DNA of 64,000 bases from Ktedonobacter sp. SOSP1-85 (lineage in GTDB: Bacteria > Chloroflexota > Ktedonobacteria > Ktedonobacterales > Ktedonobacteraceae): positions 2,271,501 through 2,335,500 of the forward strand of contig NZ_BNJI01000001.1 of the NCBI RefSeq assembly GCF_016587415.1, given 5' to 3'. The notes below the pieces were generated by a model, which was not told the DNA's origin, ran no database searches, and saw nothing but the letters and a program-made list of their open reading frames with translations. Positions 1-64,000 of the stretch are shown piece after piece. The translations under genes were made by a program, and so were the position numbers. Position 1 is the first letter of the stretch; each line of letters starts with the position of its first letter.

Positions 1-199
1 AAAGATGCTTGCCCTTGGACTCGCAGAGGCGCACAAAATTGGCCTGAGTCGCGCCCTGGTCACCTGCGATGAGAACAACATAGGCTCCAAAAAGGTGATC
101 GAGGCCAATGGAGGCCAATTCGAGAACGCCACCCTCGTTGAAGGCTCGCCCATCCGCAAACTCCGCTACTGGATCGACCTCACAGACCGACGCTGCTAA
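1..199 (+). CDS. GNAT-family N-acetyltransferase, 3' fragment
   Basis: C-terminal end of a GCN5-related N-acetyltransferase; the start lies before the window. The visible part has the order typical of the GNAT acetyl-CoA half: a helix (ALGLAEAHKIGLSRALVTCD), then the 'N x x S x K V I E x N G G' segment that ends most small-molecule GNATs, and a final beta strand (KLRYWIDL). The reading frame ends D-R-R-C-stop inside a class B palindrome, so the last codons and the TAA come from that repeat. Substrate cannot be told from this fragment. Confidence 0.75.
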   Translation, partial: KMLALGLAEAHKIGLSRALVTCDENNIGSKKVIEANGGQFENATLVEGSPIRKLRYWIDLTDRRC

Positions 200-276
200 A
201 GCACGCGTCTACATATAATAGTTCGGGCATCTCACACTATTATATGTAGACGCGTGCTTTAGCAGCGTCGGTCTGG
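183..276. repeat. Class B palindrome, copy 1 (near-perfect arms, stop-codon donor)
   Basis: Inverted repeat with 38-39-bp arms around a 16-base centre. The arms contain GACGCTGCTAAAGCACGCG and CTACATATAAT. It overlaps the 3' end of the GNAT gene and carries its TAA. Related copies: 6412-6444 (half), 6744-6826, 10511-10541 (half), 46411-46440 (half) and 52589-52670. Likely acts as an RNA hairpin at the mRNA 3' end; mobility is suggested by its dispersion. Confidence 0.85.
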
Positions 277-290
277 GGCATAAGCTCAGG

Positions 291-306
291 TGTTTCACGT
301 GAAACG
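291..306. promoter_or_regulatory. parS: parS-like chromosome partition site
   Basis: TGTTTCACGTGAAACG matches the bacterial ParB consensus TGTTTCACGTGAAACA at 15 of 16 positions and is flanked by CAGG/CCTG, extending the dyad. parS sites cluster near oriC in most phyla and are bound by ParB. No parA/parB gene is in the window. I saw no second copy. Confidence 0.8.
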
Positions 307-342
307 CCTGCTTGCCTGGCATTTAAAAGATGAGGATAAGGG

Positions 343-371
343 TTGTCATTTCAGCTTTTTGCTGGTATACT
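343..371 (+). promoter_or_regulatory. Sigma-70 type promoter for a short transcript
   Basis: TTGTCA at 343-348, 17-bp spacer, TATACT at 366-371, preceded by TG one base upstream (extended -10). No coding region follows; a terminator lies about 80 bases downstream. Confidence 0.6.
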
Positions 372-377
372 ACGCAG

Positions 378-457
378 CATAGAACCTACGTTCTACATCT
401 CCACTCCCTATTCGCCCGCACAGAGAGTCCGCAGGAAAAAGCCTGGCGGACTCTTTT
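378..457 (+). ncRNA. Candidate small RNA of about 80 nt
   Basis: Bounded by a good promoter (343-371) and an intrinsic terminator (423-457) with no plausible reading frame between them. The expected 5' part can form a hairpin from TAGAAC...GTTCTA (about 380-395). It lies between parS and the 3' end of nth. No match to an RNA family that I recognise. Expression is inferred only from the flanking signals. Confidence 0.4.
423..457 (+). terminator. Rho-independent terminator
   Basis: Stem AGAGTCCGC / GCGGACTCT followed by TTTTT. Ends the short transcript that starts near 378. Confidence 0.65.
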
Positions 458-471
458 TATGCGCGAAACAA

Positions 472-577
472 GTTGTAGGGTCCATGCTGGCATGGACTCG
501 CCCGGCCCGCAGGCCGATACCACTGCATGGAGGGATATCGCTTCGCTCGGAGTCCATGCCAGCATAGACCCTACATG
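472..577. repeat. Class C inverted repeat, copy 1
   Basis: Arms with TTGTAGGGTCCATGC...GGCATGGACTC and the reverse complement GAGTCCATGCC...CCCTACA enclose about 50 bp. On the minus strand the arm supplies the TAG stop of nth (571-573). Other copies: 10569-10673, 36739-36826, 47770-47886, 63407-63507. Confidence 0.85.
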
Positions 578-1233
578 TTGGCCGAGGGGCAGTAGCTAGC
601 AAGCGTGCACTGGGCGCAGAGTGGCTTGCGCGCGTTACATACTGCGCGGCCATGATAGATAATACGATGGGCCGCCTCCAACCAATGCTCACGCGGCACC
701 AGCGCCATCAAGTCACGCTCGATTTTAACGATATCGTTCTGATTCGACCAGCCAAAGCGCTTTGAGAGCCTATCCACGTGGGTATCCACGATAAAGCCAT
801 CCACCACGCCAAAGGCATTCCCCAGGATCACATTGGCCGTCTTACGCGCGATACCGGGGATACGCACCAGCTCCGCCATCGTTCCTGGCACCTCGCCACC
901 ATAGTGATCGAGCAGGTACTGACAGGAGACACGCAGTTGGTTGGCCTTCTTGCGGTAGAAGCCAGTCTGCTTGACATCCTGCTCCAGCTCCTCCTGATTG
1001 GCCCCCGCGTAATCGGCGGCGCTACGGTACTTCTGGAAAAGCGTCTTCGTGACGGCATTGACGCGTTCATCGGTACACTGGGCTGCGAGCTGGGTCGCAA
1101 CAAATAGCTCCAATGGAGTCGTGAAGTCAAGATCATAGCGCGCCTGGGGATAGAGGCGATACAGCTCGTCGATAATGGCCTGTACCTGCTCGCCGGAGCC
1201 AACCTGTACCCCGGATGAGAGGGAACTACTCAT
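571..1233 (-). CDS. nth: Endonuclease III (DNA glycosylase/AP lyase)
   Basis: Bifunctional base-excision-repair enzyme that removes oxidised pyrimidines and cuts the AP site. The helix-hairpin-helix (LVRIPGIARKTANVIL) holds the catalytic lysine in ARKTA, and the catalytic aspartate is in VDTHVDR. The C terminus carries the [4Fe-4S] loop C-x6-C-x2-C-x5-C. Length (about 220 residues) is normal. A GTG start at 1245 is possible, but it abuts the AAAGGA site; ATG at 1233 is preferred. The stop codon TAG lies inside the class C repeat. Standalone gene, convergent with the small-RNA candidate. Confidence 0.95.
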   Translation of the reverse strand: MSSSLSSGVQVGSGEQVQAIIDELYRLYPQARYDLDFTTPLELFVATQLAAQCTDERVNAVTKTLFQKYRSAADYAGANQEELEQDVKQTGFYRKKANQLRVSCQYLLDHYGGEVPGTMAELVRIPGIARKTANVILGNAFGVVDGFIVDTHVDRLSKRFGWSNQNDIVKIERDLMALVPREHWLEAAHRIIYHGRAVCNARKPLCAQCTLASYCPSANM

Positions 1234-1389
1234 GTAACTACACACATCCTTTCTGTCCTCGTAGAAAAGTATATCTTATGCTTCTTTCTGCCTGACCTCA
1301 TTGTAGCAGGAATGTGGCGGCGAATAAAACGCATGTACTATAATGGCAGTCCGATAAAGATCGTCCAGCTCTTACCAGCAGATGGAGAT

Positions 1390-2189
1390 ATGCGCATGTT
1401 TGATGTCACCCCACTCGATCCACTCGTCCGCCACTTGTACTGGCCGCCGCTGAAGTTTACTACAAACATACCCGGCCCTGGTTTATCGCCCTGGCCCTGC
1501 ACGGCTCAGCCTACAAAGGTGGCTATATCCCTGGATGCAGCGACATTGATTTTAAGCTCTTTTTGCGCGGAGAGGCTCTCTCGTTCTATGGCGAACTCCC
1601 TTTAGAGATTGGACAAGCCATTCAAGAAGACCTATCGCGCATCGATCCAGCCCCCTTCCAATATTTTCAGACCTATATCCTCACTGTAGAGGCGGGAGGG
1701 AACCGCCCCGATGACTGGTCCAGGCCCATCCCCGGCACCTATCATATGCTAGCTGGAAAACTTCCCGCCCAGGAAATGAGCGAGACCGAAACTCTGGAGA
1801 AATGTCGCGCCACCCTGAAGCGCCTGCCCAAAGCTATCAGCGAGCCAGCCGAAGACATGCTCCACCACGGGGATGGCAGGCTTGAACGCTCCGTCCGCTT
1901 TCTCTGCACCAGCGTCTGGCCCATCCTCTATAGCTACCTTTCCATCGAGACAGGCCAGCCCTTCGCCATCTGGGGTCTCCCCAAGGACAAAGTGCTCGCC
2001 CTCCTACCAGAGAACCAGGCCCTCGGCCAGGCCATACGCCACTTCCACCAACAAGTATCCAGCTATTTCTCCCAATCACACACCACCCGAGCGGCCCTAC
2101 AAACCATCTCCGCAGGCGTCCACTTCCTCCAACTCATCGACGAACGCCTGCGTACGCAACCTACCTGGACACAACAGAGAGAGAACTGA
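1390..2189 (+). CDS. Nucleotidyltransferase-domain protein with apparent frameshift
   Basis: The frame that runs to 2189 opens only after a TGA at 1401-1403. Before its first start codon it already encodes the polymerase-beta-like nucleotidyltransferase motif: LALHGSAYKGG followed by GCSDIDFKLFL (about 1482-1562), i.e. G-S-x8-G-x-S-D-I-D. The upstream part (MRMFDVTPLDPLVRHL, ATG at 1390 or 1396, with GGAG at 1384) lies in another frame. The two join sensibly only with a one-base shift around 1435-1442. The gene is therefore either broken, frameshifted by programme, or carries a sequencing error. The C-terminal half is helical. Family: aminoglycoside-adenylyltransferase-like; substrate unknown. 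If translated as it stands, only the TTG-initiated 1563-2189 part, lacking the active-site motif, would be made. Confidence 0.6.
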
Positions 2190-2587
2190 TGAGCTATCAA
2201 TTTCATTGAGCAACAAACAAACAAACGGAGGCGCCTACCCCTTTGTCTACATGACAAAAGCAAATGAGCCCGAGAATGTACCATCCAACCGACGCTGCGA
2301 GGGACTGCGCGGCCCCCCCAGCGTCGGCTGGCTAGCTAGAAAGTCCTAGCAGGCAAACAGGCTTATACCTGGAGATATCCTGCTTATTTAAGAGCTTAAC
2401 AGCCGCAACACAGACCGGACCAGGGAAAAACCGCACAGGTAAGTGGTATAATACACATACCATCTGCTAAAAGCTCCTTAGGTTTAAGCCTTTTTATTAC
2501 CTCGCCCCACTATGCTGAATTTGTGCTGGCGATTAAGAATAGTAGTGAATAGGCAACGATTACTAGTAAAGGACAGTTACTGCCTAT
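2190..2587. other. Intergenic region with weak hairpin and promoter
   Basis: No gene seen. It holds a 9-bp stem CCGACGCTG/CAGCGTCGG (2289-2327), possibly a decayed class B element, then an extended -10 promoter at 2444-2452 that reads toward the histidine kinase. Confidence 0.5.
2444..2452 (+). promoter_or_regulatory. Extended -10 promoter
   Basis: TGGTATAAT with no convincing -35 box. It would give a roughly 300-nt leader that contains class A element copy 1 before the kinase start at 2754. Confidence 0.45.
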
Positions 2588-2691
2588 TTGGAAACCTGAG
2601 CGCGCTTGTCCCCGAATGGGGGAAGCGCTAGTCACGAGAGTGACGCCGCGCCCCCGAATGGGGGTTGGTTTCCGCATAAGAGCTTGCGCCA
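2588..2691 (+). repeat. Class A three-armed element, copy 1 (enlarged)
   Basis: Outer stem GGAAACC/GGTTTCC; inner stem GTCAC-GAGA-GTGAC with a GNRA-type loop. Compared with other copies it carries two inserts at symmetrical sites, each containing CCCCGAATGGGG. Ends 63 bp before the histidine-kinase start. Confidence 0.75.
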
Positions 2692-2753
2692 CAGCGCGCC
2701 AAACGGATTTCTCATTCATGGGCATAAAGCGAAAACTGCGAGAGACAGGATAT

Positions 2754-3767
2754 ATGAGCTCATCACTAGCCAGGCGTGTTACAGAACTATTCAAAGGAGA
2801 TGAACCGTTGGAAGGTTCAGTCCAAGAGGAACAGACAAACTACCAAGAGGTGCGCGCGTTGCGCGTGCGTATTGCTGAGCTGGAGAAAATACAGCAGGAA
2901 CAGAACCTTGCCCTCCACCAGGAAAAGGAGGCTCGCAAGGCGTTAGAAACACGCCTGCATACGGTCCTGAATGAGCGTGATCGCCTGATAGAAGAGCTTA
3001 CTGAGGCCCAGGACAACATCAATGCCTTGCTCGATGCCAACCAGCGCATGGACGAATTTTTAGGCATCGCCAGCCACGAACTACGTACGCCTTTAACGAC
3101 TATCAATGGCAATATTCAGCTGGCCAAACGTCGCCTGAAGGCCTTCCGCCTGGATGACACCAGAGAGGATTTTGCGAATAAAGTTGACGTCATTCGCGAA
3201 ATGTTGGAGCGCGCCGAGCGCCAGGTACGCGTACAAAATCGCCTGGTTGGCGACCTCCTCGATATTTCACGCATCCAGGCCAATCGCCTTGAACTACACT
3301 TTCAAGAGTGTGATCTGATCACCGTAATCAAAGAGGCCGTCGAGGATCAGCGCGCGTCCTGGCCAAAACGCTTGATTGTATTGGACAACTTCTCATGTAC
3401 ACAGGAAATTCGTATCGAGGCTGATCCAGACCGGATCGGGCAGGTCATCACCAACTACCTGACCAATGCCCTCAAATACTCAGCCCCCGAGACAGGGGTC
3501 AACGTAGCTATTTCCTCGACCGCGCAAGAAGTCAAGGTCGCGGTTCAAGATGCTGGCCCAGGCATATCGACCGAGGAGCAAGCTCAGCTCTGGCAACGCT
3601 TCTACCGTGTCCCGGGCATCAGCGTGCAAAATGGCTCTGGCGTAAGCCTTGGACTTGGCCTGCATATCTGCCGCACCATCATCGAGCGGCATGGTGGGCA
3701 CCTCGGCGTCGACAGCATCCAGGGAGAGGGTTCTACCTTCTGGTTCACGCTTCCCTTTATTGCCTAG
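2754..3767 (+). CDS. Cytoplasmic sensor histidine kinase
   Basis: About 337 residues with no membrane segment. A long N-terminal coiled coil rich in E/Q/R leads into HisKA, with the H-box FLGIASHELRTPLT carrying the phospho-acceptor histidine. HATPase_c follows, with N-box (NYLTNALKYS), G1 (DAGPGIS), F-box (LWQRFYR) and G2 (GLGLGLHICRTI). The frame is open back to 2616, but that stretch lies inside the class A repeat, so I choose ATG 2754, which follows ACAGGATAT. No response regulator is adjacent (orphan kinase). Signal input is unknown; the coiled coil probably mediates dimerisation or docking. Confidence 0.88.
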   Translation: MSSSLARRVTELFKGDEPLEGSVQEEQTNYQEVRALRVRIAELEKIQQEQNLALHQEKEARKALETRLHTVLNERDRLIEELTEAQDNINALLDANQRMDEFLGIASHELRTPLTTINGNIQLAKRRLKAFRLDDTREDFANKVDVIREMLERAERQVRVQNRLVGDLLDISRIQANRLELHFQECDLITVIKEAVEDQRASWPKRLIVLDNFSCTQEIRIEADPDRIGQVITNYLTNALKYSAPETGVNVAISSTAQEVKVAVQDAGPGISTEEQAQLWQRFYRVPGISVQNGSGVSLGLGLHICRTIIERHGGHLGVDSIQGEGSTFWFTLPFIA

Positions 3768-3827
3768 ATAAGAGATGTGATATACCCGGCAGCCTGTGGC
3801 TGCCCGGGTGTACCACATCTCTTATCT
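3766..3827. terminator. Class D long hairpin between convergent genes
   Basis: Arms AGATAAGAGATGTG... / ...CACATCTCTTATCT with centre CAGCCTGTGGCTG. Overlaps the stop of the histidine kinase and ends 7 bp before the SRPBCC gene stop. No T-tract on either side, so it may act as a bidirectional 3'-end hairpin rather than a classical terminator. Confidence 0.6.
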
Positions 3828-3833
3828 ATAACC

Positions 3834-4889
3834 TTACTCGTTCAGATCGCGCTGCTCCTGCTGTCTGTGGATCTTGCCTTCTTCAAGGGGGCGCTGGCCC
3901 TCCTCCTCAACATCGAAGGGGCGCCCATGAATCTGGCTCTCCCAGGGAGAGGCGACCTCTTCGCCCTCGACGGGCGTCCGAGTCATTCCGGCATTCTCAT
4001 AGGCTGCACGCGCCTTCATCGGATCCTGATTATGCTGGGGGAAGCGCTCGCCGCGCGCATCCTGGTCGCCAAAGGGCGTATTGGCCATGGCGGCATTGCG
4101 CCCACCAAGCGTGTCATACACCGGGTGTGGCTCGCGGGGTTTCTCCATGGCCGCTTCCTGCTCGCGCCGGGCCGCGGCCTCCTGGCGATTGCGCCTGTCT
4201 TGCTCGAGCAGTACCGCCTCCTGCTCGGCGCTCGCACGTTCCACCTGCTGTAAACGCGCCTGCTCTTCTGCCTGGCGACGCTGCTCCTCGCTATAGGACG
4301 CGGCTTGCTGCCGGGCAATGGTTGTATCGCGCTCACGAAGGCGCTCTTCGGCCATCATCGGATCGTGCTCCATGGATTCTTCCTGGCGGCTGGTGGCTTC
4401 GCCACGCGCGACGGCGCTCCCCTCATGGAAGAGATAGTGCGATGACATAGGATCAAGCGCGCCTGGGGGCGCCTCCTCAACCATACGCGCGAAATGCTGC
4501 ATGTCCTCTTCTAAGACAGACTGAAAATGTGAGTCCATGCCTAATTTCTCGACGGCGACCCCGAGGACGCCCGCAGGTGGGGTGTAGTTGAGGAACACAT
4601 CCACCATCGTCTGTCCAGTACCGACCGGAGTAAATTTGACGCGACCAGTATTTTGCAGTCCATCTATTGAGCGCCAACCAATCTGCTGGTCAGGAATCCA
4701 GCCCTCATTAACTGCGTCCCATTCGTGTCGTCCTCCAACCCGGGCTACCCAATGGCTACGCTGGTCATCATGGTAGGTCACTTCCTTCACAAAACGCATA
4801 AACTTGGGGAAATCGTTGAAATGCGTAAACAAGGCATAGACCTGCTGTACAGGCGCACGAACGGTGACGGAAACATGATGTTCTGCCAT
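3834..4889 (-). CDS. SRPBCC (cyclase/dehydrase-like) protein with coiled-coil tail, paralogue 1
   Basis: 351 residues. Residues 1-150 form an SRPBCC/polyketide-cyclase-like fold: VTVRAPVQQVYALFTHFNDFPKFM start, then RSHWVARVGGRHEWDAVNEGWIPDQQIGWRS. The rest is not part of that fold: a charged region of about 80 residues rich in R/E/Q/A, probably a long helix or coiled coil, then an extended tail with repeated DPM motifs (LDPMSSHYLFH, HDPMM, QDPM) and HPVYDTLGGR. The same architecture and motifs recur in the next gene, so the two are tandem duplicates. Lipid or small-hydrophobic binding is the family role; substrate unknown. Confidence 0.75.
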   Translation of the reverse strand: MAEHHVSVTVRAPVQQVYALFTHFNDFPKFMRFVKEVTYHDDQRSHWVARVGGRHEWDAVNEGWIPDQQIGWRSIDGLQNTGRVKFTPVGTGQTMVDVFLNYTPPAGVLGVAVEKLGMDSHFQSVLEEDMQHFARMVEEAPPGALDPMSSHYLFHEGSAVARGEATSRQEESMEHDPMMAEERLRERDTTIARQQAASYSEEQRRQAEEQARLQQVERASAEQEAVLLEQDRRNRQEAAARREQEAAMEKPREPHPVYDTLGGRNAAMANTPFGDQDARGERFPQHNQDPMKARAAYENAGMTRTPVEGEEVASPWESQIHGRPFDVEEEGQRPLEEGKIHRQQEQRDLNE

Positions 4890-4979
4890 AAGATATCTCT
4901 CCTCATCTCCTCATCTTCTCACATTACCAAACTACCAATGATGTATCTCTTAGCACGCATCATAAGCTAGAGAAGTTTC

Positions 4980-5051
4980 GTAGCGGCAAAGAAAAAGGTT
5001 GTGGTTGGTGCGCGTTCGCGCACCAACCACAACCTTTTTCTTTGCCGCTAC
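4980..5051. terminator. Class D perfect hairpin, 35-bp arms, 2-nt loop
   Basis: Perfect arms starting GTAGCGGCAAAGAAAAAGG and meeting at GCGCG-TT-CGCGC. Lies 3' of the upstream minus-strand SRPBCC gene (stop at 5058), between the paralogues. The internal A5/T5 run lies within the stem. Confidence 0.65.
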
Positions 5052-5057
5052 ATGACC

Positions 5058-6083
5058 CTACTGGGGTGGATTGGCGCTACTACCAGGCTCATAGTAGTCG
5101 CTAAGAATGCAGACATCGCGATTGCCGCGAATAAGCATCATCCAGGGCGACTCTTCGTAGAGATCCTCGACGGATTTCTGCTCGGGATTCTTCTCCTTGG
5201 GAGGCAAGCGCGACATCATCGGGTCCTGAGTATACCAGGGATAACGCGGGCGCAGAGAATCCTTATCGCCAAAGTTGGTGCGCTCCAGGCCCGCGTGGCG
5301 ACCTCCCAGCGTATCATAGACCGGGTGTGGCGCATAGGTTTCCAGGGGCTCATCCGCGATGACATTAGCCATGGCTTGCAGCTTTTCCTGGCGTGCTTCC
5401 TCCAGGCTCTTGAGAAAGGCCTCGCGGGCCTGCTTCTCGCGTTCCAGGCGCAAACGTGTCACTTCGCTTGCCTGCTGGAACTCGCGCTGCTTGCGGTCCT
5501 TCTCCCGCGCGATGCGCTGCTCGCGTTCAGCCAGAGCCTGGGTAGTCATTATCGGATCATGTTGCATGGAGAGCCGCTGGCGCTCTGTCATCTCGCCGCG
5601 AGACACCACGCTCTCTTTATGGAAGAGGTAGTGTGATGACATAGGATCGAGCGCCCCCTCTGGAGCCTCCTCGACCATGCGCGCGAAATGGGTCAACTCG
5701 GTCTGCAACACGGTATCGATGTAACTATTCACCCCCAGGTTTTCACCCAGGCGTCCCAGCGTACCCGTAGGCGGGACGTAGTAGATATACACCGCGACTT
5801 CTGTACTTTGCGGGCTCAGCGCACGGAATTTGACGCGTCCGCCATTTTTTAAGCCGCGAACTGAGCGCCAACCAACCTGCTTGTCTGGAATCCAATCCTC
5901 ATTAACCGCATCCCATTCATGACGCCCCAACATCTGCACAACCCAGTGGCTACGCTGATCGTCATAATAGGTCACCTCTTTGACGAAGCGCATAAACTTG
6001 GGGAAGTCATTGAAGTGCGTAAAGAGTTCATAAACCTGGTGGACCGGGGCTTTGACTGTCACCGATGCACTATGCTCTACCAT
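5058..6083 (-). CDS. SRPBCC (cyclase/dehydrase-like) protein with coiled-coil tail, paralogue 2
   Basis: 341 residues, clearly paralogous to 3834-4889: VTVKAPVHQVYELFTHFNDFPKFMRF, then SHWVVQMLGRHEWDAVNE, the shared LDPMSSHYLFH, HDPIM and HPVYDTLGGR motifs, and a charged R/E/K/Q helix near residues 190-250. The SRPBCC half is better conserved between copies than the tail. It lies upstream of paralogue 1, separated from it by a perfect 35-bp palindrome, so the two may be separate transcripts. A class A element lies 73 bp upstream of the start. Confidence 0.75.
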   Translation of the reverse strand: MVEHSASVTVKAPVHQVYELFTHFNDFPKFMRFVKEVTYYDDQRSHWVVQMLGRHEWDAVNEDWIPDKQVGWRSVRGLKNGGRVKFRALSPQSTEVAVYIYYVPPTGTLGRLGENLGVNSYIDTVLQTELTHFARMVEEAPEGALDPMSSHYLFHKESVVSRGEMTERQRLSMQHDPIMTTQALAEREQRIAREKDRKQREFQQASEVTRLRLEREKQAREAFLKSLEEARQEKLQAMANVIADEPLETYAPHPVYDTLGGRHAGLERTNFGDKDSLRPRYPWYTQDPMMSRLPPKEKNPEQKSVEDLYEESPWMMLIRGNRDVCILSDYYEPGSSANPPQ

Positions 6084-6155
6084 ATGAAACCCCTTTGCTC
6101 AGTGTCGCGGGGGCGCGACAAGACCTGTTCACCCAAACGCATTACAAAGTGCCTC

Positions 6156-6214
6156 TTCGGAAACCTGAGCGCGAAGCGCTAGTCGCGTGAGCGACGTTGG
6201 TTTCCGCATAAGAA
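6156..6214 (+). repeat. Class A three-armed element, copy 2
   Basis: Outer stem GGAAACC/GGTTTCC, inner hairpins AGCGC-GAA-GCGCT and GTCGC-GTGA-GCGAC, then GCATAAGAA. Lies 73 bp from the start codon of the minus-strand gene 5058-6083, in the opposite orientation. Confidence 0.85.
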
Positions 6215-6411
6215 AGACAAACAACACAACTTGCGCCTACAAATACAGTCCAACATGTGTCTGTAAGAAGGTGAATCGTTACGGACGCCGTAGCCAGCAT
6301 CGCCACAACGCCCCTGAGTTCTGCAACAGGAGTCAAAAAGACATACTATAGTATAGCATGAAACAGATAAATGTATAGCTCCTACTAATGGCCCGCGCTG
6401 CAATGTACCAC

Positions 6412-6444
6412 CCGACTGCGCCGCTAAAGCACGCGCCTACATAT
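6412..6444. repeat. Class B half-element (degenerate)
   Basis: Single arm CGCTAAAGCACGCGCCTACAT without its partner; decayed copy. Confidence 0.6.
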
Positions 6445-6511
6445 CACGATGCGGTGTGTCCAGCGCGAAAACAAAAAAATCCCGCCACCATGACGAGATT
6501 GTAAGTTAGGG

Positions 6512-6584
6512 CGCGCCCAGCAGGATTCGAACCTGCGGCCAACCGCTTAGAAGGCGGTTGCTCTATCCACTGAGCTATGGGCGC
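6512..6584 (-). tRNA. tRNA-Arg (anticodon TCT)
   Basis: Cloverleaf on the minus strand: acceptor GCGCCCA/TGGGCGC, anticodon arm AACCGC-CTTCTAA-GCGGTT, T-loop GGTTCGAATCC. CCA is not encoded. Reads AGA codons. A short 9-bp palindrome (TTTGGGGAGATACCTCTCCCCAAA, 6591-6614 in two halves) lies just upstream. Confidence 0.95.
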
Positions 6585-6743
6585 GTATGGTTTGGGGAGA
6601 TACCTCTCCCCAAACACGCCACCATAATAGCAACTTTATGCGCCTTCTGTCAAGCTCTTACCACAAAAAGCACATGCCCATATCTCCTATAGAGAAACGT
6701 CCTCCTGGTCGATTGATTCTAGAGGGATGTATAAGAAAGGCAC

Positions 6744-6826
6744 CGACGCTGCTGAAGCACGCGTCTACATATGATGGGCGATATGCCTCGTACCATCATA
6801 TGTAGACGCGTGCTTCAGCAGCGTCG
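6744..6826. repeat. Class B palindrome, copy 3 (full)
   Basis: 34-bp perfect arms (CGACGCTGCTGAAGCACGCG... and its complement) around 15 bases. Free-standing between tRNA-Arg and the sufB promoter; here TAAAG is changed to TGAAG in both arms, a paired change. Confidence 0.85.
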
Positions 6827-6914
6827 TCCCCCTCCTTCCTGCCTGTCAACTTACCTGGCACATGTCACACATGCGTCTAGAGGCCAGGCGGGGCGTCGGC
6901 AAGCGGTGTTCTCC

Positions 6915-6943
6915 TTGACAAGCAGCATAAAAAGACATATAAT
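6915..6943 (+). promoter_or_regulatory. Consensus sigma-70 promoter of sufB
   Basis: TTGACA (6915-6920), 17-bp spacer, TATAAT (6938-6943): a perfect consensus. The leader of about 105 nt holds a small hairpin GGAAGCG-TCA-CGCTTCC. Confidence 0.85.
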
Positions 6944-7057
6944 ACCAAAGAAAATCCGAGTAGCCCAGTAAGGATTAGCAGGATGGATTGCAGGAAGCGT
7001 CACGCTTCCATTACCAATAGAGAATAAGGTATCAGCCAGCGAGTGGAGTAATTCTTT

Positions 7058-8458
7058 ATGAGTCAGGCATTTGAACTGGAGCAGGGCAACTACACTGCCG
7101 GGTTCCATGTAGCAGAAAATTATACATACAAGTCCGAGAAGGGACTCGATGAGCGTGTCGTCGCCCAGATCTCTGAGATGAAGGGTGAGCCCAGCTGGAT
7201 GCGGGACTTCCGTCTCAAGAGCCTGAAACTCTTTGAGAAGCGTCCAATGCCCACCTGGGGGGCTGATCTCTCAGGCATCAACTTCGACGATATCTACTAC
7301 TACATTAAGCCCGTGCCACAGCAGGGCAAAACCTGGGATGATATCCCAGCTGAGATTAAAGACACCTTCGACCGCCTTGGCATTCCCCAGGCGGAGCAGA
7401 AATACCTGGCGGGCGTTACCGCGCAGTACGAGAGCGAAGCCGTCTATCACAAGATGCGCGAGGACCTTGAGAAACTGGGCGTTATCTTCACAGATATGGA
7501 TACAGCCTTGCGCGAGTATCCCGACCTGATCAAGGAGCACTTTGGCACCATCATTCCGCCTTCTGATAACAAGTTCGCCTCGCTCAATAGCGCCGTCTGG
7601 AGCGGTGGCAGCTTCGTCTATGTGCCGGAGAATGTACGCGTAGAGATTCCTCTACAGGCCTACTTCCGCATTAACGCGAAGAACATGGGCCAGTTCGAGC
7701 GCACCTTGATTATCGCCGCGCCGGGCTCCTATGTCCACTACGTTGAGGGTTGTACCGCGCCAAGCTACACCAGCGACAGCCTGCACAGCGCCGTGGTCGA
7801 GATCAAGGCCATGGAGGGCGCACGCATCCGCTACACGACCATCCAGAACTGGTCGAAGAACGTCTATAACCTGGTGACCAAGCGTGCCGCGGCCTACCGC
7901 GATGCCACCATGGAGTGGGTCGATGGTAACCTGGGCTCTAAGGTCACGATGAAGTATCCCGCGGTCATGCTGATGGAGCCGGGCGCGCGTGGTGACGTCC
8001 TTTCGGTTGCCTTCGCTAACGACGGTATGCACCAGGACGCGGGCGCGAAGATCACGCACCTCGCCCCTCACACCACTTCACAGATCCTGTCGAAGTCGGT
8101 CTCCAAGGGCACCGGTCGCGCGTCGTATCGCGGTCTCGTACGCATCAACCCAGGCGCGCACCACACCAAGTCCAGCGTACGCTGTGACGCGCTCCTGCTC
8201 GACGAGAATGCTCGTACCGATACCTATCCGACGATTCGCGTCGAGGAGAACCAGACCGAGATCGGCCACGAGGCGACCGTCTCCAAGGTCGGCGAGGATC
8301 AGCTCTTCTACCTGATGAGTCGCGGTCTCGACGAGTCCGAGGCCTACTCCCTCATCGTCAACGGCTTCATCGAGCCCATCACCAAAGAGCTACCGATGGA
8401 GTACGCGGTCGAGCTTAATCGCTTGATCCAGCTTGAGATGTCCGGTAGCGTGGGCTAG
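7058..8458 (+). CDS. sufB: Fe-S cluster assembly scaffold SufB
   Basis: 466 residues, full length for SufB, the scaffold subunit of the SUF iron-sulfur assembly complex (SufBCD). It has the right-handed beta-helix core and the conserved C-terminal region ([18 protein letters not shown]) that forms the SufC/SufD contact. A conserved cysteine is present in [21 protein letters not shown] Shine-Dalgarno GTGGAG precedes ATG. sufC, sufD and sufS are not adjacent, unlike the usual operon; the gene has its own consensus promoter and its own terminator, so it is monocistronic. Confidence 0.95.
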
Positions 8459-8479
8459 TAGAGATAAGCAAACATGCTC

Positions 8480-8515
8480 AAAGCGGAAGAGGTCATATAC
8501 CTCTTCCGCTTTTTT
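8480..8515 (+). terminator. Rho-independent terminator after sufB
   Basis: Stem AAGCGGAAGAGGT / ACCTCTTCCGCTT followed by a run of T. Confidence 0.9.
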
Positions 8516-8605
8516 GTCAGGAACGCAACTCATCCCCCTTACAGGCGTACATGTGGTAGAGAGACAAGACCACTAATACAGATAGAGAAGATGTAGGAGA
8601 CGTCC

Positions 8606-10522
8606 TTGGCCTACTGCCTGAATCCGCGTGGGACACACTCCAATCCCCCTGACGCGGTTTGCTGCCAACACTGTGACTTCCTCGTGCAAGGGTCACACAT
8701 TGGCTCATATGAAATTATGGCCTTCATTGGCGCCGGAAGCTATGGACAGGTATATAAAATACGCGAACCCGCGCCCCTAAGCCGCACGCTGGCCTTAAAA
8801 GTCTTGCGTCTTGACCAGCTCACCGCCAAGGCTCAGGCCAGCTTCTTTCAGGAGGCACGCCGGATTGCGGCCATGCACCACCCCAATATTTTGCCTGTAT
8901 ATAACTTTGGCCAACTCACAGGGAACGAACGCCCCTACCTGGTCACCGAGTATGCTCCCCAGACCATTCTCGATCTCTTCCGCCGCGAGGATGGGACACG
9001 CCGCCTGGCCTTCGTCGAAGAGCTCATTCCCTATATCCACCAGACGGCCTCAGCGCTGCAATATGTGCATAACAATGGCCTGGTTCACCAGGATGTCAAA
9101 CCTGGCAACCTGCTCATTGGACGCAATGGCCAGGTGCTGCTTGCCGACTTCGGCACAACGTTTTACCTGGGAATGCAGACGCATGCCTCGCTGGGCGAAA
9201 TCACGGGGACCGCTGCCTACATGCCGCTTGAGCAATGGCAGGGGACCCCCCGCCGCGACTCCGATCAATACGCCCTGGCGATCTGCTGCTATGAACTACT
9301 TACCGGGCGCACACCCTTTGTCTACAAACGCCTGGAGGAGATGTGGCACGCGCACGCAGGCGAGCAACCAATGCCACCTCACCATTTAAATACGCGCATC
9401 CCCTCCGAGGTCAGCGCGGTCTTGATGCGCGCTCTCGCTAAGAACTATCACCAGCGTTACAACAGCATCAGCGATTTCGCCAGGAGCTATACTCAGGCCG
9501 TGCAGATCGCGCTACAGCGCTATGTCTGCCAGCGCTGTGGACAACAAAATCGTAGTGGCGCCGCGCGCTGCTCCTTCTGTGGCGCTGAATACGACAACCG
9601 GCGCTGTCCCTACTGCGAGGCCCCCGTACGCTTTGGCCAGCGTTGCTGCTCCCAATGTGGACGCCTTACCGTTCCCGCCGCCATGGTCCCTCGCAGCCCG
9701 CTGATAGGCGTCACGCTCCGCCAGGGTCGCTATGCCATCAAACATGTGCTTAAGCAATCTGAAGAAAGCAATACCATGGTCGCCATCGCGACCGATGAAC
9801 GCCAGAACGATCAGCGCGTCGTTCTCAAGCGCTGGGAGTGCAGCGATCTCCCCCTGGCACAGCGCGCCAAGGATGTGGCCCACTATGATCACGTGACCGA
9901 ACCCTTGACACGCCTACGCCATCCCCTGGTACCACGCGTGCTGGATCGCTTCGCGGAGGGACGCCACTACTATCTTGTGCTTTCCTACATTAATGGCGAG
10001 AGCATTGAAGAACGTCTACAGAAGCTGCTGCGCCCCATTCCCGAGGCCGAGGTGCGCACCTACATGCTCGCCGTGCTCAACATCCTGATCGCCCTGGAGC
10101 AGCAACAGCCCGTCGTGCGCCACTATGATCTCTCACCCGCCAATATCATTATTGAGCAGCAGCGTAACCGCGTCCACCTGACGGGCTTTCAGGTTCCGCC
10201 CCCCTCGCAGTCAGCGGGCGGTCGCCTGGAGCACGGGAAGCGTACCACGCGCAAGCTAGTGATCTCGCCCTATCTCCCCATCCAGGATAAACCCTACGAT
10301 ATCCGGACCTGTATCTATGCCCTGGCAGCCAGCATGCACCACGCCATCACGAATGTCGCGCCGCCCCACTACCCAACCTATCCGCCTGTGCGCATCCTCA
10401 ACCCCAATGTCTCAGCCGAGTTTGAGGCCATCTTGAGCCGCGCCCTGGCCGAAGATCCCCAGGTGCGCTACCAGAGCTATGCCAGCCTCAAACAGGACCT
10501 CCTGGGGGCACGACGCTACTAA
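8606..10522 (+). CDS. Zinc-ribbon Ser/Thr protein kinase with second, degenerate kinase domain
   Basis: 638 residues; TTG start placed by AGGAGA at 8595. An N-terminal short zinc ribbon (C..CQHC) precedes a kinase domain at about 32-295: G-loop IGAGSYGQVY, VAIK-equivalent lysine LALKVL, catalytic loop HQDVKPGN, DFG in LADFGTT. Two zinc ribbons follow (CQRCGQ, CSFCG, CPYCEA, CSQCG; about 305-350). A second kinase-like lobe (about 365-635) has HYDLSPANII in place of HRDxKxxN and TGF in place of DFG, so it is probably a pseudokinase. No membrane helix, so cytosolic. The last codons RRY-stop lie in a class B half-element. Confidence 0.88.
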   Translation: MAYCLNPRGTHSNPPDAVCCQHCDFLVQGSHIGSYEIMAFIGAGSYGQVYKIREPAPLSRTLALKVLRLDQLTAKAQASFFQEARRIAAMHHPNILPVYNFGQLTGNERPYLVTEYAPQTILDLFRREDGTRRLAFVEELIPYIHQTASALQYVHNNGLVHQDVKPGNLLIGRNGQVLLADFGTTFYLGMQTHASLGEITGTAAYMPLEQWQGTPRRDSDQYALAICCYELLTGRTPFVYKRLEEMWHAHAGEQPMPPHHLNTRIPSEVSAVLMRALAKNYHQRYNSISDFARSYTQAVQIALQRYVCQRCGQQNRSGAARCSFCGAEYDNRRCPYCEAPVRFGQRCCSQCGRLTVPAAMVPRSPLIGVTLRQGRYAIKHVLKQSEESNTMVAIATDERQNDQRVVLKRWECSDLPLAQRAKDVAHYDHVTEPLTRLRHPLVPRVLDRFAEGRHYYLVLSYINGESIEERLQKLLRPIPEAEVRTYMLAVLNILIALEQQQPVVRHYDLSPANIIIEQQRNRVHLTGFQVPPPSQSAGGRLEHGKRTTRKLVISPYLPIQDKPYDIRTCIYALAASMHHAITNVAPPHYPTYPPVRILNPNVSAEFEAILSRALAEDPQVRYQSYASLKQDLLGARRY

Positions 10523-10541
10523 AGTACGCGTCTACATATGA
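10511..10541. repeat. Class B half-element (stop donor), fused to class C
   Basis: CGACGCTACTAAAGTACGCG then CTACATATG. Supplies R-R-Y-stop of the kinase gene. The expected right arm is truncated to AAATATGTAG and runs straight into class C copy 2. Confidence 0.8.
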
Positions 10542-10568
10542 AGGTGCGGAGCTGGTCGTACCACAAAT

Positions 10569-10673
10569 ATGTAGGGTCCATGCTGGCATGGGCTGCCGAG
10601 CGAAGCGACCTCCCCACGCGGGGTGTCGGCCTGCGGACCTCGGAGTCCATGCCAGCATGGACCCTACATGTTG
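10569..10673. repeat. Class C inverted repeat, copy 2
   Basis: Arms ATGTAGGGTCCATGCTGGCA and complement; ends about 12 bp from the citrate synthase stop codon. Confidence 0.85.
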
Positions 10674-10685
10674 TTTTGCGGTTTA

Positions 10686-11804
10686 TTAGCCGCGCTGTTC
10701 AAGTGGAACGTACTCGGTGGCCTTCGCGCCAACGTATTCGGCACGTGGGCGGATGAGGCGATTGTTGGCGTATTGTTCAAGGATGTGCGCAGTCCAGCCA
10801 GAGATGCGGCTGGAGGCAAAAATGGGCGTATCCAGGTCAATGGGAATACCCAGCATGTAGTAGACCGAGGCAGAGTAGAAGTCGACGTTCGCGTTGAGGC
10901 CCTTATGTTCCTTGATATACTCCTCAATCGCGCGCGACATCTCGTACCAGCGTAAATCGCCTGTGCGCTCGCCCAGCTCCTGGGACATGGCCCGCAGATG
11001 GGTCGCGCGTGGGTCCTCGGTGCGGTAGACGCGATGACCAAAGCCCATGATACGCTCTTTACGCGCCAGGGCATCCTCCAGGTACGACTCAACGTTTCGT
11101 ACCTCGCCAATCCTGAGCAACATGCGTATGACTTGCTCATTGGCGCCCCCATGCAGGGGGCCAGAGAGGGCGCTGATGGCCGCAACAACCGAGGCATACA
11201 TGTCAGCCTTGGTGCCAGCGGTCACACGCGCGGCAAATGTCGAGGCGTTTAGTTCATGATCGGCATGCAGGATCAAGGCCACGTCCAGGGCGTGGGCAGT
11301 ATAGGCATCCGGTTCTTTGCCTGTCAGCATGTAGAGCATATTCGCCGCGTGCGTGCCAGTCTGGAGAGGCTCAACGAGGTTACGCTTCTCGCGGATGCTA
11401 TTCCAGGTCATAATGATCGTGGGCAGCGCGGATGTCAGGCGGATGGCGCGTCGCTCATCGGCGGCGGTAGACTTATCGTTTAAGTCATCGTCAAAGGCTG
11501 CAAGGGCGGAGACAGTTGTGCGGAGCACATCCATCGGAGAAGTGGAAGGTGGCAATAAGTGCATCAGATCGATGATGCGGCTCGGCAGAGCGCGGTTGGC
11601 GCGTAACTGCTGCTCCACTTCCGCCAGTTGCGTTTTGGTAGGCAGAACACCATGCCAGAGCAGGTACGCGGTCTCTTCAAAGCTCGAATGACGAGCCAGG
11701 TCATGAATATCTATACCGTAATACGTTAACTTACCAAGTTTACCATCGAGATCACAAATTCGCGATGTTGTAGCCACAACATCTTCAAGACCTTCAGTGG
11801 TCAT
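10686..11804 (-). CDS. gltA: Citrate synthase
   Basis: Condenses oxaloacetate and acetyl-CoA, first step of the TCA cycle. 372 residues, the short hexamer-free Gram-positive length. Active-site regions are seen in ADHELNAS, GPLHGGANEQV (catalytic His), GFGHRVY (catalytic His) and NVDFYSASVYYMLG (catalytic Asp). The frame is open to 11981, but GGAGGA six bases before ATG 11804 and the family N terminus (MTTEGLEDVVA) decide the start. A near-consensus promoter lies 150 bp upstream. A 2-methylcitrate synthase role cannot be excluded from sequence alone. Confidence 0.93.
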   Translation of the reverse strand: MTTEGLEDVVATTSRICDLDGKLGKLTYYGIDIHDLARHSSFEETAYLLWHGVLPTKTQLAEVEQQLRANRALPSRIIDLMHLLPPSTSPMDVLRTTVSALAAFDDDLNDKSTAADERRAIRLTSALPTIIMTWNSIREKRNLVEPLQTGTHAANMLYMLTGKEPDAYTAHALDVALILHADHELNASTFAARVTAGTKADMYASVVAAISALSGPLHGGANEQVIRMLLRIGEVRNVESYLEDALARKERIMGFGHRVYRTEDPRATHLRAMSQELGERTGDLRWYEMSRAIEEYIKEHKGLNANVDFYSASVYYMLGIPIDLDTPIFASSRISGWTAHILEQYANNRLIRPRAEYVGAKATEYVPLEQRG

Positions 11805-11951
11805 CGCAATTCCTCCGAAGAGATGTAAATTTTTGGTGGAATACGCCTGGGCGGTTCCTATCATCGAACCAGCATCCGCCTCATCAGCGAAACGGACAAG
11901 CACAATCAACGGCCATTTCTTGCACAAACAGAAGCAAGTTGATTCAAAATA

Positions 11952-11981
11952 ATTATAATCGTCAAAAAAGAAGGGTGTCAA
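11952..11981 (-). promoter_or_regulatory. Promoter of citrate synthase gene
   Basis: On the minus strand TTGACA (11981-11976), 18-bp spacer, TATAAT (11957-11952). Gives a leader of roughly 140 nt. Confidence 0.75.
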
Positions 11982-12032
11982 CGAAGCTAGCTAACAGAAG
12001 AGACCTGGGACGTGCACAAAATGGGATTCTGT

Positions 12033-12040
12033 GCTACACT
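12033..12040 (+). promoter_or_regulatory. Extended -10 promoter of the ECF sigma gene
   Basis: GTGCTACACT: TG-C-TACACT with no clear -35. Divergent from the citrate synthase promoter. Confidence 0.4.
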
Positions 12041-12109
12041 AGCGGACGAAGCAGGCATAAGAGTGACACCGGAAAAGCGGTATCGCCCAGGAGAGAGGCA
12101 AAAGAGGGT

Positions 12110-12739
12110 ATGAGCAAGCACACGCCAGAAGATGAGGCATGGCTTATTGCTCGCAGTAAGCGCGGCGACCTTGAGGCATTTAATCAGTTGGTTGAACGTT
12201 ACCAGCAGCTTATGTATGCCTCTGTCCTACGCGTGCTCGGCAATGCTGATGCCGCAGCCGATGTGACGCAGGATGCCTTTTTCTCCGCCTTTCGCCATAT
12301 TCAATCTTTCAAAGGCGGCTCCTCCTTTCGGGCCTGGCTCCTGCGCATCGGCTCCAACCTGGCCTGCGACTACTGGCGCTATAAGCAGCGCCATCCCGCC
12401 GCCTCATTGGATGAGCTTACCGACGATGACGAACCCCACACTCAGGAGGCACTTGGTGCCCTGGTCGATACCCATCTCAGCGATAATCCCGAGGCGCGAC
12501 TGCTCAACCAGGAGCTTCAGGAGCTGATTCAAACGGGCCTGCAACAGCTGCCACTTGATCAGCGAGTCGCGGTCATCCTCTGCGATATCGAGGGCTTCTC
12601 GTATGAGGAGGTGGCCGCAAGCACTCAGTCAACGCTAGGAACGGTCCGGTCCCGCATCTCGCGTGGACGTACGAAGCTCCGCCAGTATCTCTCACAACAC
12701 CGGGAACTTTTACCCCGCGATTACCGTCTAACCAGTTGA
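12110..12739 (+). CDS. ECF-family RNA polymerase sigma factor
   Basis: 209 residues. Region 2 at about 25-95 (FNQLVERYQQLMYASVLRVLG...DVTQDAFFSAFRHIQSFKGGSSFRAWLLRIGSNLACDYWR) binds the -10 element. Region 4 at about 145-200 (LPLDQRVAVILCDIEGFSYEEVAASTQSTLGTVRSRISRGRTKLRQYL, an HTH) binds the -35. Upstream in-frame codons to 11939 exist but lack a Shine-Dalgarno and family similarity; ATG 12110 follows GAGAGG/AGAGGG. The next gene encodes a matching zinc-binding anti-sigma factor, about 50 bp downstream and probably cotranscribed. Confidence 0.92.
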   Translation: MSKHTPEDEAWLIARSKRGDLEAFNQLVERYQQLMYASVLRVLGNADAAADVTQDAFFSAFRHIQSFKGGSSFRAWLLRIGSNLACDYWRYKQRHPAASLDELTDDDEPHTQEALGALVDTHLSDNPEARLLNQELQELIQTGLQQLPLDQRVAVILCDIEGFSYEEVAASTQSTLGTVRSRISRGRTKLRQYLSQHRELLPRDYRLTS

Positions 12740-12791
12740 ATGGATCTCTACCAATAGACACAGCTTATGTTTGAGGAGACGGAGTAGACGC

Positions 12792-13529
12792 TTGGCATAC
12801 GACGAACAACACCTGACATCAGAAGAATTCTCAGCGTACCTGGATGGGGAGCTTACCTCCTCCGAACAGGAACGCCTGGCAAGCCATTTGAGCTCCTGTA
12901 CCATATGTGAACAGGAACTCGATGAGCTACGTCGTACCATCGCGCTCCTCCAGGCCCTCCCACGCCCAGCCCTACCCAGGTCTTTTACCCTTGCGCGCAA
13001 TGCCAGCAGCCTCCCCGATACGCCACCACTGTATGCAACTGCCCAGGCTGATAACATATTCCTCGAAACGCAAGATGACGAAAGGGAGAGTGCCTCATAT
13101 ACGCCAACGCGGCCACGCGCTCGCTGGTCGCTCTATGCGAGAAGTGGGCTGCGTACCCTGAGCGCACTCGCCGCAGTCATCGGTCTCTTCCTCCTGGGCT
13201 CTAGTCTGCTTGCGATGCTGCCAAGCTCCAGTGGGACGTCCCATTCTAATATGGCCAACTCAAGTGGCTCCAGCACACAATCAAATACTAAAACAGAGCA
13301 GCCAGGAAGTACGATGCCTCGCGCGACGGAAGCCTCGCCCCAGGTTAATACACCTCAAATCACAACAAAGTCACCCACGACAACTCCTGTTCCCAGTCCA
13401 ACCTCAAGCTGGCCAGTAGTGTTCTTCTTCGATCTGAATACGGTGCTGGGACGTGTGGGACTGGGTCTGTTGTTCCTCCTGATAGGAGGAATAGGCCTGT
13501 TTGCTTTGAGAGTTCCCCTGCGCCTCTAA
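12792..13529 (+). CDS. Membrane anti-sigma factor with zinc-finger (zf-HC2) domain
   Basis: About 245 residues from TTG 12792, chosen because GGAG lies seven bases upstream (12781-12784); TTG 12771 is possible. N terminus: anti-sigma domain LTSEEFSAYLDGEL...LASHLSSCTICEQEL with the H-x3-C-x2-C zinc motif. A membrane helix lies near 125-150 (LSALAAVIGLFLLGSSLLAML), then an S/T/P-rich extracytoplasmic linker of about 70 residues and a second hydrophobic helix at the C terminus. Sits directly behind the ECF sigma factor; it presumably sequesters it and is released by an envelope signal. The linker composition suggests a proteolytically accessible stalk. Confidence 0.88.
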   Translation: MAYDEQHLTSEEFSAYLDGELTSSEQERLASHLSSCTICEQELDELRRTIALLQALPRPALPRSFTLARNASSLPDTPPLYATAQADNIFLETQDDERESASYTPTRPRARWSLYARSGLRTLSALAAVIGLFLLGSSLLAMLPSSSGTSHSNMANSSGSSTQSNTKTEQPGSTMPRATEASPQVNTPQITTKSPTTTPVPSPTSSWPVVFFFDLNTVLGRVGLGLLFLLIGGIGLFALRVPLRL

Positions 13530-13666
13530 TCCAATCCGGTGCTGCCATTGGCCTTCTTCCCACCCTATGTAGAGCTTCTATGCGTTGCGCGTAAGCGTGG
13601 TTTTTTGTATAGTCTATGCAGAGCAATGATACTTTCAATTAAACCAATCAGACACAGGTTGTAAAT

Positions 13667-14443
13667 ATGAACACCGTACTTCTATTTGCCTCTCCCATCA
13701 TCAATGTCCTGGTGACGGGGATTTTCGCGGGCATGATTACGCGCCAGTACCTACGCCGGAGGCGCGTCTATCAACTCTACTGGTCAATCGCCCTGCTGAT
13801 GGCCTTCGCAGCGACTATCGCCTATGTGGTGATGATCATGGCCCAACCAACCAGTAGCCTGGGCATCCTCTGCTTCCGCATCTACTATACTCTCGGGGCG
13901 GCCCTTATGCCCTCCTGGCTGGGCCTGGGCAGTATCGCCCTTCGGGGCAAACCCATGTTGACACGCTCCTGCCTGATGTTCCTCTCGTTCCTGAGCGTGA
14001 TCGCCACAGCCTTTACCTTCGATGGATCTATCGATATGCAGAAATTGAGCCAGATCGCAGGCACACCCGGTACAGGCATCCTGCATCCTGGCCCCTGGCT
14101 GGTCACCACGATTCTGCTCAACACGCTGGGAGTCGTCGCCATTGCTGGAGTAGCCCTCTATTCTGGCCTGAAGCTCGTGCGCAAGCAGAGCCAGGTTGGT
14201 GGCCTGCAATCGCTAAACCTGCTCTGGGCCAACGTCCTGATCATGGCCGGAGCCTTGATCGATGCCGCCGCCGGTACCCTGGCACGTGTCCTGGGTCTAC
14301 AGAGCACCTTCTGGATCATTATGGCTCTTGGCTGGATCGTCTTCTTCGCGGGCGTCCTGCTGACCGGGCGGCGCTCCAAGAAGAGCCAGACAGCAGCTCC
14401 CCCTACAAACGCATCCACACAGTCCCAGCCTGTGACCCCATAA
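13667..14443 (+). CDS. Seven-helix membrane protein of unknown function
   Basis: 258 residues with about seven hydrophobic segments (near 5-25, 40-60, 65-90, 100-120, 145-170, 180-205, 215-235) and a polar T/Q/P-rich C-terminal tail. No motif that I recognise; the R-R-R-R patch after helix 1 suggests a cytoplasmic loop. Separated by about 140 bp from the sigma/anti-sigma pair, with which it may or may not be linked. Confidence 0.7.
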   Translation: MNTVLLFASPIINVLVTGIFAGMITRQYLRRRRVYQLYWSIALLMAFAATIAYVVMIMAQPTSSLGILCFRIYYTLGAALMPSWLGLGSIALRGKPMLTRSCLMFLSFLSVIATAFTFDGSIDMQKLSQIAGTPGTGILHPGPWLVTTILLNTLGVVAIAGVALYSGLKLVRKQSQVGGLQSLNLLWANVLIMAGALIDAAAGTLARVLGLQSTFWIIMALGWIVFFAGVLLTGRRSKKSQTAAPPTNASTQSQPVTP

Positions 14444-14453
14444 GTTCAATTCC

Positions 14454-14514
14454 TGGTTGGTGATGTGATGCCCCTGGCGGCCTAAGGCCGCCAGGGGCAT
14501 CACATCACCAACCA
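14454..14514. terminator. Class D hairpin between convergent genes
   Basis: Near-perfect 29-bp arms TGGTTGGTGATGTGATGCCC... meeting at GGCGGCC-TAA-GGCCGCC. Followed at 14521-14533 by the GCGCCGCAGGCGC motif. Confidence 0.65.
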
Positions 14515-14554
14515 AAACAAGCGCCGCAGGCGCAAGGCGTCACGCCAAAAATAA

Positions 14555-14600
14555 GGGAGGACGGGTTAAGTTACTTATAAGTAACCTTACCCGCCCTCCC
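14555..14600. terminator. Second class D hairpin in the same gap
   Basis: Arms GGGAGGACGGGTTAAG / CTTACCCGCCCTCCC (one mismatch) around TTACTTATAAGTAA. Lies 3' of htrA on the minus strand. Confidence 0.6.
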
Positions 14601-14683
14601 CCAATCCCAAGCACAAGGAAAAGCGCTATATAGTGACACCATCAACCTGTAAGGGCCGATGAGGTGTTGTCAAAGTTGTTTGT

Positions 14684-16066
14684 CTACTTGGTCTGCGCCT
14701 GCAACTCACCCAGGGCCACATTAATGGTCAACTGCTGGTTGCCACGGTAGACCTTGACGGCTACCTTGTCGCCCACGTTCTTGCTCAGAAGAGCATCTGA
14801 GAGCGAAGATGAATCGGTAACATTCTTGTTATCTATCTGTACGATGACGTCATTCACCTGCAAGCCAGCCTTGGCTGCTGCTCCATCCTGTGTCACCTCG
14901 ACGATCATCACACCCTGCTGCACTGCGAGTCCGTTGCGCTGCGCCATACTGGCATCGACAGCAACCACAGTTACATTGAGGGCTGCACGACCAGTATGCG
15001 TCACTTTTCCACCATTGATCAACTGTGTGGCGATAAACTTCACCCGGTTGGACGGGATGGCATAGCCAACACCATTGGCAGGCGTGTTATATTCTGAGTT
15101 AATCGCGACCAGGGTTGGAATGCCAATGACATTGCCCTGCAAGTCGACCAGGGCGCCACCGCTGTTACCAGGGTTGATTGGCGCATCCGTCTGAATCGTA
15201 TTCGGAATCGTCGCGCCGTTACCCTCTGAGACATTGCGCCCCAGCGCGCTCACGATACCGTGAGTTACCGTCTGCGAGTTCCCCAGCGGATTGCCGACCG
15301 CGAGCACTTCTTGACCCACCTTGAGCGAGGATGAGTCGCCCAGGTTAGCAGTCTCCAGGTTGGCAGGCGGATTGATCTTGACCACCGCCAGGTCATCCGT
15401 GGCGTCCGTACCAACCAGGGTTGCGCGCAACTGATTACCATCAAAGAGCTTGACGGTCAGGCTCTGGGCATTCGCGACCACGTGATTGTTCGTTACGATA
15501 TATCCACGCTTATCAATTACGACGCCCGAACCAAGGCTGGAGCCGGTCGAGATCTGTACGACCGCGGGCTGAATATTTGTCACCACCGCTTCACGTACAG
15601 TTTGAATATTGTTATCGCTCAGTGCAGGGATGGTTACCTGCGAGTGTGAACTGCTATCTGTTTGGAGGCCAGCCTGTGACGAGCTGGGTACACTTACACC
15701 ACCGCGCCCAAATTGCCAGCCCGCGAAGAGGCCCGTACCAAAGACGAGCAGGAGTACTACTGCCAATAGGACTATAGATGCCGTACTGGGTCCCCTGCGC
15801 ACCGGCGGCTGTCCAACGGGCGGAGGTACCGACCCAGTGGGCGCTGAGGCGGCATAGGTACCAGCCTGCGTCTGTTGAGCCCAGGAAGCGGGCTGCCCTG
15901 CCTGTGGCAGTGGCTGCACCTTCTCATGCTCATCTAAGGTCTCCTGCGAACCAGAATACTGTTCGGCATCCTGCGTAGATGGTGAATACATATCAATTTT
16001 TGTATAATCTGTACCATTTGTCGTATCATTTGCCACATCATTCGCGGAATCATTTTCGTTGAGCAT
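14684..16066 (-). CDS. HtrA/DegP-type membrane serine protease with PDZ domain
   Basis: 460 residues. Acidic, Q/P-rich cytoplasmic N terminus of about 90 residues, one membrane helix (STASIVLLAVVLLLVFGTGL), then a trypsin-like protease. Catalytic triad: His in TNNHVVANAQ, Asp in TDDLAVVKI, Ser in NPGNSGGAL. A C-terminal PDZ domain starts near 365 (GVMIVEVTQDGAAAKAGLQVNDVIVQI). Extracytoplasmic quality control is the family role. The start has AGGAGGAT five bases before ATG. Only one PDZ domain, as in DegS/YkdA-type enzymes. Convergent with 13667-14443. Confidence 0.93.
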   Translation of the reverse strand: MLNENDSANDVANDTTNGTDYTKIDMYSPSTQDAEQYSGSQETLDEHEKVQPLPQAGQPASWAQQTQAGTYAASAPTGSVPPPVGQPPVRRGPSTASIVLLAVVLLLVFGTGLFAGWQFGRGGVSVPSSSQAGLQTDSSSHSQVTIPALSDNNIQTVREAVVTNIQPAVVQISTGSSLGSGVVIDKRGYIVTNNHVVANAQSLTVKLFDGNQLRATLVGTDATDDLAVVKINPPANLETANLGDSSSLKVGQEVLAVGNPLGNSQTVTHGIVSALGRNVSEGNGATIPNTIQTDAPINPGNSGGALVDLQGNVIGIPTLVAINSEYNTPANGVGYAIPSNRVKFIATQLINGGKVTHTGRAALNVTVVAVDASMAQRNGLAVQQGVMIVEVTQDGAAAKAGLQVNDVIVQIDNKNVTDSSSLSDALLSKNVGDKVAVKVYRGNQQLTINVALGELQAQTK

Positions 16067-16131
16067 CTAGTATCCTCCTGACACGATGCATATAAGAAAG
16101 CGGTGTTCATGCCCTGGTGTTTATGCCTTAT

Positions 16132-16160
16132 AGATAACGATAAGGACCATAGCAAGTCAA
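16132..16160 (-). promoter_or_regulatory. Promoter of the HtrA-type protease gene
   Basis: Minus strand TTGACT (16160-16155), 17-bp spacer, TTATCT (16137-16132). Confidence 0.5.
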
Positions 16161-16255
16161 CTTCTACTTGCTTGTTCATACTATACAAGGGTATTTTTAG
16201 AAATCTTTATAGGTTTTGTAAAAATTTTGTATAGTTTCAAATATTGGGTGCCTAC

Positions 16256-16315
16256 TCGAAAACCTGAGCAATTTAGCGCTAGCCACGAGAGTGGCGTTAG
16301 TTTTCGCATAAGAAG
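16256..16315 (+). repeat. Class A three-armed element, copy 3
   Basis: Outer stem CGAAAAC/GTTTTCG and inner stem GCCAC-GAGA-GTGGC differ from copy 2 by paired changes. The middle hairpin is altered (AGCAATTTAGCGCT). Ends 72 bp before the TPR gene start. Confidence 0.85.
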
Positions 16316-16386
16316 GAAAGGGGTTGCCCATAACTGCTGTTAATGAGATAATGGGACGAAACCGAGCAGAGAAGAGCAGCGTATAA

Positions 16387-17484
16387 ATGGAAGAGAATAC
16401 ACAAAAGGTGAATACATTCAATCAGCCCGAGCAGCAACCTACGCATAAATATCCAGGCGAGAACAAGCTTACACCTGACCAGTTACGCCAGCAGGCTCAG
16501 GAGCAATTGCAAGCCCAGAACTGGTCGCAGGCCATTCTCTACTTCAGCGAGCTAAGCAAGCAGAATGAGGAGGATAAAGAGGCGCTTATCGGCCTGGCAA
16601 CGGCGCTCGATGCCATGGGCGACTATGAAGCTCTCCTGGAGACGGCCAGGCGTATGCTTGAGGCCGCGCTCAATTCAGCACAAGGCCTGGCCTTCAAGGC
16701 GCGTGCCTTACAGAAACTGGAGCGCATCTCTGAAGCCACCATCGCCAACGACCAGGCACTCCTGCTCGATACTAACCTCCCGCTCGCCTGGCTGAATCGA
16801 AGCGGGCTACAACTGCTGCAACAACGCTTCCCCGAGGCATTGCGGAGCGCCCAACGCGCGGTCACGCTCGCTCCTGATGATGCACGAGCCTGGGCCAACC
16901 AGGGCGTTGCTCTGCTCAACTTTAATCGCCTTAACGAAGCCCTCGAAAACTTCAGTAAAGCCCTTGAGCTGGACCCACAGAATCTCTTTGTGCTGCAAAT
17001 GAAGGGCGAGATCCTCTGCCGCCTGGGCCGTATGCAAGAGGTTATAGCAGTGACGCGCGAGGCGCTCCTCATGCATCCTGGTCATACGCCCTCACTCATC
17101 CAGGCCGTACAGGCCTTGCGCTCGCTTGAGATGTACGACGCCCTCAAAGAGGTGGCCCGCGAACTCATCGCCCAGGTGCCTGATAATCTCTTTGCCTGGG
17201 AGAACTATATGCGTGCCTGGCGTGGTCTGGGCCTCTATGAAGAGGCCGACGAGACGCTCGATCAACTACTCCAGCTTGACCCCGATAGCGTTCGCTTCTG
17301 GACGCTCAAGGCCGATACGCTCTTCAGGCTTGAGCGCTACCGCGAGGCCGCCCGCTGCTCCGAGCATGCGCTTCGCCTGGATATGGAGTATGCGCCCGCG
17401 CTCCGCCTACGCGAAAAAGCCTTAAAGCAGATGTATCAGAAGCGCGAGAAGGCAGTCTTGCACACGGTAAACCCTCAAGCATAA
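16387..17484 (+). CDS. Tetratricopeptide-repeat protein
   Basis: 365 residues built almost entirely of 34-residue TPR units (at least eight), e.g. ARAWANQGVALLNFNRLNEALENFSKALELDPQ, with the typical W/L/G/Y/A/F/A/P positions. The first 40 residues are polar. No signal peptide or enzymatic domain; a protein-protein scaffold in the cytosol is the likely role. Class A element in its 5' region; convergent with the HD phosphohydrolase through hairpin 17487-17551. Confidence 0.85.
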   Translation: MEENTQKVNTFNQPEQQPTHKYPGENKLTPDQLRQQAQEQLQAQNWSQAILYFSELSKQNEEDKEALIGLATALDAMGDYEALLETARRMLEAALNSAQGLAFKARALQKLERISEATIANDQALLLDTNLPLAWLNRSGLQLLQQRFPEALRSAQRAVTLAPDDARAWANQGVALLNFNRLNEALENFSKALELDPQNLFVLQMKGEILCRLGRMQEVIAVTREALLMHPGHTPSLIQAVQALRSLEMYDALKEVARELIAQVPDNLFAWENYMRAWRGLGLYEEADETLDQLLQLDPDSVRFWTLKADTLFRLERYREAARCSEHALRLDMEYAPALRLREKALKQMYQKREKAVLHTVNPQA

Positions 17485-17486
17485 AC

Positions 17487-17551
17487 ATAAGATAACGATA
17501 ATGCGTGTGGGGTAGGCGAAGCCTACCCCACACGCATTATCGTTATCTTAT
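17487..17551. terminator. Class D perfect hairpin, 31-bp arms, GAA loop
   Basis: ATAAGATAACGATAATGCG... closes on GGTAGGC-GAA-GCCTACC. Begins 3 bp after the TPR stop and overlaps the HD gene's stop codon (17548). Confidence 0.7.
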
Positions 17552-19038
17552 ACCAGTTCTTCCAGGGTGGGCAGGACAATATCGTCGCGATGCGAGGTCA
17601 ATGATGACCGCAGGCGCTCCGACACCACCAGGCGAATACGGCGCTGGTGCTGCTCATAACGCGCCAGGTCATCGGGCTGGAGTCCGGTCACCTCAACCCA
17701 GCTCATAAAGGGTTTCATGCCCACGGGCGGATGCTCAAACACGATATTGAGATCCATCTCCCACTTCTCCGGTCGCGGAATGTCAAAGAGCAGCTCATGC
17801 TCGGCAATCTCGGTATCCAGAACCTCCGAGAGACGCTCGCCTAGCTGGCACTCCACCCGCCGTCTGCGTTCCGCGTCCCAGAACAACGCATCCAGGCGGT
17901 TAAAGAAGCGACCGGCCATGCGGCTGATCTCCAGCACGACTTTATGTGGCTGACGATTGGTCAGGCTCTCAGCCAGGGCGCGTGTGCTCTGCGGCATGGG
18001 CTCACTGCGCAACAGGGTCATCAGCGAGTAGTCATCCAGGCCCACCAGTTGGTCCGCCTTCAGCTGCCCGCTTTGGAGCGCATCCTGGACCGCGCGCACC
18101 AGCATCACCTGGAAGGCGCGGCTAGTATGATGCCAGTAGATATTGTCAAACATCTCCTGGCGCGCATGGAGGAGAGAATGCAGGGGACTGACACCCTTAT
18201 GGGTAACGACGATGCTACGCTTCCCATCCACCTTATGCACCAGCAGCGACCCCAACAGGCGCGAGACATCCACGCCTCCATAGGGAACGTTACAGCCACG
18301 CGCATCCCGTGGTAGGTAGTCCAGTTTATCGACATCCAGGGGGCCACTCAAGAGGTGGCTGAGCAGTTCATCATCGGGATGGCGCTGCCGGTTTTTGGGG
18401 GGATCAATGAAATCGGCTACGCGCTCAGGCGAGAGATGATAGTCGCGCTCCAGCACATCCGCGATAGAACTCTTCTCAATCACCGTGCGCCCGATACGCT
18501 CGTGCAACAGAATCGGGGAACCCAACTCCTCAATCGTGTGTGAGTAGGGATAGTGGCCAATATCATGCAGCAGAGACGCCACGACAAGCGCCTGGATGCT
18601 GCTGACCGCGACCCCATCCAAACCACCACGCTCGCCACGCTGGAGCAGCGCTCGTAAGGCCCGCACAGTCAGGTGATAGCAACCAAGACTATGCTCATAG
18701 CGTGTATGCGTCGCCCCCGGCCAGATGCGGTAGACAAAGCCAAGCTGCTTCACCTGCTGCAAACGGAGAAACTCAGGGGTTCCAATCAGCTTAATCTCGC
18801 GTGGTCCCAGGGGGATCAATTCATACAGGCTATCGCGCACTGTGCTGATCGGCTGCATATCAGGCAACAGCGGCAGGTCCTCATTATCAATCCAGTGATG
18901 GCGCATATGCGGCTGAATCACGCTCGTATCCACTGGTTGTGTTCTCTCCATCTTAGTACTCTGCTCTCTATCATTCACCTCAAAGTGAGGAGTATGTTCC
19001 ATTTCAGCAAATTGTTCTTCTTGCATATTCGTACCCAC
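17548..19038 (-). CDS. HD-domain phosphohydrolase (dGTPase/SamHD1-like)
   Basis: 496 residues. HD metal motifs: H in YEHSLGCYHLTVRAL, HD in SLLHDIGHYPYSHTIEEL, and a later D in DVDKLDYLPRDARG; this matches the dGTP triphosphohydrolase/SamHD1-like branch. The preceding motif HTRYEHSLG is diagnostic. The first 60 residues are polar. GTG 19038 or ATG 19026 could start it. Substrate (dNTP or other nucleotide) cannot be decided. Its stop codon overlaps a class D hairpin. Confidence 0.87.
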   Translation of the reverse strand: MGTNMQEEQFAEMEHTPHFEVNDREQSTKMERTQPVDTSVIQPHMRHHWIDNEDLPLLPDMQPISTVRDSLYELIPLGPREIKLIGTPEFLRLQQVKQLGFVYRIWPGATHTRYEHSLGCYHLTVRALRALLQRGERGGLDGVAVSSIQALVVASLLHDIGHYPYSHTIEELGSPILLHERIGRTVIEKSSIADVLERDYHLSPERVADFIDPPKNRQRHPDDELLSHLLSGPLDVDKLDYLPRDARGCNVPYGGVDVSRLLGSLLVHKVDGKRSIVVTHKGVSPLHSLLHARQEMFDNIYWHHTSRAFQVMLVRAVQDALQSGQLKADQLVGLDDYSLMTLLRSEPMPQSTRALAESLTNRQPHKVVLEISRMAGRFFNRLDALFWDAERRRRVECQLGERLSEVLDTEIAEHELLFDIPRPEKWEMDLNIVFEHPPVGMKPFMSWVEVTGLQPDDLARYEQHQRRIRLVVSERLRSSLTSHRDDIVLPTLEELV

Positions 19039-19380
19039 CAGTATCGCCCTATCTTTCTACCATCTAGTTCCAAACAAAAAAGCCTATACATATTTTATGA
19101 TGCCAGGACATCCCCATACCAGGGGTATGATACCCCTGCTCTTATTCTTCTTCTCTGCCGACAAAGAGAGTATGGAAATGTCTGTGAGCTGCACACACGG
19201 TACTTTTTTTGCTCAACATTGCAAGGTCGCTTCATACTTCCTATAATAAGCACAAGAGCACTATGCACCTGGAATACGCCTTAGCACCCAGGCCAGAGCA
19301 TAGAGGATAGCAGATCCCATACAACAGATATGAGCAGTTTCTCTATCAACTACTAGAATGAGATAATTTATCTAAAAGCT
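19039..19380. other. AT-rich divergent promoter region
   Basis: No gene seen. Contains a small palindrome AGGGGTATGATACCCCT (about 19123-19139). Should hold the promoters of the divergent HD and HAD genes. Confidence 0.4.
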
Positions 19381-20268
19381 ATGCAACAACCTCTTTCACC
19401 CACATCTATCAAAATGATCGCAATCGATATTGATGGTACGCTCCTCGACCCACACAAACATATCACGCCGCGTACACGCGCCGCGATAGAGCAGGCACGC
19501 GAGGAAGGCATTATCGTGACACTAGCTACGGCCCGGCGCTACGTCAACACTGGCTATATCGCCTCCGAGCTGGGCATAGACCTCCCGATCATTATGTATG
19601 ACGGCGCCTTGATCCTTGAACATCCTGGTGGGCGCATCTTCCATACGCAGAAGTTGCAGGCCGAGATCGCGCACCAGGCCCTGGAGATCCTGGTTCGGCA
19701 CAAGGTCCAGCCTATCATTCATCACTACCATGAGGAGCAAGAGGAGACCTGGACCGGCCCAGAGGAGTTTGATACGACCTGGATCGCGCCCTACCTCGAA
19801 ATCGCGCAAGGTCTCCGGCGTCTGCATTATCAGCACTGCTGTCTCGGCCAGCCTGATCCCCTACGCGTCGTCGCCTTTACATCGGAGGAGATTATTCAGC
19901 GTATGCTTCCTGAGATCTCAGCCCTTGAGTGCGCCTGGAATACAACTCCCCTGGGCAGTTATCGCACAGCCGAGCTATCCATCATGCATCAACATTGCTC
20001 CAAGGCCAGCGGTGTCCAGGCGTTGGCAAACTATCTAGCTATTCCACTCAGCCAGGTTATGGCCATAGGAGATGGGAATAACGATATCGAGATGCTGCAA
20101 AGCGTGGGCTGGGGAGTCGCCATGGGGCAGGCACGCGCGAAGGTACGCGAGGCGGCGAAGGCGATCACCGCCAGCAACGCCGAGGATGGCGTTGCTGAAG
20201 CAATCGAACGTTATGCTCTTGGCAGCGACTTGCAAGCTACTTCAAATTCGCGTAAGCGCGCAACCTGA
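19381..20268 (+). CDS. Cof-type HAD-superfamily hydrolase
   Basis: 295 residues. HAD motif I DIDGTLLD (nucleophile Asp), motif II ATARRY, motif IV GDGNNDIEML; the cap sits between motifs II and III (type IIB, Cof/YidA family). Phosphatase for sugar phosphates or phosphorylated metabolites; exact substrate unknown. The last 58 bp overlap tail-to-tail with the phosphatase on the other strand. Confidence 0.9.
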   Translation: MQQPLSPTSIKMIAIDIDGTLLDPHKHITPRTRAAIEQAREEGIIVTLATARRYVNTGYIASELGIDLPIIMYDGALILEHPGGRIFHTQKLQAEIAHQALEILVRHKVQPIIHHYHEEQEETWTGPEEFDTTWIAPYLEIAQGLRRLHYQHCCLGQPDPLRVVAFTSEEIIQRMLPEISALECAWNTTPLGSYRTAELSIMHQHCSKASGVQALANYLAIPLSQVMAIGDGNNDIEMLQSVGWGVAMGQARAKVREAAKAITASNAEDGVAEAIERYALGSDLQATSNSRKRAT

Positions 20269-20939
20269 CGACCATTGGGCGCGGCCTGCCAGCGCTGGCG
20301 CTGCACCAGTTCAAGCGCCTCCGAGGCATGCATACCTCCATACACCAGTGCGGAACAGGTTAGCAATACGCTGCGCCCTACTCCATGCTCACAGTGGATC
20401 AGGACCCGCCCATCCTTTTGCAGTTGCGCATTGACCCAGCGCGATCCCTCTAGCAACTGTTCAACGCTCAGCGGCCAGGTGTCAGGCGTGGGCAGATACA
20501 AAAGCTCAATTCCCTGTGCACGCATGGCTTCCGCGTCGTCACAATACTCTGAACGCGTATCGACGACATGGGTTACCCCAACCTTCGCCAGTGCCGCAAT
20601 ATCTTCGGGGCGTACCCGGCCACCAACCGCGAGATGACTGTTGACCCAGCTCATATTGAGCTTATCGGGCAGCGGAACGCGCAAAGCATGGGCGATGCGC
20701 TCCCCCAGCGAATCCTCCGGGCAGAGACGCGCGGCGATACGCGTCCAGTAGCGATAGAGGAGGCGCATGACGCCACTGGTGCCCCAACGCCAAAATGAAA
20801 ATTTGACCGCCCGAGCTGGAGAGGAGGCTTGCTGCTGCTCTAGTTCAGCCTGCTCAACCGCGGCAAAGACCTTGATATTTGTATCTTCTGGCCTCTCACC
20901 GGGAGGTGGAGCGACCTGTTTTGATTCTGATTGCATCAC
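20211..20939 (-). CDS. Dual-specificity/tyrosine-type protein phosphatase
   Basis: 242 residues. P-loop signature H-C-x5-R-S seen as IHCEHGVGRS (about 172-181), with a general-acid aspartate candidate upstream (PTPDTWPL). An N-terminal extension of about 85 residues, including a basic segment, precedes the DSP domain (WVNSHLAVGGRVRPEDIAALAKVGVTHVVD). Start is GTG 20939 or ATG 20936. Overlaps the HAD gene by 58 bp at the 3' ends. May act on the Ser/Thr-kinase signalling typical of this group; this is inferred. Confidence 0.88.
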   Translation of the reverse strand: MMQSESKQVAPPPGERPEDTNIKVFAAVEQAELEQQQASSPARAVKFSFWRWGTSGVMRLLYRYWTRIAARLCPEDSLGERIAHALRVPLPDKLNMSWVNSHLAVGGRVRPEDIAALAKVGVTHVVDTRSEYCDDAEAMRAQGIELLYLPTPDTWPLSVEQLLEGSRWVNAQLQKDGRVLIHCEHGVGRSVLLTCSALVYGGMHASEALELVQRQRWQAAPNGRQVARLREFEVACKSLPRA

Positions 20940-21041
20940 GATACATTGATCCTTCCCATTCCAAGATGTATGGATTTTGCAGGAAAATTGGGAAACGCAT
21001 CCTCTGGTGAGGACCCGCTTTATTGGGAAGCGCTTCCCTCT

Positions 21042-21216
21042 TGGTAGGGACCCGCTTTAGCGCGTCCGAAGGCGATTGATCGCCTGTGGGCGCAGCCCGA
21101 ACCGTTCCCAGACATTATCTCGCACGATAGGTTGCCTGCTGCCCACACGAAGGTTTGGCTTGCGCCGCACTGCCATGAATGGCATTCGGACGCGCTAAAG
21201 CGGGTCCCTACCAGAA
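21042..21216. repeat. MITE-like inverted repeat (28-bp arms)
   Basis: Arms TTGGTAGGGACCCGCTTTAG...CGTCCGA and its complement, identical over about 28 bp, enclose about 115 bp without a gene. A second, partial copy of the left arm (TCTGGTGAGGACCCGCTTTA) lies just upstream at 21004-21023. Ends 20 bp before the DUF1385 gene stop. Confidence 0.7.
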
Positions 21217-21236
21217 GGAGCGCGTTCTCATGAGGC

Positions 21237-22205
21237 TTACTGGGCCGTCACAAGCGGCGCGGGCTCTTGCGCCCCAGCTTCCGCCTTCTGGTCCTTCTCC
21301 AGTACGCGTTGCAGAGCGGCAATCGAGCATTCAATCATTGCATCATCCGGCTCGCGCGTTGTCAAGCTCTGCAAGGCCAGGCCAGGGGCAAGCAGCCAGC
21401 GTACCAGGCGCAAACGATAGTTGGCCGCGCCCAGGCGCATCAATTCGTACGCGATGGATGCCACAATCGGCACAAGCACGATACGCGATAGAAGTTTAAT
21501 CGGCAACGAGGGCGTCACCACCAGGGCAAAGACGAAGATCGAGAGGACCGCGACAATCAGCAAGAAACCGGTCCCACAACGCGTATGCACACGCGTGGCA
21601 GCACGCACATGCGCGACATCCAGCGGGTCACCGTGTTCCATAGCGTTAATTGCCTTGTGCTCGGCACCGTGATAGCCAAAAACACACTGAATATCAGGCA
21701 CGCGACCGATCAGGAGGAGATAGCCAATCAAGAGCGCCAGGCGTAGCACACCCTCCAGGATAAGGCTTAGCCAGCCTGTGCCGATCCAATGCCCCAGGAG
21801 ATTCGTCACCACCAGCGGCCCCACAAAAAAGATCGCCACCGCGATGGTCATGGAGATAACCAGCGAGAAGGTCATTGATCCACTCATCTTCGTTGGATCT
21901 TCATTGGCAGGAGCTTGCTCTGCCTTCGCGGTTGCCTGATTATCGGACTCAGTGCCAGGCTCTTCGGAGGCGACATTGGCCGAAAGCGTCATAATGCGTG
22001 AACCGAGGACCAGGGTCTCCCAGAGCAGCAATATGCCACGCACAAAGGGCAAGCTAAAAAACTTACTACGAAGGCGCTCTGGCAGCGGCTCCTCATACAC
22101 ATAGATACTTTGATCAGCCTTGCGCATCGCGACCGCGAAAGACGTCTTTCCCCGCATCATGACCCCTTCAATCACCGCCTGCCCACCATAATAAAACCTG
22201 GCCAT
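21237..22205 (-). CDS. DUF1385 (YqhQ-like) membrane protein
   Basis: 322 residues. Family signature at the N terminus: YYGGQAVIEGVMMRG; then FAVAMRK, and the conserved YHGAEHKAINAMEHGDPLDV and HTRCGTGFLLIV motifs of DUF1385. Four to five membrane segments (near 115-170, 185-205 and 225-260). ATG 22205 is chosen because AAAGGAG lies six bases upstream; the frame continues to 22232. Function unknown; widely conserved in Firmicutes and Chloroflexota and often near rpmE, as here. Confidence 0.88.
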   Translation of the reverse strand: MARFYYGGQAVIEGVMMRGKTSFAVAMRKADQSIYVYEEPLPERLRSKFFSLPFVRGILLLWETLVLGSRIMTLSANVASEEPGTESDNQATAKAEQAPANEDPTKMSGSMTFSLVISMTIAVAIFFVGPLVVTNLLGHWIGTGWLSLILEGVLRLALLIGYLLLIGRVPDIQCVFGYHGAEHKAINAMEHGDPLDVAHVRAATRVHTRCGTGFLLIVAVLSIFVFALVVTPSLPIKLLSRIVLVPIVASIAYELMRLGAANYRLRLVRWLLAPGLALQSLTTREPDDAMIECSIAALQRVLEKDQKAEAGAQEPAPLVTAQ

Positions 22206-22324
22206 AACGATCTCCTTTAATAGGGCGCACATCTCATAGAGCGTGTTATATATAAAGATTGATACAAAGAGTGATATAAAGGGTCATCAGTCTTCATACC
22301 AACCAATGACGCCTCTGCTGGTTA

Positions 22325-23824
22325 CTATCGACGTATCCTTCTGAAGCGTTTAACCGCACGCTCGTTCGGAGAGGTATCCAGCGTTGTGCTGTTCTCTGAG
22401 ATGTCACGCGTACGCGCGAAACGACGCATTACTGGATTGCGTAGTAGCGTCTTGCTTATCACCGGGCGACGCACGCGCACCCCCTGGCGTCGAATGCGGA
22501 TCGAGGAGCGCAGGCGACCAGAGAGACGCTGTTGCTGCCGCTGCCACTGTCGCGACTGCCAGATGCTTCCGGTCTCGGGCGCGGGAAGGTAGCTCAAAAT
22601 GCATTGCGCGATATCGAAGGAGGCGCGCGCGCGGCTGATGTTGCGCGCATTCGCCAGGCGCCTCTGCAAGATCTCGGAACCAGGTTTAATGAGTTTGCGC
22701 AACTCGTTCACCAGTGTGCGTGGGTCCAGCGCGAGTACGCCCAGGTCATTATGGAGCACGAACTCAACATTGCCCTCTTCCTGCCCAGGTACATAGCCAC
22801 TGAGGATGATTGGCAGGTCACAGGAGAGCGCCTCACAGATCGTGCCGGGACCCGCCTTAGTTACGATAATATCGGCGGCTCGCATCAACTCCGGCATATT
22901 ATGCACAAAACCAAAGATCTTCGCCGGGACATGGAAGTTTGAACGCGTGCGCTGGAGATGCGCGTAGAGACGACGGTTACGTCCGGTCACCACCATCAGT
23001 TGTACGGGGAGACGCGCCTGTGAAATAGCCTTGACGGCAGCCTGCAAGCCGCCTGCACCATCACCACCACCAACCAGCAGAACCGTCGGCAGATCGTCCT
23101 GGAGATTAAAGCGCTTGCGTAACGCCTCTTTCTCCTCGGTGGGCAAGGTAAATTTGGGATCAATGGGCATGCCAAGCATATGCAGGCGCTTAGGGTCCAA
23201 TCCGCGCTGCAAGTAGAGCCGCTTTGCCTCCTCGGTGGGCACAATATAGGCATCGGCCCCTTCGGCAAACCAGGTATAGTGGACCGTTACCAGGTCGGTG
23301 ACCACGGTCAAGAAGGGAATTTTCAGGCCCAACTCCTGTAAGGCATGCACCGTTACATGGTTGAGCAGTGGATGAATAGAAACGATGATATCTGGCTGGA
23401 CGCTGGTAATCAAGCGCATGAGTCCATTGAGGATCAGAGGCGTAGCCAGCGTTTGAACGGCCTTGACCGTTCCCTCCTGGTTGCTTAAATGAAAGACATC
23501 GCCAAAGAGTTTAGGATTATAGCGAATGGTTGGGCCATAGAGCTTGACGGCCTCACGTAGCGGGAAGCGGCTATACTCTTCAAAGACATCTACGATCTCA
23601 ACGCGGTAGTTTGTCGGTTCGGGTAAGGAGTTCGTAGCCTTGCTGGTAGCGCCTGTCGTTTCTGAATCAGTGTGCTGGTTTACCTGTTGCGCCTGCCAGG
23701 CTTCCTGCTCTTGCTGCGAAATAAGTTTGATCGCATTATGAATGGCATTGGCAGCACTACGATGCCCGGCTCCAGTATCCGCGATCAGGAACAATATGGT
23801 GCGTTGCTTCACCAGGTAACTCAC
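22325..23824 (-). CDS. MGDG-synthase-like glycosyltransferase (GT28) with Arg-rich tail
   Basis: 499 residues. N-terminal lipid-acceptor domain starts TILFLIADTGAGHRSAA; the GT-B donor half has LLVGGGDGAGGL, VTGRNRRL and TKAGPGTICEALSCDLPIIL. Resembles processive diacylglycerol glucosyl/galactosyltransferases, so glycolipid synthesis at the membrane face is likely. Residues from about 425 to 499 form a strongly basic tail, rich in R and Q, not part of GT28. A GTG at 23812 with a better-spaced GGTGAG is an alternative start. A class A element lies 35 bp upstream of the start. Confidence 0.87.
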   Translation of the reverse strand: MSYLVKQRTILFLIADTGAGHRSAANAIHNAIKLISQQEQEAWQAQQVNQHTDSETTGATSKATNSLPEPTNYRVEIVDVFEEYSRFPLREAVKLYGPTIRYNPKLFGDVFHLSNQEGTVKAVQTLATPLILNGLMRLITSVQPDIIVSIHPLLNHVTVHALQELGLKIPFLTVVTDLVTVHYTWFAEGADAYIVPTEEAKRLYLQRGLDPKRLHMLGMPIDPKFTLPTEEKEALRKRFNLQDDLPTVLLVGGGDGAGGLQAAVKAISQARLPVQLMVVTGRNRRLYAHLQRTRSNFHVPAKIFGFVHNMPELMRAADIIVTKAGPGTICEALSCDLPIILSGYVPGQEEGNVEFVLHNDLGVLALDPRTLVNELRKLIKPGSEILQRRLANARNISRARASFDIAQCILSYLPAPETGSIWQSRQWQRQQQRLSGRLRSSIRIRRQGVRVRRPVISKTLLRNPVMRRFARTRDISENSTTLDTSPNERAVKRFRRIRR

Positions 23825-23858
23825 CCCCTAAAATCGGTGCATCCATCTTACTTCTGAT

Positions 23859-23917
23859 CCGAAAACCCTGAGCGCGGAGCGCTAGGCACGTAAGTGACGT
23901 TGGGTTTCGGAATAAGA
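23859..23917 (+). repeat. Class A three-armed element, copy 4
   Basis: CCGAAAACCC/GGGTTTCGG outer stem, AGCGC-GGA-GCGCT, and GGCAC-GTAA-GTGAC. Upstream of the minus-strand glycosyltransferase, in opposite orientation. Confidence 0.8.
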
Positions 23918-23952
23918 TCTTACTGGATGCATCAACCATCTCACAGACTGCA

Positions 23953-23997
23953 AAAAAGGGATAAAGGACCTCCAGGAGGTCTCCTTTATCCCTTTTC
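23953..23997 (-). terminator. Rho-independent terminator of rpmE
   Basis: On the minus strand a stem AAGGGATAAAGGAGACCTCC / GGAGGTCCTTTATCCCTT is followed by TTTTTT. Confidence 0.85.
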
Positions 23998-24011
23998 CAT
24001 AAGCAAAAGGC

Positions 24012-24221
24012 CTATTCTTCTTCTTCCAAGCTAAAGCGCTTGCGGAAGCGCTCCACACGGCCAGCGGTGTCTAGAATACGCTGCTGACCAGTGAAGAACG
24101 GGTGGCACTTTGAGCACACGTCAACTTTGAGGACGGGCTTAACGCTCAAGGTCTTGAAAGTGCTGCCACAGGCACAGCTCACTGTGGCTTCAATAACGTT
24201 TGGATGGATTCCTTGTTTCAT
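24012..24221 (-). CDS. rpmE: 50S ribosomal protein L31
   Basis: 69 residues; small zinc-type L31. It has C-A-C in SCACGS and C-x2-C in [10 protein letters not shown] (four potential ligands) and the family core [22 protein letters not shown]. An acidic SLEEEE tail closes it. Followed by a clear terminator. Its position upstream of the glycosyltransferase and DUF1385 gene resembles the conserved rpmE-DUF1385 neighbourhood of other phyla. Confidence 0.97.
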
Positions 24222-24781
24222 CTACCAAATCGGCCTTGTGGAGACTCCTGGCTGCTCGCCATGTGAGGGAACAAAGCCGCTCCTTTCTTTTCCCTTTCCC
24301 CTTACGGGGAGCCATTTTTCATAAGAGGAACGACTAAACCCCTTTGCTCGAGTTGAGCTTCCGCTTTCACGGATAAGTCTTTTTCGCGTAGGAGAAAATT
24401 ATACTTGTCTGATCTCTACGTGTGAGAAGATTGTACATGTCTGGTCTCGCCACGTCAAGATGCATGGCACCGATCAGCCATAATAACAACCTATCCCTCT
24501 CCCTATAGAGAACAGAATAGGAGCATACAGTATTCCCTGCGTTTATGTGCGTCCAGAGGGGCCAAACTTTTGGTACTGGTCCTCTCCCATACGCTTTTTC
24601 GCTCATATTCTACCATAGATAACACTTTTTGGCACTCCTCTATGCCCTCACATCACCACACCCTTATCCCGAGCGTCGCAGGCGCGAGGATGAGTTTTGC
24701 TCAGAGTGGTGATGTGATACACTTACAGCGGACGAAAATGTCACCCCCCACTAACACAAACTGAGGTTATATCAGACTACC
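24222..24781. other. 560-bp gene-free region before purB
   Basis: No convincing gene. It contains an imperfect palindrome with arms ATCACCAC/GTGGTGAT (24652-24713), whose interior holds GAGCGTCGCAGGCGCGAGG, a variant of the short motif found beside several class D hairpins. Confidence 0.5.
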
Positions 24782-26095
24782 ATGATTGAACGCTATACAC
24801 TGCCAGAGATGGCTGCTATCTGGTCCGATAAGAATAAGACCGACAAATGGCTCCAGGTTGAACTGCTCGCCTGTGAAGGCTGGGCTAAAGATGGAGTCAT
24901 TCCCGCTGAAGATATCGCCAAAATTCGCAATGCTCGCTATAACGCGGAGCGGATGAAGGAGATCGAACGCGAGACCCATCACGATGTGATCTCGTTCCTG
25001 CGCTCAATTCAGGAGCAACTGGGACCCGAGGGTCGCTTTATCCACCTGGGCATGACCTCCTCCGATGTGCTGGATACTGGCCTGGCGGCTCAGATGAAAG
25101 ATGCCGGCGAACTCTTGAGCGCTTCTCTGGCTAAACTGGTTGAGGTCGTCGGTGAGGCGGCGAAGAAGTATAAGTATACCCTGATGGCTGGACGCTCACA
25201 TGGTATTCATGCCGAACCCCTCACCTTTGGCCTGAAACTGGCCCTCTGGTACGATGAGCTGAAGCGACACCAGCAGCGCCTGGCGGCCGCGATTGAGCAG
25301 GTCTCGGTCGGCAAGATCTCGGGAGCAGTTGGCACGCATGCCACGATTCCACCCCACATCGAGGAATTTGTCTGCGAGCAGATGGGCCTGGGCGTGGCTC
25401 CCATCTCTAACCAGGTGGTCCAGCGCGACCGCCACGCGCACTTTATTACCGCCCTGGCCCAGGTTGGCGGCTCGCTTGAGAAGATGGCGCAGGAGATTCG
25501 CCACTTGCAGCGTACCGAACTAAGCGAGGCCTTCGAGCCCTTTGGCTCTGGTCAGCAGGGCTCTTCCGCCATGCCCCATAAACGCAATCCCGAGCTCTGT
25601 GAGCGCATCTGTGGACTGGCTCGCCTGCTGCGTGGCTATGCCGTGACGGCGATGGAGAATGTGGCCCTCTGGCATGAGCGCGACATCAGCCATTCCTCGA
25701 CGGAGCGCGTGATCATTCCAGATTCCTGCACCATCCTCCACTATATGCAGCACATCTTCACCAATGTCATCGATGGCCTGCAGGTTGACGAAGAGCGCAT
25801 GCTGGCCAACCTGGGTATGACCGGTGGTCTCGTCTTCTCGCAGCGCATCCTACTGGCCCTCATCGATAAGGGTGTTGGCCGCCAGGAGGCCTACAAGATG
25901 GTCCAGCGCAACGCCAAGAAAGTCTGGGCGATGGCTAGCACAGGTCCCATTCAGGGTCCTGCCCTTCTCAATGCCCTGAGCAGCGATAGCGAGGTTACCC
26001 AGTACCTCTCCCGCCCCGAGCTAGAGGAGCTGACCAATACCGACTTCTACACTAAGCATGTCGATACCTCCTTCAAACGCGTAGGTTTAGCATAA
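24782..26095 (+). CDS. purB: Adenylosuccinate lyase
   Basis: 437 residues. Cleaves SAICAR and adenylosuccinate, releasing fumarate, in purine synthesis. Superfamily signature GSSAMPHKRNP, with conserved TSSDVLDT and AGRSHGIHAEP (catalytic His) regions. Bacillus-type length. Standalone; ends in a perfect class D hairpin. Confidence 0.97.
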   Translation: MIERYTLPEMAAIWSDKNKTDKWLQVELLACEGWAKDGVIPAEDIAKIRNARYNAERMKEIERETHHDVISFLRSIQEQLGPEGRFIHLGMTSSDVLDTGLAAQMKDAGELLSASLAKLVEVVGEAAKKYKYTLMAGRSHGIHAEPLTFGLKLALWYDELKRHQQRLAAAIEQVSVGKISGAVGTHATIPPHIEEFVCEQMGLGVAPISNQVVQRDRHAHFITALAQVGGSLEKMAQEIRHLQRTELSEAFEPFGSGQQGSSAMPHKRNPELCERICGLARLLRGYAVTAMENVALWHERDISHSSTERVIIPDSCTILHYMQHIFTNVIDGLQVDEERMLANLGMTGGLVFSQRILLALIDKGVGRQEAYKMVQRNAKKVWAMASTGPIQGPALLNALSSDSEVTQYLSRPELEELTNTDFYTKHVDTSFKRVGLA

Positions 26096-26103
26096 ATGCT
26101 ATG

Positions 26104-26176
26104 CCAGTAGAGATATTGAATGGACGTGTGGCCTGGGCGAAGCCCAGGCCACACGTCCATTCAATATCTCTACTGG
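26104..26176. terminator. Class D perfect hairpin, 35-bp arms, GAA loop
   Basis: CCAGTAGAGATATTGAATGG... closing on CCTGGGC-GAA-GCCCAGG, eight bases after the purB stop. Confidence 0.7.
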
Positions 26177-26248
26177 CTGGATGCTATATAATATGATGGT
26201 CATCTTGTCCCTTGAGGCAATATAAATAAAATAGAGGTTATATGTTGT

Positions 26249-27901
26249 TTGTTAAATAAACTTTTGCCACCCTTCGCGCCACCATCAACTGGTGTGAAGA
26301 CACAGACGCGTCATTCACTTTGGGGGCTACTCTGGCTAGCTATCGCCACAGAGCTTTTGTATCTCTTTCTCCTCGCGATCTCGCCCCTGCCAGCCCTGCA
26401 CCTGAGCTCAACTCCACTTTCAACCAGCTACCCCTGGCTGGTTCAACCCTTTCAATGGCTCACTTCAGGTCTGCCAGCCCTGAAGCTCCAGTTTGTGGAA
26501 CTACCCGCTTTGCTTTTTGGCGCGACGCTGCTACTCCTCAATGTGCTCTATGTTCTGGCGCTACGCAGTCTACGTGCTCATGTAGATATAGATACGAAGG
26601 GTTCACACTGGCTGCTATTTCTGCTTGGGAGCGCTCTGCTCTTTGGCCTGACATTATTACTCCTCCCACGGCTCTTCTCAGATAATGTCTTTACCTATAT
26701 CTTCGCCGGGCGGACACTAGCCACCTATCATCTCGATCCCTTTCGGACCACGCCCGCCCAGATCCCTTCCGATCCCTCATATCCCTGGATTCTCTCCAGC
26801 CGCCACGAGGCAAGCACCTATGCCCCTCTCTGGCTTTATCTCTCGGCCCTCATCACTCAGTTAAGCGCCTCGCTGGCGTTTCTCTTATTGCTCTTTAAAG
26901 GCCTGGCCTTACTCACGCATCTGCTTAATATTCTGCTCGTCTGGAGCATTCTCGGACGGCTTGCGCCCTCGCGCCGCCTGGTGGGTACATTGCTCTATGC
27001 CTGGAATCCCCTGGCCCTGATTGAGCTGGCCGGAAACGGCCATAACGAGGGACTCTGTATGTTCCTCCTGCTGCTGGGTACCTGGTGTCTGCTACGTGCA
27101 AGGCAACCACGCTATGCCGCTGGCGCGCTCCTCTGCTTTGGCCTGGCGGTCAGCACAAACCTGATCGCACTCCTGGTGCTTCCACTCTATGCCTGGTTTA
27201 GCGTGGACCATACCCGCAACCCCTGGCAGGTAGCGCTCGCCTTTACCTGGCGCCTTCTGGCCATGCTGCTGCCAACGCTGCTCCTCTTTTTGCCGCTCTG
27301 GAATGGAGCTAACACCTTCTTCGCCTTAACCTCAGCCATCGATATGGCTCACTTTGTACATTCACCGGCAGGCTTCCTGGCCCTGCCCTTACGCGCCCTC
27401 TTCACCTGGTTTGCGCAGCTCTCGCACATGCCATCCTATCTCAATCCCGTGGCCTCGGCGGACCTGACGGTACGCGCCTCAGCCACCTTTGTGTTTGTGC
27501 TGATCTATATGCGCCAGTTTGGCGAGATCCGCGATGCGCGCCTGGCTGTCAGGCAACCACTTCCTGAGCAATTCACACGTGAAATTGACCCGGAAGGGCA
27601 ACTGGCAAGCATCGATACACTAGTAAATGGATGGACGATTACCATTTTCTGGTATTTAAGCCTGGTTTCTGGCTGGTTCTGGCCCTGGTATGTCTTATGG
27701 CTCTTCTGGGCTGTCGTACTACGTCGTCTCGATCTCTTCTCGATCACAATCCTTATGCTGACGGCGACCGCGTTACTTCTCTACGCGTTCACTGGTTTTA
27801 GTCGAGATCCTATTGCTACTTATCAGACTGCCATAATTTTTGGCCTTCCACTCGTCTATCTCTTAATAGCCAGAATCCGGGGTCGCCACGCTCTTGAGTA
27901 A
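26249..27901 (+). CDS. Polytopic membrane glycosyltransferase (GT87/DUF2029-like)
   Basis: 550 residues with about 11-12 membrane helices. The first long loop has the polyprenol-phosphate mannosyltransferase-like pattern: SDNVFTYIFAGRTLATYHLDPF with an acidic residue after helix 1, then STYAPLWLYLSAL; later WNPLALIELAGNGHNEG. Similar to membrane alpha-mannosyltransferases of actinobacteria (family GT87); acceptor unknown. TTG at 26249 is the only workable start in frame (ATG 26242 is out of frame). Class A copy 5 follows directly. Confidence 0.75.
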   Translation: MLNKLLPPFAPPSTGVKTQTRHSLWGLLWLAIATELLYLFLLAISPLPALHLSSTPLSTSYPWLVQPFQWLTSGLPALKLQFVELPALLFGATLLLLNVLYVLALRSLRAHVDIDTKGSHWLLFLLGSALLFGLTLLLLPRLFSDNVFTYIFAGRTLATYHLDPFRTTPAQIPSDPSYPWILSSRHEASTYAPLWLYLSALITQLSASLAFLLLLFKGLALLTHLLNILLVWSILGRLAPSRRLVGTLLYAWNPLALIELAGNGHNEGLCMFLLLLGTWCLLRARQPRYAAGALLCFGLAVSTNLIALLVLPLYAWFSVDHTRNPWQVALAFTWRLLAMLLPTLLLFLPLWNGANTFFALTSAIDMAHFVHSPAGFLALPLRALFTWFAQLSHMPSYLNPVASADLTVRASATFVFVLIYMRQFGEIRDARLAVRQPLPEQFTREIDPEGQLASIDTLVNGWTITIFWYLSLVSGWFWPWYVLWLFWAVVLRRLDLFSITILMLTATALLLYAFTGFSRDPIATYQTAIIFGLPLVYLLIARIRGRHALE

Positions 27902-27910
27902 GCTTCCTAT

Positions 27911-27970
27911 TAGAAAACCTGAGCGCGAAGCGCTAGCCACGTGAGCGGCGTTGGTTTTCGCATAAGAAGG
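27911..27970 (+). repeat. Class A three-armed element, copy 5
   Basis: GAAAACC/GGTTTTC, AGCGC-GAA-GCGCT, GCCAC-GTGA-GCGGC (one mismatch), then GCATAAGAAGG. Same orientation as fni, whose start is 50 bp on. Confidence 0.85.
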
Positions 27971-28019
27971 AAGTGGCTCGCTTGAGGAAGCCAGCCATGC
28001 AGAAAGGACCGCAGATCGC

Positions 28020-29156
28020 ATGACCGATGAAGTAAAACAACGCAAGATTGAGCATGTCAACATCGCCCTGGAGCGGGATGTCTCCGCGCCCCAGCAGGCA
28101 AACTGGAGCGACATCCGCCTGGTACACCAGGCCTTGCCAGAGGTAGATCTAGATGCCGTCGATACCTCGGTCGAGTTTCTCGGACAACGGTTGCGCTATC
28201 CTCTCTTCATTTCATCGCTTACCGGTGGGCATCCCGATGTGCTCACGATCAATCGCAACCTGGCACGCGCCGCTGAAGAGTACGGTCTGGCCCTGGGTGT
28301 GGGCAGCCAGCGCGCCGCTATCGTCAATCCCGAGGTCTCTGACAGCTTCGCAGTGACACGTGAACAGGCTCCCCACGCCTTCTTGATTGCCAATATTGGC
28401 GCACCCCAACTGATCGCGCAGGAGCGCCACGCACCCTTTACCATTGAACAGGTGCAGCGTGCCACGGCAATGATTGGCGCTAACGCGCTCGCGATCCATA
28501 TGAATAGCTTGCAGGAGGCGGCACAGCCCGAGGGCGACCGGCGCGCCTTTGGCGAGGTTGAGGCCCTGCGCAAGCTTATTCCACAATTAGAGCTGCCCGT
28601 CATCGCTAAAGAGACGGGCGCGGGCGTCAACCGTGAGCAGGCCCTGATCCTGCGTTCCTGCCGTGTCTCGGCTATTGATGTTGGGGGCGCGGGCGGGAGC
28701 AGTATGTCGGCCCTGGAGGCCTTCCGCTCACAGTCACGAGGCGATGAGCAAACCATGCGTATCGGGGCACTCTATCGCGATTGGGGCATTCCAACCCCTA
28801 TCGCGGTCGTCGAATGTGGTGTCGCCCGTCTGCCACTGATCTCTACCGGTGGCGTGCGCAATGGCCTGGATGCGGCGCGAGCCCTCTCGCTCGGCGCGTC
28901 CCTGGTGGGCATGGGATTCCCCTTCTTGAAAGCGGCCAGTCAGGGCTATGAGGCGGTCTGCGAACTCCTGCAAGGCTTCATCGCCGAACTCAAAGTGGCG
29001 ATGCAGTTGAGCGGAGCCGCCAGTATTCAGCAATTACATGAGACGGACGTGGTCGTAACGGGAGAGACGCGCGCCTGGCTCCAGCAACGCGGTTTCGAGG
29101 ACGAGCTCAGGGGCCTGGCACAACGCCGCTGGAAACGCCTGCGCCCAGGAGAATAA
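28020..29156 (+). CDS. fni: Type 2 isopentenyl-diphosphate delta-isomerase (FMN-dependent)
   Basis: 378 residues. Interconverts IPP and DMAPP; FMN/NADPH-dependent TIM barrel. Family motifs: N-terminal RKIEHV, SSLTGGHP, GVGSQRAA, IANIGAPQL, the substrate/FMN loops VIAKETGAGVNREQA and DVGGAGGSSMSALEAFRS, and STGGVRNGLDAARALSLGASLVGMG. The class A element lies in the leader. Convergent with mobA through hairpin 29159-29232. Confidence 0.96.
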   Translation: MTDEVKQRKIEHVNIALERDVSAPQQANWSDIRLVHQALPEVDLDAVDTSVEFLGQRLRYPLFISSLTGGHPDVLTINRNLARAAEEYGLALGVGSQRAAIVNPEVSDSFAVTREQAPHAFLIANIGAPQLIAQERHAPFTIEQVQRATAMIGANALAIHMNSLQEAAQPEGDRRAFGEVEALRKLIPQLELPVIAKETGAGVNREQALILRSCRVSAIDVGGAGGSSMSALEAFRSQSRGDEQTMRIGALYRDWGIPTPIAVVECGVARLPLISTGGVRNGLDAARALSLGASLVGMGFPFLKAASQGYEAVCELLQGFIAELKVAMQLSGAASIQQLHETDVVVTGETRAWLQQRGFEDELRGLAQRRWKRLRPGE

Positions 29157-29158
29157 TT

Positions 29159-29232
29159 AAATCAGGATAGTGGGTATGGTATGAGTTGGCAGTCTTTGGC
29201 TGCGAACTCATACCATACCCACTATCCTGATT
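29159..29232. terminator. Class D hairpin between convergent fni and mobA
   Basis: 28-bp outer arms AATCAGGATAGTGGGTATGG..., inner TTGGCAGTCTTTGGCTGCGAA. Overlaps the mobA stop. Confidence 0.65.
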
Positions 29233-29857
29233 ATAAACCTGCTTTTTGTAACTCTTCTGGCGTATTCACATTCACAAAGGAGCGCAAACCGGGATCAACG
29301 CGCCGCAGTTGCGCCTCCTCTAAATAATGCACACGCGCTTTCTCCAGCAATGAACGCGGATCACGCCGTCCCGCCCTGAGGCGCTCTTCAATGAGCGGGA
29401 GCAGTGCACGTGGATACACAGCCAGCAATACCTGTGGGATCTGCTCAACACGCGGGACGACTATAGCCTCATCAAGCCTCTGAGCAAGCAAGTAGTCGAG
29501 CATAGCCGGTTGTACAAACGGCATATCGACTGCGGCGACCAGGGCATGGGTGGCCTCTATTGCCTGTAGGCCGCTATAGAGTCCCATCAAGGGACCTATA
29601 TCCGCCTCGACATCGGCGACAATGCGTACGCCAGGTAGCACATAACGCCTACCCTGCTCCTCATCACGCGCCACCAGGATCACCTCCGAACAGCGCGTAC
29701 GCAGGAGAGCGGTCAGGTGTGCGACAAAGGTCTGCTGCTCAGCCTCGACAGGGAAGTGGCCTGGTGACTCACCCGCATGCAATGGAAGCAGCGCTTTATC
29801 GCGCCCCATGCGGCGACTTCGTCCCCCTACGAGCAGAATGCCCGCTGTTGTTCTCAT
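29231..29857 (-). CDS. mobA: Molybdenum cofactor guanylyltransferase
   Basis: 208 residues. N-terminal nucleotide-binding signature GILLVGGRSRRMGRDKALLPL (L-x-G-G-x-S-x-R-M-G-x-D-K) and metal-binding VAAVDMPFVQP (DMP). Adds GMP to molybdopterin to give Mo-bis-MGD for DMSO-reductase-family enzymes. No other moa/mob genes nearby. Related MobA-like cytidylyltransferases act in other pathways, but the length fits MobA. Confidence 0.87.
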   Translation of the reverse strand: MRTTAGILLVGGRSRRMGRDKALLPLHAGESPGHFPVEAEQQTFVAHLTALLRTRCSEVILVARDEEQGRRYVLPGVRIVADVEADIGPLMGLYSGLQAIEATHALVAAVDMPFVQPAMLDYLLAQRLDEAIVVPRVEQIPQVLLAVYPRALLPLIEERLRAGRRDPRSLLEKARVHYLEEAQLRRVDPGLRSFVNVNTPEELQKAGL

Positions 29858-29886
29858 CTTTGTGAATGTGCTCTCTTCAAGGGTTG

Positions 29887-29947
29887 CTTCTTATGCGGAA
29901 ACCAACGTCGCTCACGCGACTAGCGCTCCGCGCTCAGGTTTCCGAAT
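29887..29947 (-). repeat. Class A three-armed element, copy 6
   Basis: Minus-strand GGAAACC/GGTTTCC, AGCGC-GGA-GCGCT, GTCGC-GTGA-GCGAC, GCATAAGAAG. Same orientation as mobA; 30 bp before its start and about 7 bp from the 29954 stop of the next gene. Confidence 0.85.
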
Positions 29948-29953
29948 AGGCAC

Positions 29954-30412
29954 TTAGCGCGAGGCCGCCTTGCGCTTATTTCCTCGGGGCATATACTGCT
30001 GACGTGATTTGTATGCATCATAGCCCGCACGCTCCTGCGGATAGCGCTTCACCAGGTGGAACACCCAGACGCCAGCCCAGACCAGCAAGCTCAACAGCCA
30101 GAGGTAGCGCCAGAAACGCCAGGCAAAGAAGTAACCATCGAGGTAGACACGCGCGAAGATCAGGGGTAGCCCGATAAAACAAATGACCGCGAACCAGCCC
30201 AGGTAATTGTCCAGCATACGCTTCGCCAGGGGCTTGCTCTTCACAAAACGCTTGCGGCCCTCTACTGAGTAGTAAAAAGTGATTAAAAGACCCGCAATAC
30301 AGAAGATAAGCCAGGGCCAGAGAAAATGAAACGGCTCGGTCCCGGGAAGTCCACCATTGGACCCGGCGGTAACGGGATCCTCGAATAACCAGCGGAACAG
30401 GTTGGTTTGCAT
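29954..30412 (-). CDS. Small membrane protein of unknown function
   Basis: 152 residues with three membrane helices (near 27-47, 70-90, 98-120), aromatic-rich (FFAWRFWRYLWLL), and a very basic C-terminal tail (KSRQQYMPRGNKRKAASR). AAAGGAG lies ten bases before ATG. No family recognised. Confidence 0.75.
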   Translation of the reverse strand: MQTNLFRWLFEDPVTAGSNGGLPGTEPFHFLWPWLIFCIAGLLITFYYSVEGRKRFVKSKPLAKRMLDNYLGWFAVICFIGLPLIFARVYLDGYFFAWRFWRYLWLLSLLVWAGVWVFHLVKRYPQERAGYDAYKSRQQYMPRGNKRKAASR

Positions 30413-30651
30413 GAAAAGTTAACTCCTTTATCGTGTATCCACGCCATGCGATGAACTTTATGATAGCATGGATGCCTGTAAGAGTCTAGAGGGCAACCAG
30501 GTAGCCCAAACACCCTCCTACCAGCCTTCTTCGCCCCTGCTTGCCCATCCTTTTAGCAAGCCAATTGAAGCCCTCCCCACGCCAGCATATGCCAAACCTG
30601 TTGTCGCGGTTATGTCCCTTTCGCTCTCCTGTATTGAGGTAAACCAATTAG

Positions 30652-31947
30652 CTACGCGTAATGGCTATCACCTGGGCCGATCCACACCTCTTGCGTCTCG
30701 TGCCAGCGCCACTTAAAGCTCTGCATATCGAGGGGCGAGCGGGATTTTCCCTTAGGGAGCAGGCGTGGCCACCCCGCGGCGATCCGTTCCAGGGTCTCAG
30801 GCCAGCTTCGGATGCCGCTCGACGCATCAGGTGCCTCGACGCTACAGGCCCCTACGGCACAGGCCGCCGCCAGGGTCGACACGGGCTGCATCCCGCGCAG
30901 TAATCCCAGCAGGAAACCCGCGATGGTTGCGTCCCCTGCCCCCCTGGGGCTTACAAGCTGCGTTTCAAAGCAGGGTGCCCATAGCTCGCGCTCAGACCAG
31001 TTGATCAGGCTGGTTGGTTGAGCGCGTCCCAGGCCCTCCAGCACCTCCGCATTCGCGGTACGCAGGTATAAACCCCGATGTCCACATTTAATACCAACAA
31101 TTTTCGCGCCAAGTTCCAACAAGGTATCGCTCAATTGTGAGATCACATCAGGCTTGATTTTATCGAGCATACTCCCTTTACCAGATTTCGAGGAGAGCTT
31201 GTCAAAGAGAGGGCGATCCAATATAAAAAGAAGATCTTCAATACCAGGCAGAAACACATCTACATATGGCAGGGTACGCGTCAGAATTTCGCGCCAGTTC
31301 ACCTGACCCGCGGGCGCGCTGGGATCAGGCACACACATATCGAGCGAGGTTGTCACGCCCGAGGCTTTGACGCGCTGGAAAACCTGCGCCAGTTCCGCGC
31401 CGTTATCCTCATACATCCGCGCCATCATCGACGGATAGCCAAAGTGGAAGAGCGCGATCTTTGAAAGTATTTCATAACGGACATCTTCCGCGCCAAAGGT
31501 CGTATTGCATCCCGCCGAGTGCAGCACCACAGATTCCCCCTCGGGAGGACCCAGCACAAGCGAATAGGCGCTCTCCTCACCCGTCGCAACCACCATACTC
31601 TCTACCAGCTTGGAATCATACGAGGACAACAGGCGAAAGATTGCCTGCCCAAAGAGGTCATCGCCCACCTTGCCCATCAAGCCCGTATTGACGCCGAGTT
31701 TATGTAAAGCCAGGCCAGTATGCGCGATCTGCCCACCGGCTGCAAGGCCCGCTTTTCCTACCTCAACCAATCGACCGGGAGTCAATGTCCCCACGCCTTC
31801 AGACAGAGCCGGAGTAATATCCAGGCAAATATGACCCGCGACAATGATTTCGACATCAAGCGCTAGCTGGGTACTGCTCAGTGGAAATGTCCTGGCTCTC
31901 AAACGCTCTTCCTGATCATCTTGCTGCTCTTCATCGTACATAAACAT
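30652..31947 (-). CDS. PfkB-family carbohydrate kinase
   Basis: 431 residues. Ribokinase fold: N-terminal VAGHICLDITPAL, glycine motif KAGLAAGGQIAHTGLALHKLG, and C-terminal PfkB signature SPRGAGDATIAGFLLGLL with the catalytic Asp. About 30 polar residues precede and about 60 follow the core. ATG 31947 or 31941 follows GGAAGGAT. Sugar specificity unknown. Confidence 0.87.
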   Translation of the reverse strand: MFMYDEEQQDDQEERLRARTFPLSSTQLALDVEIIVAGHICLDITPALSEGVGTLTPGRLVEVGKAGLAAGGQIAHTGLALHKLGVNTGLMGKVGDDLFGQAIFRLLSSYDSKLVESMVVATGEESAYSLVLGPPEGESVVLHSAGCNTTFGAEDVRYEILSKIALFHFGYPSMMARMYEDNGAELAQVFQRVKASGVTTSLDMCVPDPSAPAGQVNWREILTRTLPYVDVFLPGIEDLLFILDRPLFDKLSSKSGKGSMLDKIKPDVISQLSDTLLELGAKIVGIKCGHRGLYLRTANAEVLEGLGRAQPTSLINWSERELWAPCFETQLVSPRGAGDATIAGFLLGLLRGMQPVSTLAAACAVGACSVEAPDASSGIRSWPETLERIAAGWPRLLPKGKSRSPLDMQSFKWRWHETQEVWIGPGDSHYA

Positions 31948-32073
31948 CTATCCTTCCAGGGATTCAACTACGTTGCGGCTGCTTGGGAATCACCTTTACA
32001 TTTAAACACGTACAACCTTCCCTATGCGCTACCAGTTAGTTTCCCTTTAGTGTGCCTTCACCGACTGCTTAAT

Positions 32074-32110
32074 CGGCATTGGCATTGACATTGGCATTGA
32101 CATTGGCATT
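32074..32110. repeat. Short tandem repeat (CATTGG/CATTGA units)
   Basis: About six 6-bp units alternating GGCATT and GACATT just before the TATATAAA at 32113 that precedes the DUF1611 gene. Could vary in length by slippage. Confidence 0.7.
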
Positions 32111-32166
32111 ATATAAAGGGAGAAATTATAGTAGACAATCTTATATTTTTCAGAAGGAGCTGCACA

Positions 32167-33222
32167 ATGCGAAGAATTGTGATCCTGGCGGAGGCGGCCT
32201 TTACTCTGCACAGAGCCAAGACAGCGACTGGCGTCATCCGGTATAGCAAGGACAAAGTGGTCGCCGTGATTGATAGCACTCACGCGGGCAAGAATGTGGC
32301 CCAGGCCCTCAATGTCGCCCTGGGCGAGGATATCCCCATGGTGCGTGATATCAACGAGGCCCTCCAATATGAGCCAGATGCGCTGATGATCGGCATTGCC
32401 CCGGTGGGGGGCGCGCTACCTCCAAGCTGGCGCTGGCAGCTCACCACAGCCATAGAGCATGGCCTGGACATCATCAGCGGCCTGCATACCTTTATTTCCG
32501 ACGACGAGGAGTTGCGCACGGCGGCAGAACAGAAGGGCGTCACGATCTGGGATGTACGCCGTCCCCAGGGGCAACCTCGCGTGGCCAAATTCGCCCCTCA
32601 CCGCCCTGGCAGCCACACGGTTTTGATGGTTGGCTCCGACTGCTCCGCGGGCAAAATGACGGTGGCCCTGGAACTCGAACGTGTCGCGGCCCAACGCGAC
32701 CTCAATGGGTCCTTCCTGGCAACAGGCCAGACCGGCATCATGATCTCCAACAATGGTCTCCCCATCGACCACCTCATCAGCGATTTTGTGGCGGGCATGG
32801 TAGAGGAACAGGTACTCCAACTGGCCGAGGAGCATGACTGGGTCTTTGTCGAGGGACAGGGTGCGCTTAATCACCCCGGTTATTCTCCCGTAACCCTGGG
32901 ACTGATCCACGGCTCCGCGCCAGATGCCATGATCTTCTGCCACCTGGCGGGCGCAAAAACCATTGATGGCTATGAGAATTGCCCGCTCCCATCGCTACAA
33001 CGCCTGATTTCCATCAATGAAGATGCTATCGACTGGATTCGCCAGGATGGCAAGTGCAAAGTCGTGGGCCTGGCACTGATGACAGTTGGGATGAACGATG
33101 AGGAGGCACAAGCCGCCATCAAAGCCGCCGAGGAAGAGACCGGCCTTCCCACTACCGACGTCATCCGCTTCGGCGCCGAGAAACTGATGGACGCACTCCA
33201 GCAGCACTTCTCCACTCACTAA
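32167..33222 (+). CDS. DUF1611 family P-loop protein (DgcN-like)
   Basis: 351 residues. Rossmann-like N-terminal half (to about 130), then a P-loop-like C-terminal domain: VGSDCSAGKMTVALEL (Walker-A-like with C-S-A-G-K-M-T), GQTGIMI, FVEGQGALNHPGYSPVTLGLIHGS. DUF1611 members named DgcN have been described as D-glutamate N-acetyltransferases acting with an enolase-superfamily N-acetyl-glutamate racemase (DgcA). A matching enolase-superfamily gene lies at 34843-35856, which supports but does not prove that role. AAGGAG nine bases before ATG. Confidence 0.82.
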   Translation: MRRIVILAEAAFTLHRAKTATGVIRYSKDKVVAVIDSTHAGKNVAQALNVALGEDIPMVRDINEALQYEPDALMIGIAPVGGALPPSWRWQLTTAIEHGLDIISGLHTFISDDEELRTAAEQKGVTIWDVRRPQGQPRVAKFAPHRPGSHTVLMVGSDCSAGKMTVALELERVAAQRDLNGSFLATGQTGIMISNNGLPIDHLISDFVAGMVEEQVLQLAEEHDWVFVEGQGALNHPGYSPVTLGLIHGSAPDAMIFCHLAGAKTIDGYENCPLPSLQRLISINEDAIDWIRQDGKCKVVGLALMTVGMNDEEAQAAIKAAEEETGLPTTDVIRFGAEKLMDALQQHFSTH

Positions 33223-33231
33223 ACACGGGTT

Positions 33232-33298
33232 ATTGAGATAAAAAAGACCTGGCTGGCATGTGCTTCGCACATGCCAGCCAGGTCTTTTTTATCTCAAT
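33232..33298. terminator. Class D hairpin between convergent DUF1611 and clpP genes
   Basis: Arms ATTGAGATAAAAAAGACCTGG... closing on GTGC-TTC-GCAC, about 31 bp each. The A6/T6 run inside the stem would give U-tracts for both directions; overlaps the clpP stop. Confidence 0.75.
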
Positions 33299-33957
33299 TA
33301 ATTCTCTAATACTTCGTCTATCAGGCCGTACTCTACGGCCTGGTGCGCCGTCATATAGTTGTCACGATCCGAGTCCTGGGCGATGCGCTCGACGGACTGG
33401 CCAGTATGCTTAGCCAGGAGTTCGTTGAGTTCGCTACGCGTGCGAATAATTTCACGCGCCTCGATCTCGATGTCGGAGGCCTGGCCCGCGATCTCGCCCG
33501 AGATCAATGGCTGGTGAATCAGAATGGTCGAGTTGGGGAGAGAGAAGCGCTTTCCCTTCGCGCCTCCCGCGAGCAGGACTGAACCCATGCTCATGGCCAT
33601 GCCCACGCAGACCGTCGAGACATCCGGCTTGATATACTGCATGGTGTCATAGATGGCCAGGCCCGCCGTGACGCTTCCCCCTGGCGAATTGAGATACAGG
33701 CTGATGTCCTGCGAAGAGTCCTCGTGCTCCAGGTAGAGCAGGAGCATGATCGTCTGGTAAGCCACCATATCATCGATAGGCTTGCCGATCAAGATGATAC
33801 GATCCTTTAACAGCAGGTCTTCAATGCCATAGCTACCCTCGCGCCCCCCGCGATACTCATTGCGAATAGAGGGAATCGAGCGCAAACCCACGCGCTGCAC
33901 CTCGCGCTGCCACCGGGGATCGTGGGGGTACACAATGCTATCCATGATTTCTACCAT
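33298..33957 (-). CDS. clpP: ATP-dependent Clp protease proteolytic subunit (catalytic)
   Basis: 219 residues. Full catalytic triad: Ser in [11 protein letters not shown], His in ILIHQPL, Asp in DSDRDNYM; oxyanion loop [12 protein letters not shown] intact. Forms the barrel-shaped tetradecamer that degrades proteins fed by Clp AAA+ unfoldases. Second gene of an operon with an inactive paralogue 17 bp upstream. GGAAAGG precedes ATG. Confidence 0.96.
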
Positions 33958-33974
33958 ATTTGCTGCCTTTCCGC

Positions 33975-34643
33975 TTACTGCGCCAATTCCTCGCGTGTAA
34001 TCACTTCGTCGACCAGGCCGTACTCGACCGCCTGCTGCGCCGTCATGTAGCGCCTGCGGTCGGCGTCCTGCATAACCTGGTCGACGCTTTTGCCGGTATG
34101 TTCGGCCAGAATCTCGTACAAACTCTGGCGCTGGCGTAGCAGCTCACGGGCGCGAATCTCGATGTCGCTAGCCTGGCCTTTGACCGAGCTTAAGGGCTGA
34201 TGCAGAACGACCTGCGAGTGCGGCAGGATAAAGCGCTTGCCTTTGGTACCTGCGGCGAGCAGCACAGCGGCCACACCCTGCGCCGCCCCCAGGCAGACCG
34301 TCGTGATCTCTGGCTTCAGATAGCGCATCGTATCATAGATGCCCAGGCCATAGTAGAGGTTGCCGTCCAGGGAGCCATGACAGTTTATATACAGGCTAAT
34401 CTCCTTGGAAGCGTCGTCGCTCTCAAGGTAGAGTAGGACGCCAATCAGGTAGTTAGCGATTTCATCATTGATAAAGGGAGGCACAAAAACAATGCGCTCT
34501 CTCAGCAAGCGCGAGGGAACTTCATTGATACGTGCGGATTCTCTGCGATACGAGGCCATATTCTCAATAGAGGGGAATGGCTGCCTTGCTTGCGCGAGGA
34601 TATCGCCCTCTTCATTGCCGGGAGTTCTCCTGGCTACGTTCAT
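33975..34643 (-). CDS. ClpP-like subunit without catalytic residues (ClpR-type)
   Basis: 222 residues from ATG 34643 (AAAGGAG upstream; the open frame to 34826 has no support). Clearly ClpP-fold, but two of three catalytic residues are gone: the Ser position reads GAAQGVAA (Gly about 123), and the Asp position reads DADRRRYM (Arg about 197). Only His (VVLHQPL, about 148) remains. The oxyanion loop NSPGGS is NCHGSLDG. This parallels cyanobacterial/plastid ClpR and suggests a mixed ClpP/ClpR ring. First gene of the operon, with its own promoter at 34728-34756. Confidence 0.92.
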
Positions 34644-34727
34644 AACGTCTCCTTTGCTTCTCTCATGCAAACCTGGTTCGGCCTGAGTAGTGCAATCCTG
34701 TAAGAGGTACATTACATGTTTGATCGT

Positions 34728-34756
34728 ATGATAATTCAAGAATAGATATGTGTCAA
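34728..34756 (-). promoter_or_regulatory. Promoter of the clpR-clpP operon
   Basis: Minus strand TTGACA (34756-34751), 17-bp spacer, TATCAT (34733-34728). Confidence 0.75.
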
Positions 34757-34767
34757 TATGACTTAAA

Positions 34768-34826
34768 TTGAAGAGAGAGGGAGCGTATGAGCGGGCGGCC
34801 ACCCACTCATACGCTCCCTCTCTCAA
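34768..34826. terminator. Class D hairpin 3' of the epimerase gene
   Basis: Arms TTGA-GAGAGAGGGAGCGTATGAG / CTCATACGCTCCCTCTCTCAA around CGGGCGGCCACC. Confidence 0.6.
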
Positions 34827-34842
34827 TCTTCAATACGAAACT

Positions 34843-35856
34843 TTAGCGGGGTTTGACGCCGAGGCCGGGTCCCTCGGGGAGGACCAGTTTGCCTTGCTCG
34901 ACGGTGACGCCGGTATAGGGGTCGTCGTCAACGAGCAGGTTGCCATCGAGGTCCGCGTAGTCGACCAATGGTGTCAGGTGGGCAGCGGCGGTAATGGCAA
35001 GCGAGCTCTCGATCATACAGCCAAGCATAATCTTTAAGTCGTGGGCGCGCGCAACATGGATCATCTTCAGGATCTGGGTGATACCATTGCTCTTCATCAG
35101 CTTCAGATTGATGCCGTCGACGCACTCGCTCAGGCGAGGAATATCCGTCAGGGCCACGGCGCTCTCGTCCGCGATAATGGGCAGGGGCACATTATCGCGA
35201 ATCAGCTTGAGGCCTGCCAGATCGTGCGCGGGGACGGGCTGCTCCACAAATTCAATATTGTAGGGCGCAATGGCATTGATATTTTTGATCGCTTCCTTAG
35301 GCGTCCAGCCAGCATTCGCATCCACGCGAATGACCGCGGAAGAGACCTCGCGAATAGCCTTGATGATCTCCAGGTCCTGTTTGGTGCCAACCTTGATCTT
35401 CAAAATAGGGTAATCCTTGGCGAGCAGCGCCTTCTTGGCCATCTCGGTAGGCGTATCGATACCAATGGTAAAGGAAGTGTAGGGCGTGCGTGCCGGATCG
35501 AGGCCCAGGAGTTTATAGAGCGGCACCCCCAGCTGTTTGCCCACAAGATCATAGAGCGCCATATTCACGGCAGCTTTCGCGGCGGGGTTACGACCAATCA
35601 CCTTGTCCAGGCGGCTCATAATGTCATCGATCACAAATGGATCGTCACCCAGGTTGCCCGCGAAGAGCGAGATACAAGCCAGAACGGTCTCGACACTCTC
35701 ACCATAGTAGCGGCTGGGCGCGGCCTCGCCATACCCAATATGCTCACCATACGTTAGTTGTACCTCCGCGTTCGCGGCGACATGCTGCACTGAGCGCGCA
35801 ATACGAAAAGGCGTGGTCAACTTAAGATCAATAGGTTTCGCGTCAATATGGATCAT
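34843..35856 (-). CDS. Enolase-superfamily epimerase/racemase (dipeptide epimerase or N-acyl-Glu racemase, DgcA-like)
   Basis: 337 residues from ATG 35856 (AGAGGAA upstream). Muconate-lactonising subgroup: K-x-K catalytic base LKIKVG, metal ligands in RVDANAGW (Asp), FVEQP (Glu) and IIADES (Asp), second catalytic lysine in INLKLMKSNG, and DLDGNLL near the end. Members epimerise L-Ala-D/L-Glu or racemise N-acyl amino acids. The DUF1611 gene 1.6 kb away suggests a DgcN/DgcA pair for D-glutamate; murein-peptide recycling is the main alternative. Confidence 0.87.
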   Translation of the reverse strand: MIHIDAKPIDLKLTTPFRIARSVQHVAANAEVQLTYGEHIGYGEAAPSRYYGESVETVLACISLFAGNLGDDPFVIDDIMSRLDKVIGRNPAAKAAVNMALYDLVGKQLGVPLYKLLGLDPARTPYTSFTIGIDTPTEMAKKALLAKDYPILKIKVGTKQDLEIIKAIREVSSAVIRVDANAGWTPKEAIKNINAIAPYNIEFVEQPVPAHDLAGLKLIRDNVPLPIIADESAVALTDIPRLSECVDGINLKLMKSNGITQILKMIHVARAHDLKIMLGCMIESSLAITAAAHLTPLVDYADLDGNLLVDDDPYTGVTVEQGKLVLPEGPGLGVKPR

Positions 35857-35974
35857 AGGTTCCTCTCTCCTCATCTAATCGGTGGGTCTGCTATATTCTA
35901 GCAGCCAGACAAGCCCGATGGAAAGGGTAAAGGGGGAAGAGTAATAGCGAGGTGGCAGCGTTACGCCAGAGCTA

Positions 35975-35983
35975 TGCTATAAT
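35975..35983 (+). promoter_or_regulatory. Extended -10 promoter of the HD-domain gene
   Basis: TGCTATAAT; no clear -35. Puts class A copy 7 in the leader. Confidence 0.5.
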
Positions 35984-36042
35984 ACACTACCAATATGACC
36001 AAACTGTTAGCCAATGCGCTTTTCTACTCAATCTAGTAAGAT

Positions 36043-36105
36043 CTTATTCCGAAACCCAACACCACTCACGTGACTAGCGCTCCGCGCTCAGGTTTTCGGA
36101 GAAGA
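36043..36105 (-). repeat. Class A three-armed element, copy 7
   Basis: CCGAAAACC/GGGTTTCGG, AGCGC-GGA-GCGCT, GTCAC-GTGA-GTGGT. Lies 16 bp before the HD gene start (opposite orientation) and 187 bp before the epimerase start (same orientation). Confidence 0.8.
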
Positions 36106-36120
36106 AGTAAAGGGAATAGT

Positions 36121-36696
36121 ATGCCGACACGAGAAGATGCATATACACTGATGACAAGCCATGTCCAGAATATCAGCCTCCAGAGGCACATGCTCTCGGT
36201 TGAGGCCGCTATGCGCGCCTATGCGCGTTCTTATGGTGAGGACGAAGAGTTGTGGAGAATAACGGGACTCCTCCATGACTGCGACTATGAGGAGTATCCC
36301 GATCTGCACCAGCATACGCAGGTCGCCGCCGTCTGGCTGGGTGATGCTGGCTACGACAAACGCATTATTTACGCCATCCTGGCCCACAATGATCTCAATC
36401 TTGAGACGCATCCGCGCACGGATTTGCTCTCCAAAGCGCTCTATGCCTGCGACGAGGTCACAGGCATGATCACAGCCACTAGCCTGGTGCGCCCAGATAA
36501 AAGTATTCATGGACTGGAGGTCTCCTCGGTGCGCAAAAAGATGAAGGCCAAGGGCTTCGCCGCGGGCGTGAACCGCGAGGACCTGGTCAAGGGCGCCGAG
36601 GAGCTAGGCGTTGACCTGAATGAGCATATCGCCTTTGTGATTGCGGCCATGTCTGCCGTAGCGGAAGACCTGGGGTTGGCAGGCATAGCCGTTTAA
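36121..36696 (+). CDS. HD-domain protein (HDIG-type)
   Basis: 191 residues. Metal motifs: H in QRHMLSVEAAM, HD in GLLHDCDYEEYPD, H in HTQVAAVWL, and AHND downstream, as in small single-domain HDIG phosphohydrolases. AAAGGGAAT precedes ATG 36121; codons upstream to 36070 lie in the class A repeat. Substrate unknown. Confidence 0.85.
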   Translation: MPTREDAYTLMTSHVQNISLQRHMLSVEAAMRAYARSYGEDEELWRITGLLHDCDYEEYPDLHQHTQVAAVWLGDAGYDKRIIYAILAHNDLNLETHPRTDLLSKALYACDEVTGMITATSLVRPDKSIHGLEVSSVRKKMKAKGFAAGVNREDLVKGAEELGVDLNEHIAFVIAAMSAVAEDLGLAGIAV

Positions 36697-36738
36697 CACC
36701 TTCACACGTAATAATTATTACACCTTCACACGTATAAT

Positions 36739-36826
36739 TTGTAGGGGCCATGCTTGCATGGCCTTAAACCCATGAGCCAGGCATTCTGCTCGCGGAAGAA
36801 GTCCAAGCAAGCTTGGACCCTACAAC
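36739..36826. repeat. Class C inverted repeat, copy 3 (diverged)
   Basis: TTGTAGGGGCCATGCTTGCA and AAGCTTGGACCCTACAA arms. Preceded by a direct repeat of CACCTTCACACGTA (36700-36735). Confidence 0.7.
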
Positions 36827-36869
36827 TGGCTGGCTTACCCAGTAAAGAGCTTTAGGAAAGTCCAGGACT

Positions 36870-37280
36870 ATGCAGCAGCGACGCAAGCCACAACATCAAT
36901 CACAGCATCTCTTTACCGCTAGTGAGGTCGGTTCCTTTGAATACTGCTCGCTCTCCTGGTGGCATGAGCGCTATGATCCCATGGCTCGGGGTAATGATGA
37001 TGAGCTTTTCGCGCGTCTGGTGGAACTGGAGGAGGAGCACGATGCACAGGCGCCCTCACTCCCTGAATACCAGGTCATAGAGCAACTCCTGCTACGTCGA
37101 GGTGCCTTTGAAGAAGGGAAGGCACAACATCGCGAGCACGCGGAAGAGGTCGCGGAGCGGAAGGAGGAGCGTATCCTGACACCCAATTCCAATGATGCCA
37201 TGCGGCGCCTGGTGCTCGTCATCGTGGCCCTGGTCGTCCTGGCCCTGGCGCTGATCATTGCCTCAGCCTTTCTGCATTGA
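36870..37280 (+). CDS. Cas4-like N-terminal fragment protein with C-terminal membrane anchor
   Basis: 136 residues. Residues 14-35 read FTASEVGSFEYCSLSWWHER, the pattern of the N-terminal helix and first iron-sulfur cysteine of Cas4/RecB-type PD-(D/E)XK nucleases. A charged helical stretch follows, then one membrane helix (RRLVLVIVALVVLALALIIA) at the C terminus. No nuclease core is present. The next gene, 31 bp on in another frame, encodes the core and the remaining cysteines, so the two look like halves of a split Cas4-like protein. Confidence 0.72.
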   Translation: MQQRRKPQHQSQHLFTASEVGSFEYCSLSWWHERYDPMARGNDDELFARLVELEEEHDAQAPSLPEYQVIEQLLLRRGAFEEGKAQHREHAEEVAERKEERILTPNSNDAMRRLVLVIVALVVLALALIIASAFLH

Positions 37281-37311
37281 GTGATTGGGTTACTAAGCAA
37301 GAGGGGGTATT

Positions 37312-37872
37312 TTGGTGGGGAACATCCTGTTACCAGGAGGTCTGGGACTCTTACTTTTCGCGTTAGCCCTGCTCCTACTCTGGCATAATGAGCGTGTACG
37401 CCAGCAAGAGCGGCTACACGAAGAGTACAAACAGGCGCTGGGCCTGCCTGGTGAACTTGTGTATGAGGACGCCGATGGGCAGGGAGAGACGCTCTACTCC
37501 AGCAACTATCCTCTCATTGGCAAACCCGATTATATCGTGCAGCATCCCGATGGGAGGCTCATTCCCATTGGGCTGAAACTGACCGTCTCAGGCGTGACAC
37601 AGCCCCTTAGCAACCACGTTATGCAGCTTATTGCCTACTGCCTGATCCTGGAAGATTACTCAGAGATTCCCCCCACGCATGGCATCGTGCGCTATGCCGA
37701 CCGTGATTTCACCATCGACTATACACCCGCGCTCCGCAAGAAGGTTATCCGCCTGCTCTCAGACATGGAACAGCGTGGCCCCCAGGATCCCCCACCCTTG
37801 AAGACACAGCGCGCCAGCAAGTGCCGGGCCTGTGTCTTTCAACAAATCTGCCCCATTGGCCGAGATAAGTAA
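37312..37872 (+). CDS. Membrane-anchored Cas4-like (PD-(D/E)XK) protein, core half
   Basis: 186 residues; TTG 37312 or GTG 37315. N-terminal membrane helix (LPGGLGLLLFALALLLLW), then a RecB-like core: IGKPDYIVQ (motif II Asp), LIPIGLKLT, where E-x-K is replaced by G-x-K, and QLIAYCLILEDY (QxxxY motif). It ends with C-R-A-C-V-F-Q-Q-I-C-P, three of the four cysteines of a Cas4 iron-sulfur cluster. The missing cysteine and helix are in the preceding protein. Loss of the motif III acid may abolish cleavage. No CRISPR array or cas1/2 is in the window. Confidence 0.75.
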   Translation: MVGNILLPGGLGLLLFALALLLLWHNERVRQQERLHEEYKQALGLPGELVYEDADGQGETLYSSNYPLIGKPDYIVQHPDGRLIPIGLKLTVSGVTQPLSNHVMQLIAYCLILEDYSEIPPTHGIVRYADRDFTIDYTPALRKKVIRLLSDMEQRGPQDPPPLKTQRASKCRACVFQQICPIGRDK

Positions 37873-37917
37873 GTAGAGCATGTAAAAAAGCAGGTCTAAC
37901 CCCTTCTCATCCATTGA

Positions 37918-37947
37918 TTGACAAGCCTTCTATAGAGGGACTACACT
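37918..37947 (+). promoter_or_regulatory. Promoter of the TIGR00300 gene
   Basis: TTGACA (37918-37923), 18-bp spacer, TACACT (37942-37947). Confidence 0.7.
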
Positions 37948-37974
37948 AGCAGCAGAATCACCTACTGGTCCGAT

Positions 37975-39252
37975 ATGGAGGGGTTGCCCCTTATAAAAAG
38001 TGAGAACATATCTATGGGTACATTTCATGAAGTAGTGGAGTTGAGTGGACATATTATCGACTCCTGGTCGCTTCCACGCGCCTGGGATACTATTATGGAT
38101 CGCGGTGGGAACTTCACCGTCCAGGAAATTAGCATCGGGAAGCAGAAGTCAGAGTCAAGCTATGCGCGTTTCCAGGTTGAGGCTCCCGATCCCGAAACGC
38201 TAGAACTTATTATCTCAGAGCTACAGCAGTTTGGAGCCATTCTGGTTGATGCTCAGGATACCCAGACCGAGATGGTCACCCAGGATGGCGTCTTGCCACC
38301 CAATTTCTATTCGACGACCAATCTGCCCACGCAGATCCGCATTGGTGGCAAGTGGGTCCTGGTAGAGAATATCGAGATGGACGTGGTGGTGGTGGTCGAG
38401 GCTGAGAAACAGCGAGTCTACTGCAAACCCATGCATGAGGTGAGCAAGGGCGACCAGGTCGTCGTTGGGCACAAAGGTATTCGCGTACAACCCTACGAGC
38501 GCGAGCGTGGGCATGAGACCTTTGCCTTTATGCAAAGTGATGTCTCATCCGAGCGCGCCAAGGTCCTGGCCATCAAAAATATCGCGCGCCAGATGCACGA
38601 GATACGCGAGCGGGGCGGCAAGATCCTCTTCGTACTTGGGCCCGCCGTAATCCATACTGGCGCGGGCCGCTATGTGGCCGAGTTGATTCGTCGCAACTAT
38701 ATCCACGCCATCTTTGGTGGCAACGCCATCATTACGCACGACATTGAATCCGCACTCTTTGGTACCTCCCTGGGCGTCAACCTGAAAACGGGCGAGCAGG
38801 TCGAGGGCGGGCATCGTAACCACCTGCGCGCCATTAACTCCATGCGCGGCGTCGGCTCGCTTGAGAAAGCGATTGAGATTGGCCTGCTGCGCGAGGGTAT
38901 TACCTATGAGGCGGTGACACGCGGCCTTCCCCTGGTGCTGGCGGGCTCTATCCGCGATGATGGCCCAATGCCTGGCGTCATCACAGATATGCCGGTCGCG
39001 CAGCACCATATGCGCGAGGTCGTCCAGGATGTCGATATGACGATTATGGTTGCCTCGATGCTCCACGCCATCGCCACGGGTAATCTCCTGCCCGCACGTG
39101 TGCGTACCGTCGTTGTCGATATCAATCCAGCGGTTGTGACCAAGTTGGCGGATCGCGGCACCTTCCAGGCCGCGGGGCTGGTCACGGATGCAGAGCTCTT
39201 CCTGCGCGAGCTCCTCGAATCTATCAACCAGTTGGAAAAAGAACTGGCTTAA
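37975..39252 (+). CDS. TIGR00300/LOR-SDH family protein (possible ornithine cyclodeaminase)
   Basis: 425 residues. The N-terminal third is the LOR/SDH conserved domain (GHIIDSWSLPRAWDTIMDRGGNFTV..., SYARFQVEAPD); the remainder is the TIGR00300 C-terminal domain with LGPAVIHTGAGRYVAELIR and FGGNAIITHDIESALFGTSLG (nucleotide-binding). Homologues include the C-terminal part of cyanobacterial AgrE/ArgZ and archaeal proteins with ornithine cyclodeaminase activity; the arginine-hydrolysing N domain is absent here. ATG 38014 fits the family N terminus better than ATG 37975, but neither has a strong Shine-Dalgarno. Confidence 0.85.
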   Translation: MEGLPLIKSENISMGTFHEVVELSGHIIDSWSLPRAWDTIMDRGGNFTVQEISIGKQKSESSYARFQVEAPDPETLELIISELQQFGAILVDAQDTQTEMVTQDGVLPPNFYSTTNLPTQIRIGGKWVLVENIEMDVVVVVEAEKQRVYCKPMHEVSKGDQVVVGHKGIRVQPYERERGHETFAFMQSDVSSERAKVLAIKNIARQMHEIRERGGKILFVLGPAVIHTGAGRYVAELIRRNYIHAIFGGNAIITHDIESALFGTSLGVNLKTGEQVEGGHRNHLRAINSMRGVGSLEKAIEIGLLREGITYEAVTRGLPLVLAGSIRDDGPMPGVITDMPVAQHHMREVVQDVDMTIMVASMLHAIATGNLLPARVRTVVVDINPAVVTKLADRGTFQAAGLVTDAELFLRELLESINQLEKELA

Positions 39253-39315
39253 ACAGGTTGTTAGTGAGGCGGGGCACATGCGGCCGCAGAAGGCCTCGTC
39301 CCACTAACAATCTGT
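39252..39315. terminator. Class D hairpin (imperfect) between convergent genes
   Basis: AACAGGTTGTTAGTGAGGC / ... CCCACTAACAATCTGTT with GCGGCCGC at the centre. Touches both stop codons. Confidence 0.55.
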
Positions 39316-40295
39316 TATATCTGCTCTCGACGGCTCGCCCGTTCCGCCAGGTCACGCATTCTCTCAGCCTGGCGGAAAAGCGCATCACAGAGTTCCTGTG
39401 GCTCACGTACAATAAAGGGGCAACACAAACCCGCCAGGTGATACGCCATCCAGTCGAGGTCATCATCATAGCACTTAAATAAGACCTGCCGCTCCTGGCC
39501 CTCCACCTGCTCCAGTAGGGCCATAGTAGGCGAGACTATACTTTGGGCCTCCTCTAACGTCGCCTCCAGCACAACTTCGATATACCAGCGCGCAGGCGTC
39601 ATAGGAATGCCCCTCGTGACATACTCAAGGCAGTTAAAACCTGAAGGGCGCGTAAAGGGCTTATCACCCATACAGGCCTCTAACACCCGGTCCAGGCGAA
39701 AACTGCGCAGGTCCTGGCGCAGGTGGCAATAGCCAACCATGTACCAGTAGCCCATGCGATAGACCAGGCCATATGGGTCTACCTCGCGCTCAGAAACCTC
39801 GCTCTTGAAGGCCTGATAGCTCAAAAAGACGCTCTGCTCAAGTTGGGCCGCCGTTGAGAGGACAGAGATGACTTCAGCCCGCGCCACACCCTTAGCGTTC
39901 AGGCTCTGGAACTCCAGGGTGTTCTGGAGGGCTTGCATTTGTCCACGCAGTTCCAGGGGTAAGACACGCTCAACTTTGGCCGCGACCCCTTCAACCGCGG
40001 GCGTCGCCTCGGCCAGCCCCAGTTTACGCGCGGCAAAGAGTCCCAGCGTTAGCGCCAGGGCCTCATCATTGGTAAACATCAATGGAGGAAGCTTGAAGCC
40101 TGGGCGGAGATGATATGCGCCGTAGCGCCCACGCCCACCTTGCACAGGAATGCCCATGCTCTGCAACATCGTGACATAGCGCCGAATGGTGCGCACATCT
40201 ACCTCCAGGCGTTCCGCCAGTTCGGGGCCACTTATGCGCGCACGCGATTGCAATAATTCGAGTACCGTCAGGACGCGTGTCGTGGGAAAGTACAT
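39315..40295 (-). CDS. WYL-domain transcriptional regulator
   Basis: 326 residues from ATG 40295 (AAAAGGAA upstream). N-terminal HTH_11 (TRVLTVLELLQSRARISGPELAERLEVDVRTIRRYV), WYL domain near 140-220 (VDPYGLVYRMGYWYMVGYCHLRQDLRSFRLDRV) and a WCX-like C terminus. Such proteins sense nucleic-acid or nucleotide signals, often in defence or DNA repair. Divergent from a YcaQ-like DNA-glycosylase gene 145 bp away, a plausible target. Confidence 0.9.
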   Translation of the reverse strand: MYFPTTRVLTVLELLQSRARISGPELAERLEVDVRTIRRYVTMLQSMGIPVQGGRGRYGAYHLRPGFKLPPLMFTNDEALALTLGLFAARKLGLAEATPAVEGVAAKVERVLPLELRGQMQALQNTLEFQSLNAKGVARAEVISVLSTAAQLEQSVFLSYQAFKSEVSEREVDPYGLVYRMGYWYMVGYCHLRQDLRSFRLDRVLEACMGDKPFTRPSGFNCLEYVTRGIPMTPARWYIEVVLEATLEEAQSIVSPTMALLEQVEGQERQVLFKCYDDDLDWMAYHLAGLCCPFIVREPQELCDALFRQAERMRDLAERASRREQI

Positions 40296-40439
40296 GTGCC
40301 TGTTCCTTTTCTCAAGATCTTTTGCCAAGCTAGAGCCAATCAGGACTTATTATACCCGCTTTTGAAGGTATACTCAAAGATAAGGCACTATTAAGCCAAC
40401 ACAGGCGATACATTTTCTAAGACAGGGTGGGATCACACC

Positions 40440-41651
40440 ATGACGACTATTCATATCTCACGCGAGCATGCGCAGCGTTTCCTCACCAGCTACCACTTTC
40501 GTCCAACCGACCTGGCCGGGGTCTTTGAGCGCCTGGGCACGGTCCAATACGATCCGCTAAACCCGGTTGGACGCAATCCCGATCTCGTTTTCCAGGCTCG
40601 CATTCCAGGCTACCAGGTTGACGACTGGCAGCACGCGGCCTATACCCAGCGCATGGTTTATGACGCCTGGGATAAACAAGCCTGTTTGGTCCCCATAGGG
40701 GACTGGCCTCTGCGCGCCACTATCCGCGAGATGTACCGCCCATATCATGATCGCGAGATCCTGGATCTTGATCCCGAGACCCCCGAGAGGATTCTGGCCG
40801 CGATGGATGCCAATGGTCCGCTTTCATCGCTCGAGTTTGAGGATCGCTCACGCATGAGCGACGCCAATTCGTGGTATGGCTTGACCAAAGCCAAGCGCGC
40901 TCTGCGCTCGATGTGGGTCTGCGGCCTGATCCTCACCCACCACCGCCGCAATGGACGCCACTATTATGATCGACCCGAACGCGTCATCCCCGATATGCAC
41001 TTTCAGACGCCAGCGCTACTGGACCGCGAGGCCTATCACCGCTGGATCATTGGACGGCGCTTCCAGGCGGTTGGCCTGCTGCGCCCCAATGCTGAACCTG
41101 CGATCTGGAGCGCCTGTGGCGATGCCGCAACGCGCAAGGCAGCTATCGCGCACCTGGTCGCCGAGGGCTTGCTCACCCATGTCAAAGTCGGCGAAAAGGA
41201 ATGGTCCTACTACCTGCCTACAAGCGCTCTCCCATTGCTTGAGAACGCCGCGAGCGAGGCGCACGCGGAAGAGATGCGCTTTCTGGCTCCCCTCGACAGC
41301 CTGCTCTGGGACCGCAAGGGCGTGCTGCAACTCTTCGACTTCAACTATATCTGGGAGGTCTACAAGCCCGCACCACAACGTCGCTGGGGCTACTATGTCC
41401 TCCCCATCTTCTACCGTGACCGCTTCGTGGCACGTATTGACTCGCGCCTGGAGAAAGGCTCCTGGACAATTGCCAACTGGTGGTGGGAGCAAGACATCAC
41501 TCCAGATGCCACCCTCCTGGCAGCCCTGACCAGAACCTCATCACGCTTCCTCCACTACCTACACGCCCAGGAGATCGTTGTCAACGAGACCATTGACAGT
41601 CCAACCCGCCAGGCCCTGCTGGCCGGTGCCAGAACCGCGCTCGTAGAATAG
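40440..41651 (+). CDS. Winged-helix DNA glycosylase-like protein (YcaQ/AlkX, HTH_42 family)
   Basis: 403 residues. Family start ISREHAQRFLTSYHF, then LGTVQYDPLNPVGRNPDLVFQARIPGY with the Q-x-D catalytic motif (QYD), and the later LAPLDSLLWDRKGVLQLFDFNYIWEVYKP block typical of HTH_42. Characterised members (AlkZ, YcaQ/AlkX) unhook interstrand DNA crosslinks or remove bulky alkyl adducts. Divergent from the WYL regulator. Confidence 0.87.
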   Translation: MTTIHISREHAQRFLTSYHFRPTDLAGVFERLGTVQYDPLNPVGRNPDLVFQARIPGYQVDDWQHAAYTQRMVYDAWDKQACLVPIGDWPLRATIREMYRPYHDREILDLDPETPERILAAMDANGPLSSLEFEDRSRMSDANSWYGLTKAKRALRSMWVCGLILTHHRRNGRHYYDRPERVIPDMHFQTPALLDREAYHRWIIGRRFQAVGLLRPNAEPAIWSACGDAATRKAAIAHLVAEGLLTHVKVGEKEWSYYLPTSALPLLENAASEAHAEEMRFLAPLDSLLWDRKGVLQLFDFNYIWEVYKPAPQRRWGYYVLPIFYRDRFVARIDSRLEKGSWTIANWWWEQDITPDATLLAALTRTSSRFLHYLHAQEIVVNETIDSPTRQALLAGARTALVE

Positions 41652-41656
41652 CGTGG

Positions 41657-41707
41657 GTAATGTGTGAGTGGGGAACTGGCTTTGCCAGTTCCCCACTCAC
41701 ACATTAC
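41657..41707. terminator. Class D perfect hairpin, 24-bp arms, TTT loop
   Basis: GTAATGTGTGAGTGGGGAAC... meeting at CTGGC-TTT-GCCAG, six bases after the stop. Confidence 0.7.
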
Positions 41708-41919
41708 AGGGTAGCTGCTTTTTATTTCTATTAATTATCAATTTCACTCAACTAAAAATTCAGCCTTTTGTCCCTGCCTCTGGACAATGAGCGTTTCTTC
41801 GTCTAAAATAACTCAGGCGTCAAACACTGGGTTCTCGTGCAGGCAACATGTACGACTTTTCCCCGTGGAACCCCAAAGAATGAGCATACAAGTAGACTGA
41901 ATCTAGAAGAACGATAGAC

Positions 41920-43443
41920 ATGCAGCAAGACGAAAACGCTTCTCATACATCTACGCCACGACCCGAGCGCGAGAAAACGCTGGTTGCCCTCTCCTCGGTA
42001 GGGGCCGCCATCGGTCTGACAAGCTTTAAGCTTATTGTCGGCCTGATGACGGGGAGCCTGGGCATTCTGGCGGAGGCTGCACATTCAGGACTGGACCTGG
42101 TTGCGGCCTTGATGACGCTCTTCGCTGTACGTATCGCCTCCCAGCCCGCCGACGAGGATCATCACTATGGACATGGGAAGGTAGAGAACCTCTCCGCCTT
42201 TATAGAGGCGCTTCTGCTTATTGGGACCGCGCTCTGGATTATTTACGAGGCGGCTGGCCGCTTGCTTTTCCAGCAGGGGCATGTCGAGGTGAGCATCTGG
42301 GCCTTTCTGGTTATGCTGACCTCGATTGTCGTAGATATCACACGCGCACGCGCCCTCATGCAGGCGGCGCGCAAGCATGGTAGCCAGGCACTTGAGGCCG
42401 ACGCCTTACACTTCAGCACCGACATCTGGAGTTCAGCAGTGGTGGTGATCGGGCTGGGAATCGTCGCGCTGGCGAACTACCTGCACCTGCCAGGCTGGCT
42501 AGGCCAGGCCGATGCCGTCGCGGCCCTGGGCGTCTCTGGCATCGTGATCTGGGTCAGCACGCGTCTGATACGCGAGACCCTTGACGCCCTGCTCGATAAG
42601 GCCCCAGGCGAGTTAGCACCCAAACTACAGAGACAACTGCGCGCCCTGCCCAACGTCCTTGAGGTACGCCGCACCCGCATTCGCCGCGCAGGCAATAAGC
42701 ATTTTATGGATATTGTGATTGCAGCCCCGCGTACGCTGCCCTTCGAACAAACGCACGTCTTGAGCGAGGTGATTGAGGAACAAGCCATCGAAGCGACGCG
42801 CGAAGCCTCGCCACAGAGCGAATATGATGTCATCGTGCATATCGAGCCTATTGCATCGCCGAATGAAAGTGTGGCAGACCAGATTCGCTACCTGGCCGAA
42901 CTTCAGGGAATTCACGCGCATAATATCCATGTGCGCAAGGTCAATGGCGAACTCGAAGTCGACCTGGATGTAGAGGTACAGACTGATATGACGTTGCGCG
43001 AGGCCCATACCAAGGCCTCCCACTTTGAGCGGATAGTTATGGAGCATAACGCACCCCTCCGCCGCGTCACCACGCATATCGAGGCTCCCGACAACACCAT
43101 TGCCTACCGCCAGGAGGTCACGCACGCGAACCAGTCGCTGCAAACAGACATCACACGCATCGCCGATAGCATTGTGGGGCCGGGTCGAACACACGAGGTA
43201 CGTCTCTACCAGAGCCAGAGGGTCACGCACCACATGCCTATGCAAGAGACGCAGAGCGGCGGCACAGCGACCCTAACGCTGGCGCCACCCGAGGCACTGG
43301 ATGTCACATTGCATCTTACCTGCGAGGCCCACACCCCGCTCAGCCAGGTCCACACCTGGGCCGAAGAGACCAAGCGTGCGCTACGCCGTGCGCATCCCTA
43401 CCTGGACACTGTAACAATTCATACTGAACCCCCAGAAGAGTAA
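41920..43443 (+). CDS. Cation diffusion facilitator with three cytosolic domains
   Basis: 507 residues, against about 300 for a usual CDF. Residues 20-215 hold six membrane helices with the paired metal sites: H-x3-D in AEAAHSGLDLVA (TM2) and H-x3-D in ADALHFSTDIWSS (TM5), plus DHHYGHGK in the loop. The C-terminal 290 residues contain three successive ferredoxin-like ZT_dimer-type units (about 225-305, 312-385, 395-505), each about 80-100 residues and ending in VHIEP/THIEA/IHTEP. H/D in both helices suggests Zn or a related divalent ion, exported by proton antiport. Confidence 0.88.
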   Translation: MQQDENASHTSTPRPEREKTLVALSSVGAAIGLTSFKLIVGLMTGSLGILAEAAHSGLDLVAALMTLFAVRIASQPADEDHHYGHGKVENLSAFIEALLLIGTALWIIYEAAGRLLFQQGHVEVSIWAFLVMLTSIVVDITRARALMQAARKHGSQALEADALHFSTDIWSSAVVVIGLGIVALANYLHLPGWLGQADAVAALGVSGIVIWVSTRLIRETLDALLDKAPGELAPKLQRQLRALPNVLEVRRTRIRRAGNKHFMDIVIAAPRTLPFEQTHVLSEVIEEQAIEATREASPQSEYDVIVHIEPIASPNESVADQIRYLAELQGIHAHNIHVRKVNGELEVDLDVEVQTDMTLREAHTKASHFERIVMEHNAPLRRVTTHIEAPDNTIAYRQEVTHANQSLQTDITRIADSIVGPGRTHEVRLYQSQRVTHHMPMQETQSGGTATLTLAPPEALDVTLHLTCEAHTPLSQVHTWAEETKRALRRAHPYLDTVTIHTEPPEE

Positions 43444-43445
43444 GA

Positions 43446-43497
43446 AAAGCCAGAGAGGAGCCGCGTGTTGCACGACACGCGGCTCCTCTCTGGCTTT
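43446..43497. terminator. Class D perfect hairpin, 23-bp arms
   Basis: AAAGCCAGAGAGGAGCCGCG... around TGCACG, directly after the CDF stop; also upstream of the tRNA-Ser 3' end. Confidence 0.7.
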
Positions 43498-43571
43498 GTG
43501 ACTTGTTTCTGAAGTTGTGGGCAATAAAAAACCGACTAGAATATAGTCGGAGTATTTGATGCGGGGTAAGA

Positions 43572-43660
43572 TGGCGGAGGAGGCGGGATTCGAACCCGCG
43601 AAGGCTCATCACCTTACACGATTTCCAGTCGTGCTCACTAGACCACTATGAGACTCCTCC
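43572..43660 (-). tRNA. tRNA-Ser (anticodon GGA)
   Basis: Acceptor GGAGGAG/CTCCTCC, anticodon arm CACGA-CTGGAAA-TCGTG, long variable arm, T-arm GCGGG-TTCGAAT-CCCGC; CCA follows the discriminator G in the genome. Reads TCC/TCT. Confidence 0.95.
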
Positions 43661-43668
43661 AGGATAAG

Positions 43669-43754
43669 CGGAGAGGGCGGGATTCGAACCCGCGAGGGCT
43701 ATTAACCCTACCGCTTTTCGAGAGCGGCACATTCGACCACTCTGACACCTCTCC
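43669..43754 (-). tRNA. tRNA-Ser (anticodon CGA)
   Basis: Acceptor GGAGAGG/CCTCTCC, anticodon arm CCGCT-CTCGAAA-AGCGG, long variable arm, same T-arm as its neighbour. CCA not encoded. Reads TCG. Eight bases upstream of the GGA isoacceptor, so cotranscribed. Confidence 0.95.
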
Positions 43755-43807
43755 GCCACGCAGTATAACACATCTTCCCTGCCTTGACAAGCACTTTTAG
43801 AGCGGAT

Positions 43808-44101
43808 TTATTCTTCGTTTAACTCGCCTTGCTCATATAACCAGCGAGCAAATTGGATATGACAATCTTCAGCCATGCGCTGGCGCATCTCCGTATTCTC
43901 ATACAAATGCTCACGCATCCTGATGAGCTTTATGGCTTCATCCCAGAGGAAGCCCTGCTCTAACAAGGCATGCAGGAGGACCTGCTCACGCGCAATTTCC
44001 CTCGCCGAGACCTCAGGGTCCATCGCTGGGGAGTGCCTAAGCCCCTCGTGAGGCTGTTCATAAAAATCACCACCCATTGATGGATCATGTGAATTCGACA
44101 T
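43808..44101 (-). CDS. Small acidic helical protein of unknown function
   Basis: 97 residues from ATG 44101, chosen because AAGGAG sits nine bases upstream; ATG 44107 is only three bases from it. N terminus SNSHDPSMGGDF, then a mostly helical acidic region (REIAREQVLLHALLEQGFLWDEAIKL, ENTEMRQRMAED). The HDPSM piece recalls the DPM motifs of the SRPBCC tails, but too short to claim homology. Confidence 0.65.
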   Translation of the reverse strand: MSNSHDPSMGGDFYEQPHEGLRHSPAMDPEVSAREIAREQVLLHALLEQGFLWDEAIKLIRMREHLYENTEMRQRMAEDCHIQFARWLYEQGELNEE

Positions 44102-44161
44102 ATGCATTTTCTCCTTGTTATATTGCTTCCTTCTTTTTAACCTGGTGTGCAAGTCTTTCCT

Positions 44162-44231
44162 GCCGCCTACGGCGGCAAAAGGGGGAAGAATTTGGGGACA
44201 CCCCAAACCCCGCCAGGGGCGCTACCCCTGG
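44162..44231. repeat. Three consecutive short hairpins
   Basis: GCCGCC-TAC-GGCGGC, TTTGGGG-ACA-CCCCAAA and CCAGGGG-CGCTA-CCCCTGG in 70 bp. The G/C-rich run may be a repetitive element. The rest of 44102-44456 has only a further AGTCCCTA...TAGGGACT stem (44293-44324) before the sigma gene. Confidence 0.6.
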
Positions 44232-44456
44232 ACCCCGCTCTCATCAAGGTGCTACTCTAGCTTTCCTTATCGGCATTCTACACCTAACTTTATAGTCCCT
44301 AGAGAGGGATATGGCTTAGGGACTTTTGTTGCCCAAACCAGGGACTAGAGTCAATGTCCCTCTGCCACTCATCGCTACTACACTTTATGTACCAAGAGCA
44401 GAAGAAGGAGAGCGCAGAAAGAGATTATTTCTGCTGAAAGGAGTGGCAATAAGCCC

Positions 44457-45341
44457 ATGCAGGCAACGGCTACCTTGAGTGAAATCTGGGAAAGATACCA
44501 GGAACATAAAAGCTCAGAACTCCGGAATGAGTTGATTACTATGTACGCGCCTCTCGTACGTCTCGCGGTTGGCCGCTTAGGCATCCCTCCAACCAGTATC
44601 ATGGATAGCGAGGATCTCATCGGCTATGGCATGATCGGCCTCATCAGCGCGATTGACCGCTACGATCCATCACGAGGGGTGCGCTTTGAGGCTTTTGCTA
44701 CTCCTCGCATTCGTGGAGCCGTGATTGACCAGATCCGCCAACTGAACTGGCTTCCTCGTTCATCCGTTTCACGTATCCGCCAGATCGAACGGACTCACGC
44801 CGAGCTGGAACAGCAATTGGGACGGCCCGCGAACGAGGCAGAGGCCGCTAAGGCACTGGATGTCAGCGTGGAACGCTATCGACAGATGCTCACGGAGATG
44901 AGCGTCTCGGTGCTTTCACTGGATGCCCCGCTGGGATCAAGCACTCAGGAAGATGAGAGCGCCTCCCTGGGTGATATGCTAGAGGATGAGAGTCAGCAAG
45001 ATCCCGGTGAAGAAGTTGAACGCGAAGAGCTAATTCAGGCCCTTTCTACAGCCCTCCAGCATCTCCCGCCACGTGAACAGCTCTTGCTCTCCCTCTACTA
45101 CAAGGAAGAGCTAACCATGAAGGAAATCAGTCGTATAATGAATGTATCGGAGTCTCGCGTCTGTCAGCTACGTATGCAGGCCCTTGTACGGCTCCGCTCG
45201 ACCTTGGGCGCCTATCAGACGGGCGAAACAGCTCCCAGCAAGGAGCAAGGGAAAGCAAAGAGCGAGGGCGAAACGCAACCCGTATATGCCTACCACCATT
45301 CGGGTGGGAAACATCATATGGAGACGACGCGCACACACTAA
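44457..45341 (+). CDS. WhiG/FliA-type (sigma-28 group 3) sigma factor
   Basis: 294 residues. Region 2 (LIGYGMIGLISAIDRYDPSRGVRFEAFATPRIRGAVIDQIRQLNWLPRS) has the FliA/WhiG signature, including the I-R-G-A-x-x-D motif. Region 3 follows at about 105-160 (GRPANEAEAAKALDVS), and region 4 (LPPREQLLLSLYYKEELTMKEISRIMNVSESRVCQLRMQALVRLRSTL) is an HTH. A Q/K/E-rich tail of about 50 residues ending in a His-rich segment is unusual. AAAGGAG upstream. Followed by a FlgM-like gene and csrA, an arrangement known from motility regulons, but no flagellar gene is present; a WhiG-like role in sporulation is an attractive alternative. Confidence 0.92.
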   Translation: MQATATLSEIWERYQEHKSSELRNELITMYAPLVRLAVGRLGIPPTSIMDSEDLIGYGMIGLISAIDRYDPSRGVRFEAFATPRIRGAVIDQIRQLNWLPRSSVSRIRQIERTHAELEQQLGRPANEAEAAKALDVSVERYRQMLTEMSVSVLSLDAPLGSSTQEDESASLGDMLEDESQQDPGEEVEREELIQALSTALQHLPPREQLLLSLYYKEELTMKEISRIMNVSESRVCQLRMQALVRLRSTLGAYQTGETAPSKEQGKAKSEGETQPVYAYHHSGGKHHMETTRTH

Positions 45342-45478
45342 AAAGGGTAGGCGTGAGCGTCATATTCACAAACAGTAATTCTCGTAGCGACCCGAGTTTC
45401 CACCGTTTTTTCTCCTAATGAAGGCGTCTGGGTTGTCGATAACAATGTGTAGATAAAGACACCCCGAGGGGGTTAGCG

Positions 45479-45484
45479 GTATAA
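45479..45484 (+). promoter_or_regulatory. -10 element of the FlgM-like gene
   Basis: TATAAT preceded by GCGG; no good -35 of the sigma-70 type at 16-18 bp. Confidence 0.45.
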
Positions 45485-45522
45485 TGAGAGTACCCTCTCA
45501 GTAACGCGACGGAGAGAATATT

Positions 45523-45825
45523 ATGAATGCTCGTTTTGAGCATGAATATGTAGAGCACAAACGGCTTGAAAATCGGGTCATATCCTATACGACATGGGAG
45601 GCACCTGTCCATGAAGCCTTTCCATGCCACCCACAGCAGATAATCTTTCATACGGCCCCAAACCGTGCAGTCGTTCTCTATAACCTGCCCACCTATGAAG
45701 AAGGGGGTCAAAGACGCACTGAGCGCATTCTAGAACTTCAGGCACAAGTTCAGAATGGTACCTACATCGTAGAGAGCATGGTTGTAGCAGAATGTATACT
45801 GAGAAATGAAACTTATCTCGTGTAA
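45523..45825 (+). CDS. FlgM-like candidate anti-sigma factor
   Basis: 100 residues. The C-terminal 35 residues (RRTERILELQAQVQNGTYIVESMVVAECIL) match the conserved C-terminal region of FlgM, which binds sigma-28: R...V..L...I..G.Y.V....VA...L. The N-terminal 65 residues do not look like FlgM. GGAGAG nine bases before ATG. Sits 180 bp behind a WhiG/FliA-type sigma gene, which strengthens the assignment. I found no membrane or secretion signal. Confidence 0.7.
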   Translation: MNARFEHEYVEHKRLENRVISYTTWEAPVHEAFPCHPQQIIFHTAPNRAVVLYNLPTYEEGGQRRTERILELQAQVQNGTYIVESMVVAECILRNETYLV

Positions 45826-46011
45826 GTTTATATCGATGAGCAGATTGTGCGAACGATACCCATTGTCTACGGGCCTTGCGTTTGAAACTGGCAATGGTAA
45901 GGGCACATCGTGACTTGCCATTTTACTAATGCGGCGCCCTCACGCACACGCATTGAGAAGCCTCGCAGCGCAGGGACGCCTGGAATTTGCTTCTGATGAA
46001 GGGAGCTATGC

Positions 46012-46209
46012 ATGCTTGTATTGCGACGAAAAGTTGGCGAAAGTATAGTGCTTGCTGGTGTAATTAACATTTCGGTGCTGGCTGTTGAAGGCGAGCGCGT
46101 CAAAATTGGGATTAGCGCTCCTCCAGATGTTAGCATCGTGCGCGAGGAGCTGCTACGATCTGTGCCCGAGACACCCGTACAGAATTCTTCCCCCCTACAG
46201 CAACGCTAG
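46012..46209 (+). CDS. csrA: Carbon storage regulator CsrA (RNA-binding)
   Basis: 65 residues. MLVLRRKVGESIVL and VKIGISAPPDVSIVREEL are the two conserved CsrA blocks, with the RNA-binding residues of strand 1 and of the IVREEL segment. Dimeric post-transcriptional regulator that binds GGA motifs in mRNA leaders. ATG 46012 follows GAAGGGAG. The antagonist fliW is absent from the neighbourhood. Ends in a strong terminator. Confidence 0.95.
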   Translation: MLVLRRKVGESIVLAGVINISVLAVEGERVKIGISAPPDVSIVREELLRSVPETPVQNSSPLQQR

Positions 46210-46237
46210 CTCTATTACGTGGACCGCATACACAAGG

Positions 46238-46286
46238 AGGAGGTAGTGTAGAAGAGCTTTCTTCTGCACTACCTCCTTTTTCTTTT
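46238..46286 (+). terminator. Rho-independent terminator after csrA
   Basis: Stem AGGAGGTAGTGTAGAAG / CTTCTGCACTACCTCCT followed by TTTTCTTTTT. Confidence 0.9.
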
Positions 46287-46327
46287 TGCTAGTCCGCGTG
46301 ACTCCTCGCGCCTGCGGCGCTCGCAAG

Positions 46328-46389
46328 GATAAATGCTATGCTGCGCCCTGGCAGCCTCCGGCTGCCAGGGCGCAGCATAGCACTTATCC
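46328..46389. terminator. Class D hairpin, 30-bp arms
   Basis: GGATAAATGCTATGCTGCGC... closing on GCAGCC-TCC-GGCTGC, one mismatch. The motif GCGCCTGCGGCGC lies eight bases before it (46308-46320). Confidence 0.65.
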
Positions 46390-46410
46390 GAACTTGCAAC
46401 CCACACTTGT

Positions 46411-46440
46411 CATATGTAGACGCGTACTTTAGTAGCGTCG
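46411..46440. repeat. Class B half-element (stop donor)
   Basis: On the minus strand CGACGCTACTAAAGTACGCG supplies R-R-Y-stop of the inositol-phosphate synthase; identical in these 20 bases to the half-element after the kinase gene at 10511. Confidence 0.8.
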
Positions 46441-47577
46441 GGCCTCCACGTGGCCATTGGCCTGCTCAAGGGTGGTTTCAGGCCCCTTCTGCGCGCCAGC
46501 CAGCTCCTGGATAAAGGCTTCGGTCATGTCGCGGGCGATGTCGTCTGAGTACTGGACTGATGGTGACTTCATCAGGTAGGCGCTGGGTGCCTCTAGTGTG
46601 CCGCTGATGCCATTATCCATGGCAAGCTTCACCAGGCGCACGGCATCGATAACAACGCCTGCGGAGTTGGGCGAATCCCAGACCTCAAGCTTGAGTTCGA
46701 CGTTCAAGGGCACATCGCCAAAGGTTCGACCCTCCAGGCGGATATAGGCCCATTTGCGGTCGCTAAGCCAGGCCACATAATCGGAGGGACCGATATGCAC
46801 ATTGTCTCCTCCCAGCTCATAGTCAAGCTGGCTGGTGACTGCGTTGGTCTTGCTCTCTTTCTTGGACTCCAGGCGCTCGCGCTCCAGCATGTTATAGAAA
46901 TCGGTGTTGCCGCCGACATTGAGCTGCATGGTGCGCTCAAGCTTGACACCACGCTCACGGAAGAGGCGCGCTAGCTTACGATGCACAATAGTGGCACCAA
47001 CCTGGCTCTTGATATCATCGCCAATAATCGGCACTCCGGCCTCTTTGAAACGCTGCTGCCAGTACTCCTCGCGGGCGATAAACACTGGAATGCAGTTGAC
47101 CATACCCACACCCGCCTGCAAGATCTGCTCAACATACCACTTGGTTGCTGTCTCAGAGCCTACTGGCAGATAGTTAATGACCACATCGGTCTTGGTATCC
47201 TGAAGAATTTGCGCGATATTAGCGGTTGAACCAGGCGCCTTTGTGATCACTTTGGACAAATATTTTCCCAGGCCATCATGCGTCATACCCCGGTACACTT
47301 TGGCATTGAGGTAGGGAACATCCGCGAAACGATAGGTGTTATTGGGTTCCTGGTAGATGGCCTCGCTCAGGTCCTTGCCAACCTTGTTGGTATCGATATC
47401 AAAGGCCGCGGTAAACTCAATATCTCGGATATGATAACCACCCAGGTTGACATGCATCAAGCCCGGGATAAAATCATCTTCTTTGGCATTCTGGTAATAT
47501 TGGACGCCTTGCACTAGAGAACTGGCACAGTTCCCAACACCAATGATGGCAACGCGCACTTTGCGATTATCCGCCAT
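46429..47577 (-). CDS. ino1: Inositol-3-phosphate synthase (actinobacterial/archaeal type)
   Basis: 382 residues. NAD-binding [17 protein letters not shown] at the N terminus, then the family motifs [50 protein letters not shown] and SDYVAWL. Converts glucose 6-phosphate to inositol 3-phosphate for phosphatidylinositol or other inositol compounds. AAGGAG precedes ATG. The last three residues and stop come from a class B half-element. Confidence 0.95.
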
Positions 47578-47769
47578 GTACTCACTCCTTCATAATGTAT
47601 ACTCTGAAACGCCCTCTTCTTTATGGTAAAGAGCAAGAAAAAAACCTTGAACAGCAACCTTTCAGGCAAGAAGGTCACCATTAAGAGAGAACATTTTTCG
47701 TGAGAAATTTTATTCCCAATAATAGGGAAATTAATTACCCATTTCGATTTCTGGCGGATATACCCAAAA

Positions 47770-47886
47770 AGTTGTAGGGTCCATGCTGGTATGGACTCAT
47801 AACCTGACCCATGCAAGATGCACACCATATAGGTCGCATTTCACATAGCGAGGCTTTGAGTCCATGCCAGCATGGACCCTACAACT
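47770..47886. repeat. Class C inverted repeat, copy 4
   Basis: GTTGTAGGGTCCATGCTGGT and complement; ends 3 bp from the epimerase stop and lies upstream of ino1. Confidence 0.85.
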
Positions 47887-47888
47887 TG

Positions 47889-48812
47889 CTATTGTTGGAA
47901 GAAGGCCAGGGTTGCGCGCACGCCCTCCTCAAAGGAGACCTCTGGCTTCCAACCCAGGAGGCGCTCAGCCTTGCCACAGTTAAATTGCGATTTATAGAGG
48001 TCGCCAGGACGCTTGGGAGCGCGCACAATCTCTGGTTCATAGCCAGTAACCGCGGCTAGCGTCTTATAAATACCGTTGACCGAGACCGCCTCACCCGTGC
48101 CGATACAAAAAATCTCGTTATCGCCACGCGTAAGAGCCTGCACATTGGCGCGAGCCACATCGGTCACATAGACATAATCTTTACTCTGCTCGCCATCCCA
48201 ATCGATGCGCACAGGCTGGTGCGTTAAGAAGCGCCTGGCAAAAATAGCGATGACGCCCGCCTCACCATTCGGGTCCTGGCGTGGACCATAGACGTTGCCA
48301 TAACGCAGAGCGGTATACGTCAAGCCATTGTCCTCATGCCAGTAGCGCAGATAGTGCTCAGCAACCATTTTGGTGATGCCGTAGGGCGACTCTGGACGCT
48401 GCATTACATCCTCGTCAACAGGCAAACGCGTAGGCGTGCCATAGGTCGCACCCGAAGAGGCAAAGATAATCTTACGCGTTCCCACACGGGTACAGTTATT
48501 CAGGATAGAAAGTAAACCAAAGACATTCACGTGCGCATCGAGTTTGGGGTCCTTTGTGGAAACGGCTACGCTGTGCTGGGCGGCCTGGTGACACACCACC
48601 TCGGGCTTTACTGCATCAAAAATATGGGCCAGGGACTCTTCATCGGTAATATCGGCGCGAAATAATTGTGCATGTGGATTGAGGTTTGCCAGGTTGCCAC
48701 CCCCATGCGACCAGAGATTATCGACCACCGCCACCTCGTGGCCCGCGGCAATATAGTGATCAACAATATGTGAACCAATAAAACCAGCTCCACCCGTGAC
48801 CAGTATCCTCAT
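47889..48812 (-). CDS. NAD-dependent nucleotide-sugar epimerase (GalE-like, extended SDR)
   Basis: 307 residues from ATG 48812 (AAAGG upstream). Rossmann motif TGGAGFIGSH at the N terminus, catalytic Y-x3-K in SPYGITKMVAEHYLR with ASSGATYG before it, and the RYGNVYGPRQDP block. Typical of UDP-glucose 4-epimerase-like enzymes. Neighbouring ino1 suggests, weakly, a glycolipid or envelope role. Confidence 0.9.
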   Translation of the reverse strand: MRILVTGGAGFIGSHIVDHYIAAGHEVAVVDNLWSHGGGNLANLNPHAQLFRADITDEESLAHIFDAVKPEVVCHQAAQHSVAVSTKDPKLDAHVNVFGLLSILNNCTRVGTRKIIFASSGATYGTPTRLPVDEDVMQRPESPYGITKMVAEHYLRYWHEDNGLTYTALRYGNVYGPRQDPNGEAGVIAIFARRFLTHQPVRIDWDGEQSKDYVYVTDVARANVQALTRGDNEIFCIGTGEAVSVNGIYKTLAAVTGYEPEIVRAPKRPGDLYKSQFNCGKAERLLGWKPEVSFEEGVRATLAFFQQ

Positions 48813-48957
48813 GTTGTTAAACCTTTCTGACAAGTATAGCTCTAAGGCACAGTTCAATCGCACCGCCGGAGAGAGGGGATAATGTAGAACATCATGCTTG
48901 TATACAAGACATGTTCCAGGTTATTATAGTCACTGGAGCGGCTTTATTTCAACATCC

Positions 48958-49767
48958 CTACAACCATACACTTTGGAGTTCATGCTTACTTGTCAGAATA
49001 GGATAGATCGTCAAACCAGTTTCCTGCTGTAAACGGCTCAGGGCGGCCTCATTGCGGGGGTCAGCCATTGCGACCGTCAAGACATCGTCTTCACAGCCAA
49101 GGGGATAACACTGAAGCTCTTGCGCCAATTGCTTGCTTACCAGGTTCCGCACCTGCATTGGGAGGTTGCCTGGAAGCGAGGAAAGATAGGGAACACCCAT
49201 ACGTTGAGCCAGGCGAGCAAGGTCATCAGGTCCAGATGGAGAGGAGAGAGCCTCATGTGGATGCAGAAGTTGCCGTTGATAGAACTGAAAGGAACGCGAT
49301 GCCTGTCGGAGTTCACTTAAAGCCAGTTGCACCAGTTGTCCGCTTCGTTGTGGTGCATCTGGCAAGGCCCTCAGGCTGCTTTGCATAGCCATGGGACCCT
49401 CACCCGTGTCCAACTCCTGCTCATGCACATGCCAGAGCAGCGCCTGCCATAGGCGCTCCTGGACGATGCGCGCGCCCTCCAGCCTCGCCCCAGGCAGTAG
49501 AAAGTAGCAGCTTGCCCCTAACACAAAGACCTGGTCTGTCTTGCGCACAAACGCACGTACACGCTCCACGAGAGCATGTGTGCCGTTAGCAGCTTGCTCG
49601 GCTTGCTCAAACTCAAACGTAAACGAGACCAGCGCCATTTCCCTCTGTTCACGCTGCCAGAGCGCCAGTACCGCATCCTCCAACTCGTGTAACGCTCCAA
49701 GATCTGCATATGCATATGCATTCATAGATGGCGGGTATACTAGTCTGGACGCCCCCTGATCGCGCAT
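48958..49767 (-). CDS. Degenerate GGDEF domain fused to a T2SSE_N/MshEN-like domain
   Basis: 269 residues. Residues about 25-180 resemble a GGDEF fold: the position of R-x-G-G-D-E-F-x-x-L-L reads VFVLGASCYFLLPGAR, so the catalytic motif is GASCY, followed by A-R-I-V-Q-E-R-L as in GGDEF helices. The C-terminal 85 residues match the type II/IV secretion ATPase N-terminal domain: LAQRMGVPYLSS..., KQLAQELQCYPLGCEDDVLTVAMADPRNEAALSRLQQETG. Some such domains bind c-di-GMP. A c-di-GMP effector without enzyme activity is the likely role. AGAGGAG before ATG. Confidence 0.72.
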   Translation of the reverse strand: MRDQGASRLVYPPSMNAYAYADLGALHELEDAVLALWQREQREMALVSFTFEFEQAEQAANGTHALVERVRAFVRKTDQVFVLGASCYFLLPGARLEGARIVQERLWQALLWHVHEQELDTGEGPMAMQSSLRALPDAPQRSGQLVQLALSELRQASRSFQFYQRQLLHPHEALSSPSGPDDLARLAQRMGVPYLSSLPGNLPMQVRNLVSKQLAQELQCYPLGCEDDVLTVAMADPRNEAALSRLQQETGLTIYPILTSKHELQSVWL

Positions 49768-49903
49768 GCTATAACTCCTCTACCCTCTGAATTCTTGCAT
49801 GGATACATGCCGACATAAGCATACCGTAAGAGGCTGGACATCGAACAGCGAAACAGGTTGTATTTGCGTTAAAAGTTTTCCCTGTTGGTTAAGATCAGTA
49901 TAT

Positions 49904-50719
49904 TCACTCTGTTTTACCCGCGGGTACGTTCTGATACCGCAGCAGGCTCAAGGCGCGCTGTAAAGAGACAGCCTGCATAATTAAGAAATCATTTCTTTGT
50001 AACAATTGGAGGAGCACCAGGGCCTGAACATGCTTACGCGCGGGAAGTGTCTCAACCACTTTAGGAAAGGTCTCCTCTAACATGTTGATCGCTACCTGCA
50101 AAAAGCTTATGAGATCTCTATCCAGGTACTGCAACGTATCAGGGGCCAGGCCACTCTGGCCCAGGATGGATAGAAAAACAGGTTGGCGTGTATACACGTC
50201 GAGCCAGCCCTTCATAGGTATTACCAGGTCATGCCCAGCCCGCCGGGACAGAGCCGTAGCCTTCTCAGACTGGGAACGAGCAAGCGTCTGCTGCCCCTGC
50301 TGGGGCTCCGGCAAACGCTCAACTTGATCGAGCATCATCGTAAGAATAGTATTCAGCATATGAGCCCAGGGCAACAGGCGTACGCATTGCCCCTCAATCT
50401 CGCGCAAACGTTGCCAGCACTGATAGCGAAGCGCGAAAATCTCAACACTCTCGCGCGTCTCCCCCACCTGGCCGCTCTGGGCCACCGCCGCTGGCATTCG
50501 CAATTGCGCTAATGCTGGTATATGATGCTGATAGAGGGCCTGCATCGTAACGAGGAGATGATAGACACACAACTGCAAGGTCTGAAGACTACTCCCCTGT
50601 TCAGTAGTGTACGCACAGTACACCTGTAAGGGGGAGAGCAAGGTTTGTACTAAGCGTTGAACAGTTTCAACCTTAAATTGCCCATTTGCCATCGAGGATG
50701 ATACCTCCTGCTGCCCCAT
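49904..50719 (-). CDS. All-helical protein of unknown function
   Basis: About 271 residues from ATG 50719 (GGAGG five bases upstream); ATG 50692 with AGGAGGT is nearly as good. Rich in L and Q, predicted helices throughout, no membrane segment or recognisable motif. Transcribed in the same direction as 48958-49767, 137 bp upstream of it, so possibly in one unit. Confidence 0.65.
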   Translation of the reverse strand: MGQQEVSSSMANGQFKVETVQRLVQTLLSPLQVYCAYTTEQGSSLQTLQLCVYHLLVTMQALYQHHIPALAQLRMPAAVAQSGQVGETRESVEIFALRYQCWQRLREIEGQCVRLLPWAHMLNTILTMMLDQVERLPEPQQGQQTLARSQSEKATALSRRAGHDLVIPMKGWLDVYTRQPVFLSILGQSGLAPDTLQYLDRDLISFLQVAINMLEETFPKVVETLPARKHVQALVLLQLLQRNDFLIMQAVSLQRALSLLRYQNVPAGKTE

Positions 50720-50855
50720 CTCCACCTCCACATCCTATTTTTACTAATACCATTACTACTATTGTACTTGATACAGCTTACATCTGTCACGCCTTTCTCT
50801 TCTCAAAAAACAGAGTTGCGCCAAAGTCATTCATTTCAGCTCGCAAGCTCGCCGA

Positions 50856-50919
50856 GGGTAGGAGGGAAGGGCGTGTGGCACGTGTATTCGCTCGTGCCAC
50901 ATGCCCTTCCCTCCTACCC
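50856..50919. terminator. Class D hairpin in a 415-bp gene-free gap
   Basis: GGGTAGGAGGGAAGGGCGTG... and complement, one mismatch, centre CACGTGTATTCGCTCGTG. Followed at 50924-50936 by GCGCCGCAGGCGC. Here it lies between divergent genes, not at a 3' end. The rest of the gap to 51145 shows no gene. Confidence 0.6.
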
Positions 50920-51145
50920 CTGAGCGCCGCAGGCGCGAAAGTAGAAGCGAAGAAGACTTGACACAGTGCATTTGGCGTATCACAATGAGGAGTGCAAACC
51001 GCTTGCGACGGAAGAATTCGTACGCGAACAGCTTCGTCGCTTACGTTAGTATTAGTAGGCTTGCTAATGCTGCCTACCGGGCAGAGCGGCACCTGTTCAT
51101 AGAAGAATTTAGTAGCAGAAGTAGCAAAGAATTTTGAAGAATAAC

Positions 51146-52582
51146 ATGCAACCACCCATTCATTCAGCACCACCCTCAACCCACTCACTGCTGCATGTAG
51201 ACCAGCTAGCACAAGACGCGGCTCCCGTCGATAACGGCGTGGACATGTCGCCAGAGCAGGCTGCACGAGCCGCCGAACGCGCACGCTTGCGTCAGGGCGT
51301 GATGCATGTGCGTATTCGTAATTTCTATTGCACGCTCGAAGAGATCTTCGATCCAACCTTACGCGGTTTGAGCTTTGTCATCGGGACCGGGAACGGACGC
51401 CCAAATGAACCCGGGCGTGTCATTGATGCCTCGCCGGCAGCCGTACGCCTGGGCATTATTCCCGGTATGCCGCTACGACGCGCGCACCGGATCGCTCCCC
51501 GAACGCGTTTCTTGCCTGCCTCCAATGAACGCTACCAGCCCTATTTACAAAAGTTACGCGAGCGCTACCGCGCCTATTCGCGCATCATTGAATCCCTCCC
51601 CCTGGCCGACGTCTTTATCGACCTGCGCGGATGCGAACTGGCGTTTGATTCGCCTGTGACCCTGGGCGAGCGCCTCTGCGCTGAAATCGCAGAGATGGGC
51701 CTTACCGCACAGATCGGCATCGCCAATGGCAAGGCCATCGCCGAACTAGCGGCACTTATGAGCCGGCGCGATGGACGCCAGGGCGTACTTTATATTCCAC
51801 CCGGGCGTGAAGCATCGTTCGTCCAGACGCTCCCGCTCTCGATGCTGCTCCAACTGCGCTCAGCAGGAACCGGCATTCCCGGCGCACTCCCCGAATTAGC
51901 AGAAACAAATGAGGCCAGCCGCGCCCACACACCCGATATCGAGGGGAAAAGCGAGCAAGCCGATCCCATCGCGGTCGCCGAGATGCTTGCGCACCTGCGT
52001 GACTTTGGCATTACGACCTTTGCCCAGATCGCCACTTTGACTGAAGATGGGCTTGCACGTCGCCTGGGACGCCTGGGAGGCTGGCTCTATCATGTCGCGC
52101 AAGGAGAAGATATCAGCCTGGTGATTCCCGATGTGCCACCCCTCAGCCAGAATGCCCGCATCCGCTTCCATCATGCTGCAGATGCCGATGAAGCCTGTGC
52201 CGCGGCGCGCAAGCTCGCCAATTATCTCAGTGATCGCCTGCGCGAGCAACGCCTCAAGGGACAGTCGATTGCCCTGATACTCTGGCCCTATCGACCCCAG
52301 AAGCGTGAGACTCGCAAGCTGGTTATGGGGGACGATGGCGAAGAAATGGCCGTCACGACAGCCGAGGAGTCCGTAGGGGGGCAAATGCTCCTCTCGCGCC
52401 ATACCGATGACGCCGATGTCATTGCTCACCACAGCCTGATGCTCTTCGCTCACTATCACCGGGAGGGGCACCGCTACCTCCAGGTACAACTGCGCATTGG
52501 GGACATCATCTCAGCACTCCCCACCTACTATCCACCAGCCGTCCGCGGACGCGGACGCCCCACGCGTAAACTCTCGCGCTAA
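51146..52582 (+). CDS. Y-family DNA polymerase-like protein lacking catalytic acids (ImuB-like)
   Basis: About 478 residues; ATG 51146 preferred over TTG 51134. Y-family fold: RVIDASPAAVRLGIIPGMPLRRAHRIAP (fingers/palm), YRAYSRIIESL, then helix-hairpin-helix LAHLRDFGITTFAQIATL and a little-finger domain. The catalytic carboxylates are missing: canonical H-V-D-M-D-A-F-F reads HVRIRNFY, and canonical S-I-D-E-A-F-L-D reads PLADVFID. It therefore probably cannot polymerise, as known for ImuB of the ImuA-ImuB-DnaE2 mutasome. No imuA or dnaE2 nearby; no beta-clamp motif that I can see at the C terminus. Confidence 0.85.
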   Translation: MQPPIHSAPPSTHSLLHVDQLAQDAAPVDNGVDMSPEQAARAAERARLRQGVMHVRIRNFYCTLEEIFDPTLRGLSFVIGTGNGRPNEPGRVIDASPAAVRLGIIPGMPLRRAHRIAPRTRFLPASNERYQPYLQKLRERYRAYSRIIESLPLADVFIDLRGCELAFDSPVTLGERLCAEIAEMGLTAQIGIANGKAIAELAALMSRRDGRQGVLYIPPGREASFVQTLPLSMLLQLRSAGTGIPGALPELAETNEASRAHTPDIEGKSEQADPIAVAEMLAHLRDFGITTFAQIATLTEDGLARRLGRLGGWLYHVAQGEDISLVIPDVPPLSQNARIRFHHAADADEACAAARKLANYLSDRLREQRLKGQSIALILWPYRPQKRETRKLVMGDDGEEMAVTTAEESVGGQMLLSRHTDDADVIAHHSLMLFAHYHREGHRYLQVQLRIGDIISALPTYYPPAVRGRGRPTRKLSR

Positions 52583-52588
52583 ATTGCC

Positions 52589-52670
52589 CGACGCTGCTAA
52601 AGCACGCGTCTACATATAATGGTACGGGAATTCGCGCCATTATATGTAGACGCGTGCTTTAGCAGCGTCG
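52589..52670. repeat. Class B palindrome, copy 6 (full)
   Basis: 34-bp perfect arms, 14-base centre TACGGGAATTCGCG. Starts six bases after the stop of the Y-family gene, so here it is not used as stop donor. Confidence 0.85.
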
Positions 52671-52797
52671 TCCCTATACGCCTGCCCTGCCCTCATGCCA
52701 GACCAAAAGCCATGATTTGAAACATGCAGGTAAACTGATACGTTATAGTTATGGCAAGGAATATCCATACGTGCATACGTACAAAGAAGAGAGATGT

Positions 52798-55476
52798 GTG
52801 CCACAAGTGAACGATGATGCAGAGAAACAATCTGCCTCTGAGCAGAACTCATTCGAAGCCAGTACGCAACAAGTAATTCCAGATCAGATTGAGGAGAGTA
52901 ATCTAACAACTCTCGATCAGCAGGGAGAAGAGAAAGAGGCTGATACCAGTTCTCCAACTGCGTATGCAAACACATCTCTGCCCCTCCCCAGCACGCCTCT
53001 GCCTACTACGGTGACTCTAGCAGAGGCAATGCAAACCCATACAGTGGAGGAGCCACAGGAGACCAGTGAGAGCGCCAGTAGCTCAGGTGAGCATATCAAA
53101 GAAGATATCTCTGCTTCGCCCGAAACACCACAGCCAACGGCCGAGGAAGTTACAACAACTGAGGTGATGCCTGAAAGTCCTTCAGCCTCTAAAGAGGATA
53201 CTTCCAATGCCACAGAGAAGGCAGCAACCACGTCTGGGGAACCTGTAGCCGCCGCTGCCACTACTCCATTGTCACCTCTTAAGCCACAAGTATGGGCAGC
53301 GAGGCTTCACCTATCGATATTTCAGACCCTGACCCGGCATCAGAAGCTCTCCCTGGGCCTGCGTCTCTTGCTGGTCTTCAGCATCCTCGCCCCCCTGGCT
53401 GGCGGAATCGTTTATGGTCTCAGTGGTCTCTCGACATACAATGCTCTGCGCGCACACGCCAACCAGGGTATTCAGCATCTGCAAAACGTCAAGAGCCTGC
53501 TTTCAGGTTCGACCTCGCAGAATCCCGCCCAGAAGACGCCCAACCTGCTCAATCCGCAGCGAATCCAGCAGGCGCAGGAGGAGATCAATGCCGCACGCAT
53601 GGACTTTACCTCGGCCCAGCACATTCTCGATGACTCATCGCTGGTTCATCTGGTAGAGACAAACTTCTCATCCTATCAGCAACAAATTGTCGCCGCACGC
53701 CAGGCGCTACGCATCGGCGTTGAAGCAACCTATATCGGCAATGATGCCCTGACCCTGGTCAGCAAGCTCGCACCCAAATTGCATACGCCACTCCTGGGAA
53801 ACACCAAAGATCCGCTCTTTACCTCTACGGATATTACGCAAATTCAGCAGACGCTCAACCAGCTTCAACCGCGCATCGACCGTATCACGACAGAGGCACA
53901 ACAATTACAGATCAGCGCACTCCCCCTAAGCGATAAGCAACGCGCCCAGGCCCAGCAATACCTACAAATGCTCCCTCAATTGAAGCAGGGCTTCTCGCTC
54001 CTTGAAAGCCTGGCAGGCGTTGCTAACTGGCTACTTGGCGTCAACACACCACGGACCTTTCTCCTGCAAACGATGGATCGAGGCGAGTTACGCGCAACCG
54101 GTGGTTTCAATGGACAGTATGCCGAGGTAACCGTTACGGGTGGGCGTGTCTCGCCTATTACACTGAAGGATATCGGTCTGCTTGAGTATGCGCCAGATAC
54201 CCCCACCAGCGGTCAGCCAGCGCCCGAAGCCTATCGCTCCTGGTGGCCATTCGATAACTGGGGCATTCGCGACGCCAATCTCTCCGCGGACTTTCCCACC
54301 TCGGCGAAGATCGTCACGAATTTGTATCATACCGAGGTCAAACGCGATATCGATGGCGTCATTATGTTCTCGCCTTTTATGATTCAGCGCGTACTCGCCG
54401 TCACGGGTCCCCTGACCATTAGCGAGTATAACGAGACCGTCACCTCGCAAAATCTGGAGGAACGCCTGCATTACTACCAGCTTGATAACGCGGGCATTCG
54501 ACGCAGCGAGCTTATCGAGCACGTTGAAGATCCTGCTCAGGCGCGTAAGCTCTTCACCAGTCGCGTCGAAAAAGCCCTGATGCAGCGCATCCAGAACGCG
54601 CCTGTCAACGATCTCTTACAACTGGCAACCATGTTTCTCCATAGCCTGCAAACCAAGGATCTAGAGGTCTATCTGGGTAATCCACAGGCCCAGGCTCTTC
54701 TTAGTCGCTATGGCTATGCCGCCGAGATTGACCGCGCCACAACCCACGATGGACTCTACATCGTGCAGGAAAACGTGAGTGCCAGCAAGGCCTCGCAATT
54801 TACACGCAGTATCTTTAAGGACACGGTGTCCCTCGACGCTCAAGGCGGGGCAACCCATGTCCTCCAGCTTCGCCTGGCCTATAACCAGATCAATTCTGTT
54901 TATGGGCTGGATACGCTACGCGATTATGTGCGCATCTATGTCCCCCCCACCGCTAAACTGCTGAGTGGCGATGGCTTCTATACCAGCGATCCTCTCTGTG
55001 GCGGAGGCTTTGGCACCTGCCCCAGAGACGGCATTTATTCCCACCAAGAGCTGATCTGTCCACCAGGACAATACGAGGCGGGAGCGAGCGCGCCTATGCT
55101 CAACGATCCCTATTATCACCAGTGGCATCCCTTAAACAAGATTGGCGAGCCATCCAGTTCTCAGAGTGATGAACCAGGACGCGCGATGTTCGCGGGCTAC
55201 CTCGTGGTGCCGAAAAACTGTACGCTGACGGCGACCGTCTCCTGGTACGTTCCCCCGATGGGAACGGCTCCCTACCAGCTTCTCATCCAGCGGCAGAGTG
55301 GCACCTTCCCCGAGTGGGATCTCTCGCTCCTGCCACCCACGGGAAACTGCGCGAGCCTCTCCTCAGCAGGCACCTACTTCAATGGCACACTCACGCAGGA
55401 TCAGAGCTTCCAGCTCAAGTCCCCACAGCAGGCCCTGGCACACGACAGCAATTGTTATCCTGGTCCAGGCGTGTAG
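52798..55476 (+). CDS. DUF4012-domain membrane protein
   Basis: About 892 residues from GTG 52798; GTG 52771 (AAGGA upstream) and TTG 52717 are alternatives. The first 160 residues are low-complexity (S/T/E/P). One membrane helix (LRLLLVFSILAPLAGGIVYGL, about residue 190), a coiled-coil-like region, then the DUF4012 domain (RTFLLQTMDRGELRATGGFNGQYAEV..., WWPFDNWGIRDANLSADFPTSAKI, DGVIMFSPFMIQRVLAVTGPL). The C-terminal part is extracytoplasmic, with Cys pairs (CGGGFGTCP, CPPG). A surface or cell-wall role is likely; DUF4012 resembles LytR-CpsA-Psr-associated proteins in actinobacteria, but function is unknown. Confidence 0.82.
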   Translation: MPQVNDDAEKQSASEQNSFEASTQQVIPDQIEESNLTTLDQQGEEKEADTSSPTAYANTSLPLPSTPLPTTVTLAEAMQTHTVEEPQETSESASSSGEHIKEDISASPETPQPTAEEVTTTEVMPESPSASKEDTSNATEKAATTSGEPVAAAATTPLSPLKPQVWAARLHLSIFQTLTRHQKLSLGLRLLLVFSILAPLAGGIVYGLSGLSTYNALRAHANQGIQHLQNVKSLLSGSTSQNPAQKTPNLLNPQRIQQAQEEINAARMDFTSAQHILDDSSLVHLVETNFSSYQQQIVAARQALRIGVEATYIGNDALTLVSKLAPKLHTPLLGNTKDPLFTSTDITQIQQTLNQLQPRIDRITTEAQQLQISALPLSDKQRAQAQQYLQMLPQLKQGFSLLESLAGVANWLLGVNTPRTFLLQTMDRGELRATGGFNGQYAEVTVTGGRVSPITLKDIGLLEYAPDTPTSGQPAPEAYRSWWPFDNWGIRDANLSADFPTSAKIVTNLYHTEVKRDIDGVIMFSPFMIQRVLAVTGPLTISEYNETVTSQNLEERLHYYQLDNAGIRRSELIEHVEDPAQARKLFTSRVEKALMQRIQNAPVNDLLQLATMFLHSLQTKDLEVYLGNPQAQALLSRYGYAAEIDRATTHDGLYIVQENVSASKASQFTRSIFKDTVSLDAQGGATHVLQLRLAYNQINSVYGLDTLRDYVRIYVPPTAKLLSGDGFYTSDPLCGGGFGTCPRDGIYSHQELICPPGQYEAGASAPMLNDPYYHQWHPLNKIGEPSSSQSDEPGRAMFAGYLVVPKNCTLTATVSWYVPPMGTAPYQLLIQRQSGTFPEWDLSLLPPTGNCASLSSAGTYFNGTLTQDQSFQLKSPQQALAHDSNCYPGPGV

Positions 55477-55480
55477 AAGG

Positions 55481-55531
55481 GAATGTGGTGTGCTGGCAAG
55501 AGGCGAAGCCTGCCCCTAGCACATCACATTC
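55481..55531. terminator. Class D hairpin after the DUF4012 gene
   Basis: GAATGTGGTGTGCTGGCAAG... closing on AGGC-GAA-GCCT, with mismatches. Confidence 0.6.
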
Positions 55532-55708
55532 TTTTGGAACATTTTGACGGGGCTTTTTTGCTATTGCCTCTCTGGAATGAATATGCTATCTTATACTGTA
55601 CAAATAGCATGAGCTTGGTGCGATGGAACACCCTGAAATACTTTTCCTGTTTTGTAGCCACTCAACGTTTAAAATGTTTTACGGGAAGCTTGTGGAAGAG
55701 AAGTATCT

Positions 55709-58700
55709 ATGGAACAGCCAGCGATCCTAACAATTATTCGATCTGACACACATTACCGCTTTCGTCTTGATCTTCCCGATGGCCAGGCGTCCATGGGACA
55801 GGAGATCAGCGTCGATCTGAGTCTGGAGACACGTGAACGACTTCGCCGTATGCTGCAAGCCGTCGCACAGTCTGCGCAGACGTCAGGTCTGGCTGAGGGG
55901 AAACGCTCCTCCAATACACTCCATGATGTACAACTCGTTCTTGGTCGCTTCCTCTTCGATTCGCTTCTCCCGCCATCTTTACAAGAAGCGCTCCGCAATC
56001 TAACTACTCCGTTGCTTCTCAAAACCAATACCCCGGACATTCCCTGGGAATTACTTTTTGACCAGAGTCAGAAGCCAGGACGCTATCTCTGCCAATCTCT
56101 AAGCATTGGACGTACCTCCCATACGTATCAGGAACGTGATCTTGCTCAACCTGGTGCATATGTAGAACGCCAGGCACGCAAACAGGGGAAACGCGAGAGC
56201 CAGCAAGTTTCTGTGCTCTTTCTGGTCAATCCTACGGGCGAATTTAGTGGCGCGGAAGAGGAGGTTGCGACCCTCTGCACCACCCTTCCCGAGACGGTCT
56301 CGCGCAGTATTCTCTACCGCCAGCAGGCCAATCAATTGGAACTGCGTATGCGCGCCGCGACAGAGAATCCCCTGATCATCCACTACGCAGGCGCCCTACC
56401 GTTGATGAGTGGTCACGAGCCAGTCCTGGCCCTGGCGGGCAATTCACGCCTGGATGCCGATACGATTGAACACCTTTCGCTCTCCCTCTCAAAGCGCCCC
56501 CTGATCTTTCTGAGCTATTACGAGGACGAGCGCCAGACACGCATCGGCACCAATGCTCTCAACCAGCAAGAACGCGATGAGCATACCGAGCGCCTGGCCA
56601 ATCGCTTTTTGTCATCGGGTGCCGGTGCCGTTATTGCTATGCGTTGGCCGGTAAACCCCTTGCGTGCACGTGACTTTATGGCGCTGCTCTATCAGGATAT
56701 TGCTGATGGCGTGACCCTGGGCGAGGCCCTGCGTCGCACACGCCAGGCCATCTCCCAGCAATATAGCAACGATACGACCTGGGCCTCCTTCCTCCTGTAT
56801 GGTGATCCCACGCAACGCCTGGTCACGACTTCGCTCGCGACAAAGGATAGACCGCTGGAACCACAATTCGACGCATTGGATGATAGTCAGATTATGTCGC
56901 CAATCCTTCCGTCTGCTAGCACGCCGGATCGCCGCTTCCTGCGCGCCGTTCTCGAAATTGCCTTGAGCGAGGCTCGGCGTATGCATAAAGACTACCTGGG
57001 TACCCCCCATCTCTTTATCGCCCTGACCAAGCTCGATGGTGGCTGTACGCAGGATGCCTTGCGCACACTCAACTTCTCACCCAAACAGGTGCGCGATGTC
57101 ATCCGCCTGGCTCTGGGTTCAGGCAAGGCTAGCATCGATACCCCCATCCTGCCTACCCGCCGCTGTAAAGAGATCTTGCAAACAGCCGAGCGCAACGCGG
57201 TCACGGCAGGCTCGTCCCTGGTCGATGAGCGCGCCATTGCGCAGGCCGTTCTAGGCGAGGGCGACGGTGTAACGCATGAGCTACTCACCAAACTGGGCAT
57301 CAATCCTACACAACTAGTTGAGCTGATTGTCCAGAGCGATGCCCATGCCCTGCTGGAACTTGTTCCCTCGGCGGGCGCCAATCCAGAGGCCGTGCCAGAG
57401 GAAATTCCCGGCGTACTGGGAGCGGATGGAGGCGCCAAGGGCAGCAACTCCGTGCTTGAGCGCCTGGGACGCGACTTGACGAAGCAGGCATCCAGCGATC
57501 AGTTGACGCCACTCATTGGGCGTGATAAAGAAATTCGCCTGCTCATGCAGACGCTGATGCTCAAGGATCGCAATAATCCCATCCTCATCGGCGATTCCGG
57601 CGTTGGCAAAACAACCATCGTGTATGGGCTGGCCCAACGCATTGTCGAAGGCCATGTTCCCGCCGAGCTACGAGGGAAACGACTCATCGAACTCTCAGCC
57701 AGTTCCCTGGTCGCTGGCACCAAGTATCGCGGCGAGTTTGAAGAGCGGCTGCTAAAGGTACTGGAAGAGGCGGAGACAAGCGGGAATATTATCCTGTTTA
57801 TCGACGAGATGCATATGCTGATCGGCACCGGGCGCGCCGCCGACGGCAGTATCGATGCCGCAGGCATCCTCAAGCCAGCCCTGGCAGGCGGACGCTTGCG
57901 CTGTATTGGCGCCACCACGCCTCAAGAGTATCGCATGATTGAGAAGGATGCCGCGATGGAGCGCCGCCTGCGCCCCATCCTGGTCGAGGAGCCATCGCCA
58001 GAAGATGCGCTCACTATCCTCCAAGGTATGCGCTCCCTCTATGAGGAGCATCATCATACGAGCATTACCGACGAGGCTCTCCAGGCCGCGGTGCACCTCT
58101 CGGTCCAGTATCTGCCCAATCTTCGCCTGCCAGATAAAGCCTGTAGCGTGCTCGACGAGGCCTGCTCGCAGGCCCGCATCTTCTGGATGGAGCAAAAGCA
58201 GCAAGACGAAGTCGATGACCTCGAAGATAATGGCGACGACTTTCAGGCCATGCCTGTTATTACCGCACCCATGATTGCGGAGGTTATCTCTTATCGCACC
58301 GGTATCCCTGTGCAGGCCCCTGGACGCGAGGAGCGCGACCGCTTATTGAGCCTGGATACGCGCCTCAAAGAGCGCGTCATTGGCCAGGATGAGGCGGTGA
58401 ATCGCGTGACACAGGCCATCCAGGTCGCACGTGCTGGCCTGAAGCCACGCCATCGCCCGGCTGGCGTCTTCCTCTTCCTGGGTCCCACCGGCGTCGGTAA
58501 GACAGAGCTGGCACGCGCCCTGGCCGCCGAGGTCTTTGGCTCCGATGATCACCTGATTCGCGTCGATATGTCGGAGTATATGGAGAAACACGCGGTCTCG
58601 CGCATGATTGGGGCTCCTCCAGGATATGTCGGCTACGACCAGGAGGGGCAACTAACCGGCAAGCTACGCCGTCGCCCCCATTGTGTTGTCCTACTTGACG

Positions 58701-59335
58701 AGGTAGAGAAGGCCCATCCCGAGGTCTTTGATCTCTTCCTCCAGGTCTTTGACGCGGGACGCCTGACGGACGCCCAGGGCCATACCGTCGACGCCCAGCA
58801 CGCCATCTGGATCATGACTTCTAACGTCGGAACGGATATGCTGGGACGCTCTATGCCCAGTGGCTTCCGCGCGCACTCACGCGAAAATAACGAGCAGATG
58901 CAGCGCGAACAGCTTATGGAACGGCTACGCCAAACTTTCCGTCCCGAGTTTCTCAACCGCATCGATGACGTGGTCATCTTCCATCCGCTGGATAAGAGCC
59001 AGGCTCGCTCCATCACAGGGCTGCAAATGAACGAGCTGGCCGCACGCCTGCTTGAGCAGGGGCTGATCCTGCACGCGGACGAGAGCGCCATCGATCTCCT
59101 CTGCAAGGAAGGCTTCAGCCAGACCCAGGGAGCACGCCCCCTGCGCCGCGTGATTGAAAAGCTGCTTACTGTTCCGCTCAGCCTGCGCATCCTGCTGGCG
59201 AACCTCCCCCAGAACTGCGAGGTTCACGTTAAAGCCATCGATGATAAACTCGACATAGAGATGCGCGAACCATCCTCACACCTTGCCGAACCCGACGCCA
59301 GCGAAATCGAGGTGGACGCAGAACTGACATCATAG
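55709..59335 (+). CDS. CHAT-like domain fused to a ClpA/ClpC-type AAA+ unfoldase
   Basis: 1208 residues. Residues 1-385: CHAT (caspase/separase-like) fold, with IPWELLFDQ, a His region IIHYAGALPL, a Cys region LIFLSYYEDE and the closing LANRFLSSGAGAVIAMRWPV...ALRRTRQAI...LYGDP. The usual G-H-G and s-A-C-E-T motifs are replaced, so both catalytic residues look lost. Residues 400-550: double Clp_N. D1 Walker A GDSGVGKTT (628), Walker B ILFIDEMHML; only a short linker instead of a ClpB M-domain; D2 Walker A GPTGVGKTE (925), VVLLDEVEKAH. The ClpP-docking loop region reads MPSGFRAH. No other gene in the operon. Confidence 0.9.
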   Translation: MEQPAILTIIRSDTHYRFRLDLPDGQASMGQEISVDLSLETRERLRRMLQAVAQSAQTSGLAEGKRSSNTLHDVQLVLGRFLFDSLLPPSLQEALRNLTTPLLLKTNTPDIPWELLFDQSQKPGRYLCQSLSIGRTSHTYQERDLAQPGAYVERQARKQGKRESQQVSVLFLVNPTGEFSGAEEEVATLCTTLPETVSRSILYRQQANQLELRMRAATENPLIIHYAGALPLMSGHEPVLALAGNSRLDADTIEHLSLSLSKRPLIFLSYYEDERQTRIGTNALNQQERDEHTERLANRFLSSGAGAVIAMRWPVNPLRARDFMALLYQDIADGVTLGEALRRTRQAISQQYSNDTTWASFLLYGDPTQRLVTTSLATKDRPLEPQFDALDDSQIMSPILPSASTPDRRFLRAVLEIALSEARRMHKDYLGTPHLFIALTKLDGGCTQDALRTLNFSPKQVRDVIRLALGSGKASIDTPILPTRRCKEILQTAERNAVTAGSSLVDERAIAQAVLGEGDGVTHELLTKLGINPTQLVELIVQSDAHALLELVPSAGANPEAVPEEIPGVLGADGGAKGSNSVLERLGRDLTKQASSDQLTPLIGRDKEIRLLMQTLMLKDRNNPILIGDSGVGKTTIVYGLAQRIVEGHVPAELRGKRLIELSASSLVAGTKYRGEFEERLLKVLEEAETSGNIILFIDEMHMLIGTGRAADGSIDAAGILKPALAGGRLRCIGATTPQEYRMIEKDAAMERRLRPILVEEPSPEDALTILQGMRSLYEEHHHTSITDEALQAAVHLSVQYLPNLRLPDKACSVLDEACSQARIFWMEQKQQDEVDDLEDNGDDFQAMPVITAPMIAEVISYRTGIPVQAPGREERDRLLSLDTRLKERVIGQDEAVNRVTQAIQVARAGLKPRHRPAGVFLFLGPTGVGKTELARALAAEVFGSDDHLIRVDMSEYMEKHAVSRMIGAPPGYVGYDQEGQLTGKLRRRPHCVVLLDEVEKAHPEVFDLFLQVFDAGRLTDAQGHTVDAQHAIWIMTSNVGTDMLGRSMPSGFRAHSRENNEQMQREQLMERLRQTFRPEFLNRIDDVVIFHPLDKSQARSITGLQMNELAARLLEQGLILHADESAIDLLCKEGFSQTQGARPLRRVIEKLLTVPLSLRILLANLPQNCEVHVKAIDDKLDIEMREPSSHLAEPDASEIEVDAELTS

Positions 59336-59343
59336 TTGAAATG

Positions 59344-59394
59344 GTGAAATGGTGAAGGCTGGTGGCCTGTGGCCGCCAGCCTTCACCATTTCAC
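59344..59394. terminator. Class D hairpin after the CHAT-Clp gene
   Basis: GTGAAATGGTGAAGGCTGG... with GGTGGCC-TGT-GGCCGCC centre, nine bases after the stop. Confidence 0.65.
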
Positions 59395-59435
59395 CTATCG
59401 CCGCACTTTGCTAGTCATATGTACCAGGAGCAAGC

Positions 59436-59475
59436 AAAAAAATGGAGAGGCGACCGAAATTTCAGTCGCCTCTCC
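59436..59475 (-). terminator. Rho-independent terminator on the minus strand
   Basis: Reading minus: GGAGAGGCGAC-TGAAATTTCG-GTCGCCTCTCC-A-TTTTTTT. No minus-strand gene lies upstream of it, which suggests an untranslated transcript. Confidence 0.7.
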
Positions 59476-59740
59476 CTGGGTCACAAAGGGAAACCATGTC
59501 GCTCTGTCTCACGGAGCCAGGCGTTTGGAAGGATAAAATCTGGAATGGTGGCGATGATGAATGAAAAATTTGTCTGGAGCAAGACAACGCACATGTACAG
59601 GCGGCTCAACAGAGTGTAAGAGGAGCCTGGCTCAACTCTCTATCCCTGGAGCAACGCTTTCAACAGTGTGCAGGCCATAGCTCAACAGAGCAGGCTGGCA
59701 CCCCATTCACCACCGCTCACCACTATCTATAGTATACCTA
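59476..59740 (-). ncRNA. Candidate untranslated RNA with an internal tandem repeat
   Basis: Minus-strand stretch ending in the terminator 59436-59475 and beginning near a TATACT (59736-59731). Two related blocks (59574-59614 and 59646-59690) share CTGGAGC...CTCAACAGAG on the plus strand, period about 74. No coding potential recognised. The -35 box is poor, so the start is uncertain. Confidence 0.25.
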
Positions 59741-60159
59741 TCCCCACTTCCATCGCCCTTTGTTTCCTGTTTGCCTTCTGGCAAAAATGTCTTTACAAGC
59801 AAAAGCGGCTTAAGAAGCCTTCTCACCTGACTTCTTCTACTATGTCTTAGCACGAAAACGCGCCCCCAAAGCCCTTTCTTCTCTATGTCTTATGTAAGAA
59901 AAGGGGTATGTTGTTGTGGTAGGTCGGGCAAAGCCCGACCTACCACAACAACATACGTTACTCTGGATTCAAATTGGTAAGGGTATGGGAATGGGAGGTG
60001 CGCATCCGTGCACCTCCCATTCCCATACCCTTACTTGTGAGCGCCGCAGGCGCGAATTTGTGATATGATAGGGAACAGGTTGAGAAACATACTTCCCAGA
60101 AGACATAAACGCTTCTGTTCTCTGCAATATACCAATGCCGCGAGGAGGTCTTCCATTTT
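59741..60159. other. Gene-free region with two class D hairpins
   Basis: No gene seen. Perfect hairpin 59906-59956 (24-bp arms, AAA loop, GTCGGGC-AAA-GCCCGAC) and hairpin 59977-60034 (27-bp arms, one mismatch, GTGCGC-ATCC-GTGCAC), the latter followed by GCGCCGCAGGCGC at 60041-60053. Confidence 0.7.
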
Positions 60160-60330
60160 ATGAAAGCCGTTAAAACACACGTGGGTCGCTGCGATACCTG
60201 TGGCGAGCCTGCCGCCTATGCCCAGCTCCTCTCAGGAGGTCGCCGCTTCCTCTTCTGTGAGGAACACGTCCCGCCCCTGGTCAAGAAACAGGCCGAGGCC
60301 GCAAGCAAGCAAGAGGGAACCACGAAATAA
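60160..60330 (+). CDS. Tiny zinc-ribbon protein
   Basis: 56 residues: MKAVKTHVGRCDTCGEPAAY, then QLLSGGRRFLFCEEHVPPLV and a polar KQAEAASKQEGTTK tail. C-x2-C and C-x2-H form one zinc site. GAGGAGG lies 11 bases before the ATG. Codon use matches neighbouring genes (GTC, CGC, CTC-rich). Function unknown; a small protein-binding or nucleic-acid-binding role is possible. Convergent with the GAF histidine kinase. Confidence 0.7.
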   Translation: MKAVKTHVGRCDTCGEPAAYAQLLSGGRRFLFCEEHVPPLVKKQAEAASKQEGTTK

Positions 60331-60376
60331 GAAAGCGCTCATGCTGAGCCTGCATCCTATCCCACAGCTCTCGTTT

Positions 60377-62494
60377 TTAGGCCATGGGTAGCTGGACCGT
60401 AAATGTCGACCCTTCTCCTGGGATCCCGCTGCTCGTAATCCAGATTTTCCCGCCCATGGCTTCTATCAACCGCCTGGAGATATATAAGCCCAGCCCCGAT
60501 CCCCGCACTGGACTATTCACATCCCCCTCTAAACGATAGAAACGCTGAAAGACAAGCTCCTGATCCTCTGGCGCGATCCCCTTCCCTCTATCAGTCACAT
60601 CGATACGCACCACAGCCCCTGGCGCCTGGTAGGCCGAGGCAGAAAGGTAAAGTGGTGTCCCTGGTTCCGAATATTTTAATGCATTGACGCACACGTTGAG
60701 CAAGACCTGGCGCAAGCGCATTGGATCAGCCTGCACCGAGAGATCATCGGCCACCTGTACATGCAATTCCCGCTTCTCCCTGGTGAGATTCGGTTCAATC
60801 ATCAGGATTACGCTCTCAAAAGCCTCAGAGACAGAGACGCGCTTGAGCAAGGCTGGTCGAATAATTACATCCCGTTCCAGGCGGCTCGCATCCATGACAT
60901 TCGATAAAAGCATCGTCAGTTCATCGCATCCACGACGCGCCTTCTCCAGGAAATCCGCACGCTCCTCAGGAGGCAGCACATCACCATATTGCACAATAAG
61001 CTCAATATAGCCCTGAACGGCGGTCAAGGGAGTACGTAGTTCGTGAGAAGCTGTCATCATAAACTGGTCCTTCATCTGGTCCAGTTCTTGCAGACGCCGG
61101 TGTGCATTACGCAAGCGCTCATACAGGCGGGCATTAGTGAAGGCCACCGCAGCCTGCTCACTAAAATCCTGGGCGTGTGGCAAATCAAAGACGGAGAAAG
61201 CGCGTCGCTGACGACCAGCCGACTGCCTTCGAGCGAAGACCAGCAAACCAATCGGCTCCCCCTCTGCCATCATCGGCACCAGGATGGCGGAGTTCACTCC
61301 GCATTGCCAGAGTACATTGCGCAACACCCCTTTCTGCACACTATTGCAAGCCGCCTTGTCTGGGGGGCTAACATCCGAACGGGTAGGCGATAATTTACAA
61401 ACGGAGACGGCATCGGCTCTCTCCAGGTGCACTAACCGGGCTTGGAGATCAAAAAAGGTCTGCCCATCTGGCTCCTGCACGCTCAGCTCGGGCCAGGTAG
61501 TGGAGGGAGCCACTCTCTCCTGCTCTTTATCCCAACAGGTCAGAGGCGCAAGTTTCTCACGCTTCTCATCGGGCAAATAAAAGATAGTATAGTCAGCGTC
61601 GAGGGCATGCCCGCCTTCATCACAAATCAACTGGTTCATTTCTCCCAGCTCAATGGCGGCCGCGTTCAACCGTGTCGCGATATTTGCCAGAGCCTGGGCG
61701 AAGACCTGGCGCTCATGTGCTTCCTCATACAAGCGGGCATATTCTAGAAAGGTTGCCAACTGCTCAGCATAGAGGCGCAAAAGCGAGGCTTCACTCATGC
61801 TCAAAGCGCTACCCGAGCAGCGGGCCACCCCAAGCGCCCCTAGCTTCTTGCCATGATAGAGCAGGGGAAAAAAGGTGATCAGCGAGACGTGTTGCTCGCG
61901 CATCCAGGTATCAAATTGAGCCACCCCTTGTATATGCCAGTTAATCGTTGTTTCCTCGCCTGCCTGACAAATGGAGGTAAGCTTATTTGGCTCGCGCGAA
62001 CGCCAGCTAAGTAGGGTTGATGTAGAGGAGACAGCATGAATGAGTAGCGATTGTGCAGAAGATGCGCCTTCCCCTGGTTCCTCCAGTGTCAGTAACACGA
62101 CAGCATCATACCCTAAAATAGCCGAGAGCTGGCGCACCGCCTCTTCATGCAGGCGCGCCCTATCTAACACATCTACCAGAGGATTCACCAGTATACGCAA
62201 CAGATTAATTTCATTTTGTTGCTGCTTATGAGAACGCCAGAAGGTCTGATTCTGCCGCAAGGTAACCAGTGAACGAGCCAGCGCCAGGGCCGAAAGGAGG
62301 CTCACCAGGAAGAGTAAAAGGCCCGTCCACACATCGCTGGTCGCCATCTCTCGATACACAAGCAATCCAAGTAGCAGCACAATACACAGGTAGAGCAGGA
62401 TGCTTAGCACCACACTCCACCCTATTGTACCGCCAGTATAGAAGGCCAGGCGCATTCTTTTATTCAGTAATCGCTCGTTTTTATGCTGTCCCAT
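60377..62494 (-). CDS. Membrane sensor histidine kinase with GAF domains
   Basis: About 705 residues from ATG 62494 (AGGA five bases upstream; GTG 62530 also in frame). Two membrane helices near the N terminus (IGWSVVLSILLYLCIVLLLGLLVY; WTGLLLFLVSLLSALALA), two GAF domains (about 95-265 and 270-460), then HisKA (MMTASHELRTPLTAVQGYIEL) and HATPase_c (VCVNALKYSEPG, VTDRGKGIAPEDQELVFQRFYR, SGLGLYISRRLIEAMGG). No receiver or response regulator next to it. Ligand unknown. Confidence 0.9.
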   Translation of the reverse strand: MGQHKNERLLNKRMRLAFYTGGTIGWSVVLSILLYLCIVLLLGLLVYREMATSDVWTGLLLFLVSLLSALALARSLVTLRQNQTFWRSHKQQQNEINLLRILVNPLVDVLDRARLHEEAVRQLSAILGYDAVVLLTLEEPGEGASSAQSLLIHAVSSTSTLLSWRSREPNKLTSICQAGEETTINWHIQGVAQFDTWMREQHVSLITFFPLLYHGKKLGALGVARCSGSALSMSEASLLRLYAEQLATFLEYARLYEEAHERQVFAQALANIATRLNAAAIELGEMNQLICDEGGHALDADYTIFYLPDEKREKLAPLTCWDKEQERVAPSTTWPELSVQEPDGQTFFDLQARLVHLERADAVSVCKLSPTRSDVSPPDKAACNSVQKGVLRNVLWQCGVNSAILVPMMAEGEPIGLLVFARRQSAGRQRRAFSVFDLPHAQDFSEQAAVAFTNARLYERLRNAHRRLQELDQMKDQFMMTASHELRTPLTAVQGYIELIVQYGDVLPPEERADFLEKARRGCDELTMLLSNVMDASRLERDVIIRPALLKRVSVSEAFESVILMIEPNLTREKRELHVQVADDLSVQADPMRLRQVLLNVCVNALKYSEPGTPLYLSASAYQAPGAVVRIDVTDRGKGIAPEDQELVFQRFYRLEGDVNSPVRGSGLGLYISRRLIEAMGGKIWITSSGIPGEGSTFTVQLPMA

Positions 62495-62616
62495 ACCAAT
62501 CCTACCCATTGAGCCAGACACGCTCCACACTCATCATTGAGGGGTGATACAACACTCCTACCACCTTTTCGTTATACCTTGCGAGAGAAACACTCCTACG
62601 CCCAGCGTCAGTCAGA

Positions 62617-63378
62617 CTAAAAATAGTTTGAGGAGATCCCTCCATCCACCATCAACCAGGTCCCGGTCGTCCAGGCAGATTCATCGGAGGCCAGGTACAA
62701 GGCCATATAGACAATATCCTTTGGATCACCAAAGCGCCCCATCGGGATACGATTGAGCCGCGTATTACGCGCCTCCTCGCTGGTCCAGAGATGACGAAGC
62801 AACTCGGTCTCTATCGGGCCGGGACAGATGGCGTTGCAGCGAATGCCCTGGCGACCGTACTGCACTGCCAGCGACTTGGTCAGGCCCAGCAGACCACCTT
62901 TAGAGATAGTATAAGCATCCTGGGGGACCGTACACCCCAGAAAAACGACCAGCGAGGCAATATTGATGATCGATCCCCTACCCTGCTCAAGCATATGTGG
63001 AATAGCGTAGCGTGAGCAGAGATAGGCACTCTTGAGATTGACATCCATGACCTTCTGCCACAGGGCATCGGTGATCTGCTCCAAACCCTCATCCTCTGGC
63101 GGCATCACTCCCGCATTATTATAGAGTACATCGATATGCCCAAACGCCTCTATGACCTGAGCCACCATGCCTTTCACTGCCTCTTCGCTCGAGACATCGG
63201 CACGACAGAAGAGGGCTTTTCCACCAGCCTGGCGAATCTCAGTCGCCGCCTGCTCGCCCCTGTCATCAATATCAACCAGGGCGACGCTTGCCCCTTCCCT
63301 GGCAAAAATCTCAGCCGCCAGCTTGCCCATGCCACTCGCCGCTCCCGTAATGATCGCAACCTTGTCAGCCAGACGCAT
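62617..63378 (-). CDS. Short-chain dehydrogenase/reductase (3-oxoacyl-ACP reductase-like)
   Basis: 253 residues from ATG 63378 (AAGGAAG upstream). Classical SDR: T-G-x3-G-x-G as TGAASGMGK, LVDIDD (Asp favours NAD), NNAG, catalytic Ser in IINIASLVVF and Y-x3-K as YTISKGG, with ICPGPIETEL after it. FabG-like or glucose-dehydrogenase-like; substrate unknown. A class C element lies about 30 bp upstream. Confidence 0.92.
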   Translation of the reverse strand: MRLADKVAIITGAASGMGKLAAEIFAREGASVALVDIDDRGEQAATEIRQAGGKALFCRADVSSEEAVKGMVAQVIEAFGHIDVLYNNAGVMPPEDEGLEQITDALWQKVMDVNLKSAYLCSRYAIPHMLEQGRGSIINIASLVVFLGCTVPQDAYTISKGGLLGLTKSLAVQYGRQGIRCNAICPGPIETELLRHLWTSEEARNTRLNRIPMGRFGDPKDIVYMALYLASDESAWTTGTWLMVDGGISSNYF

Positions 63379-63406
63379 ATGCTTCCTTTCATATGGTGCC
63401 AATTAA

Positions 63407-63507
63407 TTGTAGGGTCCATGCTGGCATGGACTCTTCGCCCGCAGGTTGATACCCAGCCGCTGGAGAGATCGCTGCGCTAGCAGTCCATGCCAGCATGGAC
63501 CCTACAC
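63407..63507. repeat. Class C inverted repeat, copy 5
   Basis: TTGTAGGGTCCATGCTGGCA and complement around about 45 bp; located in the 5' region of the SDR gene and 55 bp after the next gene's stop. Confidence 0.85.
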
Positions 63508-63561
63508 GCTCTTTTGTCTTCATTGACAGGCATTGATACATATGCCCCGAAGCACAACAGG

Positions 63562-64000
63562 CTATGACTGCCGCTCTTTCACAATGTCCAGGTACCAGTA
63601 GGGTTGGCGCTTACGTAGCATTGGCTTGGCGCGTACGACGTTCCCGGGAATAGAATCCAGGATATTATAAGCCAGCTCGCCCGTCAACGAGCCCGCCATA
63701 TCGCCGGGAGCATAGTCAAGCATATGCGTGGTACGTCGCCCTGTGCGCTGCTCACGCGTATCAATGGTCATCATCATCAAGCCTGGTTCATCTTCATCGG
63801 CCACGACCTCATTGGTATAGTTTGGCGAAAACACGCCACTCATACCATTAGCCCGCCCGCCTGCGCACTCCTGGCTCCAGTTCGCCAGGGCGAGATACAC
63901 ATTATGCTCGGCGGCACGTACCCGCCAGAGCAGGTGATGAGGCTGACTCCCATCCTCATCCATAAAGAAACTAAACGACGTGCGCGCTCCAGGGGTCGCC
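63562..64000 (-). CDS. C-terminal part of an unidentified protein
   Basis: The frame is open through the window edge (upstream residues read ...GARTSFSFF before the internal Met), so the N terminus is missing; at least 145 residues are visible. Mixed alpha/beta composition with DEDGSQPHHLLWRVRA, MMMTIDTREQRTGRRTTHML and the end PYWYLDIVKERQS. No family recognised. Confidence 0.65.
   Translation of the reverse strand, partial: ATPGARTSFSFFMDEDGSQPHHLLWRVRAAEHNVYLALANWSQECAGGRANGMSGVFSPNYTNEVVADEDEPGLMMMTIDTREQRTGRRTTHMLDYAPGDMAGSLTGELAYNILDSIPGNVVRAKPMLRKRQPYWYLDIVKERQS

Follow-up and report, generated by a model that had tools for sequence, protein, structure and literature searches.

The window, by which we mean the whole stretch of 64,000 nucleotides that was analysed, contains a gene for a protein of 1208 residues in which a CHAT fold that has lost its catalytic His-Cys dyad is joined in one chain to a Clp_N region and a double AAA+ motor. 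The best reading of its sequence is that this protein, here called CHAT-Clp, represents a distinct and seemingly undescribed class of Clp/Hsp100 proteins. A caspase-like fold is placed on a Clp motor, and dyad-intact as well as dyad-less versions of one fusion exist in nature. Since both versions are available, it can be tested whether a protease fold can become a receptor for substrates and whether one chain can couple cleavage of the caspase type to Clp-type threading. The features of the gene and its product are collected in Table 1.

Table 1 Features of the CHAT-Clp gene, its product and its flanks (positions in the window)
Feature	Position	Strand	Basis
5' leader / ribosome-binding region GGGAAG..GTGGAAGAGAAG, conserved	55681..55708	+	common to 16 of 16 aligned upstream regions (orthologues)
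CHAT-Clp gene, 1208 aa + stop	55709..59335	+	single ORF; orthologues family-wide
N-terminal cap, residues 1-77, within folded CHAT model	55709..55939	+	model secondary structure; 55% mean identity
CHAT domain, residues 78-366	55940..56806	+	Pfam PF12770 and fold match
IIHYAGALP, residues 223-231, catalytic-His motif site; A229 at His position (P or V in orthologues)	56375..56401	+	alignments
LIFLSYYEDE, residues 265-274, catalytic-Cys motif site; Y271 at Cys position (Y/H/T/L in orthologues)	56501..56530	+	alignments
Clp_N domain (two repeats), residues 406-560	56924..57388	+	Pfam PF02861, two stretches; 85% mean identity
AAA+ module D1, residues 591-845	57479..58243	+	Walker A GDSGVGKTT 628-636, Walker B DE 699-700, pore KYRG
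AAA+ module D2, residues 881-1180	58349..59248	+	Walker A GPTGVGKTE, Walker B DE 997-998, pore GYVG
Candidate ClpP-docking loop GRSMPSGFRA, residues 1046-1055	58844..58873	+	GF invariant; aligned to ClpC VGF
25-bp perfect inverted repeat, just 3' of stop codon	59343..59395	+	RNA fold

Domain layout and the lost dyad

The gene is one unbroken open reading frame with an ATG start. An internal start giving a short form devoid of CHAT was considered and rejected, the sole linker Met candidate (near residue 396) being unconserved. With Pfam the protein matched CHAT, Clp_N (in two stretches), AAA, AAA_lid_9, AAA_2 and ClpB_D2-small, the CHAT match having an E-value of 2.6e-21 and 76.8 bits against a curated cut-off of 24; PF12770 is placed in the clan of CD-like cysteine proteases. 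The layout proposed in the sequence-only reading is confirmed by the Pfam matches and motifs: a CHAT fold, two Clp_N repeats and two intact AAA+ modules make up the chain, which starts with a cap. In the orthologues reaching them, Walker A and B, the pore loops, the Arg fingers and the sensor-2 GAR vary little or not at all. By sequence the protein has the features expected of a Clp/Hsp100 double-ring unfoldase: besides Clp_N there are two AAA+ modules, and these carry Walker A/B, the pore Tyr, the Arg fingers and sensor 2; the claim of a ClpA/ClpC-type motor holds, as the motifs of both D1 and D2 are intact.

Residues 1-380 were modelled with AlphaFold (24 sequences), giving a mean pLDDT of 77.5 and a pTM of 0.83; a full-length model had a mean pLDDT of 51 and was set aside. 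The model of residues 1-380 gave 36 PDB matches at E<=0.001 with CHAT/separase proteins on top, the matches including Csx29/TPR-CHAT (E 5e-11), separase, the anti-sigma factor DdvA and SAVED-CHAT. When PDB sequences were searched with a profile of the CHAT part, nothing meaningful came up, and relatives surfaced by the fold search only. The structure prediction and comparison with CHAT proteases suggested along with the sequence-only reading was carried out, and in the model the N-terminal part adopts a CHAT/separase fold.

In intact CHATs the catalytic residues lie within H-x-A-x-H and x-A-C motifs, as H585 and C627 of TPR-CHAT (PMC9729208). Aligned to catalytically intact CHATs, the window family reads HYAG[P/A/V] and LS[YCHFQ][YHTL]; four orthologues have a Cys one residue before the aligned catalytic position. 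In the alignments neither the catalytic His nor the catalytic Cys was found in any orthologue with a readable CHAT region, and the dyad that marks an active CHAT protease is missing from the window family. That the dyad is dead had been read from one protein and proved correct for all orthologues compared, with A/P/V in the His column and Y/H/T/L in the Cys column.

The pairwise dN/dS of the CHAT part lies between 0.04 and 0.20 (0.14-0.20 for pairs with unsaturated dS), and the orthologues share on average 61% of their residues with the window protein in CHAT, 85% in Clp_N, and 86% in both D1 and D2. By these figures the dead CHAT domain is under constraint, if less strictly than the motor. 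Residues of CHAT that are non-catalytic and invariant include P112-W113-E114, E183-E185 and L248-D249. Judged by these data the CHAT part of the window protein is a pseudoprotease fold under purifying selection.

Distribution, gene context and history of the fusion

CHAT-Clp was found in 28 of the 29 genomes of the family Ktedonobacteraceae sensu lato (family f1 of a GTDB-based set), the only genome lacking it being a 76%-complete assembly. Of the 28 copies, one is truncated at the end of a contig and another is rich in frameshifts within a single patch. The copy of Dictyobacter vulcani (L024, L056) was considered as a pseudogene; this was rejected, as the frameshifts lie in one patch of ~1.5 kb with good flanks and are probably sequence errors. 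Named carriers include Ktedonobacter, Ktedonospora, Thermosporothrix, Ktedonosporobacter, Dictyobacter, Tengunoibacter and Thermogemmatispora. One genome of the same genus has an essentially identical protein, and the CHAT part is 100% identical in the named loci of Ktedonobacter robiniae and K. racemifer. Because the same domain order turns up in independently assembled genomes of the family, the fusion is neither a chance product nor an assembly error, and its presence in 28 of 29 genomes makes it a core gene, neither an artefact nor a mobile defence gene.

The host of the window is a soil bacterium of the Ktedonobacter type with a genome of 11 Mb. Upstream of CHAT-Clp a TTGACA...TATACT promoter-like pair is found in many orthologues. 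The region 59333-59500, which spans the hairpin after the stop codon, has a fold z-score of -9.0, and the 25-bp inverted repeat occurs nowhere else in perfect form in the genome; it looks like a terminator or mRNA stabiliser. The gene looks monocistronic. In many members of the family it keeps the same neighbours: DinB-like and DUF4012 genes lie upstream, and downstream there are a gene for a histidine kinase and an unnamed ORF of 133 aa.

The class to which G118 belongs is a large one within Chloroflexota and is probably Anaerolineae. Among 396 of its genomes, two from one genus (G421 and G448) encode proteins of 1267 and 1268 aa in which CHAT is followed by a doubled Clp_N region and by D1 and D2. 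These are colinear with the window protein over the full length at ~45% identity, have intact CHAT motifs (HYAGH and LNACGT) and carry MGF in the docking loop. Two ORFs precede the gene, one resembling a sigma factor and the other a Cys-rich zinc-finger protein, and a gene for a Ser/Thr kinase with TPRs follows it directly. An earlier Clp tree had long branches and gave no placement; after the dyad-intact fusions had been added and the N-domain and M-domain columns dropped, the tree of the AAA modules was resolved. The two proteins and the window family form one clade (100/99), ClpA, ClpB, ClpC, ClpE-like and other Clp proteins lying outside it, and the CHAT tree is concordant (86/85). The fusion is therefore old. 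As the dyad is present in the other CHATs of the comparison, the most parsimonious course is a single old fusion followed by loss of the dyad in Ktedonobacteraceae, and by this sequence comparison the dead CHAT is most simply explained as derived from a dyad-intact ancestor.

A two-gene form is present in two other families of the same order as the window family (G044 and G036). Here a protein of 844-888 aa consists of CHAT, Clp_N and a degenerate D1, D2 being absent, and a separate Clp_N-AAA ORF, cut by a contig end in both genomes, lies 30-40 bases downstream. The CHAT dyad is intact (HVAGH/DGC and YYTGH/GGC) and the Clp_N domain has diverged (hhalign 89%, E 2.4e-6). Genes for Ser/Thr kinases with TPRs lie upstream of the CHAT gene, in G036 together with a gene for an FHA protein and a stand-alone Clp_N gene. 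In a profile comparison with the window family CHAT, Clp_N and D1 are colinear (99.9%, E 6e-32); a common origin with the fusion was weakly rejected with one row set (p-AU 0.02) and was not rejected with a better one (0.10). Whether or not that origin is shared, CHAT and Clp are linked in three settings, and both dyad-intact ones adjoin Ser/Thr kinase genes. A first-look search of 800-odd sampled Chloroflexota genomes, by which some may be missed, revealed no further CHAT-Clp_N chains. That two sister families have an intact CHAT gene paired with a Clp gene next to Ser/Thr kinases points to a proteolysis pathway of Chloroflexota controlled by signalling.

Client handling, ClpP docking and rival explanations

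Clp unfoldases pick their clients through N-domains and adaptors, and how modules are matched to clients is a long-standing question. For CHAT-Clp we propose, with moderate confidence, a distinct unfoldase in which the pseudo-CHAT would bind or gate clients and the motor would unfold them and most likely feed them to ClpP. By analogy with Clp, six chains would assemble into a double AAA+ ring, and its substrate-entry face would bear six CHAT folds and six Clp_N domains. As CHAT comes ahead of Clp_N in the chain, it is put at the entry side, and its location over the pore was placed by analogy because the full-length model is poor. The ancestral protein would have had a CHAT with an intact dyad, the form surviving in another Chloroflexota class; in Ktedonobacteraceae the dyad would have been lost and the fold retained as a pseudoprotease. 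This pseudo-CHAT may bind or gate specific clients or an adaptor and may take part of the role that MecA/McsB play for ClpC through the M-domain. The unfolded client would most likely pass to ClpP through the xGF loop. The sequences show the architecture, the loss of the dyad, the constraint on the dead domain, the intact ATPase motifs and the common ancestry of the AAA modules with those of the dyad-intact fusions; the ClpP step is the weakest link of the chain. The idea that CHAT acts as a binding module agrees with the loss of the dyad in all orthologues, the dN/dS of ~0.04-0.20 and the dyad-keeping relatives; a choice of substrates, sensing of a signal and contact with ClpP are putative.

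As standard for a ClpP partner we used the tripeptide [ILVM]GF/L in the D2 loop. SGF at residues 1051-1053 (loop SMPSGFR) aligns with VGF of Bacillus subtilis ClpC. G1052 and F1053 are invariant in all full-length orthologues, and the preceding residue is mostly S but also V, L, M or G. In the same genome the D2 loops read MGF in ClpC, IGF in the ClpE-like protein and MAF in another Clp, and two ClpB proteins have no such loop. Most copies begin the docking tripeptide with Ser, where classical loops have I, L, V or M, so that binding of ClpP may be weak or absent. Feeding of ClpP is plausible in view of the invariant GF, the ClpC-type loop and the MGF of the dyad-intact relatives, and the Ser in most copies speaks against it. 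The partner had been sought in the ClpP and the ClpR-like protein (catalytic Ser lost) encoded at 33.3-34.5 kb on the minus strand, about 20 kb from CHAT-Clp and in no shared operon. Nothing favours this pair, since the genome has six ClpP-like matches.

We considered several alternatives to the proposed ClpP-feeding unfoldase. The main rival, which we regard as somewhat unlikely, is a ClpP-independent remodeller, i.e., a ring that acts in the manner of ClpB or ClpV, unfolding or taking apart specific complexes held by the pseudo-CHAT with no degradation. It would account for the Ser opening the docking tripeptide in most copies, and a precedent is given by ClpI, where related classes with and without the docking motif are described (PMC10149685). 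The ClpC-type loop with its invariant G-F in all full-length orthologues argues against it, as do the lack of such a loop in the ClpB proteins of the same genome and the MGF of the dyad-intact relatives. A bolder proposal, which we consider unlikely, sees in CHAT-Clp a new regulated ATP-dependent protease: the dyad-intact CHAT on the entry face would clip or license clients before threading, under the control of the neighbouring sigma-like, zinc-finger and Ser/Thr-kinase genes, and in Ktedonobacteraceae it would now be a client receptor.

The CHAT fold could also serve mainly for assembly or localisation, by oligomerisation or by docking to a filament or membrane complex, and have no part in client choice. 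The fold matches do include the filament-forming SAVED-CHAT and the dimeric transmembrane CHAT protein DdvA, and CHAT evolves faster than the motor (61% versus 86% identity); the dyad, however, is lost in one lineage and kept in another, which suggests changed substrate handling, and we consider this explanation quite improbable. The dead fold may likewise be a mere scaffold. An anti-phage or cell-death system might be supposed by analogy with Craspase and other CHAT proteases, enzymes with roles in conflict systems such as type III-E CRISPR (PMC9729208). This is very improbable: the dyad is dead, the gene belongs to the core set of the entire family, its chromosomal neighbours are mostly conserved, PADLOC gave only generic AAA/ATPase matches to part of D1/D2, and phage records gave no match. 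A role in death or defence, given in the sequence-only reading as usual for CHAT domains, does not suit a conserved, mostly syntenic chromosomal gene with non-defence neighbours and was rejected.

Comparison with known systems

The window protein scores far under the cut-offs of the NCBIfam models for ClpA, ClpB, ClpV, ClpK and ClpG and consequently belongs to none of these named equivalogs. For ClpA (TIGR02639) 672.7 bits were obtained against a cut-off of 993, for ClpB (TIGR03346) 760.1 bits against 1232; the ClpB M-domain is lacking and a GF loop is present. ClpC is characterised by an M-domain binding MecA/McsB. In the window protein residues 825-850 form a short variable linker, and ~40-50 residues of the M-domain are missing compared to B. 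subtilis ClpC, so that the usual docking site for MecA/McsB is absent.

ClpC and ClpA, the Hsp100 unfoldases that work with ClpP, resemble the window protein in having Clp_N, D1 and D2 with all motifs and, in the ClpC-type D2 loop, the GF. B. subtilis ClpC is the best solved relative, and the ClpC of the same genome is 41% identical to the window protein. In contrast to ClpC and ClpA, the window protein has a CHAT part of ~380 residues at its N-terminus, its family has mostly SGF instead of [ILV]GF, and it falls outside ClpA, ClpB and ClpC in the AAA tree. In searches for CHAT with ClpA, with unfoldase or with Ktedonobacter, which covered literature other than subscription journals and preprints, no published report was found. 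ClpI of Actinomycetota is a distinct Clp class defined by sequence, with a variable N-domain and a docking loop that is present or absent; it differs by a ClpC-like M-domain, CHAT is not mentioned in the text consulted, and the comparison is one of described features (PMC10149685).

TPR-CHAT/Csx29 of Craspase and separase share the CHAT/separase fold with the N-terminal part of the window protein, which differs in lacking the His-Cys dyad, TPRs and a CRISPR partner and in being fused to an unfoldase. Of the hallmarks of the type III-E Craspase, the protein has no TPR, and no gRAMP/Cas7-11 was found among the ORFs and families scanned around the gene. Pseudo-orthocaspases are bacterial proteins with a caspase fold whose His-Cys dyad has been lost and which persist throughout a lineage; they belong to the p20 family and not to CHAT, and the abstract describes no fusion to an AAA+ unfoldase (PMC6426788). 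DdvA (PDB 8rot), a transmembrane anti-sigma factor, differs in being a membrane protein and resembles the window protein at the level of the fold, as a CHAT fold serving regulation.

ClpP-like proteins and a further Clp unfoldase

Across the own genome, that is, the assembly containing the window, six ClpP-like matches were found, including the neighbouring ClpP and ClpR-like genes of the window, of which the ClpR-like one lacks the catalytic serine. On contig 2 two giant proteins each carry an N-terminal Ser/Thr kinase, WD40-like repeats and a ClpP-like domain within one open frame, the latter at the C-terminus in the first of them; the architecture of these fusions looks unusual. The same genome encodes an additional Clp unfoldase of 853 aa (L082), which forms a long branch separate from ClpC and in which the docking tripeptide is replaced by MAF.

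Coordinates of the features, local to each DNA stretch
Stretch	Position	Strand	Feature
Window	33301-33837, 33993-34535	-	ClpP/ClpR-like pair
Window	59444-59475	-	Terminator-like hairpin
L085, own genome	5767-9864		Giant protein, 1366 aa
L085, own genome	10090-14649		Giant protein, 1520 aa
L056, Dictyobacter vulcani	9040-10565		Frameshift patch
L092, G036	784-7352		CHAT/Clp cluster
L093, G044	7-9408		Kinase-TPR genes and CHAT/Clp
L135, G017	4878-5816		Clp_N protein, 313 aa
L132, G495	1-4371		Sigma-like, zinc-finger-like, CHAT

Integrity and surroundings of CHAT-Clp

The CHAT-Clp gene is followed on its 3' side by a strong hairpin resembling an intrinsic terminator, which faces a minus-strand histidine kinase gene. 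In D. vulcani the gene is interrupted by many frameshifts in a single patch, probably a sequence-quality fault of that assembly. The G017 genome encodes a protein ending in a free-standing Clp_N domain that closely resembles the one in CHAT-Clp; this protein may be an adaptor paralogous to it or the product of a gene fragment.

CHAT genes with kinases or sigma-like factors

In G036, from another family of the order, an apparent operon comprises genes for a free Clp_N, an FHA protein, a Ser/Thr kinase-TPR protein, a protein joining an intact CHAT to Clp_N and a degenerate AAA, and a Clp unfoldase cut by the contig end; the cluster has the look of a CHAT/Clp pathway under phosphorylation control. 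Three tandem Ser/Thr kinase-TPR genes immediately precede the two-gene CHAT/Clp form in G044.

In G495 sigma-factor-like and zinc-finger-like open reading frames are grouped with the gene of a CHAT protein that retains its dyad and has a transmembrane helix at the C-terminus. This grouping is reminiscent of the zinc-finger frame preceding CHAT-Clp in the congeneric genomes G421 and G448, and also of DdvA, the CHAT-fold transmembrane anti-sigma factor.
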